Positions 1-64,000 of a stretch of 64,000 bases of DNA are shown here, in pieces. How positions within the stretch are numbered: position 1 is the stretch's first letter; every line of letters begins with the position of its first letter. The DNA lies in contig NZ_BSNK01000002.1 of assembly GCF_030159955.1 (NCBI RefSeq), forward strand, positions 186,001-250,000, in the 5' to 3' direction. The stretch comes from Algimonas ampicilliniresistens. Its GTDB lineage: Bacteria; Pseudomonadota; Alphaproteobacteria; Caulobacterales; Maricaulaceae. The translations under genes were made by a program, and so were the position numbers. The notes under the pieces were generated by a model. The model saw nothing but the letters and a program-made list of their open reading frames with translations. It made no database searches and was not told the origin of the DNA.

Positions 1-1152
1 CAAAGAAGGTGGAAGTTCCTCAAACCCGAACTACAGGCCGAGCTGGAAATCGGTGTCGAGCAATCGACGGATGCGAGCGCAGACGATTTCGTCGAAAACC
101 TGGAACTCTTCCTGGCCGATAGTGACGAGTGGCAAGATGTCGAAGATGCGATTCAGGAGATTCGCGGGGAAGCCGATCAGGAAACGCCCCAATACTTTGC
201 CGATCTGAGTGCATCCGTTTCCGAGGAGGTCAAGTATCTGAAGGCGGTTTGGAACGGTGACGAAAGGAAAGCGGCGGTCGCCGCAGCGAAGGTACATTCG
301 CTTTTGAAGCATCCAGAATTACGCGGCTATAGGTCCTTATGGCACTATCTGGAGGGATCGGCGGTAGACCGGCTGAAGGCAGAAGACGGTGATCTTGTTG
401 CAGACGAAGCCAAACCGATGTTCCTGCAAGCCAAGAACGCCGCGCCCAGTGTGAGCTGGCTGACCGATCTAGCCTATCGAAGCAATCTGGCTGGCAAAGC
501 TGACGAGACGACGAAGGACGATCTCGACCTAGCAAGTCAGGTGGAAAATATTGCTTCCAACTTGGAAGCTCTGGGTTCGACTGGCCAAAAGTTCGAAAAC
601 GCGGTGGCAGAGATCCGACGCAACCTTCGCTCAGATGATGGCAGCACCTTTGAAAGAGGCGTCGAGGTGCTTGGCGGATTGTTGGGCTGGGAAAGCGGAA
701 ACAGCGATGCCGATGCCGCGCCTGATCCATGGTGGATAGGTGCAACCCAACTCGTCGTTTTCGAGGCCTATTCCGAGGCTACTTCGGATAGGGTGTTCGG
801 AACGACTAAAGTCCGCCAGGTTATCACTCACCCGACTTGGCTAGCCGAGAAGCTGCCTCATACGGCTTCATTGCAGAAAACAGCGATTGCTTTGACCGAC
901 GCCGCTCACTGCGACACCGGAGGACCGGTTCATCTTGGAGACACCCTACTTTGGACGAAACGGGATTTCCTTGCCTGGTCCGACACGGCGATCGAAACGC
1001 TACGTGGTTTACGAGAAGACTTCACGAACAATGGTGACTTTGTCTGGACGACAAATGCGATGCAATCCGTGGAAGACGCTGGGCTCACTCTGCAGGCCGT
1101 TGTGTCGTCCTTGCCGCTCGCAAAGGAGGCCTTCATCGTAACAGGCAGTTAG
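1..1152 (+). CDS. C-terminal part of a large helicase-like protein of an R-M/defence locus (5' end outside window)
   Basis: The reading frame is open from base 1 to the TAG at 1150-1152, so about 383 C-terminal residues are present and the start lies outside the window. No helicase motif is in this part. The call rests on the resemblance of its tail (a HPELRGYRSLWHYLEGSA stretch near residue 103, a VFEAYSE segment, then WLA..LP and a W-rich end) to the C-termini of large SF2 helicases found in defence islands, recognised from memory. It lies 123 bp upstream of a DNA methyltransferase and an endonuclease on the same strand, which suggests a helicase-MTase-REase set. Another large accessory subunit of an R-M system is possible. 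The identification is moderate; the incompleteness is certain. Confidence 0.55.
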   Translation, partial: QRRWKFLKPELQAELEIGVEQSTDASADDFVENLELFLADSDEWQDVEDAIQEIRGEADQETPQYFADLSASVSEEVKYLKAVWNGDERKAAVAAAKVHSLLKHPELRGYRSLWHYLEGSAVDRLKAEDGDLVADEAKPMFLQAKNAAPSVSWLTDLAYRSNLAGKADETTKDDLDLASQVENIASNLEALGSTGQKFENAVAEIRRNLRSDDGSTFERGVEVLGGLLGWESGNSDADAAPDPWWIGATQLVVFEAYSEATSDRVFGTTKVRQVITHPTWLAEKLPHTASLQKTAIALTDAAHCDTGGPVHLGDTLLWTKRDFLAWSDTAIETLRGLREDFTNNGDFVWTTNAMQSVEDAGLTLQAVVSSLPLAKEAFIVTGS

Positions 1153-1275
1153 GTCAAGCCTCCGATATTGCGTACATGAGTGCGTGTAAAACACTTTCCA
1201 GTTAGATGACCATGCACGATCCAGGACCGTGGGACCCTTGTTTTTTTTGACAAACACGACAATGACGTTGCTCAA

Positions 1276-2880
1276 ATGTTCTTCCCGGCATTCATAACGG
1301 TCCCCGACGACACGCCTGCGACAGAAGACGAGCTTCGCAATGTTGCGCAAGGTCTCCTCTCAGTTTCAGAGAGCGACGGCCTTCGGCAGGCTATCACCCA
1401 AGCTGTGAGTGCAGGATATGATCCTCTAGGCGATATCTTCTGCTCGATCCGCGATGCAAAGACACGGCGTGACGATGGGGCCGTCTACACCCCTCCAGCG
1501 ATCGTAGACGCCATGGTGGCATGGGCGGCTGCGACGACTCAACCGTCTCGCATTGTGGACGCCGGCTGTGGAAGTGGCCGATTTCTCTCGGCTGCAGCAA
1601 AGGCGTTCCCGAAAGCAGAATTGATCGGGTTCGACACAGACCCCCTTGCCTGCGACATCGCTCGTGCAAACCTTAGCGTACTCGGATTTGGTAATCGCGC
1701 TGAAATTCGACAGGAAGATTTTCTTCGCGCGGAAGTCTGCTCGATCGATGGAGAGACACTCTGGATCGGGAATCCGCCCTACGTCCGCCATCATCAGATC
1801 ACGCCCCGTGACAAGGATTGGCTGAAAATGCACGCGCGGCTGCTTGACCTCCCGTCCAGCGGGCTTGCCGGTCTGCATGTCTATTTCCTGCTGGCAATTG
1901 CTCACAAGGCGAAGGTTGGAGATTTTGGAGTGCAGATTACATCGGCTGAATGGCTGGACGTCAATTACGGAAAGCTGGTCCGCGAGCTTTTCACTAAACA
2001 GCTCGGAGGACGAAGCGTTCTGACGCTGGAAGCCACAGCGCAGCCCTTTCCTGGCACGGCAACCACCGGGGCTGTTACGACCTTCCAGTTCGGCCAAACG
2101 GTCAAGGCACCGACATTTTCACGGGTCAAGACTGTGGAAGAACTGGGTTGTCTCGAAGGTGGCAAGCCAGTCTCCCGCGAACGGCTTCTCACTGAACCGC
2201 GTTGGTCACACTTCACTCGAACCCGTAAGACTATGCCGAGCGACCATGTCGAGCTGGGCGAGCTTTGCCGTGTTCATCGCGGCCAGGTTACCGGAGCCAA
2301 TGCCGTCTGGATCGAGGGCGAACATACGCATGGGTTGCCGAACCATGTTTTTTATCCGACGGTCACGAAGGCCCGCGATCTCATCAACGCGGGAGCCCGC
2401 CTCCAGGACGCCGACGCGCTTCGACGCGTCGTCGATCTACCCAAGGACCTCTCTGTACTGTCTGAAGAAGACCGGACCGCCGTAAGGCGGTTTCTCCGAA
2501 GAAAGTCTGTCGCGGCGGCAAAGTCGGGCTATGTGGCGCAAAACCGCCGCGCTTGGTGGTCCGTGGATCTTCGCAAGCCCGCCCCTATTCTCGCCACTTA
2601 TATGGCACGACGCCCGCCATCTTTTGTCCTTAACGATGTGGACGCACGTCATATCAACATCGCCCACGGCATTTACCCGCGTGAAGACCTCTCTCAACCC
2701 GTCATCGAAGCGCTTGCCACGCACTTACGCAATACGGCGACTTTGGACGGAGGCCGCGTCTACGCAGGCGGACTGACGAAGTTTGAGCCTCGTGAAATGG
2801 AACGCCTTCCCATTCCCCGTCCGGGTGTATTGGCTGAAATGGCGATGTCGATGGACTCGTCGATGGAAGCGGCTGAATGA
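1276..2880 (+). CDS. N6-adenine DNA methyltransferase of the XamI-type R-M locus
   Basis: 534 residues. It probably methylates adenine in the site cut by the downstream endonuclease, protecting host DNA. The SAM-binding motif I is VDAGCGSGRF at about residues 94-103, and the catalytic motif IV of amino-methyltransferases is NPPY at 166-169, followed by VRHH. The N-terminal GAVYTPPAIVDAM stretch is typical of Eco57I/N6-type enzymes. The remaining C-terminal half probably carries target recognition. The start ATG at 1276 has no strong Shine-Dalgarno sequence; the next in-frame Met would lose the YTPP motif, so this start is preferred. The last codons overlap the endonuclease start (ATGA, 2877-2880), indicating translational coupling. 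The target sequence cannot be read from the protein. Confidence 0.88.
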   Translation: MFFPAFITVPDDTPATEDELRNVAQGLLSVSESDGLRQAITQAVSAGYDPLGDIFCSIRDAKTRRDDGAVYTPPAIVDAMVAWAAATTQPSRIVDAGCGSGRFLSAAAKAFPKAELIGFDTDPLACDIARANLSVLGFGNRAEIRQEDFLRAEVCSIDGETLWIGNPPYVRHHQITPRDKDWLKMHARLLDLPSSGLAGLHVYFLLAIAHKAKVGDFGVQITSAEWLDVNYGKLVRELFTKQLGGRSVLTLEATAQPFPGTATTGAVTTFQFGQTVKAPTFSRVKTVEELGCLEGGKPVSRERLLTEPRWSHFTRTRKTMPSDHVELGELCRVHRGQVTGANAVWIEGEHTHGLPNHVFYPTVTKARDLINAGARLQDADALRRVVDLPKDLSVLSEEDRTAVRRFLRRKSVAAAKSGYVAQNRRAWWSVDLRKPAPILATYMARRPPSFVLNDVDARHINIAHGIYPREDLSQPVIEALATHLRNTATLDGGRVYAGGLTKFEPREMERLPIPRPGVLAEMAMSMDSSMEAAE

Positions 2881-3797
2881 GCGACGCCCCAGAATGGACG
2901 GAGGCGCAGCTTAAACATGACCGCGATCTCGCCGTCGACTTTTTTCGGGAGTCCAGACGTCAGGAACCCTTGGAAGTCTATGGCGGCTTCTTCGAGACCT
3001 ATCAGGGACTCATGGAAGAACTTCTGGAAGAAACGGTCGATCTGACACATCTTGACGAAGCGATTGTCGAACTGATGGCGGACGAAGACAAGCAATACCT
3101 CGTCCGCTACCTCTCCGGGCCCCCTGTGTCGGCCGATGATCTTAAGACCATGCTCGACACAAGCACATTGTCGGCAGTAAAGTTCAAAACCGATCCCGAA
3201 CTCTCGGCGCGCTTGATTGAGTTTATCCGGGACTGGCATGATCGACGTCGTTTTCCATGGCTGTCAGGAGATTGGGAGCCAGAGGAAGACGAACGAAGAA
3301 CAGCCGTGATCGCAACGGCAGCAATGGTTGCAATGCAAAAAACGCAGACCGCGCGGAGAAGCAAAGGGTCAACAGCTCAAGAAATGCGCGTCGTCAATGC
3401 TCTGATCGAAGCCGGACTTGTCCAAGTCGATACCCGCACAGTCAGGGTCATCCAAGACGCTCCCATCGCCGGGGAATTCTGCCGGGAGTCCGTTTTCGCA
3501 GGCCGGAAAGCCGACATCATCATCGGTCTGTGGGACAATCGGACCATGGCGATTGAATGCAAAGTCTCGAACTCGGCCGTAAACAGTATCAAGAGGCTTA
3601 ATGGTGATGCCGCGGTCAAGGCGGGAGTTTGGATCAAAGCGTTTGGAACTCACCAAGTCGTGCCTGCGGCAGTCCTCGAAGGCGTTTACGATGTCCATAA
3701 CCTCGTCGATGCACAGTCACGTGATCTTACATTGTTCTGGGCGCATGACCTGGATCAGTTAATTGCCTTTGTTGAGAGTACGCGACCGTCTGGATAG
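2877..3797 (+). CDS. XamI-family type II restriction endonuclease
   Basis: 306 residues. It resembles the XamI restriction endonuclease family, whose prototype recognises GTCGAC. A PD-(D/E)xK-like core is visible: Asp213 in RKADIIIG, then Glu227-Cys-Lys229 in MAIECKVS, followed by SAVNSIKRLN, a layout usual for these nucleases. The gene overlaps the methyltransferase stop by 4 bases, so both are made from one transcript, as expected for a toxin-antidote R-M pair. The protein has no signal peptide or membrane segment. The family assignment is from recognition of the overall sequence; the cleavage specificity is inferred from the family only. Several GTCGAC sites occur in the window (for example near 2933, 25623 and 53398), so if this is the target they must be methylated. 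Confidence 0.8.
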   Translation: MSDAPEWTEAQLKHDRDLAVDFFRESRRQEPLEVYGGFFETYQGLMEELLEETVDLTHLDEAIVELMADEDKQYLVRYLSGPPVSADDLKTMLDTSTLSAVKFKTDPELSARLIEFIRDWHDRRRFPWLSGDWEPEEDERRTAVIATAAMVAMQKTQTARRSKGSTAQEMRVVNALIEAGLVQVDTRTVRVIQDAPIAGEFCRESVFAGRKADIIIGLWDNRTMAIECKVSNSAVNSIKRLNGDAAVKAGVWIKAFGTHQVVPAAVLEGVYDVHNLVDAQSRDLTLFWAHDLDQLIAFVESTRPSG

Positions 3798-3922
3798 TGA
3801 TGGCTGACGCATCCGTGATATGTCCTTCTTGAAATCAAGCTCTGATAATGATTGACGAAGGGTCACAATCTCCCTTTCTGTTGATCGTTGTATGGTGAAA
3901 GCCTAGGTTCCCATCACCTTAT

Positions 3923-3967
3923 GACCGGCTCCCCTGATTAGGACTTGTTCCTTCTTATGAGCCGGTC
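3923..3967 (+). terminator. Inverted repeat after the R-M genes, possible terminator
   Basis: GACCGGCTC at 3923-3931 and GAGCCGGTC at 3959-3967 are perfect 9-base inverted arms separated by 27 bases, both preceded by TTATGA. The downstream tract (TTCTGCCTT) is only weakly T-rich. It may terminate the R-M transcript or be a protein-binding site. The rest of the gap 3798-4145 shows no recognisable gene. Confidence 0.35.
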
Positions 3968-4145
3968 TTCTGCCTTAGTCGCGACACTCGATATGTCGAG
4001 ATCCGCACTGAGATTGAGCTGGATTGTGGGATGGACCTCATGAATGCCTCTCACACCTTCGCCAAATATATTCGGCTATCGTGAAACGCGGGCGCTGTCT
4101 CTGCGGCCGGCTTTACCGAGTTCGTCGGCGGGCATAGTGAGGCCT

Positions 4146-4985
4146 ATGACCAGTCCTTTTTATCGTCACAAAGCCCGACAATATCTGGAGGCTGCGGAAG
4201 CAAAGATGTCCTCCGGTCAAGAGGAAGACCTTCTAGATGCGGCCTTACGGCTTCGAATGGCCATGGAAGCGCTGACCTACGAACGCGCCAAGATCTACAA
4301 GGACGACCTCGGTCCGCACGGAATGGAAACCTGGCAACCTCGCAGGCTCATGCAGCGTATGCTGGAGATCGATCCACAAGCCGACGCCTCCGGCGATCTC
4401 CATATGGGTGTCGAGCCCTCATTCGGTGAAAGACCTGAAACCATGCGGTTCATGGGACGTGACAACGTATTGAATCTCAAGACCCTCAAGAAGCATTACG
4501 ATGCACTCGGGAGCTACCTTCACGTCCCGACGATCGCAAAATGGACAGCATCTCGCGGTCACAATTTTGCCAAGCTTCGCTCTCGCTGCGATGCCTTAGT
4601 CGAAGCTATGCATGTCGTTTTGTCCTCTTCCGTTTGGAATGTCGATTTCAAGCAATCGGGTTCAACAGACTGCTCGAACTGCAATGCTCCGATGCGGCGT
4701 CGCTTAAGCCATGACGGCGAAACCCGGAAGGTCGAGTGCTGGGAGTGCGGAATGACCTACGACCTTCAAGACCTAGGTGATGGCAAGGTGATGTTCGATC
4801 CTCGTCAGGCAGCCGTTCCCTGCATTTCCGAAAGCTGCGATACAATCAATTATGTCGCGGAAGGCGAATGGGTTCCGGGCTTCGGATATGCCTGCCGCAC
4901 ATGCGGGCAGTCTCACCGGCTCGCTATGGGCGTGACGACAGGAGAGAGTCCAGAGAGCGATGGCTCCAACGTCACAAAATCATGA
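4146..4985 (+). CDS. Unrecognised protein with C-terminal double zinc ribbon
   Basis: 279 residues from the ATG at 4146. An in-frame ATG at 4044 would add 34 low-complexity residues and is less likely. The first about 160 residues are mainly helical (FYRHKARQYLEAAEAKM, then DAALRLRMAMEALTYERAKIY), a composition like small helical-bundle nuclease or adaptor domains, but no family motif was identified. The C-terminal part holds four paired cysteines, Cys176-x2-Cys179 with Cys198-x2-Cys201, and Cys226-x4-Cys231 with Cys250-x2-Cys253, which would make two zinc ribbons. It lies between the R-M locus and the copper island and might be a defence-associated gene. Function unknown. Confidence 0.7.
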   Translation: MTSPFYRHKARQYLEAAEAKMSSGQEEDLLDAALRLRMAMEALTYERAKIYKDDLGPHGMETWQPRRLMQRMLEIDPQADASGDLHMGVEPSFGERPETMRFMGRDNVLNLKTLKKHYDALGSYLHVPTIAKWTASRGHNFAKLRSRCDALVEAMHVVLSSSVWNVDFKQSGSTDCSNCNAPMRRRLSHDGETRKVECWECGMTYDLQDLGDGKVMFDPRQAAVPCISESCDTINYVAEGEWVPGFGYACRTCGQSHRLAMGVTTGESPESDGSNVTKS

Positions 4986-5130
4986 AGATGGATCATCCTC
5001 GCGCGAACTCCCCAACTTTGGCTAGCCAGCCATTCGGGTTTTCAGGGTCAACCTGCAGAGGTTTTGTCTATCAGTTCGCGGCTGGATCCAAGCTAGTGTA
5101 ATGATGACTGTCCTCCAGAAGCAGAGCGCA

Positions 5131-5394
5131 TTACCGCTTAAGTTTGTCGAACAGATCGATTAGTTCGACGACCTTCTCTCTTTGTGCCGCTGCATTGCCC
5201 GAAGCGATTGCGTCCTCGATACAGGTCTGGGCGTGTTCCATCAGGAGCTGTGACTCGGCGCGCGCAAGGGCAGCCTTCACGGCCTGCATCTGCTGGAGAA
5301 TGTCGATGCAATATCGACCCTCCTCCAACATCTTGATGATACCGCGTATCTGTCCTTCGGAACGCTTTAACCGATTGATCGTACTGGCTGACAC
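5131..5394 (-). CDS. csoR: CsoR/RcnR-family metal-sensing repressor
   Basis: 87 residues, the usual size for the DUF156/CsoR family of all-helical repressors. The Cu(I) ligand set expected for CsoR is present: Cys29 in GRYCIDIL, His54 and Cys58 in MEHAQTC. The N-terminal His ligands that mark nickel/cobalt RcnR are absent, which favours copper. The conserved start NRLKRSEGQIRGI is clear. It is divergent from the copper island; when apo it should bind the intergenic operator and silence the genes, and release on Cu(I) binding. A formaldehyde-sensing FrmR is less likely given the context. Confidence 0.9.
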   Translation of the reverse strand: MSASTINRLKRSEGQIRGIIKMLEEGRYCIDILQQMQAVKAALARAESQLLMEHAQTCIEDAIASGNAAAQREKVVELIDLFDKLKR

Positions 5395-5415
5395 GTTTGG
5401 ACACCTATCCGTTCG

Positions 5416-5442
5416 TTGACAAATACTGTCCGAGGGTATAGC
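5416..5442 (+). promoter_or_regulatory. Putative copper-island promoter with CsoR-type operator in the spacer
   Basis: TTGACA at 5416-5421 and TATAGC at 5437-5442 form -35 and -10 like hexamers with a 15-base spacer, shorter than ideal, which is common in metal-derepressed promoters. The imperfect palindrome ATACTGTCCGAGGGTAT (5423-5439) fills the spacer; its ATAC/GTAT ends and C/G-rich centre resemble operators of the DUF156 family. It lies between csoR and the first forward gene, so a CsoR tetramer bound here would block RNA polymerase. The site is inferred from sequence only. Confidence 0.5.
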
Positions 5443-5471
5443 GCGCTACCGGAATTGGAGCAACCGAGCCT

Positions 5472-5969
5472 ATGGCCTTGGGTCAAATCAGAGCAATGTT
5501 TGCGCTGATCGTCGCCGTGACATTCGGCGTCGTGCAGATTCTTTGTGCCTGTCTGCCCGATAGCGGCGCTCTCCAGATTGCAGGCTCCGATAGCTCCGAT
5601 GTCGCGGTCGCGCATTTGGCGCACAGTCCCGACGACATGCCGGAAGTCATTCTTCTGGCCGAACTGGCGACACCCCACGCGGGTCATACGATGCCGGAAC
5701 CCATGCCGGAGGGTCATTGCGACCCTGACCCGCAGCATGACCATGCGGAGAACTGTTCGCATTGCGACGGCGCTAGTGCGGTTGATGCCAAGGCCGACCT
5801 GACAAACGCGCCACAGCTCGATCTCCCGTCGCAGTCCGTCACGCTCATTGCGTCGGCCCTGCCCTCGCCTCACCGGGCCGGAATGGCAGGTTCGGCCCTG
5901 CACGGACTCCGATGGCGTGACCCGCCGCGACCGACCCCCGTCACTCTCAAGACCCTCGCCCTGATCTAG
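5472..5969 (+). CDS. Putative secreted His-rich copper-island protein
   Basis: 165 residues, no family recognised with certainty. An N-terminal hydrophobic stretch (about residues 8-27, ending LCACLP) suggests a signal peptide or anchor. The middle is rich in His, Met and acidic residues (HAGHTMPEPMPEGHCDPDPQ, then HDHAENCSHCDG), a composition that fits metal binding in the periplasm. The C-terminus PRPTPVTLKTLALI resembles the ends of small proteins found first in proteobacterial copper operons. It is the first gene after the CsoR-regulated promoter. Confidence 0.65.
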   Translation: MALGQIRAMFALIVAVTFGVVQILCACLPDSGALQIAGSDSSDVAVAHLAHSPDDMPEVILLAELATPHAGHTMPEPMPEGHCDPDPQHDHAENCSHCDGASAVDAKADLTNAPQLDLPSQSVTLIASALPSPHRAGMAGSALHGLRWRDPPRPTPVTLKTLALI

Positions 5970-5989
5970 GACATCGTTCCGACTGGCGG

Positions 5990-6007
5990 GCCGGATAGTC
6001 ATCCGGC
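5990..6007 (+). other. Short perfect hairpin in copper-island leader gap
   Basis: GCCGGAT (5990-5996), loop AGTC, ATCCGGC (6001-6007). It lies 20 bases after the first gene's stop in a 244-base gap before the CusF-like gene. There is no T tract, so an mRNA-stabilising or attenuating role is possible but unproven. No gene is supported in the gap 5970-6213. Confidence 0.3.
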
Positions 6008-6213
6008 TTCCGCTTGGTCGTGTGCGGTTATCTGGTCCGTCCACTGGACGATCGCACGCGATCCCTCCCGACCGGCAGCGCCGGCGGAGGTGTCGTGGCA
6101 ACGGTTTTCCCCTCCCCGCTTGCAAGTCATCTCTTCCTCAATCGCTGCCGGTCGGTCCTAGGACGCGGCGAGAATCCTCTGCCGTGTCCGTTCTCCAGAT
6201 CAGGACATGACAA

Positions 6214-6825
6214 ATGACTTTCACGATTGTGCGAACTCTCGCAGCTTCCATCTTCCTTGCGACACTCTCAGTCGCGCCCGTCCAAGCTCAAACGCACGAG
6301 CATCCTGGCCATGACATGCCCGCTTCCGGGATGCCCAAGATGGACCATGGCAAGATGGACCATGGTAGCATGAACCACGATGCCATGATGACGATGTGGG
6401 CCACCCACATGGTCGAGGCCCGCGGTTCTCTGGTCGCGCTGAACCCCGAAACGCGCGAGGCGACCATTCGCCACGATGCGATCCCCGCCGTGTCCTGGCC
6501 CGCCGCACAGATGGTCTTTCCAGTCGGCAACGGGGTTGATTTGAAAACGCTTGCGCCCGGCCAGGCTGTCCAGTTCACCTTGCACCGGGCAGCGGATGGG
6601 AGCCTTCCCCTGGTCGAACTCTGTTCCGCTCAAGGTAACGGCGTCACGCCGGGTCTGTGTGCCTCCGGCATGGATCACGCGACTATGAATCATGGCCAGA
6701 TGGATCATTCGAAAATGGACCATTCGGCAATGCCGCATGGAGCCATGTCGCACGGCGATTCACACGCTTCGGGCACTGACGCAGCGACCCCGTCGAACGC
6801 GCATCGCCACGATGCGAACGAGTAG
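6214..6825 (+). CDS. CusF-like periplasmic copper-binding protein
   Basis: 203 residues with a Sec signal peptide (residues 1 to about 26, ending VQAQ). The CusF-type beta-barrel lies at about residues 66-130: VEARGSLVALNPETREATIRHD, then IPAVSWPAAQMVFPV, where the His, Trp and Met positions match the Cu(I) site of CusF. It is flanked by Met/His-rich tails of repeated MDH, MNH and SMNHD units on both sides. The protein probably carries Cu(I) or Ag(I) in the periplasm to the CusCBA pump or the CopA oxidase. It lies 16 bases before copA. A second CusF-like protein closes the island. Confidence 0.85.
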   Translation: MTFTIVRTLAASIFLATLSVAPVQAQTHEHPGHDMPASGMPKMDHGKMDHGSMNHDAMMTMWATHMVEARGSLVALNPETREATIRHDAIPAVSWPAAQMVFPVGNGVDLKTLAPGQAVQFTLHRAADGSLPLVELCSAQGNGVTPGLCASGMDHATMNHGQMDHSKMDHSAMPHGAMSHGDSHASGTDAATPSNAHRHDANE

Positions 6826-6841
6826 GCGCGGGGGCAAAGCC

Positions 6842-8641
6842 ATGACATTCGACAGACGCCATTTCCTTCAAACCTCCCTCGGATCCGCCGCTGCGCTCGG
6901 TGCATCCGGGCTAATGCCGGCCTGGGCGCGGCCCGCATCGATGGGCAATCTGGGCTTGCCCGCGCTCACCGGGACTGACTTTGATCTGACGGTTTCCCAA
7001 TTCCCGATCCGCATCGACGGCCGCGACACGCTGGCGACCGGCGTCAATGGAACCGTGCCTGCGCCACTGATCCGGTTTCGTGAAGACACACCTATTCGTC
7101 TCAACGTCCGCAACGATCTCGATGTTGACACCTCGATCCATTGGCACGGCCTGCTCGTGCCGTTCCATATGGACGGTGTACCCGGCGTCAGCTTTCCTGG
7201 GATCAAGCCCAGGTCCAGCTTCACCTACGAATTCTCGACCCCTCAGAACGGGACTTACTGGTATCATTCCCATTCCGGGCTGCAGGAACAGGTTGGTCAC
7301 TACGGCCCGCTCATCATCGATCCGAAAGGCTCCGATCCGGTTGCCTATGACCGGGAATATGTTCTCATGCTGGGCGACTGGACCTTCACGGACCCGCACC
7401 GGATCTTCGACAAGCTGAAGAAGAATGCGGAGAGCCTGAACTTCAACCAGCCCACGATCGGCAACCCCAAGGGGCTGACCGGGATGTGGGGTGCAATGCG
7501 GATGTCGCCGAACGATCTCGCCGATGTCACGGGCGAGACCTACACTTACGTCATCAACGGCCATTCCACGGCCGACAACTTCAACATGGTCTTCCGGCCC
7601 GGCGAGCGGGTCCGGCTACGGATCATCAATGCCGCCGCCATGACGCTCTTCAACGTCCGGATGCCCGGCCTGCCCATGACGGTCGTCCAAGCCGACGGGC
7701 TGAACGTCCGTCCGATCGAGACCGACGAGTTCCAGATCGGCGTAGCGGAAACCTACGACGTCATCGTCCAACCGACGGAAAGCCAGCCGTTCGCCTTCGT
7801 GGCCGAAAGCATCGACCGGTCCGGCCAGGTCGTCGCCACGCTGGGTCCGCGGCCCGGCATGCGCGCAGCCGAGCCAAGACTGCGGCCCGTCCCCGTTCTC
7901 ACGATGAAAGACATGGGAATGGACCATAGTTCGATGGCCGGTATGTCCGGCATGGATCACGCCAGCATGTCCGGGCGGACAGCGTCAATGGCCGGACACG
8001 CGGCGATGGGCCACGGTCCTGATCCGCATGGGGCGCCCGTCCAACTGCCCCGCGTCGAAGCAAATTTGGAGCGCGGTCCCGGCGTCGTCAACATCGCCGC
8101 CATGCCCATGAGCCGTCTGGACGAGCCCGGCATCGGCCTGGAAGACGTCCCGCATCGCACGCTCACCTACGCCGACCTGCGCAGTCTCGAACCCAACCCC
8201 GACACGCGCGCGCCCGCCCGCGAGGTCGTCGTGCATCTGACGTCCAACATGGAACGCTACATGTGGTCCTTCGACGGCGTGAAGTTCTCGGAAATCACCG
8301 CACCGATCACCTTCATGGAAGGCGAGCGGGTCCGGCTGACCCTGGTCAACAACACCATGATGCCGCATCCGATTCACCTGCATGGAATGTTCTTCGACCT
8401 CGTCAATGGCGGCGGCGATCACATGCCCCGCAAGCACACGGTCGTCGTCAAGCCGGGCGAGAAACTGTCCGCCGACATCTCGGCCGAGCATGTCGGCGAC
8501 TGGGCGTTTCACTGCCACCTCATCTACCACATGCATGCAGGCATGATGCAGGTGGTGACGGTTCAGCCGAACCCTCTCATCGAGCGTAAAGACCGGATCG
8601 ACGCCGCATTGGCGCGCCCCGATGCGGAGACGGCCCCATGA
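6842..8641 (+). CDS. copA: CopA-type multicopper oxidase (periplasmic Cu(I) oxidase)
   Basis: 599 residues. The start at 6842 is chosen because it yields a twin-arginine signal (TFDRRHFLQTSLGSAA), fitting export of a folded copper enzyme; upstream in-frame starts lie within the previous gene. All copper-ligand motifs are seen: HWHG at 100-103, HSHSG soon after, HPIHLHGMFF in the C-terminal domain, and HCHLIYHMHAGMM from 557, giving the T1, T2 and T3 sites. A Met/His-rich segment (MGMDHSSMAGMSGMDH) near 357-375 is typical of copper-resistance oxidases. It oxidises Cu(I) to the less toxic Cu(II). It overlaps copB by 4 bases. Confidence 0.95.
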   Translation: MTFDRRHFLQTSLGSAAALGASGLMPAWARPASMGNLGLPALTGTDFDLTVSQFPIRIDGRDTLATGVNGTVPAPLIRFREDTPIRLNVRNDLDVDTSIHWHGLLVPFHMDGVPGVSFPGIKPRSSFTYEFSTPQNGTYWYHSHSGLQEQVGHYGPLIIDPKGSDPVAYDREYVLMLGDWTFTDPHRIFDKLKKNAESLNFNQPTIGNPKGLTGMWGAMRMSPNDLADVTGETYTYVINGHSTADNFNMVFRPGERVRLRIINAAAMTLFNVRMPGLPMTVVQADGLNVRPIETDEFQIGVAETYDVIVQPTESQPFAFVAESIDRSGQVVATLGPRPGMRAAEPRLRPVPVLTMKDMGMDHSSMAGMSGMDHASMSGRTASMAGHAAMGHGPDPHGAPVQLPRVEANLERGPGVVNIAAMPMSRLDEPGIGLEDVPHRTLTYADLRSLEPNPDTRAPAREVVVHLTSNMERYMWSFDGVKFSEITAPITFMEGERVRLTLVNNTMMPHPIHLHGMFFDLVNGGGDHMPRKHTVVVKPGEKLSADISAEHVGDWAFHCHLIYHMHAGMMQVVTVQPNPLIERKDRIDAALARPDAETAP

Positions 8642-9456
8642 TCCGCCGTGTCGCGTGGGCAGGAGCGACCGTACTGTCGGCGTTCGTTCTCTTGTTTCCC
8701 CTAACCGCGTCCGCGCAGAGTTCCGAAAATCCGGATGACGGCAAGCCTTGGTCCATGGCCGACCGATACTGGGGCGAAGAGGCTATGGCCGAAGCGCGCG
8801 AAGAGGTCATGGCCGCCAACGGCGATCTCAACACCTATATGGTCATGTTTGACCGGCTGGAATGGCAGGACACGGGCGGGGACGGCACGCTGCTCTGGGA
8901 TTTCCAAGGCTGGTATGGCGGCGACATCGACAAGCTCTTCATCAAGAGCGAAGGCGAAGTCTCCTTGGAAGACGACGAGATCGAAGATGCCGAGGTGCAG
9001 GCTCTCTGGTCACGCGCCGTCGCTCCCTTCTGGGACGTACAGGCCGGTCTTCGATACGATCTGGAGCCCAAAGGCCGCACCCATGCGGTTCTCGGCCTTC
9101 AGGGTCTTGCACCTTACTGGTTCGAGGTGGATGCAGCCGCTTTCCTCTCCACGGATGGCGACCTGTCGGCCCGCATCGAAGCCGAATATGAGCTGCGTTT
9201 CTCCCAACGCCTCGTCCTGCAACCTCGCATCGAAGCCAACCTGTCGGCGCGAGACATCCCAGAGCTCGGCATCGGCTCGGGCTTGACCGGGATCGAGCCG
9301 GGCGTGCGTCTCCAATATGAAATCCGACGCACCTTCGCGCCCTACATCGGCGTCGAGTGGCAGAAGCAGTTTGGTGACACGGCAGATTTCACGCGCGCCT
9401 CTGACGAGGATTCCGACAAGATCGTCGGCGTCGTCGGCTTGCGGACCTGGTTCTAG
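8638..9456 (+). CDS. copB: Copper resistance protein B, outer-membrane
   Basis: 272 residues with a signal peptide (residues 1 to about 26, ending ASAQ). The body matches the CopB family: MADRYWGEEAM.EAREEV near the N-terminus, then alternating beta-strands (YMVMFDRLEW, GTLLWDFQGWYG, VQAGLRYDLEPKG) ending with the outer-membrane C-terminal Phe in VVGLRTWF. It is predicted to be an outer-membrane beta-barrel that binds or sequesters copper. The N-terminal Met/His repeat region common in CopB proteins is absent, leaving the metal-rich repeats to CopA and CusF here. Its start overlaps the copA stop by 4 bases, the standard copAB pair. Confidence 0.93.
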   Translation: MIRRVAWAGATVLSAFVLLFPLTASAQSSENPDDGKPWSMADRYWGEEAMAEAREEVMAANGDLNTYMVMFDRLEWQDTGGDGTLLWDFQGWYGGDIDKLFIKSEGEVSLEDDEIEDAEVQALWSRAVAPFWDVQAGLRYDLEPKGRTHAVLGLQGLAPYWFEVDAAAFLSTDGDLSARIEAEYELRFSQRLVLQPRIEANLSARDIPELGIGSGLTGIEPGVRLQYEIRRTFAPYIGVEWQKQFGDTADFTRASDEDSDKIVGVVGLRTWF

Positions 9457-9465
9457 GAGGTCGCC

Positions 9466-10491
9466 ATGGGAGGTTTCATCGAGCCCAATATCCACCCGGT
9501 CATCGTTCACTTCGGCTTTGCGCTCATTGTCGCCGCCCTGCTGGCCTATCTGCTGGGGTTTCGTCGTCCGGTCACACCCCGCAGCGAGACCTTGACGACG
9601 GCGGGAGACTGGATGCTCGCATTCGGTGTCCTCGCCATCATCGCGACGGCCGCATCGGGCCTTTGGGCCTATTACACGGTCGCCCATGACGGTCCCTCCC
9701 ATGCGGCCATGACGCTCCACCGCAATTGGGCTCTCCCGACGGCTGGCGCAGTTCTGTTCATCGGAGCATGGCGGTGGACGCAGCGTGTCGCGCCACCGAC
9801 ACTGGGCTTTCTCGTAACATTCGGGCTCGTCTGCGCGTCCCTGACGGCAACGGCCTGGCTGGGCGGCAAGCTCGTCTACCACTATGGATTAGGCGTCCAG
9901 CAACTCCCCGTCGTCGCCGGAGAGGGTCATGACGATGGTCACGATCATGATCACGGGCCGGAAATCGCGACGAAAGCCGATCCAGATGCTCAAGCACGTC
10001 ATGATGGATCGTCTGAAGACCTCCCCTTGGAAGACATGTCGGCAGCCGGCCCCTCGCAAATTGCGGACATGGTTGGCGATGCGCTCAGGACTGAAAACGC
10101 GGCGGCACTCGAAGCTCTTTTCCTGCCGTCCGTCATCATCGCCGAAGGGGGCGCAGCCGAGCGTTCCTTCGAGGAATATGCCTCCCATCACATGATCTCC
10201 GACATGGCCTATGTCGGCGCGACGACCGCGCAGACTGTGAAACGGGACGTCATCGATCAGAATGGGCTGGCCGTGGTGGTCACGGAGTCCCTCATCACGG
10301 GACGCTTTCGGGAGACAGACGTTCGAAATCAGCTCATGGAGACGCTGACACTCCAGAAGACCGATGCGGGCTGGCGGATCGCCCACGTTCATTGGTCGAG
10401 CGGCGCAGCCCCTCAACCCAGCGACGCGAGCCATAGCCACGACGATCACGAGCATGTCGAACCCGACGCGGCGACGGAAGGGTCCGACTGA
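9466..10491 (+). CDS. DUF2231 membrane protein fused to a SnoaL/NTF2-like domain
   Basis: 341 residues. The N-terminal half (about 1-150) has four hydrophobic segments beginning HPVIVHFGFALIVAALLAYL, the DUF2231 pattern. A His/Asp-rich linker (GHDDGHDHDHG, near residue 155) follows. The C-terminal part (about 195-315: DMVGDALRTENAAALEALF and DAGWRIAHVHWS) looks like a SnoaL/DUF4440-type alpha+beta cone fold. It follows copB with 9 bases between and overlaps the acyltransferase start. A role as metal-responsive membrane protein is likely from context; no reaction can be assigned. Confidence 0.75.
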   Translation: MGGFIEPNIHPVIVHFGFALIVAALLAYLLGFRRPVTPRSETLTTAGDWMLAFGVLAIIATAASGLWAYYTVAHDGPSHAAMTLHRNWALPTAGAVLFIGAWRWTQRVAPPTLGFLVTFGLVCASLTATAWLGGKLVYHYGLGVQQLPVVAGEGHDDGHDHDHGPEIATKADPDAQARHDGSSEDLPLEDMSAAGPSQIADMVGDALRTENAAALEALFLPSVIIAEGGAAERSFEEYASHHMISDMAYVGATTAQTVKRDVIDQNGLAVVVTESLITGRFRETDVRNQLMETLTLQKTDAGWRIAHVHWSSGAAPQPSDASHSHDDHEHVEPDAATEGSD

Positions 10492-11597
10492 TGGTTGCTG
10501 TTACACCCTATTCGGTTCCCCGCGATCCCCTGCTCGGAGCCAATCACCTTACCGCTATTCGGTGGCTGCTAGCCAGCCTCGTGGCGCTGGGTCATCTCTA
10601 CCTTCTCACGACCGCTTACGAGCCTGTGCGGATCCATCAATGGACGGGCGGATATATGGCCGTGAACGGATTCTTCGTTCTCAGCGGCATGTTGATCGCC
10701 AAGAGCCTGTCGTTCCGGGGCGATCTCAAGGCCTATGCGGTTTCGCGGGCCTTGCGCATCTATCCGGCACTCATCGTCCTTCTCCTGGCGTTCGCCTTCG
10801 TGTTCTCGCCTATTTTCTCGCGACCCGGCGGCATCGAGAACGTCTTGTCACTGGAGACGTGGACCTATGTCATGCGCGTCCTTCTGTTGGGAGATCCGCA
10901 AAACGCCCCGGGCGGTATCTTCGCTGGCAATCTTGAGGCCGACTTCAACGGGCCGCTTTGGACCATCCGCTACGAGATCGCGGCCTATATCCTGGCGGCG
11001 CTCGGTTTCGCGGTAGGCGTTCTGAAACGACCTGTCCTGACGCTCTGTGCGTTCATCGCCGTCCAGACGGCCTATCTGGTCCTGCCATACGTGATGGACG
11101 TGTCGATTCTTCCGACCGGCTTCGTCCCGCTCCTCCGGCTGTCGTCCTGCTTCCTTCTTGGTATGGTACTCTGGCACTGGCCCCGCGCCCGCCGCCCGCA
11201 TTGGGGACTTGTCGCTCTGGCCATTGGCGCCTTTCTCTGGCTCGGCAGCGGCTTTGGCGGCGAATTTCTTGCAACGCTGGCGCTGACCGGCCTGATGTTG
11301 CGGTTCGGCCTGTCGGATGCGGCACATGCTCCGGTCGTGGCCATCCCCGACTATTCCTACGGCATCTACATCTGGCACTATCCGGTAATGCAGGCCGTCA
11401 TGTTCCTGCGGCCTGACACCGGTCCCCTAATGCTGGGGCTGCTCTCCACGCCGATCTGGCTCAGCCTCTCGGCTGCGAGTTGGCATCTGGTCGAAAAAGC
11501 GGCGCTACGTCTCAAGCCCAAATCCCGCCCCTCGGCAAATCTCTCTTCCCCTGACGCCCCGCACAGCGTCGCCTCCAATGAAAGGACATTCTCATGA
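10491..11597 (+). CDS. Acyltransferase-3 family membrane acyltransferase
   Basis: 368 residues with about ten hydrophobic segments and the hallmark of the acyltransferase-3 (OafA/YrhL) family: Arg24-x10-His35 in LTAIRWLLASLVALGHL. Family members move acyl groups onto surface polysaccharides, lipids or peptides across the cytoplasmic membrane. The start overlaps the previous stop by one base, and its stop overlaps the next small gene by 4 bases, so it is translationally coupled inside the copper block. A membrane acyltransferase is not a core copper gene, so it may modify the envelope under copper stress. The substrate is unknown. Confidence 0.85.
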   Translation: MVAVTPYSVPRDPLLGANHLTAIRWLLASLVALGHLYLLTTAYEPVRIHQWTGGYMAVNGFFVLSGMLIAKSLSFRGDLKAYAVSRALRIYPALIVLLLAFAFVFSPIFSRPGGIENVLSLETWTYVMRVLLLGDPQNAPGGIFAGNLEADFNGPLWTIRYEIAAYILAALGFAVGVLKRPVLTLCAFIAVQTAYLVLPYVMDVSILPTGFVPLLRLSSCFLLGMVLWHWPRARRPHWGLVALAIGAFLWLGSGFGGEFLATLALTGLMLRFGLSDAAHAPVVAIPDYSYGIYIWHYPVMQAVMFLRPDTGPLMLGLLSTPIWLSLSAASWHLVEKAALRLKPKSRPSANLSSPDAPHSVASNERTFS

Positions 11598-11761
11598 CCG
11601 ACAATAAGAAAAGTTGCTGCGCGCCAAAGTCCGACCCGCGCGAAACGGATAGTGAGCCGGAGTCGACGACTGTCTCGACCGAAGCGCCCGCGACGCCCAA
11701 AGACAAGGCCGACTCCAAGCCCAAATCCGGCGGGGGATGCTGCTGCGGACCGACGTCATGA
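11594..11761 (+). CDS. 55-residue Cys-cluster small protein in the copper island
   Basis: A small gene starting at the ATG at 11594, overlapping the acyltransferase stop (ATGA), and ending with TGA at 11759-11761, which overlaps the next gene's ATG. It encodes KKSCCAPK near the N-terminus and GGGCCCGPTS at the C-terminus, separated by a Pro/Ser/Thr/Lys-rich linker without hydrophobic segments. The five Cys in two clusters suggest cytosolic Cu(I) binding, like a small metallochaperone or storage peptide. No family was recognised. Both flanking overlaps and conserved spacing support a real gene; experimental proof is missing. Confidence 0.7.
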   Translation: MTDNKKSCCAPKSDPRETDSEPESTTVSTEAPATPKDKADSKPKSGGGCCCGPTS

Positions 11762-12252
11762 TGCGCCGGCTGGTCATCGCATGTGTTGCCGCCATCGGGC
11801 TTGTCGCCTGTTCGGCTGACCGGAACGCGTCTGAGACCCAAGCCGCGTCCGCGACGGCTCCGACTGTTGCGCATATCACGGTCCACAAGACGCCAACCTG
11901 CGGCTGCTGCACGCAATGGGTCGAGCATGTCGTGGCCGAGGGATTCTCGGTGACGGTGCATGACCATGCAGACCTGACGCCGATCCGGAAACGTCTCGGG
12001 ATCCCGGAACGGTTGGCATCCTGCCATTCTGCGGAAGTGGATGGCTACGCACTGGAAGGCCATGTGCCCGCGAGCGACATCCTTCGTCTCCTTTCTGAAC
12101 GTCCCGACGCGATCGGCCTGTCCGTCCCGGGTATGCCGGCCAGCGCTCCGGGGATGGATATGGAGGGCGTCAAGCAATCCTATGCGACCCTGCTGTTCGA
12201 CGCGGACACCGCGACCGTCTTCACCCGTCATGACGGGGACGCATCCGATTGA
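11758..12252 (+). CDS. DUF411 metal-binding lipoprotein
   Basis: 164 residues from the ATG at 11758. An upstream in-frame ATG at 11737 exists, but 11758 gives a clean lipoprotein signal, MMRRLVIACVAAIGLVAC, with lipobox Cys18. The mature domain matches the DUF411 family, with HKTPTCGCCTQW (a CGCC copper-binding cluster), then CHSAEVDGYALEGHVPA with a conserved Cys-His. DUF411 proteins occur in copper and silver resistance operons and are thought to bind Cu(I) in the periplasm. The stop overlaps the TTG start of the next gene by 3 bases. Confidence 0.88.
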   Translation: MMRRLVIACVAAIGLVACSADRNASETQAASATAPTVAHITVHKTPTCGCCTQWVEHVVAEGFSVTVHDHADLTPIRKRLGIPERLASCHSAEVDGYALEGHVPASDILRLLSERPDAIGLSVPGMPASAPGMDMEGVKQSYATLLFDADTATVFTRHDGDASD

Positions 12253-13220
12253 ACCCTCCAGACGAACATAAGAAAACGGACCAAAAATCTGGCGAGCACA
12301 GCGGCCACGACATGACGGCCATGGGTGCGAACGAACGCGCCTTGAAGATCAGCGCCTTTCTGACGGGGATCTATTTCTTCGTCGAACTCGGTCTCGGCAT
12401 CGCCAGCGGGTCCATCGCCGTGCTCTCTGATGCCTTCCACACGTTCTCGGCTGTAGGCGGTGTTCTGCTCGCTCTGGTCGCCGGGCGGATCGCGGCGCGC
12501 CCGGCCGACCGTCACCGAACCTTCGGATCGTTCCGAGCGGAACTGATCGGGGCACTCCTCAATGGCCTTTTCCTGCTCGGTATGGCCGTCTTCGTCATCT
12601 ATATGGGTATCCGCAGGCTGCTTGATCCGGTCGAGCTTGAATATGGTCTCATGCTCGCCGCCGCCGCGGGCGGTCTCGTGACGGAACTGATTTCACTCTA
12701 CGTCCTGACGCGAGGGTCGCGCGACAATCTCAATATGCGCGGCGCGTTCTGGCACGTCATGCAGACCTTTGTCGGCAGCCTCATCATCATCGTCGCAGCG
12801 GCGGTCGTCTATTTTACGGGTTTCACCCTAATCGATCCAATCCTGGGGACGGCCTTTGGCTTTGTGCTCATCTGGGCGGGCTGGGGCATCACGCGCGATA
12901 CGCTGAACCTGCTCATGGAAACGGTTCCCATCAATGTCGATCTTGAAAAGATTGAAGTCGCCTTGACGGAACTTCCGGGCGTCGAGGATCTGCACCATAT
13001 CCACGCCTGGTCATTGACATCGGACCGCAACCTTTTCTCCGCTCATATCGGAATTTCTGAAACCGCGAACGCGCAGGATGTGATCCGCGCCGCAGAAGCT
13101 GTTCTGACGACGAGTTTTGACTTCTACTTTACGACTTTTCAGGTCGAGCCAGTCGGCAGCCATCCCGTCCGTGCGCGGTCCATCGACTATGTCTGGATGG
13201 ACCGGGAAGATCCGTCATGA
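12249..13220 (+). CDS. Cation diffusion facilitator family transporter with altered transport site
   Basis: 323 residues from a TTG start at 12249, which overlaps the previous stop; a later ATG start at 12312 would keep all domains. Six membrane helices and a cytosolic C-terminal domain (PGVEDLHHIHAWSLTSD) match the CDF family (ZitB/CzcD-like). The canonical zinc site is HxxxD in helices 2 and 5. Here His64 is followed by Ala68 (DAFHTFSA), and His169 is followed by Thr173 (FWHVMQT), so both metal-site Asp residues are missing while both His stay. Specificity may thus be shifted to Cu(I) or another ion, or the protein may have lost transport. Confidence 0.85.
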   Translation: MNPPDEHKKTDQKSGEHSGHDMTAMGANERALKISAFLTGIYFFVELGLGIASGSIAVLSDAFHTFSAVGGVLLALVAGRIAARPADRHRTFGSFRAELIGALLNGLFLLGMAVFVIYMGIRRLLDPVELEYGLMLAAAAGGLVTELISLYVLTRGSRDNLNMRGAFWHVMQTFVGSLIIIVAAAVVYFTGFTLIDPILGTAFGFVLIWAGWGITRDTLNLLMETVPINVDLEKIEVALTELPGVEDLHHIHAWSLTSDRNLFSAHIGISETANAQDVIRAAEAVLTTSFDFYFTTFQVEPVGSHPVRARSIDYVWMDREDPS

Positions 13221-13717
13221 TTGTCGCGGTCATCATTGCCGGTCTGACCTTTGCAGCCACCGCCATCTTGCATCTCGGTGTATTGCACGGGGTCGCGCGA
13301 CGGATCGACGACGCGTTCACGACCGGCCCCCTGCTCTGGGTCGGCACGTTCGGGCTGATCGGACTTCTGCATGTGACGGAGGCCGGTTTCTACGCAGCGG
13401 CTCTGAAGGCTGGTCAAGCCTTGGGACTGGGCGGTTTTGCCAGCGCTGACGGCCAGTCGGGGTGGATGGACACCTACTATTTCGCGCTCGTGAGTTACAC
13501 GTCCCTTGGCCTCGGCGATATCTATCCGACGGGACATCTGCGCCTGATTGCAGGCGTGGCATCGCTCAATGGCTTCCTGCTGATTTCCTGCTCGGCCGCC
13601 CTGCTCTTCCGGATGGTGAGCCGTCCACACTTCAGCTCATCCGAGCAGGCTCCACCGCTTTCCAAAACCCGGTTGCCCCGTGCGGCCCCCTCAGTCCCCG
13701 GCCGTCAACGCCGATGA
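13217..13717 (+). CDS. Ion-channel-like membrane protein (Ion_trans_2-type pore)
   Basis: 166 residues. It overlaps the CDF gene stop by 4 bases. It has hydrophobic segments at about residues 2-22, 37-60 and 102-134. A pore-like loop before the last helix reads DTYYFALVSYTSLGLGDIYPTG, closely resembling two-TM potassium channel filters (TVGYGD-like, here SLGLGD). This suggests a potassium or nonselective cation channel. A channel in a copper operon might rebalance membrane potential or K+ lost under copper stress, which is inference. The Leu in the filter differs from the usual Tyr or Phe, so selectivity may be altered. Confidence 0.7.
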   Translation: MIVAVIIAGLTFAATAILHLGVLHGVARRIDDAFTTGPLLWVGTFGLIGLLHVTEAGFYAAALKAGQALGLGGFASADGQSGWMDTYYFALVSYTSLGLGDIYPTGHLRLIAGVASLNGFLLISCSAALLFRMVSRPHFSSSEQAPPLSKTRLPRAAPSVPGRQRR

Positions 13718-13755
13718 CCTCCCCTCACCCACCCATCCAACAGAAGGATAGATCG

Positions 13756-14346
13756 ATGACGAAAACCAATGACGAACAGGCCGAAGCGAACGCTGCGACG
13801 ACGCACGCACACGGGGCCATGAAACATGGCAGCAGCTATGGTCGGTTCCTCGCCATGATCGCCACATCGACGGTCATCATGCTCGGACTGATGTATCTGA
13901 ATAGCTACCAGCTCAGCCATGTCCGCTTCTCGGAAACCCGCACTTACATGGCGCTTTATATGGGCGGGATGATGTCGCTCGTCATGCTCGCTTTCATGTG
14001 GGGCATGTACAAGGACAAGGCCAAAAGCTGGGCCATCGTCGCCGGATCGGTCTTGCTGTTTGCCGTCGCGCTGTTCCTCGTGCGCTCACAGGTCACCGTG
14101 CAGGACCGGGCCTGGATGAAGGCGATGATTCCGCACCACTCCATTGCCATCCTGACAAGCGAACGGGCCGAGATCGATGACGTTCGGGTTCGCGAACTCG
14201 CCAACGAAATCATCGACGCCCAGCGCCGCGAGATCGCCGAGATGGAATGGCTCATCCAGGACATCAAGGACAATGGAAAGGCCGCTACGCAAGCTGAAGC
14301 CGACGCCCGCCCCGTGCCTGACTTCAGCACGTCCGACGGCCAGTAA
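13756..14346 (+). CDS. DUF305 family membrane protein
   Basis: 196 residues from the ATG at 13756, which follows AGAAGGATAG. The N-terminus is His-rich (ATTHAHGAMKHGSSYG), then three membrane helices (about 30-115), then a DUF305 motif MIPHHSIAILTSERA at about 124-138 and a helical tail rich in acidic residues. DUF305 proteins resemble ferritin-like helical bundles and occur in copper loci; the paired His in PHH probably bind metal on the periplasmic side. It lies between the channel-like gene and the glutaredoxin-MauE gene. Confidence 0.82.
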   Translation: MTKTNDEQAEANAATTHAHGAMKHGSSYGRFLAMIATSTVIMLGLMYLNSYQLSHVRFSETRTYMALYMGGMMSLVMLAFMWGMYKDKAKSWAIVAGSVLLFAVALFLVRSQVTVQDRAWMKAMIPHHSIAILTSERAEIDDVRVRELANEIIDAQRREIAEMEWLIQDIKDNGKAATQAEADARPVPDFSTSDGQ

Positions 14347-14373
14347 ACCATAGCGATACGATAGGAGAACAAG

Positions 14374-15168
14374 ATGAGTATTTCGGAAGAACTCGTGGTG
14401 AATGAGACCGCAAAGGGCCGAAAAGCCATTGTCTACCGGATGGTGATGGCCGACCATGTCTGTCCTTTCGGGCTCAAGACGGTGGATCTGCTGAAACGCA
14501 AGGGGTTCACGGTCGAGGACAATCACCTGACCAGCCGATCTGAGACGGACGCCTTCAAGGAGAAGTGGGGCGTCAAGACGACGCCCCAGACTTTCATCGG
14601 CTCCGAGATAGCGCAGAACCGTATTGGGGGCCATGACGCACTGCGCGAACACTTCGGATATTCGGTCAAAGATCCGAACAAGAAGACCTATACACCGGTA
14701 TTGGTCGTCTTTGCCATCGCCGCCTTGCTCGCCATAGCCGGTGTCTGGGCTCTGACGGGCGGGCTGTCAGCTGTTCTGACCATTGAATGGTTTGTCGCAT
14801 TTTCGATGGCGATGCTCGCCATGTTGAAATTGCGCGATCTGGATGCCTTCTCCAACATATTCCTGAACTATGATGTGCTGGCGCGGCGGGTCGTCCGCTA
14901 TGCCTATATCTATCCGTTCGCGGAAGCCTTTGCCGCCGTTCTCATGGTGGCGGGCGGCGTCTGGGGCCTGATCGCCGCGCCGGTCGCCCTTTTCATCGGC
15001 ACGATCGGTGCCTGGAGCGTGTTCAAGGCCGTCTATATCGACAAGCGCGAGCTGAAATGCGCTTGCACGGGCGGCGGCACGAACGTCCCCCTCGGCTTCG
15101 TCTCCCTGTCCGAAAACCTTGCCATGATGGGCATGGGAATCTGGATGATCGTCAAAGCCGTGATGTGA
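14374..15168 (+). CDS. Glutaredoxin-MauE/DoxX-type fusion membrane protein
   Basis: 264 residues. The N-terminal 90 residues form a glutaredoxin-like domain with the CPFG active site in MADHVCPFGLKTVDLLKRKG and a cis-Pro segment KTTPQTFIGSEIAQNRIGG. The C-terminal part (about 105-264) has four to five membrane helices with DAFSNIFLNYDVLARRVVRYAYIYPFAE and a cytosolic CACTGGGTNVPLG loop, the MauE/DoxX redox-associated pattern. It has a Shine-Dalgarno GGAG 9 bases before the ATG. It probably reduces disulfides, for copper-stressed envelope proteins, or delivers electrons across the membrane; this is inferred. Confidence 0.82.
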   Translation: MSISEELVVNETAKGRKAIVYRMVMADHVCPFGLKTVDLLKRKGFTVEDNHLTSRSETDAFKEKWGVKTTPQTFIGSEIAQNRIGGHDALREHFGYSVKDPNKKTYTPVLVVFAIAALLAIAGVWALTGGLSAVLTIEWFVAFSMAMLAMLKLRDLDAFSNIFLNYDVLARRVVRYAYIYPFAEAFAAVLMVAGGVWGLIAAPVALFIGTIGAWSVFKAVYIDKRELKCACTGGGTNVPLGFVSLSENLAMMGMGIWMIVKAVM

Positions 15169-15203
15169 CGCTGACACCTCATCTCTTGACTAAGGAAAAG
15201 ACC

Positions 15204-15557
15204 ATGAAACGAATGATGACACTCATTGTCGCGCTCACTCTGATGACCGGAATACCGACCCATGCGACAGCCCATACCTCCTTGTCCGCGTCGAATATCG
15301 TCGCGGGATCGGAGGTTTCGCAGGTTCCGGACACGCTCGAGCTGACCTTTGCAAAGGCCGTCGGCCTGGCGGCAGTCGAACTGATGGGGCCTGACGATGA
15401 GACCCGTACGCTTCAGACAGCGAAGACAATGGACAAAGTCCACCGCGTCGCGCTTCCAGCCCTGACGGCTGGCCGATACATCGTAAAATGGCGGGCGGTC
15501 GCCAGTGACGGACACGTCATGAGCGGCGAAATCCCCTTTACGGTCGTCTCCGACTGA
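15204..15557 (+). CDS. copC: CopC periplasmic copper-binding protein
   Basis: 117 residues. The start at 15204 is chosen because it gives a signal peptide ending ATAHTSLSAS, so the mature protein begins with the histidine that is the Cu(II) ligand. The remaining Cu(II) ligand pair is visible in the C-terminal strand DGHVMSGEIPFTVV. The beta-sandwich of CopC is about 95 residues, as here. No Met-rich Cu(I) loop is present, so this is a Cu(II)-only CopC. It precedes copD by one base and the pair probably works together in copper import or handling at the inner membrane. Confidence 0.93.
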   Translation: MKRMMTLIVALTLMTGIPTHATAHTSLSASNIVAGSEVSQVPDTLELTFAKAVGLAAVELMGPDDETRTLQTAKTMDKVHRVALPALTAGRYIVKWRAVASDGHVMSGEIPFTVVSD

Positions 15558-15558
15558 C

Positions 15559-16383
15559 ATGACGGGCAGTCTCGTCATATCGGCCAAGGTTCTTTTTTAT
15601 CTGGGCAGTCTGTTCGGAATCGGAGCGGGTACGCATTACGCGGTCTGGATCGTCCCCTCACGACGGTGGCTTTGGGTCGGAGCCGCGTCCGCCCTTCTCG
15701 CAATCAGCTTTCGGCTGTTGGGACTGAACTTGGAAATGGTCGGCGATCCGGTCCGAATATTCGACTTTTCCATGTTCGGCTGGGTCTGGCCGGGGGTTCG
15801 GGACCAGGTCTTCGCCTTGGTTCTTGGCGCAGGCATATTGGCGATAGCCTCACTGATGCGTCTTCGCTTCGTCGCCTTCATTGGTGCGCTGTGTGTGGCT
15901 CACGGGTTCGGGCTGTCTGGACACGCCCGGAGCGAGGGCATGCCCGACCTGCTCTGGGTGCTCGTCTCGGCGCATGTGCTCTTCGCGGGTTTCTGGTTCG
16001 TCGCACCGCTGACGCTCTGGCCGCGACAGGGACACAATCGGCCGGACGTATCGCGCAGACTCCACGCCTTCAGCCGAATCGCGATCTATGCTGTGCCCGT
16101 GATGATTGTCGCGGGACTTTGGCTGGCTCTGATCATCGCCGACGGGCCCACTGGACTGCTCGGATCGACCTATGGTCGTCTGCTGCTTTTAAAGCTCGTC
16201 GTCATCACCGCTGCCTTGGCGCTTGGCGCCTATAACAAGTTCCGGCTGATGCAACCCATCGATGCGGGCGAGGCCGGCGCCTTCGTCCATCTGCGCCGCT
16301 CGCTTTCGCTCGAATTCACCCTCTTCCTCGCCGCCCTGATCACCATTGCCGCTGCGACGACCCTCTTTGGCCCGCATTCCTAG
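15559..16383 (+). CDS. copD: CopD inner-membrane copper protein
   Basis: 274 residues with about eight membrane helices, beginning with LVISAKVLFYLGSLFGIGAGTHYAVW. The middle carries HGFGLSGHARSEG, with histidines placed as in CopD proteins (VAHGFGLSGHA near 114-124). The gene starts one base after the copC stop, a standard copCD pair. It is thought to move copper, brought by CopC, across the inner membrane for delivery to enzymes; direction is debated in the literature. The length matches the family and no break is seen. Confidence 0.88.
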   Translation: MTGSLVISAKVLFYLGSLFGIGAGTHYAVWIVPSRRWLWVGAASALLAISFRLLGLNLEMVGDPVRIFDFSMFGWVWPGVRDQVFALVLGAGILAIASLMRLRFVAFIGALCVAHGFGLSGHARSEGMPDLLWVLVSAHVLFAGFWFVAPLTLWPRQGHNRPDVSRRLHAFSRIAIYAVPVMIVAGLWLALIIADGPTGLLGSTYGRLLLLKLVVITAALALGAYNKFRLMQPIDAGEAGAFVHLRRSLSLEFTLFLAALITIAAATTLFGPHS

Positions 16384-16396
16384 AAGGAGACGAACT

Positions 16397-16915
16397 ATGC
16401 TCATCCGATCGATAATCGGCCTTGCCGTGATAACCCAAATAGCCGGACACGCTTCAGCCCATGTCGTCTTCAATGTTGACGAAGCGGAACCCGGCACTTT
16501 TCATACGGCCCAGCTTCGCGTCATGCACGGATGCGAGGGGCAGCCAACGGACCACGTCCGGATCGTTATGCCGGACGGTGTGACCCGTGTGACCCCCAGA
16601 GTCGTGCCCGGATGGGACATTTCGGTGGAGATGCGCACGCTTGACGAGCCGATCCTCCTGCACGGCTTCGAGGTCAAACAAGTCGTGGGCGCTCTGATCT
16701 GGTCGGGCGGATCCTTCCCGGACTTCGCTTACGAGCAATTCGAATTTCGCGCCATGCTGCCGGACGATTCCGGCCGTCGCCTCGACTTCGTCGTCAACCA
16801 GGGTTGCGGCGATCTTAGGCTAGACTGGGACGACATCGCTGCGCCTGACGCCGATCCGTGGGCACTCGAAGAACCCGCCCCTTACATCACGCTCACTTCT
16901 AAAAACGGAGACTGA
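16397..16915 (+). CDS. YcnI/DUF1775 family copper-binding protein
   Basis: 172 residues. The start at 16397 follows AGAAGGAGACGAACT. A signal peptide ends SAHVVFNVDEA, leaving an N-terminal His that is a Cu(II) ligand in YcnI proteins. The conserved region GTFHTAQLRVMHGCEGQPTD and the Trp-rich part (WDISVEM, LIWSGGSFPD) match DUF1775. It lies after copD, where YcnI-like domains often sit with CopC/CopD. Two Cys residues could form a disulfide. The protein is periplasmic and probably soluble, since no C-terminal membrane anchor is visible, unlike the Bacillus form. Confidence 0.85.
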   Translation: MLIRSIIGLAVITQIAGHASAHVVFNVDEAEPGTFHTAQLRVMHGCEGQPTDHVRIVMPDGVTRVTPRVVPGWDISVEMRTLDEPILLHGFEVKQVVGALIWSGGSFPDFAYEQFEFRAMLPDDSGRRLDFVVNQGCGDLRLDWDDIAAPDADPWALEEPAPYITLTSKNGD

Positions 16916-16917
16916 CC

Positions 16918-17169
16918 ATGAAGATCGTTCCTCTTGGCTTCACCTTGTGCATCTTTCTCGCCGTGACCTTCACGCTCTGCATGATCTGGGGCCTGCTGAC
17001 GCCCGAGACGCTGCATATGCACACAGCCTGGGAGGGCTGGATGCCGGGCTCTAACTGGTCACTCGGCGGCTATCTCGTCGGGCTGGTCTGGACTGTCGTT
17101 TACGGCTGGTATGCGGCTCTTGTTTTTGCGCCGCTCTATAATTTCTTTCACCGGAAACCACGATCATGA
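16918..17169 (+). CDS. DUF5676 family small membrane protein
   Basis: 83 residues, starting two bases after the previous stop. Two membrane helices (about 8-27 and 51-74) flank a [19 protein letters not shown] segment. The pattern matches DUF5676, a small family recurring next to copper ATPases. The Met, His and Trp in the loop could form a metal site. The stop overlaps the ATPase start by 4 bases (ATGA), pointing to coupling with the copper pump, perhaps as a small subunit. Confidence 0.82.
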
Positions 17170-19385
17170 CGGACGCGCACCCGCATGATCATTGCCATCC
17201 TGATTCCGATCGCGAACCGGCCAAACCCGACGCGGCCTATAATCATGTTCCTGTTGGCTATGACGGAACCGTTTTCACCTGTCCGATGCACCCGCAGGTG
17301 CGAAAGATCGCAAATATAGGATGTCCAATTTGCGGGATGGCACTTGAACCTGAAACCGTCTCCCTCGACACACCTGAGGATACGGCCGAACTGGATGACA
17401 TGACCCGCCGCTTCTGGGTGTCAGCCGCCCTGTCGTTGCCACTCTTTGTTTACGCCATGGGCGATCTCATTCCGGGCCGTCCGCTTGACCGCTTTGTATC
17501 ATCGGACTGGTCGCAATGGACCCAGATTGTTCTCGCCGCTCCCGTCGTTCTGTGGGGCGGCTGGCCTTTCTTTGTGCGCGGCTGGAAATCCGTCGTGACC
17601 CGGCGCCTCAACATGTTCACCCTGATCGCACTCGGTGTTGGCGTCGCCTTTCTCTATTCGCTGATCGCAGTTTTGCTGCCAGAACTGTTCCCGGCCGCTT
17701 TCCGCAATGAAGACGGACAGGTTGCCGTCTATTTCGAGGCGTCCGCGGTCATCACTACGCTCGTCCTGTTGGGACAGGTGCTCGAACTTCGAGCGCGGAG
17801 TCAGACTTCTGGGGCGATCCGCGCCCTTCTGGAGCTGGCCCCGCCGACCGCGCACCGTATCAATGCAGACGGCACCGAGACCGAGATCGCGCTCGAAGAA
17901 GTGAAACTTGGCGACCGCTTGCGCGTCAGACCGGGCGAAAAGGTGCCAGTCGATGGTCAGGTGGCCGAAGGACGGTCCAGCGTGGACGAGTCCATGGTCA
18001 CGGGCGAGCCTATGCCGGTCGCCAAGACGGTCGACGCCAATGTTACCGGCGGCACGGTGAATGCGACCGGTAGTCTTGTCATCGAGGCGACGCGGATCGG
18101 CGAGGATACGATACTGTCCCAGATCGTACGCATGGTCGCCGAAGCGCAGCGGTCGCGCGCGCCGATCCAGAAGCTGGTCGATACAGTATCGGCCTATTTT
18201 GTACCGGCCGTGCTGGTTATCGCCGTCGTGACATTCATCGTATGGAGTCTATACGGCCCGGAACCGGCCATGGCATTCGCCACGGTCAACGCGGTCGCCG
18301 TCCTGATCATCGCCTGCCCCTGCGCATTGGGCCTCGCCACGCCCATGTCGATCATGGTCGGCACGGGCAAAGGCGCGCAAAACGGTATTCTGATAAAGAA
18401 TGCCGAAGCGCTGGAAACGATGGAAAAAGTCACGACCGTCGTGGTGGACAAGACCGGCACGCTCACCCAAGGACGCCCCGAGCTGGTCAAGGTCGAACCC
18501 GCTGCACCTTTTGACGAAATGAACCTGCTTGCCCATGTCGCTGCCGTTGAAAAGGCAAGCGAACATCCGCTGGCCGAGTCCATCGTCCGGGGAGCGGCCG
18601 AGCGGGAGATCAAGGCGCTCAACGCGGTCGATTTCCGATCCGTAACGGGCGAAGGGGCCGAGGGTAAAGTCGGGGGTCGGTCCGTCGCCATCGGTAATGA
18701 CAAGATGATGCGCCGGGTCGGCGCTCACGATACGGATCTCGCGACGTCCGCCGAGCAGTTCCGGAAGGACGGCCAGACCGTCATGTTCGTCTCCATCGAT
18801 GGCAAGCCAGCCGGGCTGATCGGCGTCACGGACCCGATCAAGGCCACGACACCAGACGCCATCAATCAGCTGCATCGTAGTGGCTTGAAGGTCGTCATGC
18901 TGACCGGCGACAGCGCGGGCACGGCCCATGCCGTGGCGAACAAGATCGGGATTGATGATATCTACGCCGATGTCTCGCCAGAGGACAAGAACCGGATCGT
19001 CCGCGAGTTGCAGCAAGCCGGAGAGATCGTCGCCATGGCCGGAGACGGGATCAACGATGCCCCCGCCTTGGCACAGGCAGATGTGGGGATCGCCATGGGG
19101 ACCGGAACCGATGTCGCCATGGAAAGCGCGGGCGTGACGCTGATCCGCGGCGACATTCTGGGAATTGCGCAGGCCCGCACTCTGAGCCGGGCCACCATGC
19201 GCAACATTCGTCAGAACCTGTTCTTCGCTTTCATCTACAACTCTCTGGGTGTCCCGGTCGCAGCGGGCGTACTCTATCCGGCCTTCGGACTGCTGCTCAG
19301 CCCGATGATCGCTGCGGCGGCGATGAGCCTGTCATCCGTGTCCGTCATCGCGAACGCCCTGCGTTTGCGTAGTGCGGATCTGTAG
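17166..19385 (+). CDS. copA: Copper-translocating P1B-type ATPase
   Basis: 739 residues. A His-rich N-terminus ([13 protein letters not shown]) leads to a heavy-metal-binding ribbon domain (FTCPMHPQV, then [10 protein letters not shown], about 38-61) instead of the classical HMA domains. The P1B ATPase core is complete: CPC motif Cys384-Pro-Cys386 in [13 protein letters not shown], phosphorylation Asp428 in [19 protein letters not shown], and [20 protein letters not shown]. It exports Cu(I) from the cytosol to the periplasm. The gene overlaps DUF5676 and is followed 10 bases later by the RND pump genes. Note that the name CopA is also used for the multicopper oxidase upstream. Confidence 0.95.
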
Positions 19386-19395
19386 GACCACGCCG

Positions 19396-20664
19396 ATGTT
19401 CATCCGAATGATTGCACGTCCCCCTCACGCCCTTCGTTCCCTTGGGGCGCTTCTGATAGGCTTGATGCCCCTGTCCGCGATGGCTCAAGACCCTGTCTAT
19501 AGTTTGACCGAACTCGAAGAGATGCTGCGTCTGCATCCTAGCCTGGAAGCCTATGGTCTGCGGGCGGATGCCCAACGGGAACGGGCCGAGGCCGAGACCG
19601 CCCTGCCCGACCCGGAAGTGACGATGGGTCTGAACAATTTCCCGGTCTTCGATCCCTCCTTCACCGAGTATCTGCCGACCAACAAATCGATCGGCGTGCG
19701 TCAGCGCTTTCCAAACCTCTCAGGCCGTGAGGCCGCGCGCGATGAAATCCTGGCCAATGCCGGACAGTTGGAGGCGGCTCGCGCGGCCCGCCTCGCCGAA
19801 CTTCGGGCGGAGATGTTCGGCCAGATGCTCATCCTCGACAAGGTCGCCGACCAGATCATTCTCCTCGACGCCCGAAACGCCAAATATGATGAACTGGACG
19901 AGGTCTATCTGGCCGAAGTCGATGCGGGCAGTCCGTCCCTGTTCAGGCTCGCGGAAATCGAAGGAGAACGAGCCGATCTAGAGCGGACCCGTGTCGGGCT
20001 GGTGTCAGAACGTAGCAGCGCGGAGGCGCGTCTTCGCGACCTTCTGGGCACTGTCCCGGATGGCATAGACATTACGCCGGAGCTTGTCGTGTGGAGCGGT
20101 CAGGCCAATGCGTTTCATACCGTGCGGATCGCGCAGGAAAGCGTCGAGGTCGCCGATGCGCGCATCGACCGCGCGGAGGCCGCGTTCAAGCCAGATTGGG
20201 GCGCACAGGCCACTTATCAGCAACGCGAAAACGGGACGAACTTCGATGGTGATGATTGGGTCAGCTTCGGAGTCACGCTCAGCGTTCCGCTCTGGTCGGG
20301 CCGAAAGCAGGAACCGAGGCTGCGCGCGGCAAAAACCGATCGCTCGGCGGCTCTTACAGATGTCCATGCCGCTGCCCGGTCCGCTTTGTCGCAATATGAG
20401 GCGCTGGATGCGCAGCGCAAGGCCGCACAAGAATCGATCCTTGTCCTCGGAGACAGAAAACGCGCCATTGCACAGGTCATGGAAGACCGCTTGGTCGTCT
20501 ATGAATCGGGCGCTGGAGGCTATGCCCCCATCATTGATGGCGAGATCGCTCTTCTCACTCTGGACTATCAGGTCCGAGCCGAACAGGCGCGGGCCGACAT
20601 CGCGACCGTTCGCATGAACGGGCTACTCGTCATCCCCCTTGATCAAACTGGAGCCCAGCCATGA
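19396..20664 (+). CDS. cusC: CusC-like TolC-family outer-membrane channel
   Basis: 422 residues. The ATG at 19396 is preferred over one at 19372 that lies inside the ATPase gene. A signal peptide ends AMAQDPVYS. Two repeated halves of long amphipathic helices with LEAYGLRADAQRERAEAETALPDPEV and later a SVEVADARIDRAEAAFKPDWG segment fit the TolC fold. It should form the outer-membrane duct of the copper/silver tripartite pump with the two next genes. Its stop overlaps the adaptor start by 4 bases. Confidence 0.9.
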   Translation: MFIRMIARPPHALRSLGALLIGLMPLSAMAQDPVYSLTELEEMLRLHPSLEAYGLRADAQRERAEAETALPDPEVTMGLNNFPVFDPSFTEYLPTNKSIGVRQRFPNLSGREAARDEILANAGQLEAARAARLAELRAEMFGQMLILDKVADQIILLDARNAKYDELDEVYLAEVDAGSPSLFRLAEIEGERADLERTRVGLVSERSSAEARLRDLLGTVPDGIDITPELVVWSGQANAFHTVRIAQESVEVADARIDRAEAAFKPDWGAQATYQQRENGTNFDGDDWVSFGVTLSVPLWSGRKQEPRLRAAKTDRSAALTDVHAAARSALSQYEALDAQRKAAQESILVLGDRKRAIAQVMEDRLVVYESGAGGYAPIIDGEIALLTLDYQVRAEQARADIATVRMNGLLVIPLDQTGAQP

Positions 20665-22385
20665 GCCCGCGACAATTCCTGCCTTGGCTCGCCTTGGGCC
20701 TGGTCGCCTGTGGTAATCCCGGCGTTGGTGACAGACCCACTACTGTCGAGACCGTATCCGCTAACGCGAGCTCCGAAGAGCCTCGCCTTTACACCTGCCC
20801 CATGCATCCGCACTATATCAGCGAAGACCCAGACGGCACCTGTCCGATCTGCGGCATGGACCTGGTTCCGGCGGAAACCCAATTGGCATCGCTGGGCGAT
20901 GGCAGCGTTGCCGTCTCACCCGAAATGATCCAGTCGCTGGGCATCCGCACGGCGCCCGCGACCCAGACCGATTTTTCCCGAACCCTGCGAGCCTATGGAA
21001 CCGTCGAAGCCGACGAAAGCCTGCAGACGTCAGAAGCGTCACGCTTGGAAGGCTGGATTTCCGATCTGCGCGTACGCGCCGTCGGCGATCCGGTCCGAAA
21101 AGGCCAGTTCCTCTACCGCATCTACAGCCCCGAACTTGTCGGTGCGCAGAAGGATCTGCTCAACTCCCTGCGCATCGGCAATCCGCGCCGAATTGAGGCC
21201 GTGCGCCAGCGTCTCCGCTCTCTGGGCATGCAACCCGGCACGATCGACCGGGTCGTGGAGTCCGGCGAGACGATTGAACGTGTGCCGATCTACGCCGAAA
21301 GCGCGGGCATCGTGTCAGGGATCATGGTCTCCAACGGGGCCTATGTGAAACCTGGAGCGCCCATTCTGGACCTGCAGGATTTCGGTTCCGTTTGGGTGAT
21401 CGCCCGTCTGCCGGAAGGCGATCTGCCACTTGTCCGGCCCGGCCTTCCGGTCCGATTGAGCTTCCCCAGCGCCCCGGACGCCAACGGAGAAGGCGAAGTT
21501 AACTATATCTATCCGACGATCGACCCGGTCACGCGCACGGCGCAGCTCCGCGTCAGTCTGACGAACAGCACCGGTTCTTTGCGACCCGGTGCTTATGCCG
21601 ATATCGACTTCGAGGTGGAACGAGACATCAAGCTGTCTGTTCCCGCTCCATCCATTCTTCGTGATGGGAACGTATCCTACGTGGTTGTCAGCCTCGGCGA
21701 GGGCCGGTTTGCGGCTCGCCCTGTTATGACGGGTGAAACGAACGCTGGCCGGACGGCGATCCTCTCCGGGCTGCAGGACGGGGATAGCGTCGTTATCAAC
21801 GGACAGTTCCTGCTCGGCAGCGAAGCCAACCTCCGCGAAGGGTTCGCCCGGCTCGGACCCGCCCTTGGTCCGGATACACCCCTGTCCGATTTACCCATCG
21901 ACGCGGACACGCTGGCTCAGATTGATCATTTTGTGGACCAGGCGCTCTATTTTCACGAGGCCTTGACCGACGGGTACAGGATTGATCCCTATTTCGTGGA
22001 TCCAGCTCTATCGGTCGTCGAGCCTCTTCGCGCCAGGTTCGGGTCGACGGGCCTCGGCACGGTTTTGACGGACGTAGACGCCGCCCTGCGAGCTGCGAAA
22101 GCCGCCCCGGACGCTAACGCGCTTCGCGTGGCGCTGGCCGCCCTGATGGAAGGATTGAAGCCTTGGCTCCTAGACGGCGCGTCGGCGAGCTACGATAATC
22201 GCGGGCTGGTCCTGTTTTCCGATGACGCAACAGGGCAACTCTGGCTTCAGCAGTCGGCTACGCCCGCCAATCCCTACGGCGGTGGGGCTGTCACGATCAT
22301 TCCCTGGCCGGAGCCAATGTCGATGGCGCCTGAGCCAGCCTCTCGGCGCGAACCAGCCGATCCGCATTCGGGGCATCGCCACTAA
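20661..22385 (+). CDS. cusB: CusB-like RND periplasmic adaptor
   Basis: 574 residues. The signal ends WLALGLVACGNPG, so it is probably a lipoprotein. A heavy-metal-binding ribbon (YTCPMHPHYISEDPDGTC, then CPICGMDLVP) lies at about 44-73, like the one in the ATPase. The adaptor body follows, with barrel-sandwich and beta-barrel segments (about 95-380). A C-terminal extension (about 410-555), ending with SATPANPYGGGA, resembles the DUF3347 copper-binding domain, making it longer than a typical CusB. It links the RND pump to the channel and hands Cu(I) to the pump. It overlaps cusA by one base. Confidence 0.92.
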   Translation: MSPRQFLPWLALGLVACGNPGVGDRPTTVETVSANASSEEPRLYTCPMHPHYISEDPDGTCPICGMDLVPAETQLASLGDGSVAVSPEMIQSLGIRTAPATQTDFSRTLRAYGTVEADESLQTSEASRLEGWISDLRVRAVGDPVRKGQFLYRIYSPELVGAQKDLLNSLRIGNPRRIEAVRQRLRSLGMQPGTIDRVVESGETIERVPIYAESAGIVSGIMVSNGAYVKPGAPILDLQDFGSVWVIARLPEGDLPLVRPGLPVRLSFPSAPDANGEGEVNYIYPTIDPVTRTAQLRVSLTNSTGSLRPGAYADIDFEVERDIKLSVPAPSILRDGNVSYVVVSLGEGRFAARPVMTGETNAGRTAILSGLQDGDSVVINGQFLLGSEANLREGFARLGPALGPDTPLSDLPIDADTLAQIDHFVDQALYFHEALTDGYRIDPYFVDPALSVVEPLRARFGSTGLGTVLTDVDAALRAAKAAPDANALRVALAALMEGLKPWLLDGASASYDNRGLVLFSDDATGQLWLQQSATPANPYGGGAVTIIPWPEPMSMAPEPASRREPADPHSGHRH

Positions 22386-25300
22386 TGTCCGACGTCCAAA
22401 ACCTTGCCGGACATGATCCGTCAAAAAGCGCCGTTGCGCGCCTGATCGGCTGGTCGGTCGCAAACCCGCTGATTGTTCTGGTTCTCAGCCTCGCCCTCGG
22501 CGTCGCGGGCTGGATGGCCGCGCTCGATACACCGCTAGACGCCGTGCCGGACCTGACCGACACGCAGGTCATCATCCGGACGGACTTTCCCGGCCAAAGC
22601 CCGCAAGTGGTCGAAGACCTCGTCACCTATCCCCTCTCCTCCGCCTTGCTTGGACTGCCGGGAACCGAGGATGTCCGCGCCAGTTCCATGTTCGGAACAA
22701 GCTTCGTCACCATTGTCTTTCAGGATGATGTCGATCTCTATTGGGCGCGCTCACGCGTGCTGGAAGCCCTGTCACGTCTCGGCGGCAGTCTTCCCGAAGG
22801 GGCTGTGCCGGAAATCGGGCCCGACGCGACCGGTGTGGGCTGGGTCTATCAATATGCCCTCGTGGACCGAACCGGAACGACGGATCTTGCCGATCTCCGG
22901 GCGTTGCAGGACTTCTTCGTCAGCTTGGAACTTTCCAGCGTCGAAGGCGTGGCCGAGGTGGCCAGCGTCGGCGGGTTCCAGCGCGAATATCAGGTTCTGG
23001 TGGATCCGAACCGATTGCGGGCGTTGGGCGTGAGCCTCGACAAAGTCGCCGACACGATCCGAATGGCGTCCCTGGAAGTGGGCGGACGCGTCATCGAAAG
23101 CGGGGAGACCGAATATGTCTTGAAGACGGATGGTTATGTAACGAATGTAGATCAACTGGCCGATACCGTTGTCTTTGCCGGCGGCGGCGCACCGGTCCGT
23201 TTGCGCGATCTTGGCCGTGTCATCGAAGGTCCGGCGCTTCGACGCGGGGTTGTCGAGCTGAACGGCGAAGGCGAAACCGTCGCGGGTATCGTCGTCATGC
23301 GCGACGGCGAGAACGCGCTGGAGGTCATCGAGCGGATAAAGGACCGTCTTGAAGAAGTCAGCCGCGGACTGCCGGACGGCGTCGAGATCGTGACCGTCTA
23401 TGACCGCGCTCCTCTGATCGAAGGCTCTGTCGATTATCTGCGCCACAAGCTCATCGAGGAAGCGATCGCCGTGGCCCTCGTCATCCTCCTCTTCCTGCTT
23501 CACATCCGCGCCTCGCTTGTCGCGTTGATCACTTTGCCCCTCGGCGTCTTGGGGGCGTTCGTCATCATGAACGCACAAGGCGTCACCGCGAACATCATGT
23601 CGCTGGGCGGGATCGCCATTGCCATCGGGGCCATGGTGGATGCCTCCATTGTCTTGGTCGAGAACGCTGCCCGAAAACTGTCAGAACATCCCGGCAAACC
23701 GAAAGGGGCGCAGCGTCGAGAGGTTCTGCTGGCGGCCGCGCAGGAAGTAGGCCCCGGAATCTTCTTTTCGCTGCTGATCATCACAGTCAGCTTCCTGCCC
23801 GTCTTCGCCCTGACCGGGGAGAGCTACCGCCTCTTCAGTCCCCTCGCCTTCACCAAGACCTATGCCATGGCCTTCGCAGCCGCCCTGTCTGTGACTCTGG
23901 TCCCGGTTCTCATGCTACTGCTCATGCGCGGGCGCTTCATCCAAGAACGCAAGCACCCGTTGATGCGCGTGCTGATCTGGCTCTACACGCCTGCCTTGCG
24001 CGGCGCTCTGAGATTGAGGTGGTTCGTCGTCCTGATTGCCCTGTTGACAACGGCCAGTCTGGTCATCCCGCTGCGCAAGCTCGGCACGGAATTCATGCCG
24101 GCGCTCTATGAAGGCGAACTCCTCTATATGCCGACAACCCTGCCCGGCGTGTCCGAAACTAAAATGCGGGAATTGCTGGGACAGACCAACCGCATGATCG
24201 CCACGGTCCCGGAGGTGGAGCGCGTGTTCGGCAAGGCAGGCCGCGCCGATACGGCGACCGACCCGGCCCCGCTGTCCATGATCGAGACTTGGATCCAGCT
24301 CAAGCCGAAGAACGAATGGCGGCCCGGCATAGATGCCGAGGGCATCATCGCCGAACTGGACAGCCGCCTGCAGATCCCGGGCTTGGTCAATAGCTGGGGC
24401 TATCCCATCAAGATCCGCATGGATATGGTCAGCACGGGTGTCCGGACCCCGATCGGAGTCAAGATCACAGGGGATGAGCTGTCCACGCTCGAAAGGCTTT
24501 CCCGCGAGGCTGAGACAATTATCGCCGACATTCCAGGAACACGCTCGGCCTTTGCAGACCGTGTGCTGGGCGGAAAGTATCTCGAAATCATCCCCAACCG
24601 GGAAGCCTTGGCCCGCCGGGGCATTTCCATGGCGGCCTTCCAGTCGGTCGTACGCACAGCTCTGGGGGGGCAGGTCCTGAGCCAAAGCGTTCAGGGACGG
24701 GAACGCTACGACATTCTGCTCCGCTACGCGCCGGAATACCGAAACAGCCCCGATGCTATAGGCATGGCGCTTGTTCCCGCGCCAAGTGGTGCTGTTGTAA
24801 CACTCTCTGATGTGGCCACCATTCGTTTCGCCGAAGGCCCGCCGATGATCCGGTCGGAGAATGCGCGACTGACAGGATGGGTCTTCGTGGACTTCGAAAA
24901 CCGCGATCTGGGCGGATATGTCCAAGACCTGAGACAAACTCTGGCACGCGATCTTGCGCTTCCACCCGGATATGCCGTGGCGATTTCCGGTCAGTTTGAA
25001 CAGTTGGAGGAAGCTAGGGACCGGCTGAGCCTGGCGATACCCGCTGCCATCGCCCTCGTCTTCCTATTGCTGATGCTCCATTTCGGACGGCTCGACCGGA
25101 CCCTCATTGTCATGCTGTCCGTACCCTTCGGATTGATCGGCGGTCTGTGGGCGGTCTGGCTCGCAGGATACAACCTGTCCGTCGCCGTGGCTGTTGGTTT
25201 TATCGCGCTCGGCGGTATTGCCGTGGAGACGGCCGTCATCATGCTGCTCTACATCGACAGCGAGGTCCGCACGCGGATGCCCGAAGACCGGGATGCCTTA

Positions 25301-25558
25301 CGCGAAGCCGTTATCATTGGCGCGGTTCAGCGCCTTCGCCCAAAACTGATGACCGTCATTACCATCTTCGCCGGCCTCGCGCCGGTCTTCCTGACGGACG
25401 GGCTCGGCGCAGACGTCATGCGCCGCATCGCCCTGCCCATGGTCGGTGGCATGGCCTCCACCCTGATACTTGTTCTTTTTGTCGTACCGGCCGTCTACCT
25501 GATCTGGGTCGGCCGAACACTTCCCCAACGTCACAGCATCAAAGGAGACACTTCGTGA
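22385..25558 (+). CDS. cusA: CusA/CzcA-family heavy-metal RND efflux pump
   Basis: 1057 residues, the usual length. Twelve membrane helices are recognisable in two halves, with large periplasmic loops. Motif VDASIVLVENAARKL near the fourth helix is a hallmark of the HME-RND subfamily, as is GDELSTLERL of the porter domain. The cluster with CusF, CusB and CusC suggests Cu(I)/Ag(I) specificity, although Co/Zn/Cd cannot be excluded from sequence alone. It pumps metal from the periplasm out of the cell using proton motive force. The stop overlaps the GTG start of the following CusF-like gene. Confidence 0.93.
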   Translation: MSDVQNLAGHDPSKSAVARLIGWSVANPLIVLVLSLALGVAGWMAALDTPLDAVPDLTDTQVIIRTDFPGQSPQVVEDLVTYPLSSALLGLPGTEDVRASSMFGTSFVTIVFQDDVDLYWARSRVLEALSRLGGSLPEGAVPEIGPDATGVGWVYQYALVDRTGTTDLADLRALQDFFVSLELSSVEGVAEVASVGGFQREYQVLVDPNRLRALGVSLDKVADTIRMASLEVGGRVIESGETEYVLKTDGYVTNVDQLADTVVFAGGGAPVRLRDLGRVIEGPALRRGVVELNGEGETVAGIVVMRDGENALEVIERIKDRLEEVSRGLPDGVEIVTVYDRAPLIEGSVDYLRHKLIEEAIAVALVILLFLLHIRASLVALITLPLGVLGAFVIMNAQGVTANIMSLGGIAIAIGAMVDASIVLVENAARKLSEHPGKPKGAQRREVLLAAAQEVGPGIFFSLLIITVSFLPVFALTGESYRLFSPLAFTKTYAMAFAAALSVTLVPVLMLLLMRGRFIQERKHPLMRVLIWLYTPALRGALRLRWFVVLIALLTTASLVIPLRKLGTEFMPALYEGELLYMPTTLPGVSETKMRELLGQTNRMIATVPEVERVFGKAGRADTATDPAPLSMIETWIQLKPKNEWRPGIDAEGIIAELDSRLQIPGLVNSWGYPIKIRMDMVSTGVRTPIGVKITGDELSTLERLSREAETIIADIPGTRSAFADRVLGGKYLEIIPNREALARRGISMAAFQSVVRTALGGQVLSQSVQGRERYDILLRYAPEYRNSPDAIGMALVPAPSGAVVTLSDVATIRFAEGPPMIRSENARLTGWVFVDFENRDLGGYVQDLRQTLARDLALPPGYAVAISGQFEQLEEARDRLSLAIPAAIALVFLLLMLHFGRLDRTLIVMLSVPFGLIGGLWAVWLAGYNLSVAVAVGFIALGGIAVETAVIMLLYIDSEVRTRMPEDRDALREAVIIGAVQRLRPKLMTVITIFAGLAPVFLTDGLGADVMRRIALPMVGGMASTLILVLFVVPAVYLIWVGRTLPQRHSIKGDTS

Positions 25559-25989
25559 CTTACAAACTACTGACCCTCCCAGGGGCTCTGCTATTGGTAT
25601 CCTGTGGAGCAAGCGATGCTCCGTCGACCCTACAAGAGCCAAGCTCTGAAACGCATGTGCAGATGGATCATGAGGGCATAGTGGGTGCAATGCCTGTCGA
25701 GACACCGTCGAACCCAGAAGAGCCTGTTGGCGACTCGGGCACGACGACAGGTATTATTCGGTCGATCAGCGAGAACGGCGATTTCCTAACGATAGACCAT
25801 GCTGAGATTGAAGGTGTCGGCATGGGTGCAATGACGATGGGCTTTGAAGCCTTATCGAATGTGGACTTATCAGGTTTCGGTGTTGAGGATCGCGTCGCTT
25901 TTTCTATCAAGCGAGGGCGGGACGGCTCTTACCGCATCACCGCAATCTGCGAGACTTCAGGAACCGACGAAAGCTGTCTCGTTCAGTAA
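25555..25989 (+). CDS. cusF: CusF-like copper-binding lipoprotein
   Basis: 144 residues from the GTG at 25555, which overlaps the cusA stop (GTGA) and follows AAAGGAG. The signal TYKLLTLPGALLLVSC ends in a lipobox Cys. The CusF domain is at the C-terminus (about 60-140): GIIRSISENGDFLTIDHAEI, then GMGAMTMGFEAL, with the His and Met ligands of the Cu(I) site conserved. It is unlike the other CusF of the island, lacking Met/His-rich tails. It probably delivers Cu(I) to CusB. It ends the operon and is followed by a hairpin. Confidence 0.85.
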   Translation: MTYKLLTLPGALLLVSCGASDAPSTLQEPSSETHVQMDHEGIVGAMPVETPSNPEEPVGDSGTTTGIIRSISENGDFLTIDHAEIEGVGMGAMTMGFEALSNVDLSGFGVEDRVAFSIKRGRDGSYRITAICETSGTDESCLVQ

Positions 25990-25993
25990 GATC

Positions 25994-26031
25994 AAGCCTG
26001 TCTGTGAAACGAATGCTTGCTGGACAGGCTT
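25994..26031 (+). terminator. Probable terminator of the copper island
   Basis: AAGCCTGTC (25994-26002) and GACAGGCTT (26023-26031) are perfect 9-base arms with a 20-base loop, followed by AGTTTTATC. It begins 5 bases after the stop codon. The long loop is unusual, but the position and T tract fit a factor-independent terminator. The rest of 25990-26406 holds no supported gene; its longest frame (26049-26297) has no recognisable domain. A second short inverted repeat, GATGCC/GGCATC (26314-26332), lacks a T tract. Confidence 0.55.
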
Positions 26032-26406
26032 AGTTTTATCCAATCACTTTGAATGGAATTGAATTTGGACAGTTGGGACTCTGGGCGGGTTTCGAGACAG
26101 TTCACCAAACAATAATTCGATGTCCCAAACCGCTGCTGCGCCACAGGACCACTGTGCCACTTCAAGAGCTTATCGCGTGCTACAAAACCTGTTTGACCAA
26201 CATCTATTGTATTGATAAATATGGGATTATGAAGAAGGCATCGTGCCTCTTCTGGCACCAATTCGCAGTCAAAAACCCAATGATGGATGTGTTTTGAGGG
26301 GTGTTTGCTCAACGATGCCCGAAAACGGCATCCACCTTCACACTCTTAGCGTCTGCTGGCTCTGCCATTATGTCTCTTACAACCCATGCGGATGGGCCTG
26401 ATAACT

Positions 26407-29400
26407 TTAAATGAAGGCTCCGTCGTCCACAATGAAGGTCGGGCCGTCCAGAGCGTCGCCGAAGTCAGAGTTCATCGGGTCGACCATATTAGTGGGGTCA
26501 GTTTGATGCCACGGGCTAACATAATCAGCGGAGAGAGATTGGAATTCATTGAGATCATACAGGCTCTGATCAGCTTGAATAAGTGAGAGATCATTGAACA
26601 TGTCATCCTCGCGGCTCGAAGCTTGGCTAAGATCACCATCACGACCAACACTCAGCGACGCAAAGACATCACCCCAAGACTGTTGATCACCAGATAACAA
26701 GCTGCCATCGACTACGAAATCAGCGCCTAACGCATCCAACAAATTGTCTGCGCGCGTCTCCAAGAGAGAGTCCCAAGCCTCGTCCTGAACCAGTTCACGG
26801 TCCATGACCTGAAAGAGGTCAGCTGACGCGATATGTATCGGCCCGTCTTGGAACCATAGAGCGTCCGCGGGCCGTTCGGCGATAACGGTATCATCGTCGA
26901 CTTTTTCTGCCACAGGGGGCGGCATCAAGGTCACGGTAACGCCGTCCTGAACCCGAACCGTCGCATTGCCGTCTGAGAAGCTATTGTAGGTTATTCCGCC
27001 CTCGACCACCTGAACCCCAGCCGTGAAATTACTCCCGGTCAGATCAACCGTGTCACCCGCATTGCCGATCACGTCGAGGGTCGCCCTACCGCCAGATCGC
27101 TCTTCGGTCAGGTCGAACACAGCGAGCGCGTCCAGCGTCAACGTATTGTTGCCAGAGCCAGTAATATCGAACACTTCGATCGAACCGAGCGAGGCGTTGC
27201 CTGGTCCGGTTGCGTCGAGATTGAGCCCCGCGCCGTCCAGCACCAGCGTGTCCACGCCCGTCCCGCCACGGATGTCGGCAAAGTCGAGGTTCGTGACCGT
27301 GATGCGATCATTGCCCGCCCCGCCGCGCACGACATCGCCTGTGGCAATTCCAGCAAAAGTATCGTTCCCGGCATTGCCGGTGAAATTGTCGGCTGCGCCT
27401 GTGCCGGCAGACGTGACTACGACTGTGCTCTCCGTCCCTGTCGTTCCGCCAAAGATGACGTAGCTTATGCCAGCGCGGAGGCCGCCATCATCAGAATACG
27501 GCGCACCGACAATCAGATCATCAAACCCATCACTATTCACGTCACCCGCAGAAAAGACAGAATGGCCAGCCCAATCATCCGCTGAATCGCCCTGAATGAT
27601 AAAGCCTTGCGACTCGGTTAGACCCGTTAGATCGATGACCTGACGCCCAGACCCATCCGCCGTACCAAAACCGCCCGCACCGCCAAACACAACATAGGCC
27701 TCGCCAGCAAAATCCCCTCCATCATCTCCCCAACGAGCGCCAATAATCAGATCATCAAACCCGTCGCCATTCACGTCACCCGCAGAACTGACGGAAAAAC
27801 CAGTCCGATCACCTATTGTGTCACCTTGGATGATAAAGCCCTGTAAGACTGTTAGGCTCGTTAGATCGATGACCTGACGCCCAGACCCATCCGCCGCACC
27901 AAAACCGCCTGCGCCGCCAAACACAACATAGGCCTCGCCGGCATTCTCGCCACCATCGTCGCCGCCCGGAGCGCCGACAACCAAATCGTCAAAACCATCA
28001 CCATTCACGTCACCTGCTGAACTAACTGAGGCGCCCGCATTATCAAGGTTCACATCACCTTGGATGATAAAGCCCTGTGAGACTGTTAGGCTGGTTAGAT
28101 CGATGACCTGACGCCCAGACCCATCCGCCGTACCAAAACCGCCTGCGCCGCCAAACACAACATAGGCCTCGCCGGCAAAAAAGCCTCCATCGCTGCCCTC
28201 ACGAACGCCGACAATGAGATCATCAAACCCGTCGCCATTCAAATCCCCCGCAGAGCTAACGGAATTGCCTGCTCTATCAAACGTCAAGTCGCCCTGAATG
28301 ATGAAGCCCTGTGAAGCTGTAAGGCTGGTTAGATCGATGACCTCACGCCCAGATCCATCCGCCGTCCCAAAACCGCCCGCGCCACCAAATACAACATAGG
28401 CCTCGCCAGCAAAATCCCCTCCATCGCCTCCAAAAGGAGCACTAACAATCAGATCATCAAACCCGTCGCCATTCACGTCACCCGCAGAACTGACGGAAAA
28501 ACCAGTCCGATCATTCGCTGAATCGCCCTGAATGATAAAGCCTTGCGACTCGGTTAGACCCGTTAGATCAATGACCTGACGCCCAGACCCATCCGCCGTA
28601 CCAAAACCGCCCGCGCCGCCAAATACAACATAGGCTTCGCCCGCACGGTTACCGCCACCATTGCCCGTAGATGCACCCGCAATCAAATAATCGCCAGTGG
28701 GTGCACCCACGATCAAATCATCAAATCCATCGCCATTCACATCCCCCGCGGAACTGACGGAACTGCCTGCTTGATCAAACGTCGAATCGCCCTGAATAAC
28801 AAAACCTTGGGACGATGTGAGGTTGGTCAGATCGATGACCTGACGCCCAGATCCATCCGTCGTACCAAAACCACCTGCGCCGCCAAACACAACATAGGCC
28901 TCGCCGGCATTCTCGCCACCATCGTCGCCGCCAGTAGCGCCGACAATCAAATCATCAAAACCATCACCATTCACATCCCCTGCTGAACTGACTGAGGCAC
29001 CCGAGAAATCAAGGCTCCCATCACCTTGGATAATGAAACCCTGCACTGCGTTGAGGGTTGTGAGGTCTGTGACCCGGGCCGGTTCCACGACATTCGTCAC
29101 TGTGATTGCCACGGCTTGATTGGTTTGTGCCACGCCGTCATCCGCAGTCACGACGATATCATAGACATTGTCGTTTCCACTATCGCCAGGGACCTCAAAA
29201 TCAGGGGCGACTTTGAACGTCACGACCCCGGAGTTCACGTCGATATTAAATAGCGTCGCATCCACACCGGATAGACTGAAGGAAATTTGATTGCCGTCGG
29301 CATCCGTCACACTTGAGGTATAGGCGGACGTCTGATTCTCAGTCACCGCGACCGTCGCACCCGACAGGAACGTCGGCGCACTATCATTCTCGTTTATCAC

Positions 29401-32226
29401 CGAAATCGAGACAGACTGGTCCGTCTGGTTTGCCCCATCATTGGCCGTAACCACGATGTCATAAACATTGTTGCCGCCCGCATCACTGGGCGTCTCGAAA
29501 TCAGGTGCCGTTTTGAAGGTCACGACGCCGGAGTTCACGTCAATGTTGAACAGAGCCGCATCTGTACCGGATAGACTGTAAGTTCGAGCCCCGCCGTCCG
29601 CATCCGTGGTGATCGCTGTATAGGCCGCTGTCTGGTTTTCAAGCACAGACGCAGTTGTGCCGGATGTAAAGGCCGGAGCCTCGTCGTTCAGGTCCGTCAC
29701 CGTGATCGCGACCGCTTGATCAGTCTGATTCACCCCATCATTGGCCGTAACCACGATGTCATAAACATTGTTGCCGCCCGTATCGCCGGGCGTCTCAAAA
29801 TCAGGCGCCTCCTTGAACGTCACGACGCCGGAGTTCACGTCTATATTGAACAGCGCCGCATCTGTGCCGGAGAGGCTGTAGGTTCGAGCCTCACCATCAA
29901 CATCCGTGGTGATCGCCGTATAGGCCGCCCCAGTGCCGTTTTCAGCGAAGGATGCTGATGCCCCAGATGTAAAAATCGGCGCATTCACATTCTCTTCGAC
30001 ATCCGTAACCGTAATCGCAACAGTTTGATTGGTCTGCGCCGCGCCGTCATCTGCGGTCACGACGATGTCATAAACATTGTCCCCGTCCGCATCACCGGGG
30101 GCCTCAAAGTCGGGCGCGACCTTGAACGTGACGACCCCGTTCGCGTCGATGTTAAACAGCGCGAAATCCGCGCCTGAGAGGCTGTAGTAGATCTGATTGC
30201 CGTCTGCGTCCGTCGCGCTCGCTGTATAAGCGGACGTTTGGTTCTCTGCCACAGACGCAGTCGCGCCCGAGCTAAACACGGGCGCATTATCATTCCCACC
30301 AACGACTGAGATGACGACTGATTGATCGGCCGTATTGATGCCGTCGCTGGCCGTGACGATCACGTCATAGATATTATTCCCGCCATCATCCGCTGGGACC
30401 TCAAAATCAGGCGCGGCCTTAAACGTCACAGCCCCCGTCGCTGCATCAATGTTGAACAGCGCTGCATCGACCCCTGATAGCGCGTAAGTGAGCGTGTCGC
30501 CTTCAACGTCTGTAGCTTGCGCCGTGAAGGCGGCTGTCTGGCCTTCGGTCAAAACCGCCGACGCGGCAGACGTAAAGACCGGGGCAATATCATTCACATT
30601 CGTGACGGTGATGGCCACAGACTGGTTGGTCGAATTGATGCCGTCGCTCGCCGTGACGATCACGTCATAGGCGTTGTTCCCATCGACATCACCCGGCGCT
30701 TCGAAGTCAGGGGCCGTTTTGAAAGTGACAACACCGGTCGCCGCGTCGATATTGAATAGGGCTGCGTCCGCGCCCGACAAACTATAGGTGAGCGTAACGC
30801 CTTCAGCGTCCGTTGCGCTCGCCGTAAAGGCAGAGTTTTGGTTCTCTGCCACAGACGCTGTTGCACTCGACGTGAAGACAGGCGCTTCGTTGCGATAGAT
30901 AAAGTCACTGACTGACAAATCGGCCGCGGTGATGTTGGACAAAACGAAGAACCCGCCTTCGCCATTGGAAATAATCACCTGGCTATTGCCGTTGGCATCC
31001 ACATTATCTTGAGCGCTCGCAATCAGAGCATTGAAGTCCGTAACTGATGCGGACAGTTCGATCTTATCGATGCCAAGTTGGAAATCCAAAATACGGTCAA
31101 TGCCCGTTCCGGCCTGATAGAACACATCCGCGCCCGTGCCGCCCAGCACGATGTTATCGCCATTCCCGCCCGTGATCCGGTCATTTCCGGCTAGGCCGTT
31201 GACCACATCATTGCCGTCGCCTCCGTCGAGCGTATCATTACCGGACACATCGGCGATCACGTCATCGCCGGCGCCTCCGCGCAGCGTATCATTACCCGCA
31301 CCGCCAAAGATGGTGTCGCTGCCGTCGCCCCCATCAACAAAGTCATCGCCGCCAAACGCATAAATGACGTCATTATCGGCCCCGCCATAAATAGCGTCAT
31401 TCCCGTCTTCCGTGATCAGCACATCAATGCCTGCGCCGCCGATCAGCGTATTATTGCCAGAGCCTCCAAAAATTGTGTCATTGCCAGAGCCACCGTCAAT
31501 CGCATCATCGCCCGCTTCGCCGTAGATCACATCGTCGCCCGCGCCCGCGAGGACCGTGTCGTTGCCGTCACCCATGATGAGCACATCAACTCCGGCCCCG
31601 CCGTCGGCCTGATCGTTCCCAGCGCCGCCAAAAATAGTGTCGCTACCATCACCGCCATAGATGATGTCATCGCCGTCTTGGCCGTATGCCGTGTCATTGC
31701 CGTCGCCGAGGGTCATCGTGTCATTGCCCGCCCCACCGACGAGAACGTCAGCATCAGCGCCGCCATCGAGAATATCATCGCCGTCACCGCCGAACAGACG
31801 GTCAATGCCGCCTTCGCCGTAAAGTTGGTCATCCCCATCTTGGCCGTAAATAATATCGTCGCCGTCACCGCCAAAGACGATGTCGTCACCGCCCCGCATA
31901 ACGAGGCCGTCATTGCCGCCCAGACCATAGATGATGTCAGCGCCCTCAGAGAAGCCTGAGGAGTCGGCCCCCTGCGTCAGGTTCGTGCCAGCCAGCCCCG
32001 TCGGCGGCGTCGGTTGGGGTGGCAGTGTTATCGTGGGCGGCGTCGGCAGGCCCGTAGCCGATGAAAGCAGTGGAAGCTGGTTCCCAAGGGGTTCAATATC
32101 TAACAATTTCAAATCTGGGGAGACCGACTCGACCCGTTGGTGTTTCTCCAATACCGATCGATCAAAGAATTCGGAATTGTCGAAAATCATTGCGGATCCA
32201 GCCCCTAAACTCCCCGCGTTTTGCAC
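26407..32226 (-). CDS. Giant RTX / cadherin-like / FG-GAP surface protein
   Basis: 1939 residues from a GTG at 32226; the ATG at 32190 (12 residues later) is an alternative start. There is no signal peptide, as expected for type I secretion. Order: N-terminal about 80 residues; RTX calcium-binding nonapeptides (about 85-360, many GGxGxDxxx units such as GGDGDDIIYG); a short linker; six cadherin-like repeats of about 100 residues (445-1050), each with SLSG and ALFNID, DFExP; seven FG-GAP repeats (1050-1600) with DVNGDGFDDLIVG; a beta-rich domain; an acidic C-terminal about 165 residues. It probably binds Ca2+ and mediates adhesion or biofilm. No HlyB/HlyD genes are seen beside it. Confidence 0.88.
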   Translation of the reverse strand: MQNAGSLGAGSAMIFDNSEFFDRSVLEKHQRVESVSPDLKLLDIEPLGNQLPLLSSATGLPTPPTITLPPQPTPPTGLAGTNLTQGADSSGFSEGADIIYGLGGNDGLVMRGGDDIVFGGDGDDIIYGQDGDDQLYGEGGIDRLFGGDGDDILDGGADADVLVGGAGNDTMTLGDGNDTAYGQDGDDIIYGGDGSDTIFGGAGNDQADGGAGVDVLIMGDGNDTVLAGAGDDVIYGEAGDDAIDGGSGNDTIFGGSGNNTLIGGAGIDVLITEDGNDAIYGGADNDVIYAFGGDDFVDGGDGSDTIFGGAGNDTLRGGAGDDVIADVSGNDTLDGGDGNDVVNGLAGNDRITGGNGDNIVLGGTGADVFYQAGTGIDRILDFQLGIDKIELSASVTDFNALIASAQDNVDANGNSQVIISNGEGGFFVLSNITAADLSVSDFIYRNEAPVFTSSATASVAENQNSAFTASATDAEGVTLTYSLSGADAALFNIDAATGVVTFKTAPDFEAPGDVDGNNAYDVIVTASDGINSTNQSVAITVTNVNDIAPVFTSAASAVLTEGQTAAFTAQATDVEGDTLTYALSGVDAALFNIDAATGAVTFKAAPDFEVPADDGGNNIYDVIVTASDGINTADQSVVISVVGGNDNAPVFSSGATASVAENQTSAYTASATDADGNQIYYSLSGADFALFNIDANGVVTFKVAPDFEAPGDADGDNVYDIVVTADDGAAQTNQTVAITVTDVEENVNAPIFTSGASASFAENGTGAAYTAITTDVDGEARTYSLSGTDAALFNIDVNSGVVTFKEAPDFETPGDTGGNNVYDIVVTANDGVNQTDQAVAITVTDLNDEAPAFTSGTTASVLENQTAAYTAITTDADGGARTYSLSGTDAALFNIDVNSGVVTFKTAPDFETPSDAGGNNVYDIVVTANDGANQTDQSVSISVINENDSAPTFLSGATVAVTENQTSAYTSSVTDADGNQISFSLSGVDATLFNIDVNSGVVTFKVAPDFEVPGDSGNDNVYDIVVTADDGVAQTNQAVAITVTNVVEPARVTDLTTLNAVQGFIIQGDGSLDFSGASVSSAGDVNGDGFDDLIVGATGGDDGGENAGEAYVVFGGAGGFGTTDGSGRQVIDLTNLTSSQGFVIQGDSTFDQAGSSVSSAGDVNGDGFDDLIVGAPTGDYLIAGASTGNGGGNRAGEAYVVFGGAGGFGTADGSGRQVIDLTGLTESQGFIIQGDSANDRTGFSVSSAGDVNGDGFDDLIVSAPFGGDGGDFAGEAYVVFGGAGGFGTADGSGREVIDLTSLTASQGFIIQGDLTFDRAGNSVSSAGDLNGDGFDDLIVGVREGSDGGFFAGEAYVVFGGAGGFGTADGSGRQVIDLTSLTVSQGFIIQGDVNLDNAGASVSSAGDVNGDGFDDLVVGAPGGDDGGENAGEAYVVFGGAGGFGAADGSGRQVIDLTSLTVLQGFIIQGDTIGDRTGFSVSSAGDVNGDGFDDLIIGARWGDDGGDFAGEAYVVFGGAGGFGTADGSGRQVIDLTGLTESQGFIIQGDSADDWAGHSVFSAGDVNSDGFDDLIVGAPYSDDGGLRAGISYVIFGGTTGTESTVVVTSAGTGAADNFTGNAGNDTFAGIATGDVVRGGAGNDRITVTNLDFADIRGGTGVDTLVLDGAGLNLDATGPGNASLGSIEVFDITGSGNNTLTLDALAVFDLTEERSGGRATLDVIGNAGDTVDLTGSNFTAGVQVVEGGITYNSFSDGNATVRVQDGVTVTLMPPPVAEKVDDDTVIAERPADALWFQDGPIHIASADLFQVMDRELVQDEAWDSLLETRADNLLDALGADFVVDGSLLSGDQQSWGDVFASLSVGRDGDLSQASSREDDMFNDLSLIQADQSLYDLNEFQSLSADYVSPWHQTDPTNMVDPMNSDFGDALDGPTFIVDDGAFI
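27430..29075 (-). repeat. Seven FG-GAP coding repeats, period about 234 bp
   Basis: Units of about 78 residues recur seven times, each with SAGDVNGDGFDDLIVGA, GEAYVVFGGAGGFG and QVIDLTSLT, ASQGFIIQGD. DNA identity between neighbouring units is high, while the first and last units differ more. Such near-identical tandem repeats are prone to copy-number change by recombination. FG-GAP units are the blades of integrin-like beta-propellers; seven is the canonical propeller number. Confidence 0.85.
29080..30890 (-). repeat. Six cadherin-like coding repeats, period about 300 bp
   Basis: Units of about 100 residues beginning APVFTSGA-like and containing YSLSG.DAALFNID, GVVTFK.APDFE and YDIVVTA.DG are repeated six times. 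They are similar rather than identical, older than the FG-GAP repeats by divergence. Cadherin-like repeats bind calcium between domains and form stiff rods on surface proteins. Confidence 0.82.
31130..31965 (-). repeat. RTX nonapeptide repeat array (27-bp period)
   Basis: Around thirty GGxGxD-type nonapeptides follow one another in the N-terminal region of the protein. They form calcium-binding beta-rolls on secretion. Having this array near the N-terminus is unusual because RTX arrays are normally near the C-terminal secretion signal. Confidence 0.85.
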
Positions 32227-32583
32227 GGAAGGGGGAGCCTTTTTACACCTTATGAGTGTATACCCATATCAACATCGTCTTCCAGCACAACGATTCTTCG
32301 AATAAATTCAGAGGCCCCACCCTAGCCCATTCGAAACGTCAAATGCCCGACTCTGGGTTCGCCGATCTGCCTAGCAGCAGATCTTGGACGGCAGATTTCA
32401 CGACGCCCGCAACATCTGCGAAACTGCGCGCCAAGAGAGCACAAAGACTATCCATAGGATTTGAAACATCGTAGTGCCGCGTCTCACGGCCTGTTACTCT
32501 GAGTTGGCCATACAGATCGGCGCCGTCGATCATGCCCCGGCCGATCAGGATGTTCCTCTTGGCCCATCTGACAGACTGTCCCC
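32227..32583. other. Divergent intergenic region, no gene supported
   Basis: A 357-base gap separates the reverse RTX gene and the forward helicase gene, so it should carry both promoters. A reverse frame (32339-32647) would overlap the helicase start and has no recognisable domain. No clear promoter pair or operator was identified by eye. Confidence 0.4.
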
Positions 32584-34542
32584 ATGTCCAATATATCTCA
32601 CGTGCATCCTGCGCTCGCCTCTGCTTTGCAAAAAAAGGGGTACGCAACGCTTACTCAGGTTCAGGACGCTGTTCTGGATCCAAAACTGCAAGATCAAGAT
32701 TTGCTTGTCTCGGCCCAGACGGGGTCAGGAAAAACTGTTGCGTTTGGTCTGACCATGGCCTCGACTTTGCTCGGCGACGCGGAAAGCTTTCTGCGTGCCG
32801 ACGCGCCGCTGGCCCTCTGTATTGCCCCAACTCGCGAACTCGCGATGCAAGTTAAACGTGAGCTGGATTGGCTCTACAAAGACGCTGGAGCCAAGACAGT
32901 TTCCTGTGTCGGGGGCATGGATGCGCGTACAGAACGTGCAGCCCTACAACGCGGCGCGCATATCGTCGTCGGCACCCCCGGTCGTTTGTGTGATCATATC
33001 AATCGCGGTGCATTGGATCTGTCTGAGCTGAAAGCTGTTGCCTTGGACGAAGCGGATGAGATGCTAAAAATGGGATTCCGAGAGGAACTGGAAATCATCT
33101 TGAACGCCTCACCGGCGGAACGCCGAACGCTTATGTTCTCAGCTACAGTCCCAAAGACAATTTTGGGCATGACAAAGAAATATCAACGTGATGCCGTGCG
33201 GGTAAATACGGCCGCCGAAGCTAAGCAACATTTGGATATCGATTACAAAGCGATGAGCGTCGCCAATGTGGACCGCGAAAATGCGATCATCAATGTCTTG
33301 CGTTATTACGATGCCAAAAATGCGATCGTTTTTGGCGACACACGAATTGCGGTAAATCGTATGACTCAGCGTTTCAACAATCGTGGTTTCTCTGTTGTAA
33401 CTTTATCCGGCGAGCTGTCGCAAGCGGAACGTAGCAACGCCATACAAGCGCTTCGAGATGGTCGCGCACAAGTCTGTGTCGCCACCGATGTCGCAGCACG
33501 AGGTCTCGATCTTCCGGATTTGGAACTCGTCATTCATGCGGATGTGCCGCGCAATCGCGAAGCTCTTTTGCACCGGAGTGGCCGAACAGGTCGGGCGGGT
33601 CGCAAGGGCGTATCTGCGCTCATCGTCGCGCCAAGTCGCCGTCGAAATGCGGAGCGCCTGCTTCAAGACGCGGGTATCACAGCGGAATGGTGTGAAGCGC
33701 CAAGCGCGGATGCCATTATCGCCAAGGATAATGAACGACTTCTCGACAATATGGCGCTCGACACGGAGATCACGGATGAAGAGCGGACTTTGGTGGCCCG
33801 TTTGCTCAAAGCGCATTCGCCGGAACATATTGCGACAGCCTTTATCCGTCAGTACCGGATGGGACAGTCCGCACCCGAAGATCTACTGCCTGCAAATCAT
33901 AAGCCTAGTAAATCCGGTCCTGATGCACGGTCATCCGGGCCCAGAGAAGATTTCGATGATGGCGTCTGGTTCTCCCTGAATGTCGGCCGCAAGCAAAACG
34001 CTGAACCCAAATGGATTCTGCCAATGCTCCTCAAATCGGGCGGTTTGAAAAAAGGAGAAATCGGCGCGATCAAGATCACAGACAGGGAGACCTTTATAGA
34101 GCTGGCGCCAAAAGGTGTTGAGCGCTTTTTAGAGACCATTGGTCCCAATATGAAAATCGAGGCGGCCATCACCGTGTCGCGTGTCGAGGGCAAACCGAAC
34201 CTGTCACGACCGACGGAAAACCGCGCCCCTCGTGACCGAAATACGAAAGGTGGGCGAAGCGGCAAAGCACCTTATGGCGACTCCCGAAAACCACGTGGCA
34301 ACAAAAACAACGCTAGTCAGGACGAAAAAACCTCACGCGAAAAAACCACGCCAAAGACCATGTCAAATCATGATGAGGGCACATTCAAACGCAAATCCCG
34401 CAAAACCGTGAGCGGCGATACGCCGGGATCAGGGAAACCGAAAAAACCACACAAGAAAAAACTCGCCCGTGCCGCCGCTCTGAAAGCAAAAGGCGGCGTC
34501 AAAAAGGGTGAACGGAAAAACACACGACGAAAGAAGACATAG
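32584..34542 (+). CDS. DEAD-box ATP-dependent RNA helicase
   Basis: 652 residues. Conserved motifs in order: AQTGSGKT (about 41-48), PTRELA, GTPGRLCDH, DEAD in LDEADEMLKMGF, SAT (MFSATVPKT), then ATDVAARGLDLP and HRSGRTGRAGR of the second helicase domain. The C-terminal part (about 450-520) resembles the DbpA-type RNA-binding domain (KGEIGAIKITDRETFIELAPKGVERFLE), followed by a long Lys/Arg-rich tail (about 545-652), as in CsdA/DeaD-type helicases. It probably unwinds structured RNA in ribosome assembly, decay or cold adaptation. No operon partner is evident. Confidence 0.92.
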   Translation: MSNISHVHPALASALQKKGYATLTQVQDAVLDPKLQDQDLLVSAQTGSGKTVAFGLTMASTLLGDAESFLRADAPLALCIAPTRELAMQVKRELDWLYKDAGAKTVSCVGGMDARTERAALQRGAHIVVGTPGRLCDHINRGALDLSELKAVALDEADEMLKMGFREELEIILNASPAERRTLMFSATVPKTILGMTKKYQRDAVRVNTAAEAKQHLDIDYKAMSVANVDRENAIINVLRYYDAKNAIVFGDTRIAVNRMTQRFNNRGFSVVTLSGELSQAERSNAIQALRDGRAQVCVATDVAARGLDLPDLELVIHADVPRNREALLHRSGRTGRAGRKGVSALIVAPSRRRNAERLLQDAGITAEWCEAPSADAIIAKDNERLLDNMALDTEITDEERTLVARLLKAHSPEHIATAFIRQYRMGQSAPEDLLPANHKPSKSGPDARSSGPREDFDDGVWFSLNVGRKQNAEPKWILPMLLKSGGLKKGEIGAIKITDRETFIELAPKGVERFLETIGPNMKIEAAITVSRVEGKPNLSRPTENRAPRDRNTKGGRSGKAPYGDSRKPRGNKNNASQDEKTSREKTTPKTMSNHDEGTFKRKSRKTVSGDTPGSGKPKKPHKKKLARAAALKAKGGVKKGERKNTRRKKT

Positions 34543-34548
34543 TTGCCG

Positions 34549-34567
34549 AGGACGGGATAACCGTCCT
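34549..34567 (+). terminator. Hairpin after the RNA helicase gene
   Basis: AGGACGG (34549-34555), loop GATAA, CCGTCCT (34561-34567), starting 6 bases after the stop at 34542. The arms are perfect, but no T tract follows, so factor-independent termination would be weak. It may stabilise the transcript end. The rest of 34543-34780 shows only the promoter of the next gene. Confidence 0.4.
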
Positions 34568-34699
34568 GAAACGCCTTGCTGATCATAAAGTTGAAGCGCT
34601 CGCTGATTCATCGCTCCAGAAAGGTCCGCCGGAGTGGTTTCGTCTGCATGTCGTCTAATCGACTTCCTGATGAAACAGAATGACGAAATCGCGGTGCAA

Positions 34700-34727
34700 T
34701 TGACACTTAGTTAATTTGGGTTAACAT
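34700..34727 (+). promoter_or_regulatory. Sigma-70-like promoter for the small membrane protein
   Basis: TTGACA at 34700-34705 and TAACAT at 34722-34727 with a 16-base spacer. The -10 matches four of six consensus bases. It is followed by a Shine-Dalgarno AAGGGGAAG at 34769-34777, which supports the TTG start at 34781. Inferred from sequence. Confidence 0.45.
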
Positions 34728-34780
34728 TCAGCTTATCTGACGCATAATAATACGCGCAGATAACAAAGAAGGGGAAGATT

Positions 34781-35101
34781 TTGTCTATAGCAAAAATTGT
34801 TTGGCTCGTGAGCGCACTGGCTGCCGTGGCTCTGAGTTTTGTGGATACCGGATATGATCCGGCTATTTTAGCGGTTCTGGGACTGGCGAGCGGTTGGTTC
34901 TTGGATTTGGAACATCGACGTGGCGTCATTATTGCGGCGATTTTCTTAATGGCAGGTGGTGCAGCGTCCTTGAACGGCATTCCGGGCATTGGTGAGTATC
35001 TTGGTGCTATTCTCGTCGGCCTTGGCGCTGTGTTTAGTGGCGCGTCCGTGATGGCAATTGTTCGCACATTGGTCGAACGTATTGTCCCAGGCGGAAAATA
35101 A
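34781..35101 (+). CDS. Small hydrophobic membrane protein, TTG start
   Basis: 106 residues starting with TTG at 34781; the strong Shine-Dalgarno AAGGGG lies 6 bases upstream, which decides this start. It has three to four hydrophobic segments (about 3-20, 27-42, 48-66, 73-95) separated by short loops such as DLEHRRGV. No family was recognised. A single-gene transcript is likely, because a promoter-like pair lies upstream and a strong hairpin downstream. Function unknown. Confidence 0.7.
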   Translation: MSIAKIVWLVSALAAVALSFVDTGYDPAILAVLGLASGWFLDLEHRRGVIIAAIFLMAGGAASLNGIPGIGEYLGAILVGLGAVFSGASVMAIVRTLVERIVPGGK

Positions 35102-35191
35102 TCGCTGTTACTAAAGCGAACAATGGCGCTTTAATGGGCTGAAATCTTTTCTGAGACACGCCCATTGAAGAAATGATTTTAGGCATTGTTA

Positions 35192-35217
35192 GAGAGAGTC
35201 GGTCTGCCGACTCTCTC
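35192..35217 (+). terminator. Perfect 11-bp hairpin, probable terminator
   Basis: GAGAGAGTCGG (35192-35202), loop TCTG, CCGACTCTCTC (35207-35217), then ACATGCTCCTTTTT. The T tract starts a few bases late, but the stem is long and perfect. It lies 90 bases after the small membrane protein and may terminate its transcript. The rest of 35102-35319 is not supported as coding. Confidence 0.55.
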
Positions 35218-35319
35218 ACATGCTCCTTTTTAATACCCGTCAGCTCGGACAGACCTGCCATTATCTCTGTCATGCGATATCACCGAAACTGACATCTATC
35301 CCTCCCCATCTGCACTGTT

Positions 35320-36489
35320 ATGAATGGGGTGATGGGAATCGACTTCATTCACACCGCTGACTGGCAGTTAGGCAAACCGTTTGCCCGGTTTGACGAGACT
35401 TTGTCCGGTCGCTTGCGCGCGGAACGGCAGGACGTCATTGGGCGGATTGCTGACGCGGCGAAGGCCCGTCACTGTAGCCATGTGTTGGTCGCGGGCGATG
35501 TGTGGGACAGTACATTACCGGGCCAAGATGTGCTGACTCAACCGCTCGATATTATGGCGGAACACCCTGAGATCATCTGGTGGCTCTTGCCCGGCAATCA
35601 CGACCGAGATGATACGGATGGTCTGTGGGACCGGGTTCAGGCGCGGGGGCTGGCTAACATCCGGGTCTTACGCGAAGCCGAACCTGTGGAAATGACTGAC
35701 GGTGTGTGGCTCCTACCCGCGCCGTGGCAGCGCCTGCACCACGGCGAGGATCTCACCCATTGGATGGACGGCGCCGAAACCCCGGACGGAGCTATTCGGA
35801 TCGGGTTGGCCCATGGCGGCATCAAGACATTTGGTAGCAAGGATCAAGGGCGGGATGGCGGTGAAACCGGAGAGGTTATTCCCCCCAACCGCGCTACGAC
35901 CGCGCGGCTCGATTATCTCGCGCTCGGCGATTGGCATGCCCGCGTGGCGATTAATAGCCGAACCCATTATTCCGGGACGCCAGAACCAGATCGCCATAAG
36001 GTTGGTGATCGCGGGCAAGTGCTACACGTTCAAATCGATGCACCCGGCGCTGAGCCCAAGGTCACGGATATTGCGACCGCGCGCTATGACTGGCCGGTGA
36101 TCGAAGCGCCGTTACACGTCGATGGGGTGGATGCGGTGATCCAGCAGATCGAACAGGCAATCACAACCGGCCCTGCGGAACGCCATACGCTCGTCCAAAT
36201 TAGTCTCTCAGGCGAAACGGCTGTTTCAGAATGGGCCGCCGTTGAGCGTTACCTCGACACCTTAAAAGGCCGCTGCGCACATCTGTCTGTTCGCGGACAA
36301 TCGTCAGTGACGCTGAAAATTGTCGCTGAGGATATGGATGCGCTGGATGCCCAAGGTTCCGTGCGCGCGGCCGCCGAAGCACTACAGGCGCGACGCGAAG
36401 ATCATGCATTGAGTCAGCTGGACCGAGACATCGCATCTGATGCGCTCCGCCTGCTCTTCTCCTTCGCCGCGACGGAAGACGTGTCGTGA
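35320..36489 (+). CDS. SbcD/YhaO-like DNA repair metallophosphoesterase
   Basis: 389 residues from 35320; ATG at 35332 (four codons later) is an alternative. The calcineurin-like phosphoesterase motifs of Mre11/SbcD nucleases are in order: HTADWQLGK (about 11-19), VAGDVWD, LLPGNHDRDD, then GLAHGG and YLALGDWHA with metal-binding His. It probably acts as the nuclease partner of the following ATPase in processing DNA ends or hairpins. The length is close to YhaO. The next gene starts with GTG overlapping this stop by 4 bases. Confidence 0.87.
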   Translation: MNGVMGIDFIHTADWQLGKPFARFDETLSGRLRAERQDVIGRIADAAKARHCSHVLVAGDVWDSTLPGQDVLTQPLDIMAEHPEIIWWLLPGNHDRDDTDGLWDRVQARGLANIRVLREAEPVEMTDGVWLLPAPWQRLHHGEDLTHWMDGAETPDGAIRIGLAHGGIKTFGSKDQGRDGGETGEVIPPNRATTARLDYLALGDWHARVAINSRTHYSGTPEPDRHKVGDRGQVLHVQIDAPGAEPKVTDIATARYDWPVIEAPLHVDGVDAVIQQIEQAITTGPAERHTLVQISLSGETAVSEWAAVERYLDTLKGRCAHLSVRGQSSVTLKIVAEDMDALDAQGSVRAAAEALQARREDHALSQLDRDIASDALRLLFSFAATEDVS

Positions 36490-39095
36490 GGATTGACGGA
36501 TTTCGCTTCCGCCATGTTGGCCCTTTCGGCGCGGACGGCGTCGCCGTGGACGGGTTGGTGTCTGGTTTGAACGTGGTCGCCGAGCATAATGAACGTGGCA
36601 AATCGAGCCTGTTGAGGGCGTTGCAACTCTTCCTACTCCAAGGCCACACGACTTGGGGTAAACGCGGCAACGCCATAAAACGCGACGATGGATCGGCGAC
36701 GGGGGAGATTGACTTCACCCATCAGGGCGTCGCCTACCGCCTGATCAAAACCTATCAACGCGGCAAGGATGCGCAGCTAATCGACCGGTCCACCGGAGCT
36801 ACTCTTGCCAAAAAAGGCGAAGCCGACGAGCGCATGGCTGCCATTATGGGCACGGCCGACAAAGCCCGCGGCCCGTCCGGTCTGTTATGGGTTGAGCAAG
36901 GCCTATCGATGGACGCGGTGCAAGATGATGGGTTGGTGGCGTCCAAGCTGGAGACCGAACTCTCTACCTTGGTCGGTGGGGACCGGGCGCGTGATTATCT
37001 GGCCCGCACCGAAGCGGCGTTGGGCGAATTGCTGACTGCAACAGGACGCCCCCGGGTCGGCGGCCCCCTCAAGCTAGCCGAGGATGCATTGGAACAGGTC
37101 GAATCCCAGCTCGCCGATGCGCATCGACTCCGTGAGCAGACCCGCCAGATTGGGCTCGACCTCATGCGGGTTCGGGCCGCGCTAAGCCGGCTACAGGGTG
37201 AGGATGATGATACAGAGACAGACGCCCGGATCGCACAGGTTCGCACGGAACTAGATAGCGCCAAAGCCGCGCGCGCCTCTCTGGAAACCGCGCAAGCTTT
37301 GGCACAAAGGCTGACAGCTGAAACTGAACAAGCGGAACGCCGCCTTGCAGATCATCTAGCCACGATCGCCCGCTACGACCGTGCAAAGCAGGGAGTTACC
37401 ACCGAGCGCAAGGCCGTGACCAACCTCATGCAAAGGCGCGACGCCATTAAAACGTCCTTGGCAGATATTGACGCCCAGCTTTCCGCACTTCGACACAGTC
37501 AGTCGCAGCTCGCAGCCGCGCAATCCGCCCGCGCCAATGTCGAGCGTGTGCAGGACCGTCAAGCGGCCCTGCAACAGGTCGAATCCCGGCTGGAGGCGCT
37601 GGATACGCTCTTGGCTGATCGAGAGAAACAGGTGGAAGCGCGCAACGCTCTGCCAGAGATCGACCGTGCTACGCTTGATCAACTTGCCGCGCTGGAACAG
37701 GATGCCGCGCGATTAGAGCATCGGCTCGGAGATGTTGATGTTCAATTACGACTGACTTTGGAGGCGGGCGCCACAGCCAGCCTTGATGGGAGAACCATTG
37801 GCAGCGGAACGGTTCGCCTTGACGCCACATCGGAATTGATCTTGCCCGGGGTCGGACGCATCGCGCTGGACGCGCCCGAAGCGGACACTCTGAAGCGCGA
37901 CCGTGACGGTTTGATAGTTCAAGCGGAAGACCTGCGCGCCCGTCTGGGCGTAACCGACTATGCAGATGCGGCAACCGCCCTGCGCGCCCGTGCCGATATC
38001 GACGCCACGCTCCGCATGACGGACAAAGAACGAGACCGAATTGCACCGGATGGTCGCGACACGCTAATAGACCGTAAAGCCGCTTTACTGCGCGAAATCG
38101 AAACCTTGACCGATCTCATTGCCGCCGCACCTGAGTTGGAGGTGCACGTTGACGCCCAAACGATCGACGCGGAGATTGCCACGCGATCAGGGGCGCGGGC
38201 TGCGCTACAGGACGAACAGGTCGAGCTATCGGGCAAGTTGGAAGCTGCAAAAACGCGATTAGACGCACATCAATTGGCTTTGACGGAATTGCCAGAAAGT
38301 GCCGCGCCAAAGCAGCGCACTGACACTCAGGCAGAACTTGCCGCCGCCGCCGCGACCACCCGGCAGCGCGCGGAAACCGCCCTCTCAGAGCTAGAGACTT
38401 TACGCGCGCAAGCGCCAACGGATCCGGATCTTCTGCAAGCCAGCCTAAACCGGCTGACACAGGTTCGGGAAAACCGCGCCAAACAACTTACCGACCTCAA
38501 ACAGAAGGATGTGGAGCTGTCCGCCCGGCGGAGCGGCGTGCTGGATCGAAGCGATCCGGACTTGGAGGTCAAAGCTCTAGACGGCCAAGCCGAAACCTTA
38601 CGGGAGACGGTCGAGCAACATCGCCGGCACGCCCAAGCGCTCACGCTTTTGCGCGACACGCTGGGCGCGTCGCAGCGCCAGTTGCAGGACCAGTATACGG
38701 AGCCAGTTCGCCGCGAACTCGCCCCCTTACTGGCACGCGTGATCGACGGGGCGGATCTCTCGCTCAATGAAACGTTAGGGGCTCAAGGCCTGCTACGCGA
38801 GGGGCGGGATGATGATCTCGCGCTTTTGTCAGGCGGCACGCGCGAGCAAATTGCGATTCTCACACGTCTGGCCTTTGCGCGCCTGCTTGCCAGAGGCGGG
38901 CAGGCCTGTCCGGTCATTCTGGATGATGCGCTCGTCTATGCGGATGATGACCGCCGGGCGCGGATGTTCGACGTGCTCAACTATGTCAGTGTTGGTGAGG
39001 ACGCGCTGCAATTGCTCTATCTATCCTGCCACGAACGCGCCGCGCGGGAGCTTGGCGGTCACCGCCTAACGCTTACATCATGGCTTAAAGACTAG
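36486..39095 (+). CDS. SbcC/YhaN-like AAA family ATPase with coiled coils
   Basis: 869 residues from GTG at 36486, overlapping the nuclease stop. The N-terminus GLNVVAEHNERGKSSLLRAL holds the Walker A region, where GxNxxGKS reads EHNERGKS, i.e. His replaces the first Gly. The middle (about 180-700) is mostly Ala/Leu/Glu/Arg-rich coiled coil. The C-terminus has ABC signature LSGGTREQIAILTRLAFARLL and Walker B CPVILDDALVYADD. It is shorter than SbcC (about 1050) and lacks a Cys-x2-Cys zinc hook, closer to YhaN. It should clamp DNA and power the nuclease. Confidence 0.85.
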   Translation: MRIDGFRFRHVGPFGADGVAVDGLVSGLNVVAEHNERGKSSLLRALQLFLLQGHTTWGKRGNAIKRDDGSATGEIDFTHQGVAYRLIKTYQRGKDAQLIDRSTGATLAKKGEADERMAAIMGTADKARGPSGLLWVEQGLSMDAVQDDGLVASKLETELSTLVGGDRARDYLARTEAALGELLTATGRPRVGGPLKLAEDALEQVESQLADAHRLREQTRQIGLDLMRVRAALSRLQGEDDDTETDARIAQVRTELDSAKAARASLETAQALAQRLTAETEQAERRLADHLATIARYDRAKQGVTTERKAVTNLMQRRDAIKTSLADIDAQLSALRHSQSQLAAAQSARANVERVQDRQAALQQVESRLEALDTLLADREKQVEARNALPEIDRATLDQLAALEQDAARLEHRLGDVDVQLRLTLEAGATASLDGRTIGSGTVRLDATSELILPGVGRIALDAPEADTLKRDRDGLIVQAEDLRARLGVTDYADAATALRARADIDATLRMTDKERDRIAPDGRDTLIDRKAALLREIETLTDLIAAAPELEVHVDAQTIDAEIATRSGARAALQDEQVELSGKLEAAKTRLDAHQLALTELPESAAPKQRTDTQAELAAAAATTRQRAETALSELETLRAQAPTDPDLLQASLNRLTQVRENRAKQLTDLKQKDVELSARRSGVLDRSDPDLEVKALDGQAETLRETVEQHRRHAQALTLLRDTLGASQRQLQDQYTEPVRRELAPLLARVIDGADLSLNETLGAQGLLREGRDDDLALLSGGTREQIAILTRLAFARLLARGGQACPVILDDALVYADDDRRARMFDVLNYVSVGEDALQLLYLSCHERAARELGGHRLTLTSWLKD

Positions 39096-39099
39096 GGCA

Positions 39100-39975
39100 T
39101 CATGGCCTCAATATCAGGGCTTCCACAGCCACGCCGATCTGGTGCAGCGCTTTATTCAATTCGCGAACAGGCATGGACAGGACCGGCATGCAGGTCTTGT
39201 TGACATCAACAATATAGATACGCCCATCTCCGGCATGATCCCGCAGCACGTCGATCGATCCAAAGTCGAGCCCGATCATTTCGCAAAACTGAGCAATATT
39301 TGCGCGCTCATGATCTGAGAGGACGGAGGCCGCCTCGCGCAACGTGGTTTCAAGATAGGTCGGCGCGAACCGATCTCGCGTGGCTTTTTCTTTGCGGAAG
39401 ACCACCACAATTTCGCCGTCGACACAGACGCAGCGGAGATCTTCGGTCACGCCGTCCCGAACCGTACTGTCGGCAAGCGTCTGATACACACAATCAGCGC
39501 GGGGAGAGGCTATAGGTCCCGTCACGATCCGTCCGTCATGAACGCCATTAGTGTCTGATTTTTCGACCATCAGCCCGATATGGACCAGCGGGTCAAGCGT
39601 CAGCGGATAGTCAAATATAGCTTCGAACAGCCGTCCGACTTGAGTTTTGGAAACATCGGTCGCGCGCGCATTGATAAGTCGGGCGGTCGTTATTGGCAGG
39701 GTGATATTAGACTGCGTGCGGTCGTCGAAAATCATGATCGCATCCGCTTTGCCCAAATCCGACGTCCGGCGAATACCGGTTCGCATCAAAGCGAGCGGCA
39801 ATGTGTACCAAGGGCCAGCCGGTTGCGGAAAATAGGCGATGGTTCCCGTGTCAGATGGGCGGCTCATCCATCCCGTGAGCTGAAGCCAAGGCACAGTCCA
39901 AGCCCCCCGCATCAGGCTGCGGTCCCACGTAATGCGCGGCCCCACCGCTCGGAAATAGTCCAACCAACCCATCAT
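39100..39975 (-). CDS. ATP-grasp-like protein of unknown function
   Basis: 291 residues, no close family recognised. The C-terminal part reads CEMIGLDFGSIDVLRDHAGD, then RIYIVDVNKT, which resembles the ATP-grasp metal-binding segment (D...N pair at the end of the fold). The N-terminal part contains WDRSLMRGAWTVPW and no signal peptide. It is convergent with the SbcC-like gene and lies 42 bases from lrp on the same strand. It may ligate an amino acid or peptide to an acceptor or be an inactive relative. Confidence 0.6.
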   Translation of the reverse strand: MMGWLDYFRAVGPRITWDRSLMRGAWTVPWLQLTGWMSRPSDTGTIAYFPQPAGPWYTLPLALMRTGIRRTSDLGKADAIMIFDDRTQSNITLPITTARLINARATDVSKTQVGRLFEAIFDYPLTLDPLVHIGLMVEKSDTNGVHDGRIVTGPIASPRADCVYQTLADSTVRDGVTEDLRCVCVDGEIVVVFRKEKATRDRFAPTYLETTLREAASVLSDHERANIAQFCEMIGLDFGSIDVLRDHAGDGRIYIVDVNKTCMPVLSMPVRELNKALHQIGVAVEALILRP

Positions 39976-40017
39976 TAGGCGACTTTAGCGTCGTTGCCGA
40001 TCACGGTCGAGTAACGT

Positions 40018-40476
40018 CTATTCGACTGGATAACCGCGCCAAGATTTGACCGTCTTCATGACTAGACTGGACTGAATCCGAATCACATGCGGCAGGCCAG
40101 AAATCACCCGGCGATGGATCCGCTCATAATCATCCGTATCCTGCGCAGAGACTTTCAGCACATAGTCCGCCGTGCCCGTCGTGAGATAACATTCGAGCAC
40201 TTCGGGCCGCGCAGCAGCGGCGCGCTCAAATGCACCGAGCACGGTTTCGCTTTGTCCTTCCAGCGTCACTTCAACAAAGAACGTCATGACGTAACCGAGT
40301 TTTTCAGCGTTGAGCCGCGCGCCATAGCCCTCAATGACGCCTCTATCTTCTAGCAGCCGAATACGACGGTGACAGGCTGAGGCGGACAGCCCCACCTTCT
40401 CACCAATGGTTGCAGCGGACCGACGGCTATCGAATTGAAGCTCATGAAGGATCTTCCGGTCTGTCTTCTCGAGCAT
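40018..40476 (-). CDS. Lrp/AsnC-family regulator, probably of alanine dehydrogenase
   Basis: 152 residues from the ATG at 40476, preceded by AGGA; a frame extending upstream to 40524 is less likely. The N-terminal helix-turn-helix is LEKTDRKILHELQFDSRRSAATIGEKVGLSASACHRRI, and the C-terminal RAM domain binds an amino-acid effector (VLECYLTTGTADYVLKVSAQD). It is divergent from alanine dehydrogenase with 134 bases between, the usual arrangement for an AldR-type activator sensing alanine. The effector is inferred. Confidence 0.88.
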   Translation of the reverse strand: MLEKTDRKILHELQFDSRRSAATIGEKVGLSASACHRRIRLLEDRGVIEGYGARLNAEKLGYVMTFFVEVTLEGQSETVLGAFERAAAARPEVLECYLTTGTADYVLKVSAQDTDDYERIHRRVISGLPHVIRIQSSLVMKTVKSWRGYPVE

Positions 40477-40521
40477 TGATTTTATCCTGATTTTTTGCAG
40501 TTCTATGGGATGATTACGCGC

Positions 40522-40593
40522 CAATATGCCAATTGACCATCATAAAAGCGGGTTTTTCGTCTGGAATGCCGCTATTTAGCCGCACAATTATTG
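40522..40593. promoter_or_regulatory. lrp-ald divergent control region with CAAT/ATTG sites
   Basis: Two dyad-like elements, CAAT-N6-ATTG at 40522-40535 and CAAT-N1-ATTG at 40585-40593, lie in the 134-base divergent spacer. Lrp-family regulators bind short, loosely palindromic AT-rich sites arranged with helical phasing; these are candidates. The Shine-Dalgarno of ald (TAGGAGAGCG) follows. Inferred by eye. Confidence 0.35.
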
Positions 40594-40610
40594 CCTATTA
40601 GGAGAGCGCC

Positions 40611-41723
<1,113 letters not shown>

Positions 41724-41771
41724 CCACCCCTCACCCTTGCTCCCGCGCCAGTGATTGTTCACAGGCGCGGC

Positions 41772-42827
41772 ATGGTCACGCTGACCCTTTCCTGCGCCGT
41801 CTCTTCGGATGGCTATCTCGACGACCGGTCGGATGTGCGCGCGATCCTGTCGTCGCCTGAAGATCTGGACGCTGTGCTCGCCTTGCGAGCGCAGTCGGAC
41901 ATGATCGTGATCGGGGCAGAGACATTGCGCCGGGACAATCCGTCTTTGGCGACGCGGGGCGAGGCCCACATAGCATCGCGCAAAGCTGCAGGTCTGGCGC
42001 CTGATCCCATTAAGGTGGTGGTCACTCGATCTGGCAAAATTCCTCACGATCGCGCCTTCTTTGAAACGGGCCGAGGCGAGAAGGTTATCCTGAGCCAATC
42101 ACCAGTCGCGAGTTCCGCCACCGTCAAACTTTTTTCCGAAGATCCCATCGACGCGATTCTCAATCTGGCTGAGGCACGCGGACTGTCGAATGTCCTGATC
42201 GAAGGCGGGGCACAAATTCTGACCCTGGCCTTACCTCGCGCCCATTGGTTGCGCCTCGCGATCAGTCCAAAGGCATTGGGTAATCAAGGTCACGCGCGCC
42301 TGTTTGACGATCAGGACGCGTTCATCGCGCCGCTATCCGTCATGCATAAGGAAAAGCTCGGCGACACGACCGTCTTACATATCGACCTTCTCCGCAGCCG
42401 CGCCCAACTGATCATGGCCGAGGCATTCCATCTGTCCGAACAATGCCCGCCGAGTGGAACCGCTTTTGCTGTCGGCTGTGTTGGATGCACTGCCGATCTC
42501 TCAATTCTCGGGACAGGATATAGCCGCGAAACCGGATCGAATGATCATGCCGAGGAAGCCCTCCTCGCCAAGCTTGGCGACGCCCCGCATACGGTCATTT
42601 GCACGCTGGAGCCGTGTCTCACCCGCGCATCTAAGCCGAAAGGCTGCGCTCAGAGACTGGTTGATGCGGGCGTCAAGCGCGTCATCTACGCCGTCGCCGA
42701 AGATAGGACGTTCACAGAACAAACGGGCTTGGCCTATCTGCGAAAGCACGGCGTCGAGGTGCTAGAGCTGGGGGGTTACGAAGATAGGTTTCGCGCGGTG
42801 AACCCGCTGATATACAACGCAGTATGA
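41772..42827 (+). CDS. RibD-like protein with reversed domain order (reductase-deaminase)
   Basis: 351 residues from the ATG at 41772; GTG at 41751 is an alternative. The N-terminal half (about 1-200) is a RibD C-terminal-type reductase: LSCAVSSDGYLDD, VIGAETLRRDNPSLATRG, VLIEGGAQIL. The C-terminal half (about 205-351) is a deaminase of the RibD N-terminal type: zinc ligands His259-x-Glu261 (HAEEALL), Cys282 (LEPC) and Cys292 (KGCAQRL). Canonical RibD has the opposite order. Its stop overlaps kdsB by 4 bases. It could carry out the two RibD steps of riboflavin synthesis or a related pyrimidine/sugar reaction; the KDO setting leaves this open. Confidence 0.82.
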   Translation: MVTLTLSCAVSSDGYLDDRSDVRAILSSPEDLDAVLALRAQSDMIVIGAETLRRDNPSLATRGEAHIASRKAAGLAPDPIKVVVTRSGKIPHDRAFFETGRGEKVILSQSPVASSATVKLFSEDPIDAILNLAEARGLSNVLIEGGAQILTLALPRAHWLRLAISPKALGNQGHARLFDDQDAFIAPLSVMHKEKLGDTTVLHIDLLRSRAQLIMAEAFHLSEQCPPSGTAFAVGCVGCTADLSILGTGYSRETGSNDHAEEALLAKLGDAPHTVICTLEPCLTRASKPKGCAQRLVDAGVKRVIYAVAEDRTFTEQTGLAYLRKHGVEVLELGGYEDRFRAVNPLIYNAV

Positions 42828-43603
42828 AACCACTCATCGTCATCCCGGCACGCTATGCTTCAACCCGTTTTCCCGGCAAGCCGCTCGCGGAGATTGGCGG
42901 CATCGCCATGTTGGAACGCACCGCGATGGTCGCACACAAGGTCGGAGACTTTGTGGTCGCGACGGATGATGACCGGATCGAAGATTTTTGCCGCGAACGC
43001 GATCTCCCCGTCGTCATGACCGACCCGGACCTGCTCAGCGGATCAGACCGCGCCAAAGTCGCCGCCGACCTGTTTGATCCCAGCGCGGACCTCATCGTCA
43101 ATCTACAGGGCGACGCGCCGTTCACTCCGCCCGCTTATGTCCAAGCGTGTCTCGACGCGCTCACGGCTGATCCAAGTGCAGACATTTCGACACCGGTCGT
43201 GGCCTTGTCTTGGGACGCGCTGGATGAGTTGCGCGATGCGAAAAAAGCCACGCCCTTTTCAGGCACCTGTGCCATTGTCGGCGACGACGGACGCGCACGC
43301 TGGTTTTCGAAAAATATTATTCCAGCGATTCGAAAGGAATCGTCCATGCGGGAGGAAAACGAAACGTCGCCTGTACTGCAACATGTCGGCCTTTATGCCT
43401 ATCGACGCGCGGCGCTGGCGCGATATGTGACCTTACCGCCGTCACCCTATGAGCAACTTGAAGGACTGGAACAGCTCCGTGCGCTGGAGAACGGGCTGAC
43501 CATCGCCTGCGCGAGGGTCGACAGCCATCCGATGAGCCAAGCCGGGATTGATACGCCCGAAGACTTAGCCCGGGCCGAAGCGAGATTGGCGAGCTTATCG
43601 TGA
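42824..43603 (+). CDS. kdsB: KDO cytidylyltransferase (CMP-KDO synthetase)
   Basis: 259 residues. It activates KDO as CMP-KDO for lipid A core assembly. The N-terminal nucleotidyl site is VIPARYASTRFPGKPL, and the LLSGSDR, LIVNLQGDAPF and HVGLYAYRR segments follow in the usual order. Length matches the family (about 250). It overlaps the RibD-like gene (ATGA) and ends at the GTG of the histidine phosphatase (GTGA). With kdsA and kdsD nearby it makes a compact KDO set. Confidence 0.93.
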   Translation: MKPLIVIPARYASTRFPGKPLAEIGGIAMLERTAMVAHKVGDFVVATDDDRIEDFCRERDLPVVMTDPDLLSGSDRAKVAADLFDPSADLIVNLQGDAPFTPPAYVQACLDALTADPSADISTPVVALSWDALDELRDAKKATPFSGTCAIVGDDGRARWFSKNIIPAIRKESSMREENETSPVLQHVGLYAYRRAALARYVTLPPSPYEQLEGLEQLRALENGLTIACARVDSHPMSQAGIDTPEDLARAEARLASLS

Positions 43604-44163
43604 GGCGCGTTTATATTGTCCGGCATGGCAACACGTTCGATCCCGGCGAAACGGTTCGCCGCGTGGGACGCGGAACAGATTTACCCTTGTCATCATCCGG
43701 TCGGCAGCAAGCTGCTGCCTTGGGCGCGCATTTCGCTGACACAAAATTCGACGCCGTCATCAGCTCTCCACTGAAACGAACCCACGAAACCGCATACGCG
43801 ATCGCACGCAATATCCGCTTCGACGATCGACTGCTCGAAATTGATTATGGCCCGGATGAAGGCAAACCCGAATCTGATGTCGTCGCCCGCATTGGGGCTG
43901 ACGCCATCAACTTGTGGGATACAGACGCTATTCCGCCGCAAGATTGGCGCGTTGATCCCGCCACGATTCGCGCGGATTGGGCTGATCTATTGGCCAAGAG
44001 TGTCGGGACGACATTGATCGTGACCAGCAACGGCATTGCCCGCTTCGTTCTTGATGTCTGTCGCCATGACGGCGCTGAGCGGAAACTCAAGACCGGGGCC
44101 TATGGTTTGGTCGAAAAGCAGGAAGATGGTTGGGTCGTCACGCAATGGAACGTTAGACCGTAA
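43600..44163 (+). CDS. Histidine phosphatase (phosphoglycerate mutase superfamily)
   Basis: 187 residues from GTG at 43600, overlapping kdsB's stop. The catalytic RHG motif with phospho-accepting His is VYIVRHGNT near residues 4-12, and the second Arg/Glu/His region (LKRTHETAYAIA, later SNGIARFV) is present. It probably is a sugar- or nucleotide-phosphate phosphatase. KDO synthesis needs KDO-8-phosphate phosphatase (KdsC, a HAD enzyme), which is not seen here; whether this enzyme replaces it is speculation. Confidence 0.83.
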   Translation: MRRVYIVRHGNTFDPGETVRRVGRGTDLPLSSSGRQQAAALGAHFADTKFDAVISSPLKRTHETAYAIARNIRFDDRLLEIDYGPDEGKPESDVVARIGADAINLWDTDAIPPQDWRVDPATIRADWADLLAKSVGTTLIVTSNGIARFVLDVCRHDGAERKLKTGAYGLVEKQEDGWVVTQWNVRP

Positions 44164-44169
44164 ACACGC

Positions 44170-45168
44170 TTAAGCCACGCCCTCTTTCAGGAAGTCATGC
44201 ACGTGCAAGAGCCCGACGGGCGCGCCGTCTTTCACGACGAAGAGCACTTGAATCCGTTTGCGGTTCAACAGACCGAGCGCATCGGAGGCCAGCGTATCAG
44301 GTGTTACAGTGATAGGGTGACGCGTCATCACATCTGCCGCCTTCATGGCAAGCAAATCCCGACCGATATGACGACGCAAGTCACCATCCGTAATCACGCC
44401 GACCAATTGCCCGCCATTGATAATTCCTGCCGTTCCGGCACCACCTTGGGTGATGAACGCAACCACTTCGGCCACCGTCGTGTCCAGAGTGGCCAACGGC
44501 ATGGCCCCCGTTCGCATCACATCAGACACACGGCTGAAGGCTGCGCCGAGCTTACCGCCCGGATGGTAGGTCTTGAAATCATCGGGCCCAAAGCCGCGAT
44601 CTCGCAGCAGCGCGACGGCCAACGCATCCCCCAGCGCCATCATCATTACAGTCGATGTGGTGGGCGCACGCGTCACCGTGCAAGCCTCATCCGCCTTTGG
44701 TAGCAACAGAAGATGATCGGCAGCCTGACCCAGAGAGCTTTCCGCAACAGAGGTGATGCCGACAAGCGGGATTGAGAAACGCGCACAATAATTGACCAGA
44801 TCGGCCAGTTCGCGGGTTTCTCCGGAATTGGACAAAGCGAGCACCAGATCATCCGTCCCGATCATACCCAGATCGCCGTGGCTGGCCTCCGCCGGATGAA
44901 CGAAGCTGGCCGGGGTCCCTGTGCTAGCTAGAGTCGCGGCGATCTTTCGCCCGACATGGCCGGATTTCCCCATGCCCGATACAATGACCCGACCCGGTGC
45001 AGAGCGGATGGCCGTAATCGTATCTTTTAAGGTTTGGCCCAGCGCCGTTCCTTCGACCAAAGCTTTGGCGAGAACATCGAGCCCGTCGCGTTCGACCTCA
45101 ATGGTCCGCTTGGCAATCTGTAGCGGGTCACTGATCGCTGAATTCACACTGGCCGAAGAGTCTGTCAT
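44170..45168 (-). CDS. kdsD: Arabinose-5-phosphate isomerase (KpsF/GutQ type)
   Basis: 332 residues from the ATG at 45168; a frame extending to 45258 is less likely because the extra 30 residues are Gly-rich. It converts ribulose 5-phosphate to arabinose 5-phosphate, the first KDO step. The SIS sugar-isomerase domain (about 50-195) shows VIVSGMGKSGHVGRKIAATLASTGTP, and two CBS domains follow (about 215-330, e.g. VITDGDLRRHIGRDL). It is divergent from kdsA with 75 bases between and convergent with the phosphatase. Confidence 0.92.
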   Translation of the reverse strand: MTDSSASVNSAISDPLQIAKRTIEVERDGLDVLAKALVEGTALGQTLKDTITAIRSAPGRVIVSGMGKSGHVGRKIAATLASTGTPASFVHPAEASHGDLGMIGTDDLVLALSNSGETRELADLVNYCARFSIPLVGITSVAESSLGQAADHLLLLPKADEACTVTRAPTTSTVMMMALGDALAVALLRDRGFGPDDFKTYHPGGKLGAAFSRVSDVMRTGAMPLATLDTTVAEVVAFITQGGAGTAGIINGGQLVGVITDGDLRRHIGRDLLAMKAADVMTRHPITVTPDTLASDALGLLNRKRIQVLFVVKDGAPVGLLHVHDFLKEGVA

Positions 45169-45243
45169 GTTTCGTGTCTTGCTGTCATAGGGGGACCGAC
45201 CTAGCCCGCCCCCCAAAGCGGGTAAAGCCATCACGGGTACACC

Positions 45244-46113
45244 ATGACCACCTTTCATAAAGTCACAGTTCCAGCCCCATCCGGGGATGTGACATTCGCC
45301 AACGACCTACCGTTCGCGCTGTTTGCCGGGCCTTGCGCCATGGAAAGTCGCGACCATGCGCTATTCATGGCCGAGCGGATCAAGGCGATCACCGACAAGC
45401 TCGGCATCCAATTCATCTACAAAACCAGTTTCGACAAGGCCAACCGGACCAGCGCCAGTTCCGCGCGCGGTGTCGGACTTGAGGACGCTTTGCCCGTATT
45501 CGAAGCGGTTAAAGACGCGTTCGGCGTTCCCGTTCTGACCGATATCCATCTGCCAGAACAATGCGCCATGGTCGGAGAAGTTGTCGACGTTTTGCAAATC
45601 CCGGCTTTTCTTTCCCGTCAGACCGACCTGCTGGTTGCCGCCGCCAAAACAGGCCGTGTTATTAAGATCAAAAAGGGCCAGTTTCTCGCCCCTTGGGATA
45701 TGAAAAACGTCGCCCAAAAGGTCATCGATGCGGGCAATTCCAACATCCTTCTGACCGAGCGGGGGGCGAGCTTCGGCTATAACACGCTGGTATCCGATTT
45801 CCGCGGTCTTCCGACTATGGCGCGCGATACAGGGCTGCCGATCATTTTCGATGCGACTCATTCCGTGCAACAACCGGGCGGTCAGGGCGAGACATCAGGC
45901 GGTCAGCGCGAAATGGTGCCGACCCTGTCCCGTGCTGCCATTGCTGTGGGTGTTGCGGGTATTTTCGCCGAAACGCATAATGATCCCGCTAGTGCACCGT
46001 CCGACGGGCCGAACATGATCCCGCTCGATCTACTCGAAACTTACTTACGCGAATTGCAGGACATTGACCGCATCGCCAAGGGCCGAAAAAACCTGCACTT
46101 CTTCAGCGAATAG
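45244..46113 (+). CDS. kdsA: KDO-8-phosphate synthase, metal-dependent type
   Basis: 289 residues. It condenses phosphoenolpyruvate with arabinose 5-phosphate. Typical segments [46 protein letters not shown] and [10 protein letters not shown] are intact. Cys31 in GPC marks the metal-dependent class; the metal-independent class has Asn there. The length fits (about 280). It opens next to kdsD on the opposite strand, so the shared 75-base gap should hold both promoters. Confidence 0.94.
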
Positions 46114-46161
46114 ACGCGGGACCAAGTCTGATAGGACGCCCCCTTTGAGCGGTTTTAGCTT

Positions 46162-47016
46162 TTGACCTCAACAGCGCTCGCGATCCTTCTCGGCCTGACC
46201 AGCGCTGTGTCCTTGGCTGCCGTCAATACGGTGGTCAAAGCCGGGCGCGATATTTTGATGGCACGGGTTGTTTTGTCCGTAACGTCCGCGCTGCTGATCT
46301 TTCCTGCCGTCTTTTTTGTGCCGCTACCGACAGGCCCAGTCTGGGTCGCTTTGGGTCTGAGCCTGATCGCGCATGGCTTTTATCAGTTTGGCCTGATCAA
46401 CGCTTTGTCGCGCGGCGATTTGTCGATTGTTTTTCCGATCATGCGCGGCGGCGCACCCATTCTGGTCGCTATTGCTGCCGCAGCCTTTCTAGGCGAAACG
46501 CTCATGCCGCTGGAATGGGCGGGTCTGACCGTGGCGACCCTAGGCACATTGGGTTTTGTCCTTAGGCCCGGCAAGTTGGCGTCAGGACTGGACGTGCCGA
46601 AATCAGCTCTGATTTTTGCCGCGCTGACAGCGGTCGGGATTGCCGCCTATTCGGTTCTGGATGCCCGCGGCGTCCGCATGGCTGAAAGCCCGTTCACCTA
46701 TATTGTCTGGCTGTTTGTTCTGGATGGGGTGCAGCTTGGCATCGCTGGAGCAGTCCTGCGCGGGCCAACTTTATTGATCGATGCACGGCGCATCTGGCGC
46801 TACGGCGTTGTGGCCGCATTGGGGTCAATGCTGTCCTTCGGGGTTCTGCTTTACGCCATGGATTTGACCGAAGTGGCGCGTGTTAGCGCCTTGCGAGAGA
46901 GCGCCGTGGTGTTCGGCGCCCTCTTTGGTTGGGTGTTTCTCAAAGAAGGGTTCGGCGTTCGACGGGTCGCTTTCGCGAGTATCGTCGTCGCCGGCTTAGC
47001 CATGATGAACCTTTAG
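46162..47016 (+). CDS. EamA/DMT family transporter
   Basis: 284 residues from a TTG at 46162; the first ATG is 32 codons later and would delete the first helix. About ten hydrophobic segments fill the protein, with the two EamA repeats (about 1-135 and 145-284) recognisable by ...GLTVATLGTLGFVLRPGK and ...VFLKEGFGVRRVAFASIVVAGLAMM. The substrate is unknown; DMT members export amino acids, nucleotides or sugars. It lies 48 bases after kdsA and 3 bases from the convergent TerC gene. Confidence 0.82.
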   Translation: MTSTALAILLGLTSAVSLAAVNTVVKAGRDILMARVVLSVTSALLIFPAVFFVPLPTGPVWVALGLSLIAHGFYQFGLINALSRGDLSIVFPIMRGGAPILVAIAAAAFLGETLMPLEWAGLTVATLGTLGFVLRPGKLASGLDVPKSALIFAALTAVGIAAYSVLDARGVRMAESPFTYIVWLFVLDGVQLGIAGAVLRGPTLLIDARRIWRYGVVAALGSMLSFGVLLYAMDLTEVARVSALRESAVVFGALFGWVFLKEGFGVRRVAFASIVVAGLAMMNL

Positions 47017-47019
47017 GCG

Positions 47020-48030
47020 CTAGATACCCGGCACATAGGGTGCGTCCTTGCCCTTTCCGCCTTTGAAATTATCGACGGCGGCAATCCCAGCCATCTCACT
47101 ATCCGCGCCTAAGATCTCCGCCTGTTTCTGGGCCCAAAGGCGTTTCTGATAGCGATTCGAGATAATGTCGGTAACGACCAGAACACCCACGACGAGGTAG
47201 AAGCTCGATTTGCTCATCGCAGACAGTTCATAACCAAACAATTTCAGATGAGCGAGATGCGCACCTTCTGTGACCAGCAACACGCCGACCAAGAACAGAA
47301 TGAATAGGCCAAGTACCTGATACATGCGGTTCTTTTTCAGGAAGTTGGTGACCCTGTCGGCCAGCAGGATCATGCCGATGCCCGACGCCACAATCGCGAT
47401 CACCATAAGGGGAACCTGATAGGTTTTCACCGTTTCGCATCCGACTGCACTCGGGATCGGGTTGTTGATCAGGAAACGCTTACATTCCGCAACAGGACCC
47501 GTCGTGTAACTCTGCAGGACCGCGCCCGTCGCATCAACGATTTCGGCTGTCTGCACATTGGCAATCGCCATGGCTGAGAGAATTGAGTCAAACGAGAAAA
47601 CGAGGTTCATCGCCACGATCAGCGCGATCGCTTTCATGACGGAACGTGCGCCGGAGCCTTCTGAATGTTCGATATGATCGACTTGCAGCAGGTGATGAAT
47701 TTCTTTCATCGCCGTATAGATAATGAACGCCCCACCCAAAATCGTCACCAGCGCCTGCAGCGTAAATTCGCCTTCTATAAAGGCCGTTGCGAAGGAGAAG
47801 AGCGGTTCGGCCAACACGCCAAACAGCGACACGATTATGAAGAGTAGGACAATCCTCAAAGCGACCGCCAGCCCGATCCCCCAATTGCGCACCTTCTTCG
47901 CCGCGGCTGGATCGCCGACCTTGTTACTCTCAATCGCAATATAGAGAAGATTGTCGAAGCCGAGCACGGCTTGTAATAAGATTAGCGCCCCCAGAGTGAA
48001 GAGCGAGCTCAGAGTAAACAGGTCGGCCAT
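47020..48030 (-). CDS. TerC-family integral membrane protein
   Basis: 336 residues. Seven to nine hydrophobic helices and the hallmark FDNLLYIAIESNKV near residue 25, plus a second acidic FSFDSILSAMAIA segment, match the TerC/Alx family. Relatives export Mn(II) or aid metal loading during protein secretion. An extra region (about 170-205, with CKRFLINNPIPSAVGCETVK) separates the two halves. The reverse orientation isolates it from the KDO genes. The upstream gap 48031-48152 shows no clear Mn riboswitch. Confidence 0.85.
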   Translation of the reverse strand: MADLFTLSSLFTLGALILLQAVLGFDNLLYIAIESNKVGDPAAAKKVRNWGIGLAVALRIVLLFIIVSLFGVLAEPLFSFATAFIEGEFTLQALVTILGGAFIIYTAMKEIHHLLQVDHIEHSEGSGARSVMKAIALIVAMNLVFSFDSILSAMAIANVQTAEIVDATGAVLQSYTTGPVAECKRFLINNPIPSAVGCETVKTYQVPLMVIAIVASGIGMILLADRVTNFLKKNRMYQVLGLFILFLVGVLLVTEGAHLAHLKLFGYELSAMSKSSFYLVVGVLVVTDIISNRYQKRLWAQKQAEILGADSEMAGIAAVDNFKGGKGKDAPYVPGI

Positions 48031-48152
48031 AGTCGAATTTCCAGATCAATTTAACGCGCTTTAACGGCGAGATGTTGAAGCTGCAACGACCAGACAGTCA
48101 CACAGTTCCAAATCCGCGCGATCAAAGTTGTTTTTCTGTGGGGCTTGAATTG

Positions 48153-49634
48153 TCAGGATAGCACTTGTCGAACCGTCGGCAGGATCCGTCGGCTGACCGG
48201 GATGGTTTCGCCGCTTTCCAAAATCAACGCCCCTGTGCCGGAGCTGTCACGTTCCAGCGCACGTACATGGGCTGTATTGACGATATGCGAGCGGTGAACC
48301 TTCAGAAAACAACTGGGGAGCTCGGTCTCAAGCGCGTTGAGGCTTTTCGTATGCAAAATTGCGCGTCCGTTCGTCAGCTTAATTTCAGCATAGCCATCAG
48401 CGCCTTGAATGCTGGCAATGTCGTTTATTGGGATCTGCTCCACCCTGCCCGCACTGCGAATGACTAAGGGCGGCAAGAGGGTTTCAGGGTCCAGTTGATC
48501 GAGCAACAGCTGTAAACGGTCGGCCCGCGCTGTCTCGCGCATACTCTCCTGCGCTTCGCGCGACCGATCGAGGGCTTGCTCGACCAGCAATGCCAGCAAC
48601 AGGCCTGCCAAAAGATAGAAGAAGACAACGTCCAGAAACAATTCGGGCGCCATTAGATTTGATCCAACAAATGCTGTCAGCGCCGCAGCGCTCAGACTGG
48701 CCCGTCGGCGCTGCTCAGCGGATCGTGCCTGAATGATCGTCCAAATGCTGACGAACAGAGCGACGCAGAGCGGACCCAACATGGCATAGGAGGACTTTCC
48801 ATCAAAACCCGTCCGCAGCCAAAGAGCCATCAGCGACAAAATCGTCGCGCACCCCATTATCGCCAGCAGCCATTTCGGGCGTAGACGCCGTGTCACGTAA
48901 AAGCAGGCTAACAAGCCAAACGCCGCCGAAAAACCTGCAATAGCCAACAAGCGAATGTCGTGAACGGGATAGGCATAAGCCCAAAGAGCACGCGTCAATT
49001 CAGACAGAAGTTGGCCGATCGCCAGCGCGCACAAACCTGTCAGAATGAGCGCGTCACCGCGTGGAGCCCGAATGGCGGCTAGCCCACCAAAATAGACCAT
49101 GCCCGCCAGCAATAGACCTAATGTGACCATAATAGGCGTCACCGTGCCGACCCAATATCGATCATCGGGGTCGATCGTGAATAGACCAACTCTGTGGAGT
49201 GGTCTGGCTAGATTAAGCACACCGTAATGAGCCGAGGCGAGTAGCACGATGTCGTTCGCGCCGGGCTTCAAGCTCCCTTCGGGCACGATCAACTGCGCAT
49301 CCATTAATCCGGGCGCTTCTGATTGGCGATCCGGTCCAGGAAGTCCGTTGCGACCGATTTCTGTCCCGTTGATCCAAACGCGCGATGAAAAACGACCACT
49401 GATGTAGAGGGCAACTGGCTTATTTGTTTCAGGTGCCATCCGTTCCATGCGAACCCAGATCAGCCCATCCGTCGGATTGACCCGGCTTGAATGGAGGCGC
49501 TCACAATCTGGTCCAACCCAGTCTGTTGGCGGAGTCTCGGTTGAATGGGCCGGACAGATCTGTGCGTCCGAAGCCAAGGCTTGGTCAGCGAAACCCATCG
49601 CGACCAGAACGACAATGATAAATCTGAAGATCAT
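48153..49634 (-). CDS. Membrane-tethered LytTR-domain transcriptional regulator
   Basis: 493 residues. Signal peptide (1 to about 22), a periplasmic beta-sandwich sensor (about 25-155; LIWVRMERMAPETNKPVALYI), seven hydrophobic helices (about 165-355), then a short linker and a C-terminal LytTR DNA-binding domain (about 395-490; IPINDIASIQGADGYAEIKL, FLKVHRSHIVNTAHVRAL). It therefore looks like a one-component regulator sensing the periplasm. It is divergent from a secreted peptidase-like gene across 129 bases containing a perfect inverted repeat. Confidence 0.85.
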   Translation of the reverse strand: MIFRFIIVVLVAMGFADQALASDAQICPAHSTETPPTDWVGPDCERLHSSRVNPTDGLIWVRMERMAPETNKPVALYISGRFSSRVWINGTEIGRNGLPGPDRQSEAPGLMDAQLIVPEGSLKPGANDIVLLASAHYGVLNLARPLHRVGLFTIDPDDRYWVGTVTPIMVTLGLLLAGMVYFGGLAAIRAPRGDALILTGLCALAIGQLLSELTRALWAYAYPVHDIRLLAIAGFSAAFGLLACFYVTRRLRPKWLLAIMGCATILSLMALWLRTGFDGKSSYAMLGPLCVALFVSIWTIIQARSAEQRRRASLSAAALTAFVGSNLMAPELFLDVVFFYLLAGLLLALLVEQALDRSREAQESMRETARADRLQLLLDQLDPETLLPPLVIRSAGRVEQIPINDIASIQGADGYAEIKLTNGRAILHTKSLNALETELPSCFLKVHRSHIVNTAHVRALERDSSGTGALILESGETIPVSRRILPTVRQVLS

Positions 49635-49661
49635 GGCCTCCCGTAGCCCGCCCTAGCCCCA

Positions 49662-49681
49662 CCGCGAACCCCCGTTCGCGG
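49662..49681. promoter_or_regulatory. Perfect inverted repeat in LytTR-hydrolase divergent gap
   Basis: CCGCGAAC (49662-49669), loop CCCC, GTTCGCGG (49674-49681). It is the only strong dyad in the 129-base divergent region and could be an operator for the LytTR protein or a hairpin in either leader. LytTR sites are usually direct repeats, so direct binding is not assured. Confidence 0.35.
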
Positions 49682-49763
49682 AACAGACGCTGCCGCTCAC
49701 CCTACACCGTATGGCCAATGGGCACAGTGCAACGCAGACCAAGCTCAACACAAAAGAGACCTC

Positions 49764-51218
49764 ATGCGTTACACTCATACTCTGACAACGGCCCTCGCCC
49801 TCGCTCTAACGGCTTGCACGGCCAATGCGGTCACAGACAAACCCGCCTCTGCGGTTCCTCTGCTCACTTCGGCGCCCATGTCCACAGTCGTCAATGAAAC
49901 CCCGATCACCTTCGAGGCCGAAAACGGTGAGAGCGTAGAGGCCTTCGCTGGCACCTTTGTCGTGCCAGAGAACCGCCCCAATCCCGACAGCCGCGACCTG
50001 ACAATCCATTACGTCCGCTTCCCGGCGACGACGGACACACCCGGCGCGCCGATTGTCTACCTCTCCGGTGGGCCGGGTGGCTCAGGGATCAATACCGCAA
50101 AGGGTCAACGTTTCCCCCTCTTTATGGCCATGCGCCAACACGGCGACGTCATCGCCTATGATCAGCGCGGGACAGGCAAATCCAATGACATGGAGCGCTG
50201 CACGCGCACCGGTGCCGACCTAACCGACATCGTCAGCGACAAAGCCGCCCTAGCCGGGGATTTAGCAGCGCTGGCGTCCTGTATGGACGAATGGGAAGCC
50301 GCTGGCGTCGATCTGGATGGATACGATACAGTCGAAAACGCGAAAGATCTTGATGGCCTGCGCCAGCATCTTGGCGCGAAACAGATCTCGCTCTGGGGGA
50401 TCAGTTATGGCAGCCATCTCGGTCTGGCGGCACTGCGCGAACTGGATGGTCGGATCGACCGGGCCGTGTTCGCCAGCATTGAAGGCCTAGACCAGACGTT
50501 CAAACTGCCCGCGCGCACGGATGCCTATTTTGATCGGCTGCAAGTCGCGATGAACGCCGCTGATTCGGACACACCGGATGTAAAAGCTTTGATCGCGCGG
50601 GTTCACGCCAAATTTGACGCTGAACCGCAATTGCTCGACGTCGATGGCACCAAAGCCATGTTCCATCGCCGTGACCTACAGACCTTACTGTCGGGCGCGA
50701 TTGCAGATCCAAAATGGGCCATCATGGTCGTCGGGATTTACCGCGATCTGGACCGAGGCGATCCCTCCTCCTTAGAACAGATGTTTGCGCGCTGGGGCGT
50801 CACGTCGGATCACAGCTACCTCCCGATGAACCGTCTGACCGACATCGCCTCTGGAACCGACCCTGAGCGTCGAGCGCTGATCGACACTCAGGGCCGCACC
50901 GCCTTGGTCGGCACCCGTCTGAATGCGCCTTATGAATCTGAGGATATTCGTCCGCATCTTGTCCTTGGTCCAGACTTCCGAAGACCCGTTCAGTCTGACG
51001 TACCCGTCTTAATGCTCAGCGGAACCTTGGATGGCCGAACCTATCCCGAAGCCGCTCGTGAGGCGATGGTCGGCCTCGCTCATGCCCACCACGTCTTGAT
51101 CAAGGACGCTGGCCATAATCTGTTTATGACTGATCCCGCCGTGGGAGATCTTATTCATCAGTTCATGCGAGGCGATGACGATCTTCCTAAAAAGATCACC
51201 GTGCCGATCCCGGACTAA
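49764..51218 (+). CDS. S33-type alpha/beta hydrolase (aminopeptidase-like) lipoprotein
   Basis: 484 residues. The signal YTHTLTTALALALTAC ends in lipobox Cys18. The alpha/beta hydrolase core shows the oxyanion segment YLSGGPGGSGI, the nucleophile Ser214 in WGISYGSHLG, and a C-terminal acid and His region (LMLSGTLDGRTYPEAAR, then KDAGHNLFMTD). The GGPG and GISYGS motifs match the proline-iminopeptidase/tripeptidyl aminopeptidase family. It probably hydrolyses short peptides or esters in the periplasm. It is divergent from the LytTR regulator, which may control it. Confidence 0.87.
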   Translation: MRYTHTLTTALALALTACTANAVTDKPASAVPLLTSAPMSTVVNETPITFEAENGESVEAFAGTFVVPENRPNPDSRDLTIHYVRFPATTDTPGAPIVYLSGGPGGSGINTAKGQRFPLFMAMRQHGDVIAYDQRGTGKSNDMERCTRTGADLTDIVSDKAALAGDLAALASCMDEWEAAGVDLDGYDTVENAKDLDGLRQHLGAKQISLWGISYGSHLGLAALRELDGRIDRAVFASIEGLDQTFKLPARTDAYFDRLQVAMNAADSDTPDVKALIARVHAKFDAEPQLLDVDGTKAMFHRRDLQTLLSGAIADPKWAIMVVGIYRDLDRGDPSSLEQMFARWGVTSDHSYLPMNRLTDIASGTDPERRALIDTQGRTALVGTRLNAPYESEDIRPHLVLGPDFRRPVQSDVPVLMLSGTLDGRTYPEAAREAMVGLAHAHHVLIKDAGHNLFMTDPAVGDLIHQFMRGDDDLPKKITVPIPD

Positions 51219-51293
51219 ATCGAGGCGATCAATCAACTTGCTTTCCATTTCTCCTTCATGCGACGTTCACACCGAACGACGTAAGGACAGGTC

Positions 51294-51494
51294 ATGAAAT
51301 TGGCACAGCGTAGTCTGATTTTGGTGAGTGTCGGCACGGCCCTGTTTTTAGGGGCCTGTACGATCAAGCATGAATTTGTTCCGCCAAAAGAACCTCTTCG
51401 GATCGAACTGGCGATTAAGATCGACCAGGAAGTCCGCGTTCGGCTCGACAAGGATGTTGAAGAGCTGATTAACGAGAATCCGGACCTGTTCTAG
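51294..51494 (+). CDS. ynbE: YnbE-like lipoprotein
   Basis: 66 residues, short but with a clear lipoprotein signal: SVGTALFLGACTIKHEFVPP, lipobox Cys at about 22. The mature part EPLRIELAIKIDQEVRVRLDKDVEELI matches YnbE. In Escherichia coli YnbE partners with the AsmA-like protein YdbH at the outer membrane. It is followed 55 bases later by a YdbL-like gene. No ydbH-like gene is seen in this window. Confidence 0.83.
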   Translation: MKLAQRSLILVSVGTALFLGACTIKHEFVPPKEPLRIELAIKIDQEVRVRLDKDVEELINENPDLF

Positions 51495-51549
51495 GTCCAC
51501 CCATGATTGGGTTCGTTTGAGCCCAAATGCCAACAATAAGGAGGCAGGC

Positions 51550-51924
51550 ATGAAGAAACTGATTATTGCAGGCCTGGCGACAGCCGGACTTCTGACAGGC
51601 GGCGCGCTCGCTTTGCAGACAACAGGTGACAATGTCGCTGTAGCCCAAACCAACGCCAAATCCGTCGTCGATGCCGCTAAGTCGCGCGGCGAAGTCGGTG
51701 AACGAATTGATGGTTATCTGGCTGTTGTCACTGGCACCTCAGCCGAGGTTAAAGCCGCAGTCGACGAGATCAATATTGGCCGTAAGCAAGTCTATACGCG
51801 TTTGGCCCGTGAGCAGAACGTCAAGATCGAGATTGTGGCCAAATTGACCGGCGAAAAGCAGCTGGCCAAAGCCGCACCCGGCGAGATGATTATGGGCGAA
51901 GATGCCGTTTGGAAAAAGAAGTAA
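51550..51924 (+). CDS. ydbL: YdbL-family (DUF1318) periplasmic protein
   Basis: 124 residues from the ATG at 51550 (Shine-Dalgarno GGAGGC); a frame extending to 51517 is unlikely. Signal peptide to about 22 (TAGLLTGGALALQT). The body carries VVDAAKSRGEVGERIDGYLAVV and INIGRKQVYTRLAREQNV, matching DUF1318. It accompanies YnbE, with which it affects YdbH function in enteric bacteria. It is followed by a strong terminator, so the pair ends here. Confidence 0.86.
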   Translation: MKKLIIAGLATAGLLTGGALALQTTGDNVAVAQTNAKSVVDAAKSRGEVGERIDGYLAVVTGTSAEVKAAVDEINIGRKQVYTRLAREQNVKIEIVAKLTGEKQLAKAAPGEMIMGEDAVWKKK

Positions 51925-51961
51925 GCGAAAAGCCACAACCGTTTACAAGATTTGAATACAG

Positions 51962-51985
51962 AGCCGCTCTTCGGGGCGGCTTTTT
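51962..51985 (+). terminator. Rho-independent terminator after ynbE-ydbL
   Basis: AGCCGCTC (51962-51969), TTCG tetraloop, GGGCGGCT (51974-51981), then TTTTCTTT. A GC-rich stem with a UUCG loop and T tract is a textbook factor-independent terminator, 38 bases after the ydbL stop. Confidence 0.92.
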
Positions 51986-52023
51986 CTTTGCGCCATTAGG
52001 CCCGGACTTGTTAGGCGGCGCTC

Positions 52024-53139
52024 ATGGACGATAGTGCGCAACTCGTGATGAATTGGCGATCGGTGATGATGGCCATGGTCATCACGCCGATTTTAATTTG
52101 TGGCGTGGTATTGTTCTTCCGTCGCGTCGAAGCACGGGCCAGTCGACCACTCGGAGCCGTATTAATCTTAGCGGCTTTATCCATGGGCCCACAGATCATC
52201 GGCTATGCGGATGCCTATGCCATCTGGCCTTGGATGACGTTCTTCCCGCTTTTTTCCACGGATCTTTGGTTTGGGCCCCTACTTATAATTCACGCCCATG
52301 CCTTAACGCGTGGCACGAGTTTAGGATGGCGACGCTATTTGCTTCTGCCAGGGGCCGTACAATGCCTCTACTATCTTGGCGCCTTCTTCCTACTGGGTGA
52401 CAGCATGTTTGATCATCTCGGGAAATGGGCCTTTAACAATATGGTTCATGGCCCCTATGTTGAACCCGTCGAGACCCTTGTCGGTGTCGCCCTCATGCTT
52501 TTTGCGATTATCTATCTCTGGCGGGAGCGCGCAACGTATCTTGCGTTTCTTGAGAATGAGAGTTCAGCAGCGCGCGATTATGATCCGGTCTGGCTCAGAA
52601 ATATTGTTGTCGCGCTCGTCGCGGCGACATGTCTCTACGCTGGATTAGAAATCGCCCAGCTTGCGATTGATCTGACTTATAATGCCGCCTTTCCATTCCA
52701 AGTCCTCTTAATGGCCATCCTCTGCTGGCTCGGGCTGGACGCGGCTTGGCGGTTAACATCACCCTTCCCAAAACTCCGCCCTTCATTGGCGACAACAGCG
52801 CCGGTGCCTGACAATCTGTCAGAGCGCATTCTCTCCAGAATGAGCGCTGAACGGTGGTTTCTAGAGCCCCGCTTGTCGATACGAGACGTGGCCAACCGGA
52901 TGGGCAGTAATGAGAGCTATGTCAGCCGAGCTTTGAACCGCGCCAGCGGGCAAAGCTTTAACCAGCTCGTCAACGGGCTGCGTGTCAAACACGCCAAAAT
53001 TCAACTCAGTGACACATCAGATCCAGTCCTGAGCATCGCCATGGATAGTGGCTTTAATTCCAAAGCGACGTTTAACCGGGTGTTCCGTGATTTCACGGGC
53101 CAAACACCCTCGCGATTCCGGGCGTCTCAAAATCCGTAA
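52024..53139 (+). CDS. Membrane-bound AraC-family transcriptional regulator
   Basis: 371 residues. The N-terminal about 240 residues have seven hydrophobic helices with short loops; the C-terminal about 110 residues hold an AraC-type double helix-turn-helix (LSIRDVANRMGSNESYVSRALNRASGQSFNQLVNGLRV, then DPVLSIAMDSGFNSKATFNRVFRDFTGQTPS). Such proteins sense ligands in the membrane. The next gene on the same strand is an S41 peptidase 99 bases downstream, and repeated short sequences lie between, suggesting regulation of that gene or autoregulation. Confidence 0.87.
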   Translation: MDDSAQLVMNWRSVMMAMVITPILICGVVLFFRRVEARASRPLGAVLILAALSMGPQIIGYADAYAIWPWMTFFPLFSTDLWFGPLLIIHAHALTRGTSLGWRRYLLLPGAVQCLYYLGAFFLLGDSMFDHLGKWAFNNMVHGPYVEPVETLVGVALMLFAIIYLWRERATYLAFLENESSAARDYDPVWLRNIVVALVAATCLYAGLEIAQLAIDLTYNAAFPFQVLLMAILCWLGLDAAWRLTSPFPKLRPSLATTAPVPDNLSERILSRMSAERWFLEPRLSIRDVANRMGSNESYVSRALNRASGQSFNQLVNGLRVKHAKIQLSDTSDPVLSIAMDSGFNSKATFNRVFRDFTGQTPSRFRASQNP

Positions 53140-53196
53140 AAGCCTCAAGCGACGTAAATCGCGACCCAAAATCCGTAACGAGGCGATGAGCCTCAA
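53128..53196 (+). repeat. Direct repeats between AraC regulator and S41 peptidase
   Basis: CAAAATCCGTAA occurs at 53128-53139 (the first copy overlaps the AraC gene's stop) and 53167-53178, 39 bases apart. GCCTCAA also occurs at 53142 and 53190, 48 bases apart. They may be binding sites for the AraC-type regulator. They are exact, but short. Confidence 0.4.
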
Positions 53197-53238
53197 AGCC
53201 TCTGCCATGTCGACCCCATCACAAATGATGGAGTTTAT

Positions 53239-54762
53239 ATGTCCCGCTTTCTTACTACGACCCTTGCCGTTAGCCTGAGCTTAGGCGCCAGCTTAATGAC
53301 ATCCTCGAGTCTCGGCGCACCGTCTCCGGACGGACCTGCCTCAACGATGAGCCTGTCTCAAAGCCAAACCGTAACGTTTAGCCCCGCACAAGTTAGAGTC
53401 GACGTGACATTGGCGCGAAACGCCTACCGAGATATCCATCCCGGCTATACGCGCTTCACTGATCAAGCTACGCTCGATCAGGCTTGGGATCTGATCATTG
53501 AATCCGCTGACGCACAAGGCGGTATGAGCGAGGCCGATTTCTATCTGGCCATCTCCGAGACGTTAGCCCTGATACGCTGCGACCATACGAAAGCCGAACT
53601 CAGCCCTTCGATGAAGGCCAATCGCAAAACTCAGACCGTCTATTTACCGCTCCGCTGGACGATCGTTCAGAACCGCGGGATTATCCAAGATGCACCCAAC
53701 AATCCTCAACTTAAGCCCGGTGATGAAATCATCACGATTGATGGACGAACCATCCATGATCTGCAGGCAGCGCTACATCGCTACATTCCCGTCGATGGTT
53801 ATAATGACCATATACGTGACGGTGGAATGACGGCGTCCGGCGAGCTTATGGGCGGTGCCGTCGACCATTTCGGCTCTTTGCTGTGGGACACTTTGTCGAC
53901 AGCGCGTCTAGAGATAGAAACATCTGACGGAGAGCGGCGTATTGTCGAGATTGAGCGCGTGCCTTTTGAAGATTGGGAAACCATCGCCACCGCTAAAGAT
54001 GCCAAAAACTTCAAGGACGCGGTAACTCTGACACAGGTCGGCAAACGCGGTGCAGTGCTGAGCGTCGACACGTTCGTGAACTATCGCCAGCCCGTCGACC
54101 CAGACAGCCTGTATGGACCCGTCTTTGAAGCATTAGCGTCGGAAGGCCGCGACAAGTTAATCTTAGACCTACGGCAGAACGGCGGTGGATCAACCGATGC
54201 CAGCCAAGGACTCTTTTCATACCTGATCGACGCGCCGCGCCAAATGAAGTTGGTCGAAACCTTCAAAACAATCGATCATGATGCCTATACGAATTATATC
54301 AGCACTTGGGAACAACGGGCGATCAACCCTCCTCGCGTTGCATTCAAAAAAACCAAGGCGGGAGAGTATCAGCTCCGCGGTGTCTTCTCTGATGCGACCG
54401 ACACAATTAAACCTGCTCCTACCGGGTTCAAAGGCGAGTTGATCGTTCTGACCAGCCGGAACAATTCGTCGGGCAGCACCAATCTAATCTCGGCTGTCCG
54501 CGCCGCACGAGACGTGACGTTGGTCGGAGAAAAAACTGGCGGCAATCCCGCAGGAACGACTGCGGGCACACTGTTTTTCCTAAAACTTCCAGAAAGCGCT
54601 CTCAAACTCCGCCTACCCATCACACGTTTCACCAATAATGCGGGCGATGTGAAAGATGGGATTGGTCTAGAGCCGGATGTGTCGGCACCCGATACCGTTG
54701 CCAGCCTGCGTCAAGGACGTGACCCGGCGATGGAAGCGGCGCTTGCAATGATCGCAGATTAA
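53239..54762 (+). CDS. S41-family peptidase, secreted
   Basis: 507 residues with a signal peptide (RFLTTTLAVSLSLGASLM). A degenerate PDZ-like segment (KPGDEIITIDGRTIHDL, about 158-176) precedes the S41 core, with KLILDLRQNGGGSTDA and the serine region SRNNSSGSTNLISAVR, where the catalytic Ser is one of residues 411-413. GEKTGGNPAGTTAG follows. It probably digests periplasmic or outer-membrane peptides. No close partner apart from the upstream AraC-type regulator is seen. Confidence 0.85.
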   Translation: MSRFLTTTLAVSLSLGASLMTSSSLGAPSPDGPASTMSLSQSQTVTFSPAQVRVDVTLARNAYRDIHPGYTRFTDQATLDQAWDLIIESADAQGGMSEADFYLAISETLALIRCDHTKAELSPSMKANRKTQTVYLPLRWTIVQNRGIIQDAPNNPQLKPGDEIITIDGRTIHDLQAALHRYIPVDGYNDHIRDGGMTASGELMGGAVDHFGSLLWDTLSTARLEIETSDGERRIVEIERVPFEDWETIATAKDAKNFKDAVTLTQVGKRGAVLSVDTFVNYRQPVDPDSLYGPVFEALASEGRDKLILDLRQNGGGSTDASQGLFSYLIDAPRQMKLVETFKTIDHDAYTNYISTWEQRAINPPRVAFKKTKAGEYQLRGVFSDATDTIKPAPTGFKGELIVLTSRNNSSGSTNLISAVRAARDVTLVGEKTGGNPAGTTAGTLFFLKLPESALKLRLPITRFTNNAGDVKDGIGLEPDVSAPDTVASLRQGRDPAMEAALAMIAD

Positions 54763-54822
54763 ACGCTTAGACCTATTCACATCCGGGCGAGACGGTGCAT
54801 CTGCGCCGCCTCGCCTATTGCC

Positions 54823-55488
54823 ATGTTCGAGCCGCTGGCTATGACTCCGTTCATGAGCACTGCCCCAAAACTGACCCCGTCCGGCCTCGCGGCCCTCTTA
54901 TGTGCGCGCATCTGCCACGATCTCGTCAGCCCAGTTGGGGCGCTCGGCACGGCGATCGAAATTCTCGATGATGAGGGCAATGCCGATATGCATGATGACG
55001 CGTTGGAGCTGATCAAGTCAAGCTCGCGCCGTGCGGCCGCCAAACTGAAATTCCTGCGCTTAGCCTTTGGCGCGGGGGGATCCGCGCCCGGCCAGATCGG
55101 CGGAGATGAAATCCGATCCCTAGTAAGCGACATGTTCACCGACGCGAAAGCCGACATTCTGTTCGATTTCCATGATGAGAATGTCGAAAAGTCACGCGCC
55201 CGCCTTTTGCTCAATATGACCATGCTCGGTGTGCAATCCGTTCCTCGCGGCGGCGAAGTCAAACTCACTGTGACGGCTGATTCTGTCTCTGTTCACGCAA
55301 CTGGACCGCGGGCAAAGCTTGATGAAACTGTGCAGCAAGCCCTTTTGGGGCGTCCCCCTGAACACGGCTTTGATGGCCGGTCGATCCAGCCTTTTTATTC
55401 TGCCATGATGGCGCGAGAAGGCGGCGGACAGCTTGTTGCCTCAAGCAGCGAAGAAAGTGTGACGTTCCGGGCCGATTTTCCAACCTGA
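54823..55488 (+). CDS. chpT: Histidine phosphotransferase ChpT
   Basis: 221 residues; alternative Met starts are at residues 7 and 11. The phosphorylatable His32 lies in LCARICHDLVSPVGALGTAIE, the conserved ChpT motif, and the C-terminal half (about 110-221) resembles the degenerate ATPase-like part of ChpT. In Caulobacter-like bacteria ChpT passes phosphate from CckA to the cell-cycle regulators CtrA and CpdR. It is followed by an operon of an unknown protein, a receiver and a CheR-like methyltransferase. Confidence 0.9.
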   Translation: MFEPLAMTPFMSTAPKLTPSGLAALLCARICHDLVSPVGALGTAIEILDDEGNADMHDDALELIKSSSRRAAAKLKFLRLAFGAGGSAPGQIGGDEIRSLVSDMFTDAKADILFDFHDENVEKSRARLLLNMTMLGVQSVPRGGEVKLTVTADSVSVHATGPRAKLDETVQQALLGRPPEHGFDGRSIQPFYSAMMAREGGGQLVASSSEESVTFRADFPT

Positions 55489-55599
55489 CCCTTCGTTTGG
55501 ACGAACCATTGACGCGAAAAACGCCTGACCAATCCGTTATAATTTCGAGGCCTGAAAACCGCATCATTTAGCGCGAGGTTAACTCTTTTGGGTGAGAAG

Positions 55600-55622
55600 G
55601 GTCGGCACTTAAAATGCCGACC
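55600..55622 (+). terminator. Hairpin between chpT and the following gene
   Basis: GGTCGGCA (55600-55607), loop CTTAAAA, TGCCGACC (55615-55622), then TTT. It is 111 bases after the chpT stop and 25 bases before the likely start at 55648, so it could be a terminator of chpT or a leader structure that affects translation of the next gene. Confidence 0.45.
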
Positions 55623-55647
55623 TTTGCTACCGGATTTCGTCACGCCC

Positions 55648-56718
55648 ATGCGACTGAGACAGCCTAAACCCAATTTGCGGAGCGCAACCGCGCAACAATC
55701 GACCCTTGTCGGCCTGTCCGCGACAGCTATGGGCTGGTCGGAAGGGGATGATTTGATCGGGGCTCGGCAATTCTGCCTTGCCGCTGGAACAGAGATGGTC
55801 GCGATTATCGACGCTGACCGTACATCTGAGCCCAAATCACCTGTCTCTAAGGGCCGCGACCCCATTTGGCTGTGCGAACGCCTGACAATCATTCAACGCG
55901 AAGCCAAACGCGCCCGTGCCCGCGCCGTTTATCGGAGCGCGCAAGATGTGCTGGGCCTAATCCAGCGCCGCAACGCCCATATGCCCATTGATTGGACACG
56001 CGTAGATGGGCGGCTATTCGTGCTCAACAAACTTCTAGGCCAATATGAAGAAGGCCTCTCAGATCTCGAAGCGTCGAACGACGCCGGACCAGATACGCCC
56101 GATACGGTGGACTTTGATCCCCTTCACGCATTGGCCAAAGACACGCTGATGAGCCTGCTGCCACATGCTAGCGAAGCGGAGCAGGCAGCACTGATGCGGC
56201 TGGCCGATATCGACCTCAGCGCAGTCATTGAACAGAGTCTAGATCCAACCCTACCCACTGAGGATACACCTGAGGTGAACCTGCAAGGCACGCCCGACCC
56301 CCAAGACGCAAAAGGTGTGCCGATTGAGTGGATTATGGCTGACTTGGTGCAACGCCTGCTATGTGTCGGTCGCGACTACGGCAAAATCCTATCTGTTTCG
56401 CATTCGCTCGACGATGTGCATGTCGCAGACGGCACCCTGACCCATGTTGATGATAGGCTGTTTGAGCGCCTGTCCGAAGTCATTGCCGGCAGTCTTCCTT
56501 TGCAAGGCGTGGGTCGTTTAGACCTCGGTCCCTCACCTACGGGTCTGATCGTTTCCGGGTCTGGCTTCCCGGCTTTTGATATTCCTTTACCTGAACGGGT
56601 CTTTGAGACTGGCGAAGCGCCCGTAGCCGCGCCTGAGCCGCGGATAACTGAGGATACGGAAGCCGATTTGCGCGCGCAATTAGCCGCCTTGATGGACGGG
56701 GGGTCGCAAAACCTATGA
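55648..56718 (+). CDS. Unrecognised protein in the chpT-cheY-cheR block
   Basis: 356 residues from the ATG at 55648; a TTG frame start at 55588 would read through a hairpin and is unlikely. The N-terminus (RLRQPKPNLRSATAQQSTLVG) is basic. The middle is helical and acidic (LHALAKDTLMSLLPHASEAEQAALMRLADIDL), and the C-terminal part (VPIEWIMADLVQRLLCVGRD through FERLSEVIAGSLPLQGVGRLDLG) looks like an alpha/beta region. No domain family was recognised. It overlaps the receiver gene by 4 bases (ATGA), so it probably acts with it. Confidence 0.75.
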   Translation: MRLRQPKPNLRSATAQQSTLVGLSATAMGWSEGDDLIGARQFCLAAGTEMVAIIDADRTSEPKSPVSKGRDPIWLCERLTIIQREAKRARARAVYRSAQDVLGLIQRRNAHMPIDWTRVDGRLFVLNKLLGQYEEGLSDLEASNDAGPDTPDTVDFDPLHALAKDTLMSLLPHASEAEQAALMRLADIDLSAVIEQSLDPTLPTEDTPEVNLQGTPDPQDAKGVPIEWIMADLVQRLLCVGRDYGKILSVSHSLDDVHVADGTLTHVDDRLFERLSEVIAGSLPLQGVGRLDLGPSPTGLIVSGSGFPAFDIPLPERVFETGEAPVAAPEPRITEDTEADLRAQLAALMDGGSQNL

Positions 56719-57122
56719 CCCGTCGTTGCCTGATTATAGACCAGTCCCCGATGGTCCGCCGGGTTGCCGCGCGTATCATTCGTGATCTCGGATTCACAGT
56801 GGATGAAGCCCGAACTGCAAATGAGGCGCTAGAGCTCTGCGAAAATCATCCGACCAATGTGGTCATGCTTGACTGGAAAACACCTGATATGGACGGCGCG
56901 GCCTTCATTGCCGGCCTCCGAACCATTGCGCAAAAGACCGGCACCCCCATGCCAACCGTTCTGTTTTGTACTGCCGAGCGCAGCGTTGAGCAGATTGTTG
57001 CCGCTCTTAAGGCTGGCGCTAACGAATATATCATGAAGCCGTTTGATTCCGACATTATCGAATCAAAATTCGCGCTGGCCGGTTTATTGGATGGGGATCC
57101 TGCAGCATGCGCGGTGCTCTAA
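56715..57122 (+). CDS. CheY-like response regulator receiver
   Basis: 135 residues, a stand-alone receiver. The phospho-acceptor is Asp53 (VVMLDWKTPDMDG), the switch Thr lies in VLFCTAER and Lys in EYIMKPFD. The acidic pocket reads IIDQS, with Gln in place of the usual second Asp, which could alter Mg(II) binding. It overlaps the preceding gene by 4 bases and the CheR-like gene by 16 bases. Confidence 0.88.
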   Translation: MTRRCLIIDQSPMVRRVAARIIRDLGFTVDEARTANEALELCENHPTNVVMLDWKTPDMDGAAFIAGLRTIAQKTGTPMPTVLFCTAERSVEQIVAALKAGANEYIMKPFDSDIIESKFALAGLLDGDPAACAVL

Positions 57123-58042
57123 CCCTCAAACCCACCTATTATGAAGCGCTGCGGCGGCTGACCCTCCAGCTGGCGGGCGTGCGTATGGGTTCGGATCACG
57201 CCTTTTTGGTTGAGACGCGCCTGTCGAGCTTGGCCCGGACTGAAGGATTTGATTCGCTCGACTCCATGGTGGAAGAACTATTCGCCGTTGGTCAGGCGCG
57301 ACTGGCTATCCAAGTCGTCTCTGCTTTGGTTGAGCGCGATACCCATTTTAATCGCGACCCAGCGTCCTTCGACGCCCTGTTCGATGTCGCTCTGCGCGAT
57401 TTGGCGGAGAAACGGGGCGGAGGCCGGATCGACCTACTCTCTTATGGCTGCGGATCAGGCCAAGATGTCTATTCCGTCGCTATGCGCGCGCGCGCGCCTG
57501 GCGGGCGCGATGCGTTGGGCGCAACGACCCTTCACATTACCGGTGTAGATTATCCCAGTCAGGCCTTAGAGCGGGCACGCGTTGGGCGTTACACTCATTT
57601 CGAAGTCCAACGCGGCCTATCGGCGCGCGACATGGTCAGCCATTTTACACCTGACCCTGCCCCCGGATCGACCGATTGGGTTGCGGCCGATCATTTGCGT
57701 GAGAACATCAGTTTCCAAGATATGCACCTCATGTCTGGATCAGAACAGATGGACCCCTATCACGTCGTGATGTTCAGAGGGTCGCTTGATCATTATAGCA
57801 AGTCCGCCCGTATTCGCGTGATCCGAAGCCTGACCAAAGTACTGCGCCCCTATGGCTACCTTATTTTGGGGTCAAACGAGACGCTGAACGATATGAGTTA
57901 TGGGCTGGAGTCGATCGCTGGTGCACCGGGGCTTTATCGCAAACCTGAACCGGAGATCGAGCCAATCCTCCCGGAAGGCAAGCAGCCCAACGGCCGGACA
58001 AGTTTTGACGGCGCGCAGGGTCGCACCAGCGCAACAGGCTAA
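57107..58042 (+). CDS. CheR-like methyltransferase, degenerate motifs
   Basis: 311 residues. The overall CheR architecture is recognisable: an N-terminal helical domain (TYYEALRRLTLQLAGVRM), HFNRDPASFDALFD where CheR usually reads FFRE, and a SAM loop YGCGSGQDVYSVAM (about 112-125; CheR: GCSTGEEPYS). The usual RN...YF segment reads FRGSLDHY, losing the Asn. It may still methylate a receptor-like protein or have become a scaffold. The start overlaps the receiver gene by 16 bases. Confidence 0.82.
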   Translation: MRGALTLKPTYYEALRRLTLQLAGVRMGSDHAFLVETRLSSLARTEGFDSLDSMVEELFAVGQARLAIQVVSALVERDTHFNRDPASFDALFDVALRDLAEKRGGGRIDLLSYGCGSGQDVYSVAMRARAPGGRDALGATTLHITGVDYPSQALERARVGRYTHFEVQRGLSARDMVSHFTPDPAPGSTDWVAADHLRENISFQDMHLMSGSEQMDPYHVVMFRGSLDHYSKSARIRVIRSLTKVLRPYGYLILGSNETLNDMSYGLESIAGAPGLYRKPEPEIEPILPEGKQPNGRTSFDGAQGRTSATG

Positions 58043-58132
58043 GCGCTTCATTGCGAAGCGCGGTTGCGAAAGCCGCGGCCCGGCCTTAGGGAGCGGCGAT
58101 CCGTTTTTTACGCCTTTTCTGGACCCGTTCCC
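58043..58132 (+). promoter_or_regulatory. pheS leader: hairpin and Phe-rich stretch
   Basis: GCGCTTC (58043-58049), loop ATTGC, GAAGCGC (58055-58061) follows directly on the CheR stop. A GCCGC...GCGGC pair then precedes a CCGTTTTTTACG tract. In one forward frame the stretch just before pheS reads [12 protein letters not shown] and stops at a TGA that overlaps the pheS ATG, but there is no usual start codon for it after the CheR stop. Phe-codon-rich leaders control pheST in Escherichia coli, so attenuation is possible here. Confidence 0.35.
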
Positions 58133-59215
58133 ATGAGCGATATTGCCATCAGTGACATTGAGGCCATCCGCAGCCGATTTCAGGCTGACATTGATACCGC
58201 CTCCGATTTGTCTTCGCTCGACGCTATTCGCGTCTCTGCGCTCGGCAAAAAAGGCGAAATTTCGATGATGATGCGCGGGCTCGGTAAGATGAGCCCGGAA
58301 GAAAAAACCGTCATGGGTCCGGCGTTGAACGGGCTCAAAAATGACGTCGCAGCTTTGGTCGACATCCGCAAAACCGCCCTCGAAAATGAAGCGCTTGATG
58401 CGGCGCTGGCGTCCGAGATGATGGATATGTCCCTGCCGGTCAGCCGCAAGAACGGCACGCTTCACCCTGTACAGCAGGTGATGGAAGAGATGGCTGTCAT
58501 CTTCTCGGATATGGGTTTCTCTGTCGCCGAAGGCCCGGATATTGAAGACGATTTCCATAATTTCACGGCGCTGAACTTCCCGCCCGGCCATCCCGCGCGC
58601 GACATGCACGACACGTTTTTCATGGTCCCAGATTCAGATGGGCAGCAGAAAGTCTTGCGAACCCACACATCGCCTGTGCAAATCCGCACCATGATGAGCC
58701 AAAAGCCGCCGATCCGCATCATCGCGCCGGGCCGGACTTATCGTTGCGATTCAGACCAAACCCATACGCCCATGTTCCACCAAGTCGAAGGCTTGGTGAT
58801 TGGCGAAGACATTCATATGGGTCACCTGAAAGGGTGCCTGATGGATTTTGTCTCAGCCTTTTTCGAGACTGACGTCGATGTGCGTTTCCGCCCGCACCAC
58901 TTCCCCTTCACCGAGCCGAGCGCCGAAATGGATGTAAGATATGAACGGGACGGGGCCTCGATCAAAATCGGTCAGGGTAACGATTGGATGGAAATCCTTG
59001 GCTGCGGTATGGTTCACCCGAACGTGCTGACCGCCTGCGGCATCAACCCGGATGTCTATCAGGGCTTTGCCTTCGGTATGGGCGTCGACCGCCTCGCCAT
59101 GCTTAAATACGGCATGCCAGATCTGCGCGACATGTTCGCCGGCGACCCAAGATGGCTCGGCCATTACGGATTTAGCCCGCTGGTTCAGGCGAGCCTAGAA
59201 AGCGGCCTGTCATGA
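58133..59215 (+). CDS. pheS: Phenylalanyl-tRNA synthetase alpha subunit
   Basis: 360 residues from the ATG at 58133, chosen as the start of the conserved [12 protein letters not shown] coiled-coil N-terminus; an extension to 58064 lies in the leader. Class II synthetase motifs are intact: [19 protein letters not shown], the Phe/ATP-site region [15 protein letters not shown], and [14 protein letters not shown] with [17 protein letters not shown] at the C-terminus. It charges tRNA-Phe together with PheT, 37 bases downstream. Confidence 0.97.
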
Positions 59216-59252
59216 GCTCCCGCCCCCTCTCCTGCCTATCTGAGACAGACCG

Positions 59253-61655
59253 ATGAAATTCACCCTATCTTGGCTGAAAGAGCATCTCGACACGGATGCG
59301 AGCCTCTCTGAAATCGTGGACGCCATGACCATGGCGGGCCTTGAGGTTGAAGAGGTTATCGATCCGGCTGCGGCCTTGTCCGCCTTCACAGTTGGTCATG
59401 TTCTGGCGGCTGAAAAACATCCGGACGCGGACAAGCTGAAAGTCTGCCGCGTCGCGACCAAGGATGGCGAGCAGCAGATCGTCTGCGGTGCGCCCAATGC
59501 GCGCGAAGGCCTTTATGTCGCCTTCGCCCCGCTTGGCACCTATATTCCCGGCGCGGATTTCTCGCTCGACAAGAAACCACGCAAGATCCGGGGCATCGAG
59601 AGCTTCGGCATGATGTGCTCTGCTGATGAGCTCGACCTCGGTGAGGATAGTGACGGTATTATCGAGCTGCCGAAAGCCGAAGTCGGCGCGCCTATCGCTG
59701 ACGTGTTGGGCCTAAACGATCCGGTCATCGATTTCGAAGTCACACCGAACCGGCCCGATTGGCTCGGCGTGCGCGGTATTGCGCGCGACCTAGCGGCGGC
59801 TGGTATTGGTACGCTTAAACCTGACACGATCGAGCCCGTTCAAGCGACAATCGATAATGCGCAGAGCGTCTTGATCGAAGCGCCCGATGCTTGCCCGGCC
59901 TTTGTCGGTCGCGTCGTGCGCGGCCTTAAAAATGGCCCAAGCCCGAAATGGCTACAGGACAAGCTCAAGGCGATTGGCCTGAGACCGATTTCTGCGCTGG
60001 TCGACATCACCAATTTCATGACCATTGACCGCGCCCGCCCGCTCCATGTCTATGACCTAGCCAAAGTCGAGGGCAGCATCATTGTGCGCATGGGCGAAGA
60101 CGAGACCTTCGAAGCGCTCGACGACAAAACATATACGGCAACCGCTGATGATGTGGTCATCGCCGATGAGCGCGGCATATTGGGTCTCGGCGGTATTGTC
60201 GGCGGCGAAAGCTCCGGCGTGTCAGACGAGACAGCGGATATTTTAATCGAGTGCGCAGTCTTTGATCCACTCACCATTCGCCGCTCGGCCAAGCGCCTTG
60301 GTGTCAATTCGGATGCAAAATACAGATTTGAACGCGGCATCGATACGGGCTTTATGCGCGACGGTATGGAAATGGCGACACGCCTTGTCTTGGACCTTTG
60401 CGGCGGAGACGCCAGCACAGTTGACGTGGCAGGCGCAATTCCGGCGGAGCCTGAGCCCGTCACTTTTGACCCGGCTCGCGTCGAACAATTGCTCGGCTTC
60501 ACGCCCGGCGATGACGAAATCCTACGCATCTTAGATACGCTCGGCTTCAAAAAAACGGGCTCTGACGTGCCGTGGCCCTTCGCGGTCCCAACATGGCGGC
60601 GTGACGTTACCATGCAGGCTGATTTGGTCGAGGAAGTCGCGCGCATTGCGGGCTTCGATCAACTCCCCGCAACGTCCCTTCCAGCCATGCCCGGACGGCG
60701 CGAACCGACAGCAACCTTGACGCAAACCCGGACCCGGCTAGCGCGGCGCGCGCTCGCCTTGCGCGGCCTGTCTGAGACGGTCAGCTGGTCCTTTGTTCTG
60801 GACACGCATGCGGACGCATTTGGCGGCGGTGATGCGGCGCTCTATCTCGACAATCCGATCAGCTCGGACCTGAATGTCATGCGCCCAAGCGCGCTGATCC
60901 ACTTGCTCTTATCCGGGCAGAAAGCGACAGACCGAGGCTATCCCGGCGCCGCTTTGTTTGAGTTGGGACCTGTCTATCGCGGCACGGAGCCGGGCGATCA
61001 GTCTTTGACTTTGGCGGGAATTCGCCGCGTCGAGCCCGGTCGCGATTGGGCTGGGGCTGACGCCATCACCGCGCTGAGCGCAAAGGCGGATGCGCTGGCG
61101 GCTTTGGACGCAATGGGCGCGAATACGGATAATTTGCAACTGTCTAAACCGACAGGCGATTATTGGCATCCCGGTCGATCAGGTCGCTTGCAGATGGGGC
61201 CGAAGAATATCCTCGCCGATTTCGGCGAGCTGCACCCACGCGTACTCAAGGCCCTCGGTATTGATGGCCGCGTTGTGGCTTTTGAAGTTTGGCCTGAAAG
61301 CCTGCCTGCACCCAGAAATAAGGCGAAGGGCAAGAAGTCAGCCTCCAAGTCAAAGGGCGCGCTGGCGCTCTCAGATTTGATGCCGGTTCACCGCGACTTT
61401 GCTTTCATCGTGCCTGATACGCTAGCCGCTGGTGATTTGGTTCGCGCGGCCAAAGGCGCAGACAAGGCACTGATCAGCGATGTGTCTTTGTTTGATATAT
61501 ATACGGGCAAAGGCATTGAGGACGGACATAAAAGCCTCGCCATTGACGTGACCTTGTCGCCACGGGATGAAACTCTGACCGACAGTCAGATCGAAACCAT
61601 CAGCGCCAAAATCGTCAAGGCCGCTGAAAAGCTAGGCGCACAACTGCGCGGCTAG
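59253..61655 (+). CDS. pheT: Phenylalanyl-tRNA synthetase beta subunit
   Basis: 800 residues. N-terminal tRNA-binding domain (FTVGHVLAAEKHPDADKLKVC, about 45-150), B3/B4 editing domain (FEVTPNRPDWLGVRGIAR), B5 and synthetase-like region, and C-terminal anticodon-binding domain (about 705-800, starting SDLMPVHRDFAFIV). A Lys-rich insert, about 20 residues between 685 and 707 (RNKAKGKKSASKSKG), separates the last two domains. It joins PheS in the alpha2-beta2 enzyme. Its last 4 bases overlap a convergent small gene. Confidence 0.96.
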   Translation: MKFTLSWLKEHLDTDASLSEIVDAMTMAGLEVEEVIDPAAALSAFTVGHVLAAEKHPDADKLKVCRVATKDGEQQIVCGAPNAREGLYVAFAPLGTYIPGADFSLDKKPRKIRGIESFGMMCSADELDLGEDSDGIIELPKAEVGAPIADVLGLNDPVIDFEVTPNRPDWLGVRGIARDLAAAGIGTLKPDTIEPVQATIDNAQSVLIEAPDACPAFVGRVVRGLKNGPSPKWLQDKLKAIGLRPISALVDITNFMTIDRARPLHVYDLAKVEGSIIVRMGEDETFEALDDKTYTATADDVVIADERGILGLGGIVGGESSGVSDETADILIECAVFDPLTIRRSAKRLGVNSDAKYRFERGIDTGFMRDGMEMATRLVLDLCGGDASTVDVAGAIPAEPEPVTFDPARVEQLLGFTPGDDEILRILDTLGFKKTGSDVPWPFAVPTWRRDVTMQADLVEEVARIAGFDQLPATSLPAMPGRREPTATLTQTRTRLARRALALRGLSETVSWSFVLDTHADAFGGGDAALYLDNPISSDLNVMRPSALIHLLLSGQKATDRGYPGAALFELGPVYRGTEPGDQSLTLAGIRRVEPGRDWAGADAITALSAKADALAALDAMGANTDNLQLSKPTGDYWHPGRSGRLQMGPKNILADFGELHPRVLKALGIDGRVVAFEVWPESLPAPRNKAKGKKSASKSKGALALSDLMPVHRDFAFIVPDTLAAGDLVRAAKGADKALISDVSLFDIYTGKGIEDGHKSLAIDVTLSPRDETLTDSQIETISAKIVKAAEKLGAQLRG

Positions 61656-61903
61656 CGGTATCCGTCCTTATAGGTATTGGCCGCCGGATCATCGAATTCG
61701 CTGATCGGCGAGTCCGTGTCGCGGTGGATGTTTTTACCGGCAATGTCGTCCGTCTGCGTCTTATAGACGGGCTGAACTGAGGTTTCATGATCGCGGCTTT
61801 GCGCTTTGGCATCCGCGACAGCGCGTTTTGCCACTTCGGGGTCAGCTTTTGGGGCAGTTGTTGCGCTCTGCCGGGCGCTGGCGATCATTTGTTGCTGCGT
61901 CAT
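61652..61903 (-). CDS. Small hydrophilic protein of unknown function
   Basis: 83 residues. The ATG is preceded by AAGGAAAG 7-8 bases upstream on its strand, a good Shine-Dalgarno, which supports translation. The protein is polar and repeats Ala/Gln/Thr with no Cys, membrane segment or known domain (QQQMIASARQSATTAPK, then DIAGKNIHRDTDSP). Its stop overlaps the convergent pheT end. Function unknown. Confidence 0.65.
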   Translation of the reverse strand: MTQQQMIASARQSATTAPKADPEVAKRAVADAKAQSRDHETSVQPVYKTQTDDIAGKNIHRDTDSPISEFDDPAANTYKDGYR

Positions 61904-62009
61904 AATTCATCTTTCCTTCAACGGCGGGGCTAGTCTTTAAACCCGTCAGTCCGGTGACAGGTTCCAAGACACGGTAACATCGACTTGATGGAATTGATCT
62001 TTTGCGAGT

Positions 62010-62909
62010 CTATTCGGCATCCTTGCCTAGACCCAGCACACGGTCCGGATGCTGGCCATCAACATAGCCCATAAAGGCCGCGTGGATGTTATAACCCAGA
62101 AGCTCACGCACACGTTTCGGCAGGTGTGCAGCTTTGTCTTTCGACACGGACAGCAACATATTTTCGAGGGGCCGCGCCCAACCCGGGCAATATTGCGGTG
62201 TGATGATCAGGCGTGGCTTATCCGTCCGGTTTGCACCGCCCCGGTGAAATAAGGTTCCCTTGGCGATCATAAGCGAGCCCGATGGCATGATCGCTTTAAC
62301 GACATCCGTTTCGACTCGGCTGGGGCGCGGCATGTCTGGACCCCAAAGATGGCTGCCGGGGATCAACTCAGTCGCGCCGTTCTCATCGGTCATGTCGTCA
62401 ATCGCCCAGAAGGTGCTAACCCCATAAGCTGGACGAGGGCGCGGCACCATGATCTGCTCGTCATCAAAATGCCAGTCTTGCACCGTCTCGTCAGGTAAAA
62501 GCTGGATCGCCAACATGGCAGAGAGAAGACAGGAGCGACCAAACTCACGTTCTACAAAGGCCATCGCCAGCGGATGCATAGCCAACGCCCCGAACACGTC
62601 CGGGTCTTTGTCCACTAGCGCGTAAACCCGGTGAGACCGGAAACCCTCAAAATCGTTCCGGCCTGTTTTCGTGAAGTGAGGTTGTAAGGCTCGACGGATC
62701 TTATCGACATCAGCACCGCTCAGAATATTTTCGACAATGACATAACCGTCCCGCTCATAGGCGGTCCAAAGGTCATCGAAGCTACGGTCGTTTAGATAGT
62801 CAGCAAGATCAGGCGCACTAACGGGAGCCATATGCTGATCTTGTAGCGGCTTCAGCGCGTCTGCACCCGGTTCGGTCATGACCCGTTTTGTCTCAACTGC
62901 AGTCCCCAT
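62010..62909 (-). CDS. Phytanoyl-CoA dioxygenase-family protein
   Basis: 299 residues; ATG at 62879, ten codons later, would avoid the 17-base overlap with the upstream gene and is equally possible. The Fe(II)/2-oxoglutarate facial triad is visible: His and Asp in WHFDDEQIMVPRPRP (about 142-156) and a distal His in TLFHRGGANRT with the following Arg for 2-oxoglutarate. The family hydroxylates diverse small molecules, so the substrate is unknown. It is downstream of and overlaps the diheme cytochrome gene. Confidence 0.85.
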   Translation of the reverse strand: MGTAVETKRVMTEPGADALKPLQDQHMAPVSAPDLADYLNDRSFDDLWTAYERDGYVIVENILSGADVDKIRRALQPHFTKTGRNDFEGFRSHRVYALVDKDPDVFGALAMHPLAMAFVEREFGRSCLLSAMLAIQLLPDETVQDWHFDDEQIMVPRPRPAYGVSTFWAIDDMTDENGATELIPGSHLWGPDMPRPSRVETDVVKAIMPSGSLMIAKGTLFHRGGANRTDKPRLIITPQYCPGWARPLENMLLSVSKDKAAHLPKRVRELLGYNIHAAFMGYVDGQHPDRVLGLGKDAE

Positions 62910-63933
62910 CCATGGCCGCGATCCACTCTCGGATCAGGGCAACGCCTTCATCATGGGCGATGCTGCGTCCGAGTTCAGGCATCATCGCGCCCGGATCGGT
63001 GCTGGCCATGCGGTAGGACAGGATGGACCCATCTGGATCACCCGGCACAATCGAAAATGTGTGGCCGCCCGTGCCCGACCCAGCGGCGATTGGTGGTTTG
63101 CAGCGACCTAGAACCAGATCCGATTGCGCTGAGAGTGACAGATCAAGCCCGGACGTATCCGCAGGGCCAACCGGATTGTGACAATGGGCGCAATTGGTAG
63201 CCAGATAGGACCGTGCCCGCACATCCAGTGACAACTCATCGTCGCGATAATCAGCTTGAGCCGTAAACGCGTCGGGCCGCATCACGCCTTCTACGACCAT
63301 TTTAGAGCGGTCACGGAATTGCGGCGCGATGGCTCCCAGTGGATGCAATGCCTTGGTGCTCATATCCGACGCGTGGCAACCCGCACATTGGTTCTCATTT
63401 GGGACAACATAGGCGAAGGGCATGCCTGACAGGGTCAGCGGCACGACGGCCCCCGTCCGCTTTAACCGCGCTTCGGTCTCGCCTTCATTCCAAACATAGC
63501 TGACCGGGTCCCACCCGCTATCCCGACGAACGAGCAAGCGGGTTTCGATCACGCGGTGAGTGGCGAGATTGATCGCATCCCCACCCGAGTCTTCTGAGCG
63601 CACCACACCGTCCGCATTTTCGGGATAGTAAAACGTCTTGGAGATGACTGTTCCAACGGGGAAGTCGAGGCTCCCGTCGGCCAATATGGGCGCGGCGTCA
63701 GGCGTGTAGACCGTCCGAAACTTGTGCGCGTAATCGGTGAAGAGCGGCGCGGAGACGTCATAGGCAACACTGCCGCCGCTAGTCACCAGATGCCCGCGAT
63801 CAAGGCTCACTACATTCCATTCTGCCAAGGTCAGCGGATTGCTCACCTCATGAAATATGATCTTGTCGGGCGCTTGCGAGCAAGCCGCAAGCCTAAAGGC
63901 TCCGATGGCCGCTATGAGCGCGAGACGTTTCAT
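62893..63933 (-). CDS. SO2930/HNE_0200-family diheme c-type cytochrome lipoprotein
   Basis: 346 residues. The signal peptide KRLALIAAIGAFRLAAC ends in a lipobox-like Cys. Two c-type heme sites are CAGCH (Cys183-His187) and CAHCH (Cys248-His252). Segments APLFTDYAHKFRTVY and LDFPVGTVISKTFYYP match the family, which was named after Shewanella and Hyphomonas members. It probably transfers electrons in the periplasm. It lies directly after a gene whose tail ends at 63930 and overlaps the PhyH gene. Confidence 0.87.
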   Translation of the reverse strand: MKRLALIAAIGAFRLAACSQAPDKIIFHEVSNPLTLAEWNVVSLDRGHLVTSGGSVAYDVSAPLFTDYAHKFRTVYTPDAAPILADGSLDFPVGTVISKTFYYPENADGVVRSEDSGGDAINLATHRVIETRLLVRRDSGWDPVSYVWNEGETEARLKRTGAVVPLTLSGMPFAYVVPNENQCAGCHASDMSTKALHPLGAIAPQFRDRSKMVVEGVMRPDAFTAQADYRDDELSLDVRARSYLATNCAHCHNPVGPADTSGLDLSLSAQSDLVLGRCKPPIAAGSGTGGHTFSIVPGDPDGSILSYRMASTDPGAMMPELGRSIAHDEGVALIREWIAAMDGDCS

Positions 63934-64000
63934 CCGTCCTTGAGCGTCACTTCGGCCAAACGCGGCAGTGTGCAGCGATGTGGTTCAGTCTCGACCCGCA
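63930..64000 (-). CDS. C-terminal end of an upstream reverse-strand gene
   Basis: The frame reading RVETEPHRCTLPRLAEVTLK and ending DG-TGA is open to the window edge, and its TGA overlaps the ATG of the diheme cytochrome (ATGA). That spacing indicates a co-transcribed partner. In known pairs the neighbour of this cytochrome is a parallel beta-helix repeat protein of the SO2929 family, so this may be its C-terminus; 22 residues are too few to decide. Confidence 0.5.
   Translation of the reverse strand, partial: RVETEPHRCTLPRLAEVTLKDG

Follow-up and report, generated by a model that had tools for sequence, protein, structure and literature searches.

The window, the whole 64,000-nucleotide stretch of DNA that was analyzed, carries within a copper gene cluster a CDF transporter gene whose product lacks both aspartates of the transport site, a pair regarded as essential in most CDF transporters. 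The variant signature is invariant in the relatives read, the variants form one clade, and their genes lie in a copper neighborhood. We propose that these proteins are a distinct CDF subfamily in copper handling whose members would be active, proton-coupled exporters with Cu(I) as the likeliest substrate, an interpretation whose prospects we judge to be nearly even.

A CDF gene within a copper cluster

The frame at 12249-13220 is open on the + strand and encodes 323 amino acids from a TTG start. The gene lies between DUF411 and ion-channel-like genes and overlaps both, its TTGA start with the stop of the upstream DUF411 gene and its end with the start of the next gene as ATGA. The product matches PF01545 Cation_efflux (125 bits, E = 5e-36) and PF16916 ZT_dimer (44 bits, E = 2e-11) and scores 238 bits with TIGR01297, above the curated cut-off of 82. 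By family, as judged from these profiles, the product is a bona fide CDF transporter. It is not assigned as a ZitB equivalog, since its 167 bits with the NF002923 ZitB model fall under the cut-off of 408. An AlphaFold2 model (39 sequences, pLDDT 87.4) has six long helices and the usual cytoplasmic tail, and the predicted architecture is that of six TM helices with an alpha-beta-beta-alpha-beta cytoplasmic domain. The cluster comprises CusF, the CopA oxidase, CopB, CopC, a CopD-like protein, a copper P1B ATPase, a CusB-like adaptor and CusA/CzcA. The CopA oxidase frame opens at 6692, and the start given below was set by eye at the twin-arginine signal.

6214..6825, + strand, CusF-domain protein (PF11604, 62 bits)
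6842..8641, + strand, CopA-type multicopper oxidase (TIGR01480, 735 bits, cut-off 479)
8638..9456, + strand, CopB (PF05275, 298 bits)
11737..12252, + strand, DUF411 protein gene, directly upstream and overlapping (PF04214, 85 bits)
12249..13220, + strand, CDF transporter gene of the variant subfamily (323 aa, TTG start, profile matches)
12342..12917, + strand, Cation_efflux transmembrane domain, residues 32-223 (PF01545, 125 bits; six long helices in the model)
12936..13151, + strand, ZT_dimer cytoplasmic domain, residues 230-301 (PF16916, 44 bits)
13217..13717, + strand, Ion_trans_2 channel-like gene, directly downstream and overlapping (PF07885, 40 bits)
15057..15557, + strand, CopC, open reading frame coordinates, true start probably later (PF04234, 74 bits)
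15559..16383, + strand, CopD-like membrane protein (NF033808, 68 bits, under the cut-off of 195)
17166..19385, + strand, copper-type P1B ATPase (TIGR01511, 600 bits, cut-off 397)
20661..22385, + strand, CusB-like adaptor (PF16576, 216 bits; NF007303, 142 bits, under the cut-off of 390)
22385..25558, + strand, CusA/CzcA-family RND pump (TIGR00914, 1070 bits, cut-off 701)

The transport site lacks its aspartates, and a glutamate appears on TM4

An earlier note on this DNA had read the motifs HTFSA (residues 64-68) and HVMQT (residues 169-173) in the CDF product in place of the family's HxxxD motifs, and re-reading the positions confirms them. Alignment places H64, A68, H169 and T173 on H53, D57, H159 and D163 of E. 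coli ZitB, and the same four positions on D45, D49, H153 and D157 of E. coli FieF; both reference sequences come from the E. coli K-12 record. Because the four residues align in this way with ZitB, the conserved Asp positions are truly Ala and Thr, and the claim that both transport-site aspartates are missing stands. In 35 other CDF rows, some of them partial and with ZitB and FieF each entered twice, the usual residues are D68 (33/35), D173 (34/35), N146 (30/35) and E119 (28/35). The last two are also changed in the window protein, to Glu on TM4 and Met on TM3, contrary to the note's statement that all other CDF features are intact. Met119 and a second TM3 residue, Met112, lie about two turns apart in the variants.

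12429..12431, + strand, TM2 Asp61, kept; aligned to SLC30A1 residue 40
12438..12452, + strand, TM2 HTFSA, residues 64-68; A68 in place of the site-A Asp (ZitB D57)
12582..12584, + strand, TM3 Met112, invariant in the variants, not Met in most other CDF rows
12603..12605, + strand, TM3 Met119, in place of the Glu of 28/35 other CDF rows
12684..12686, + strand, TM4 Glu146, in place of the conserved Asn (ZitB N135, SLC30A1 N127)
12753..12767, + strand, TM5 HVMQT, residues 169-173; T173 in place of the site-A Asp (ZitB D163)
12777..12779, + strand, TM5 Ser177, kept; corresponds to ZitB S167 and, by coordinates, to SLC30A10 residue 252

Alignment also puts position 146 on ZitB N135, and positions 61, 64, 68 and 146 on residues 40, 43, 47 and 127 of SLC30A1. 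Residues 158-197 match SLC30A10 residues 233-272 at equal length (E = 0.05 for the fragment, 7e-25 for the whole protein); provided that this match is ungapped, T173 would correspond by coordinates to SLC30A10 residue 248 and S177 to residue 252. We take the numbering of SLC30A1 and SLC30A10 to be the same at 40 and 127. The SLC30A10 structure, as described in the available part of PMC13272668, has a Mn2+ site at D40, N127, D248 and S252. Loss of function is tabulated for D57A, N135A, D163A/E and S167A in the portion of PMC1868760 at hand, and these mutants would be those of ZitB by their residue numbers. With D57A, N135A and D163A dead in ZitB and a Glu now at the N135 position, the variant combination would be inactive unless the site has been rebuilt. 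The variant has lost the two site aspartates and the TM3 Glu, kept D61 and S177, and gained one Glu on TM4. Glu146 occupies an SLC30A10 ligand position, which points to a rebuilt site that is more than two histidines. The plain two-His site of the earlier note is thus not what the alignments indicate, because the note overlooked the compensation on TM4, where Asn is now Glu146. The note had counted functional Asp residues elsewhere as evidence against itself, and the acidic E146 and D61, with S177, do occupy SLC30A10-type positions; to that extent its reading gives way, and the loss of the site-A aspartates holds. Glu146 alone is not diagnostic, since ordinary CDFs whose quartet is intact can also have a Glu in this column or next to it (HD/E/HD in 6/26 control rows, one alignment being off by one residue).

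The resulting HA/HT quartet, found in the window protein and in 86/86 relatives, is not the His-Asp/His-Asp quartet of zinc CDFs, and it matches none of ND-DD, DD-DD, DD-HD, EN-HD and HH-DH in section 8 of PMC5703985, the available part of which describes clades 13, 14, 17 and 18 of the CDF classification as hard to assign. Judged from the published residues of MceT (PMC6440370, in part), the window protein also differs from the Na-CDF type, with H64, H169 and T173 in place of Tyr44, Gln150 and Asp154; the MceT S48 position is stated there to vary. Silent partners like ZnT6 and Zrg17 are marked by loss of the site-A His, and H64 and H169 are present in 86/86 relatives.

Variants form a single clade with an invariant site

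Relatives were collected by a genome scan with the peptide patterns GA[LFY]WH[IV][IM]Q and [DN][VAL]HH[VI]HAW. Of the 569 stretches matched, 528 encoded a relative. The set of 86 consists of the 80 best of these 528 and 6 plasmid loci. In 86/86 the row closest in sequence to the window protein, picked by similarity and not by motif, has D61, H64, A68, M112, M119, E146, W168, H169, Q172, T173 and S177. A count of 92/92 rows is partly circular, the rows having been picked by H64, A68 and T173. The scan is biased to W168-H169-Q172, and relatives without Q172 may be missed because the pattern requires that stretch; no intermediate site forms were seen among the relatives read under this preference for Q172. 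The plasmid relatives (52-57% identity) have the change in 6/6 read, of 1595 records with some match. One variant gene, DSHI_RS20340, is carried by pDSHI03 of Dinoroseobacter shibae DFL 12; a hit that equals it in identity and score lies on NC_009955 (167863-168792) and is a possible second copy. A change common to 86/86 relatives rules out a lone mutation or sequencing error, and the invariant site residues rule out a dead gene as the main reading. One relative (L094, genome G305) is apparently frame-shifted past TM6.

Dereplication of loci whose CDFs were alike to 90% or more left 62 variant loci, whose proteins have a median mutual identity of 57% and are as little as 46% identical to each other. 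The signature is kept in all 62 and the window protein; conservation over this range indicates a site under strong selection. This conservation fits the altered metal choice suggested in the earlier note, and the invariance of H64, E146 and H169 disfavors the regulatory role that it offered as another option. The 62 variants are 50-64% identical to the window protein, and 28 ordinary rows are 27-37% identical to it. The variants form one clade (SH-aLRT 100, stem length 3.03) in a tree built by a quick method from 73 rows (71 distinct), of which 39 are variants and 34 are others, some of these long; the variants stand beside 19 ordinary rows including ZitB at a weak fork (80, drawn open). The variants are apparently a subfamily of single origin with the signature H-A / M / E / H-T on TM2/TM3/TM4/TM5. 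The original observation is thereby confirmed and strengthened, the subfamily signature being beyond chance. C-terminal domain residues H252 and H266 are present in 63/63 variants and 30/33 ordinary rows.

The variant is present in 3/142 genomes of an evenly drawn class sample and in 4/398 genomes of an evenly drawn phylum sample (limit 1e-45), the window's genome being included in both. No relative was found in the viral contigs searched. Many variant hosts have names that indicate a marine or saline origin, a setting that would also suit a Na+/K+ role as in MceT.

The variant is not a replacement for ordinary CDFs. At least one further CDF match was present in 14/14 variant-bearing genomes searched, with 2-8 CDF matches in each. 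Among 30 loci, 29 non-variant rows were read, and 26 of the 29 have an HD-HD, DD-HD or EN-HD quartet. Besides the variant, the genome of the window encodes three CDFs, of which one is HD-HD. Only 4/86 variant loci (L056, L080, L081 and L083) yielded a second CDF row.

Copper genes accompany the variants

The note had suggested checking whether the variant co-occurs with copper genes, and it does so far beyond the window. At 43/62 dereplicated variant loci there is a copper marker no more than about 9 kb away, compared with 1/40 ordinary CDF loci (Fisher p = 1.2e-12); in the full variant set the count is 62/86 loci. The markers were CusF, multicopper oxidase, CopB, DUF411, CopC, CopD, copper-type P1B ATPase and CueR. 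The 40 control loci span about 19 kb, six of them shortened by contig ends, and contain 44 CDF rows, of which 37 are HD/N/HD or HD/N/ED and none HA/E/HT. The difference is also seen in loci longer than 12 kb (36/46 variants, 1/38 controls) and in loci with two or more markers (17/62 variants, 1/40 controls). Most markers were drawn from the window and its relatives and so favor the variants, whereas the ATPase result rests on E. coli queries: a copper-type P1B ATPase is near 32/62 variant and 0/40 control loci, and a zinc-type P1B ATPase near 0/62 and 1/40, respectively. E. coli CopA/ZntA and CueR/ZntR served as references for typing the ATPases and CueR, in place of the first patterns. At 22/62 variant loci an ATPase gene lies within 400 bases on the same strand.

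A first marker list, which included the CusB-type adaptor and a stricter ATPase pattern, gave 38/62 variants and 8/40 controls (p = 4e-5). The adaptor gave no separation (9/62 and 8/40) and was dropped before the strict count; DUF305 and YcnI had no match near the 62 variant or 40 control loci and were also dropped. RND pumps, never used as a marker, are near 9/62 variant and 9/40 control loci. As same-genome controls, ordinary CDFs were taken from 13 genomes that carry the variant, and 4/25 of these loci had a marker, compared with 43/62 variants (p = 9e-6). Within these 13 genomes the marker was present at 9/13 variant and 4/25 ordinary CDF loci (p = 0.003), which counters the idea that the copper link is an artefact of the chosen genomes. 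Five further variant loci came from the genome search; one (L225) duplicates locus L056 and lacks a marker, and the other 4/4 have copper markers.

Among dereplicated loci, markers are near 22/35 alphaproteobacterial and 9/12 gammaproteobacterial variants. Another nine records are of other groups or loosely named; six of them have a copper ATPase, including one from Peregrinibacteria, though some labels of metagenome-assembled genomes (archaeon, Chloroflexi, Acidobacteria) could reflect errors in binning. A copper marker is absent at 19/62 dereplicated loci, including 10/46 of those over 12 kb. Few variants have CueR nearby (2/62 loci), and ZntR-like regulators are near 5/62. Clustering of all neighbors across the 86 loci, with representatives of 20 clusters scanned, gave EamA (31 loci), two-component kinase (23), multicopper oxidase (20), VTT (20), response regulator (18), three clusters of P1B ATPases (18, 13 and 11), DUF411 (16) and MerR (15); the one MerR member tested was above the CueR cut-off. 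EamA and VTT, genes without a copper role familiar to us, are at 23/62 and 13/62 dereplicated loci. The copper-gene link of the variant is general, beyond the window.

Proposed transport function

In the mechanism we favor, the substrate site would be formed by H64 on TM2, H169 on TM5 and E146 on TM4, with D61 and S177 nearby, and would replace the two-His-two-Asp Zn2+ site. With two Asp and E119 lost and one Glu gained, the site would be less negatively charged. The lower charge would suit a monovalent ion, a line of reasoning that makes Cu(I) the likeliest substrate. The variant would carry Cu(I) out of the cytosol into the periplasm, next to the copper P1B ATPase, the periplasmic oxidase and CopB. 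The proton gradient is the usual driver of CDFs, and the variant would perform active antiport of Cu(I) with H64, H169 and E146 as ligands. That these are dedicated proton-driven Cu(I) exporters with a new site of two His and a TM4 Glu is put forward tentatively, as one possible form of the proposal. The chief weakness of the Cu(I) reading is E146, since Cu(I) is seldom bound by a hard ligand such as Glu. Many Cu(I) sites have Cys or Met, and the TM2 and TM5 site positions of the variant have neither. The bacterial cytosol-to-periplasm copper step is usually credited to P1B ATPases.

It is unlikely, though worth weighing, that the variants are still divalent-metal exporters (Zn2+, or Cu2+/Co2+/Ni2+) in which E146, D61 and S177/T173 replace the lost Asp ligands. 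In favor of this, the alternative positions coincide with the SLC30A10 Mn2+ site, other CDFs whose quartet is intact can have an acidic residue at the TM4 position or next to it (HD/D/HD, HD/E/HD), ZitB is annotated as a Zn/Cd/Ni/Cu exporter, and a ZntR-like regulator occurs at 5/62 loci. The copper clusters could then mean that copper stress displaces zinc or that islands gather mixed metal genes. The ATPases argue otherwise, being of the copper type near 32/62 variants and of the zinc type near none, as do the further CDFs in every variant-bearing genome searched. Another monovalent or copper-linked substrate, such as Na+/K+ (as for MceT), Ag+ or a copper complex, seems improbable. MceT is a halophile CDF with an altered site that, in the available part of PMC6440370, is a Na+(Li+,K+)/H+ antiporter needing Q150, S158 and D184; judged by TM5/TM6 position, S177 and D196 of the variant resemble S158 and D184, and copper genes are mixed with EamA, VTT and ion-channel genes in the neighborhoods. 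MceT, by that account, has Tyr and Gln at the site-A His positions, whereas both His are invariant in the variants. The conserved C-terminal H252 and H266 indicate a transition metal, and copper markers lie near most variants.

We hold it distinctly improbable that the variant is a CDF with a dead site that does no transport of its own and serves as subunit or sensor, paired with either an ordinary CDF or a copper ATPase in the way ZnT6 is with ZnT5 in animals. Precedents are ZnT6, non-transporting and without the site-A motif according to the available part of PMC10932157, and Zrg17-like proteins, with TxxxS/T in TM5 in that of PMC1868760; the ATPase genes adjacent at 22/62 loci could supply a partner. 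Loss of the ZnT6 type, as described there, removes the whole motif, and here H64, H169, E146, D61 and S177 are invariant and a second CDF row is seldom at the locus. The Cu(I) exporter keeps our preference, and the interpretation in the earlier note is, as a whole, partly supported. Whatever its substrate, the clade is a natural experiment on ion choice by the CDF fold, with the Asp lost, the His kept, an acid on another helix and a place in copper clusters. Copper export by these proteins would give the fold a new class of substrate and bacterial copper homeostasis a proton-driven pump, as a second exit from the cytosol that does without an ATPase, and genes annotated as generic or zinc/cobalt/cadmium CDFs would need new names.

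Relation to known systems

Among the matches listed, no title or abstract opening in the open-access literature named Asp-less bacterial or copper-dedicated CDFs; an earlier mention of the subfamily is possible, for example in the PMC5703985 supplement or in Cubillas 2013. In the parts of these sources that were available, AtMTP11 and ShMTP8, with another site, are credited with Mn2+ and Cu2+ transport (PMC10932157), Cu2+ is named as a possible CDF substrate (PMC10302677), no copper-specific CDF is reported in Haloferax mediterranei (PMC9240420), and copper genes or CDFs on marine plasmids are mentioned with no description of the variant (PMC12016528, PMC13386836). Tritonibacter proteomics detected the plasmid CzcD PEPIB2_31 only in zinc (PMC6308992, in part). 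By gene order PEPIB2_31 is probably the ordinary CDF PEPIB2_RS21655 and not the variant PEPIB2_RS22415, so the zinc result speaks neither for nor against the copper reading.

ZitB-type zinc CDFs share with the variant the fold, domain order, site-A His pair, TM1 Glu, the Asp three residues before the TM2 His, the TM5 Ser and the TM6 Asp. The variant differs in loss of the site-A Asp pair, the TM4 Asn to Glu and TM3 Glu to Met changes, and a Gly-Gly after the TM2 motif. The Mn2+ positions D40/N127/S252 of SLC30A10 (ZnT10) are D61/E146/S177 in the variant, but SLC30A10, as described in the available text, keeps the site-A Asp (NxxxD, HxxxD) and the TM4 Asn, where the variant has Thr at 248 and Glu at 127. 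MceT of Planococcus dechangensis, a proposed Na-CDF, likewise has altered TM2/TM5 residues together with a changed, monovalent substrate (PMC6440370, in part), and its reported movement of Na+, Li+ and K+ against H+ indicates that altered site residues can bring monovalent transport. Its published quartet, YS-QD, keeps the TM5 Asp and has no His, which sets it apart from the variant. The ZnT6/Zrg17 partner subunits have lost the consensus quartet, as has the variant, but are described, as far as the available text goes, as losing the whole motif or having TxxxS/T, whereas the variant His are invariant. The copper P1B-1 ATPases (CopA) and the Cue/Cop/Cus systems share gene clusters with the variant and presumably the task of removing copper from the cytosol; the ATPases are another protein family and are driven by ATP, whereas CDFs generally use the proton gradient.

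Membrane-protein genes beside the variant CDF

Clustering of the genes surrounding the variant CDF at the 86 fetched loci (the best 80 of 528 genome relatives and 6 plasmid relatives) identified an EamA/DMT-type transporter gene at 31 loci and a single cluster of VTT-domain membrane protein genes that spans 20. The EamA/DMT-type gene was present at 23 of the 62 dereplicated variant loci compared to 0 of the 40 ordinary CDF control loci, and the corresponding counts for the VTT-domain gene were 13/62 and 0/40. A small ion-channel-like gene is also a repeated neighbor of the variant CDF (11/86 fetched, 6/62 dereplicated and 0/40 control loci).

Representative neighbors of the variant CDF
EamA/DMT-type transporter gene: loci L008, L024, L026, L029 and 27 others, among them L060 (L060:10713-11636)
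VTT-domain membrane protein gene: L048:14204-14929 and 19 other loci
Small ion-channel-like gene: window 13217-13717; L228:6315-6752; L007:7315-7752; L045:5267-5776

Other genes of the window

Just upstream of the copper cluster, a gene with a methyltransferase domain precedes one for a XamI-type restriction endonuclease (window 1276-3797), and these two genes form an apparent restriction-modification pair. An open frame of 1939 aa on the reverse strand (window 26407-32226) has matches of the calcium-binding-repeat type, every one of which falls below the curated cut-off.

Additional CDF types and variant copies

A short CDF of ~225 aa that lacks the C-terminal domain is encoded ~9 kb upstream of the window in the same genome (G000:C2:176183-176707, locus L004) and adjoins an apparent gene for a heavy-metal P-type ATPase. 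CDF-matching frames of 205-214 aa, judged by length alone, occur in six variant-bearing genomes. A further CDF type in variant-bearing genomes (L189:1438-2418 and L192:1195-2148) shows HD in TM2 and Glu-Ala in TM5 when aligned; this type perhaps also lacks the TM5 Asp. The variant CDF copy at locus L094 (genome G305) has an apparent frame-shift after TM6, which may reflect an assembly error or decay. The L056 record contains both a variant CDF and an ordinary CDF with the HD/D/HD site (L056:3335-4360 and L056:10492-11442) separated by ~6 kb, a possible natural pair for comparison of the two forms.
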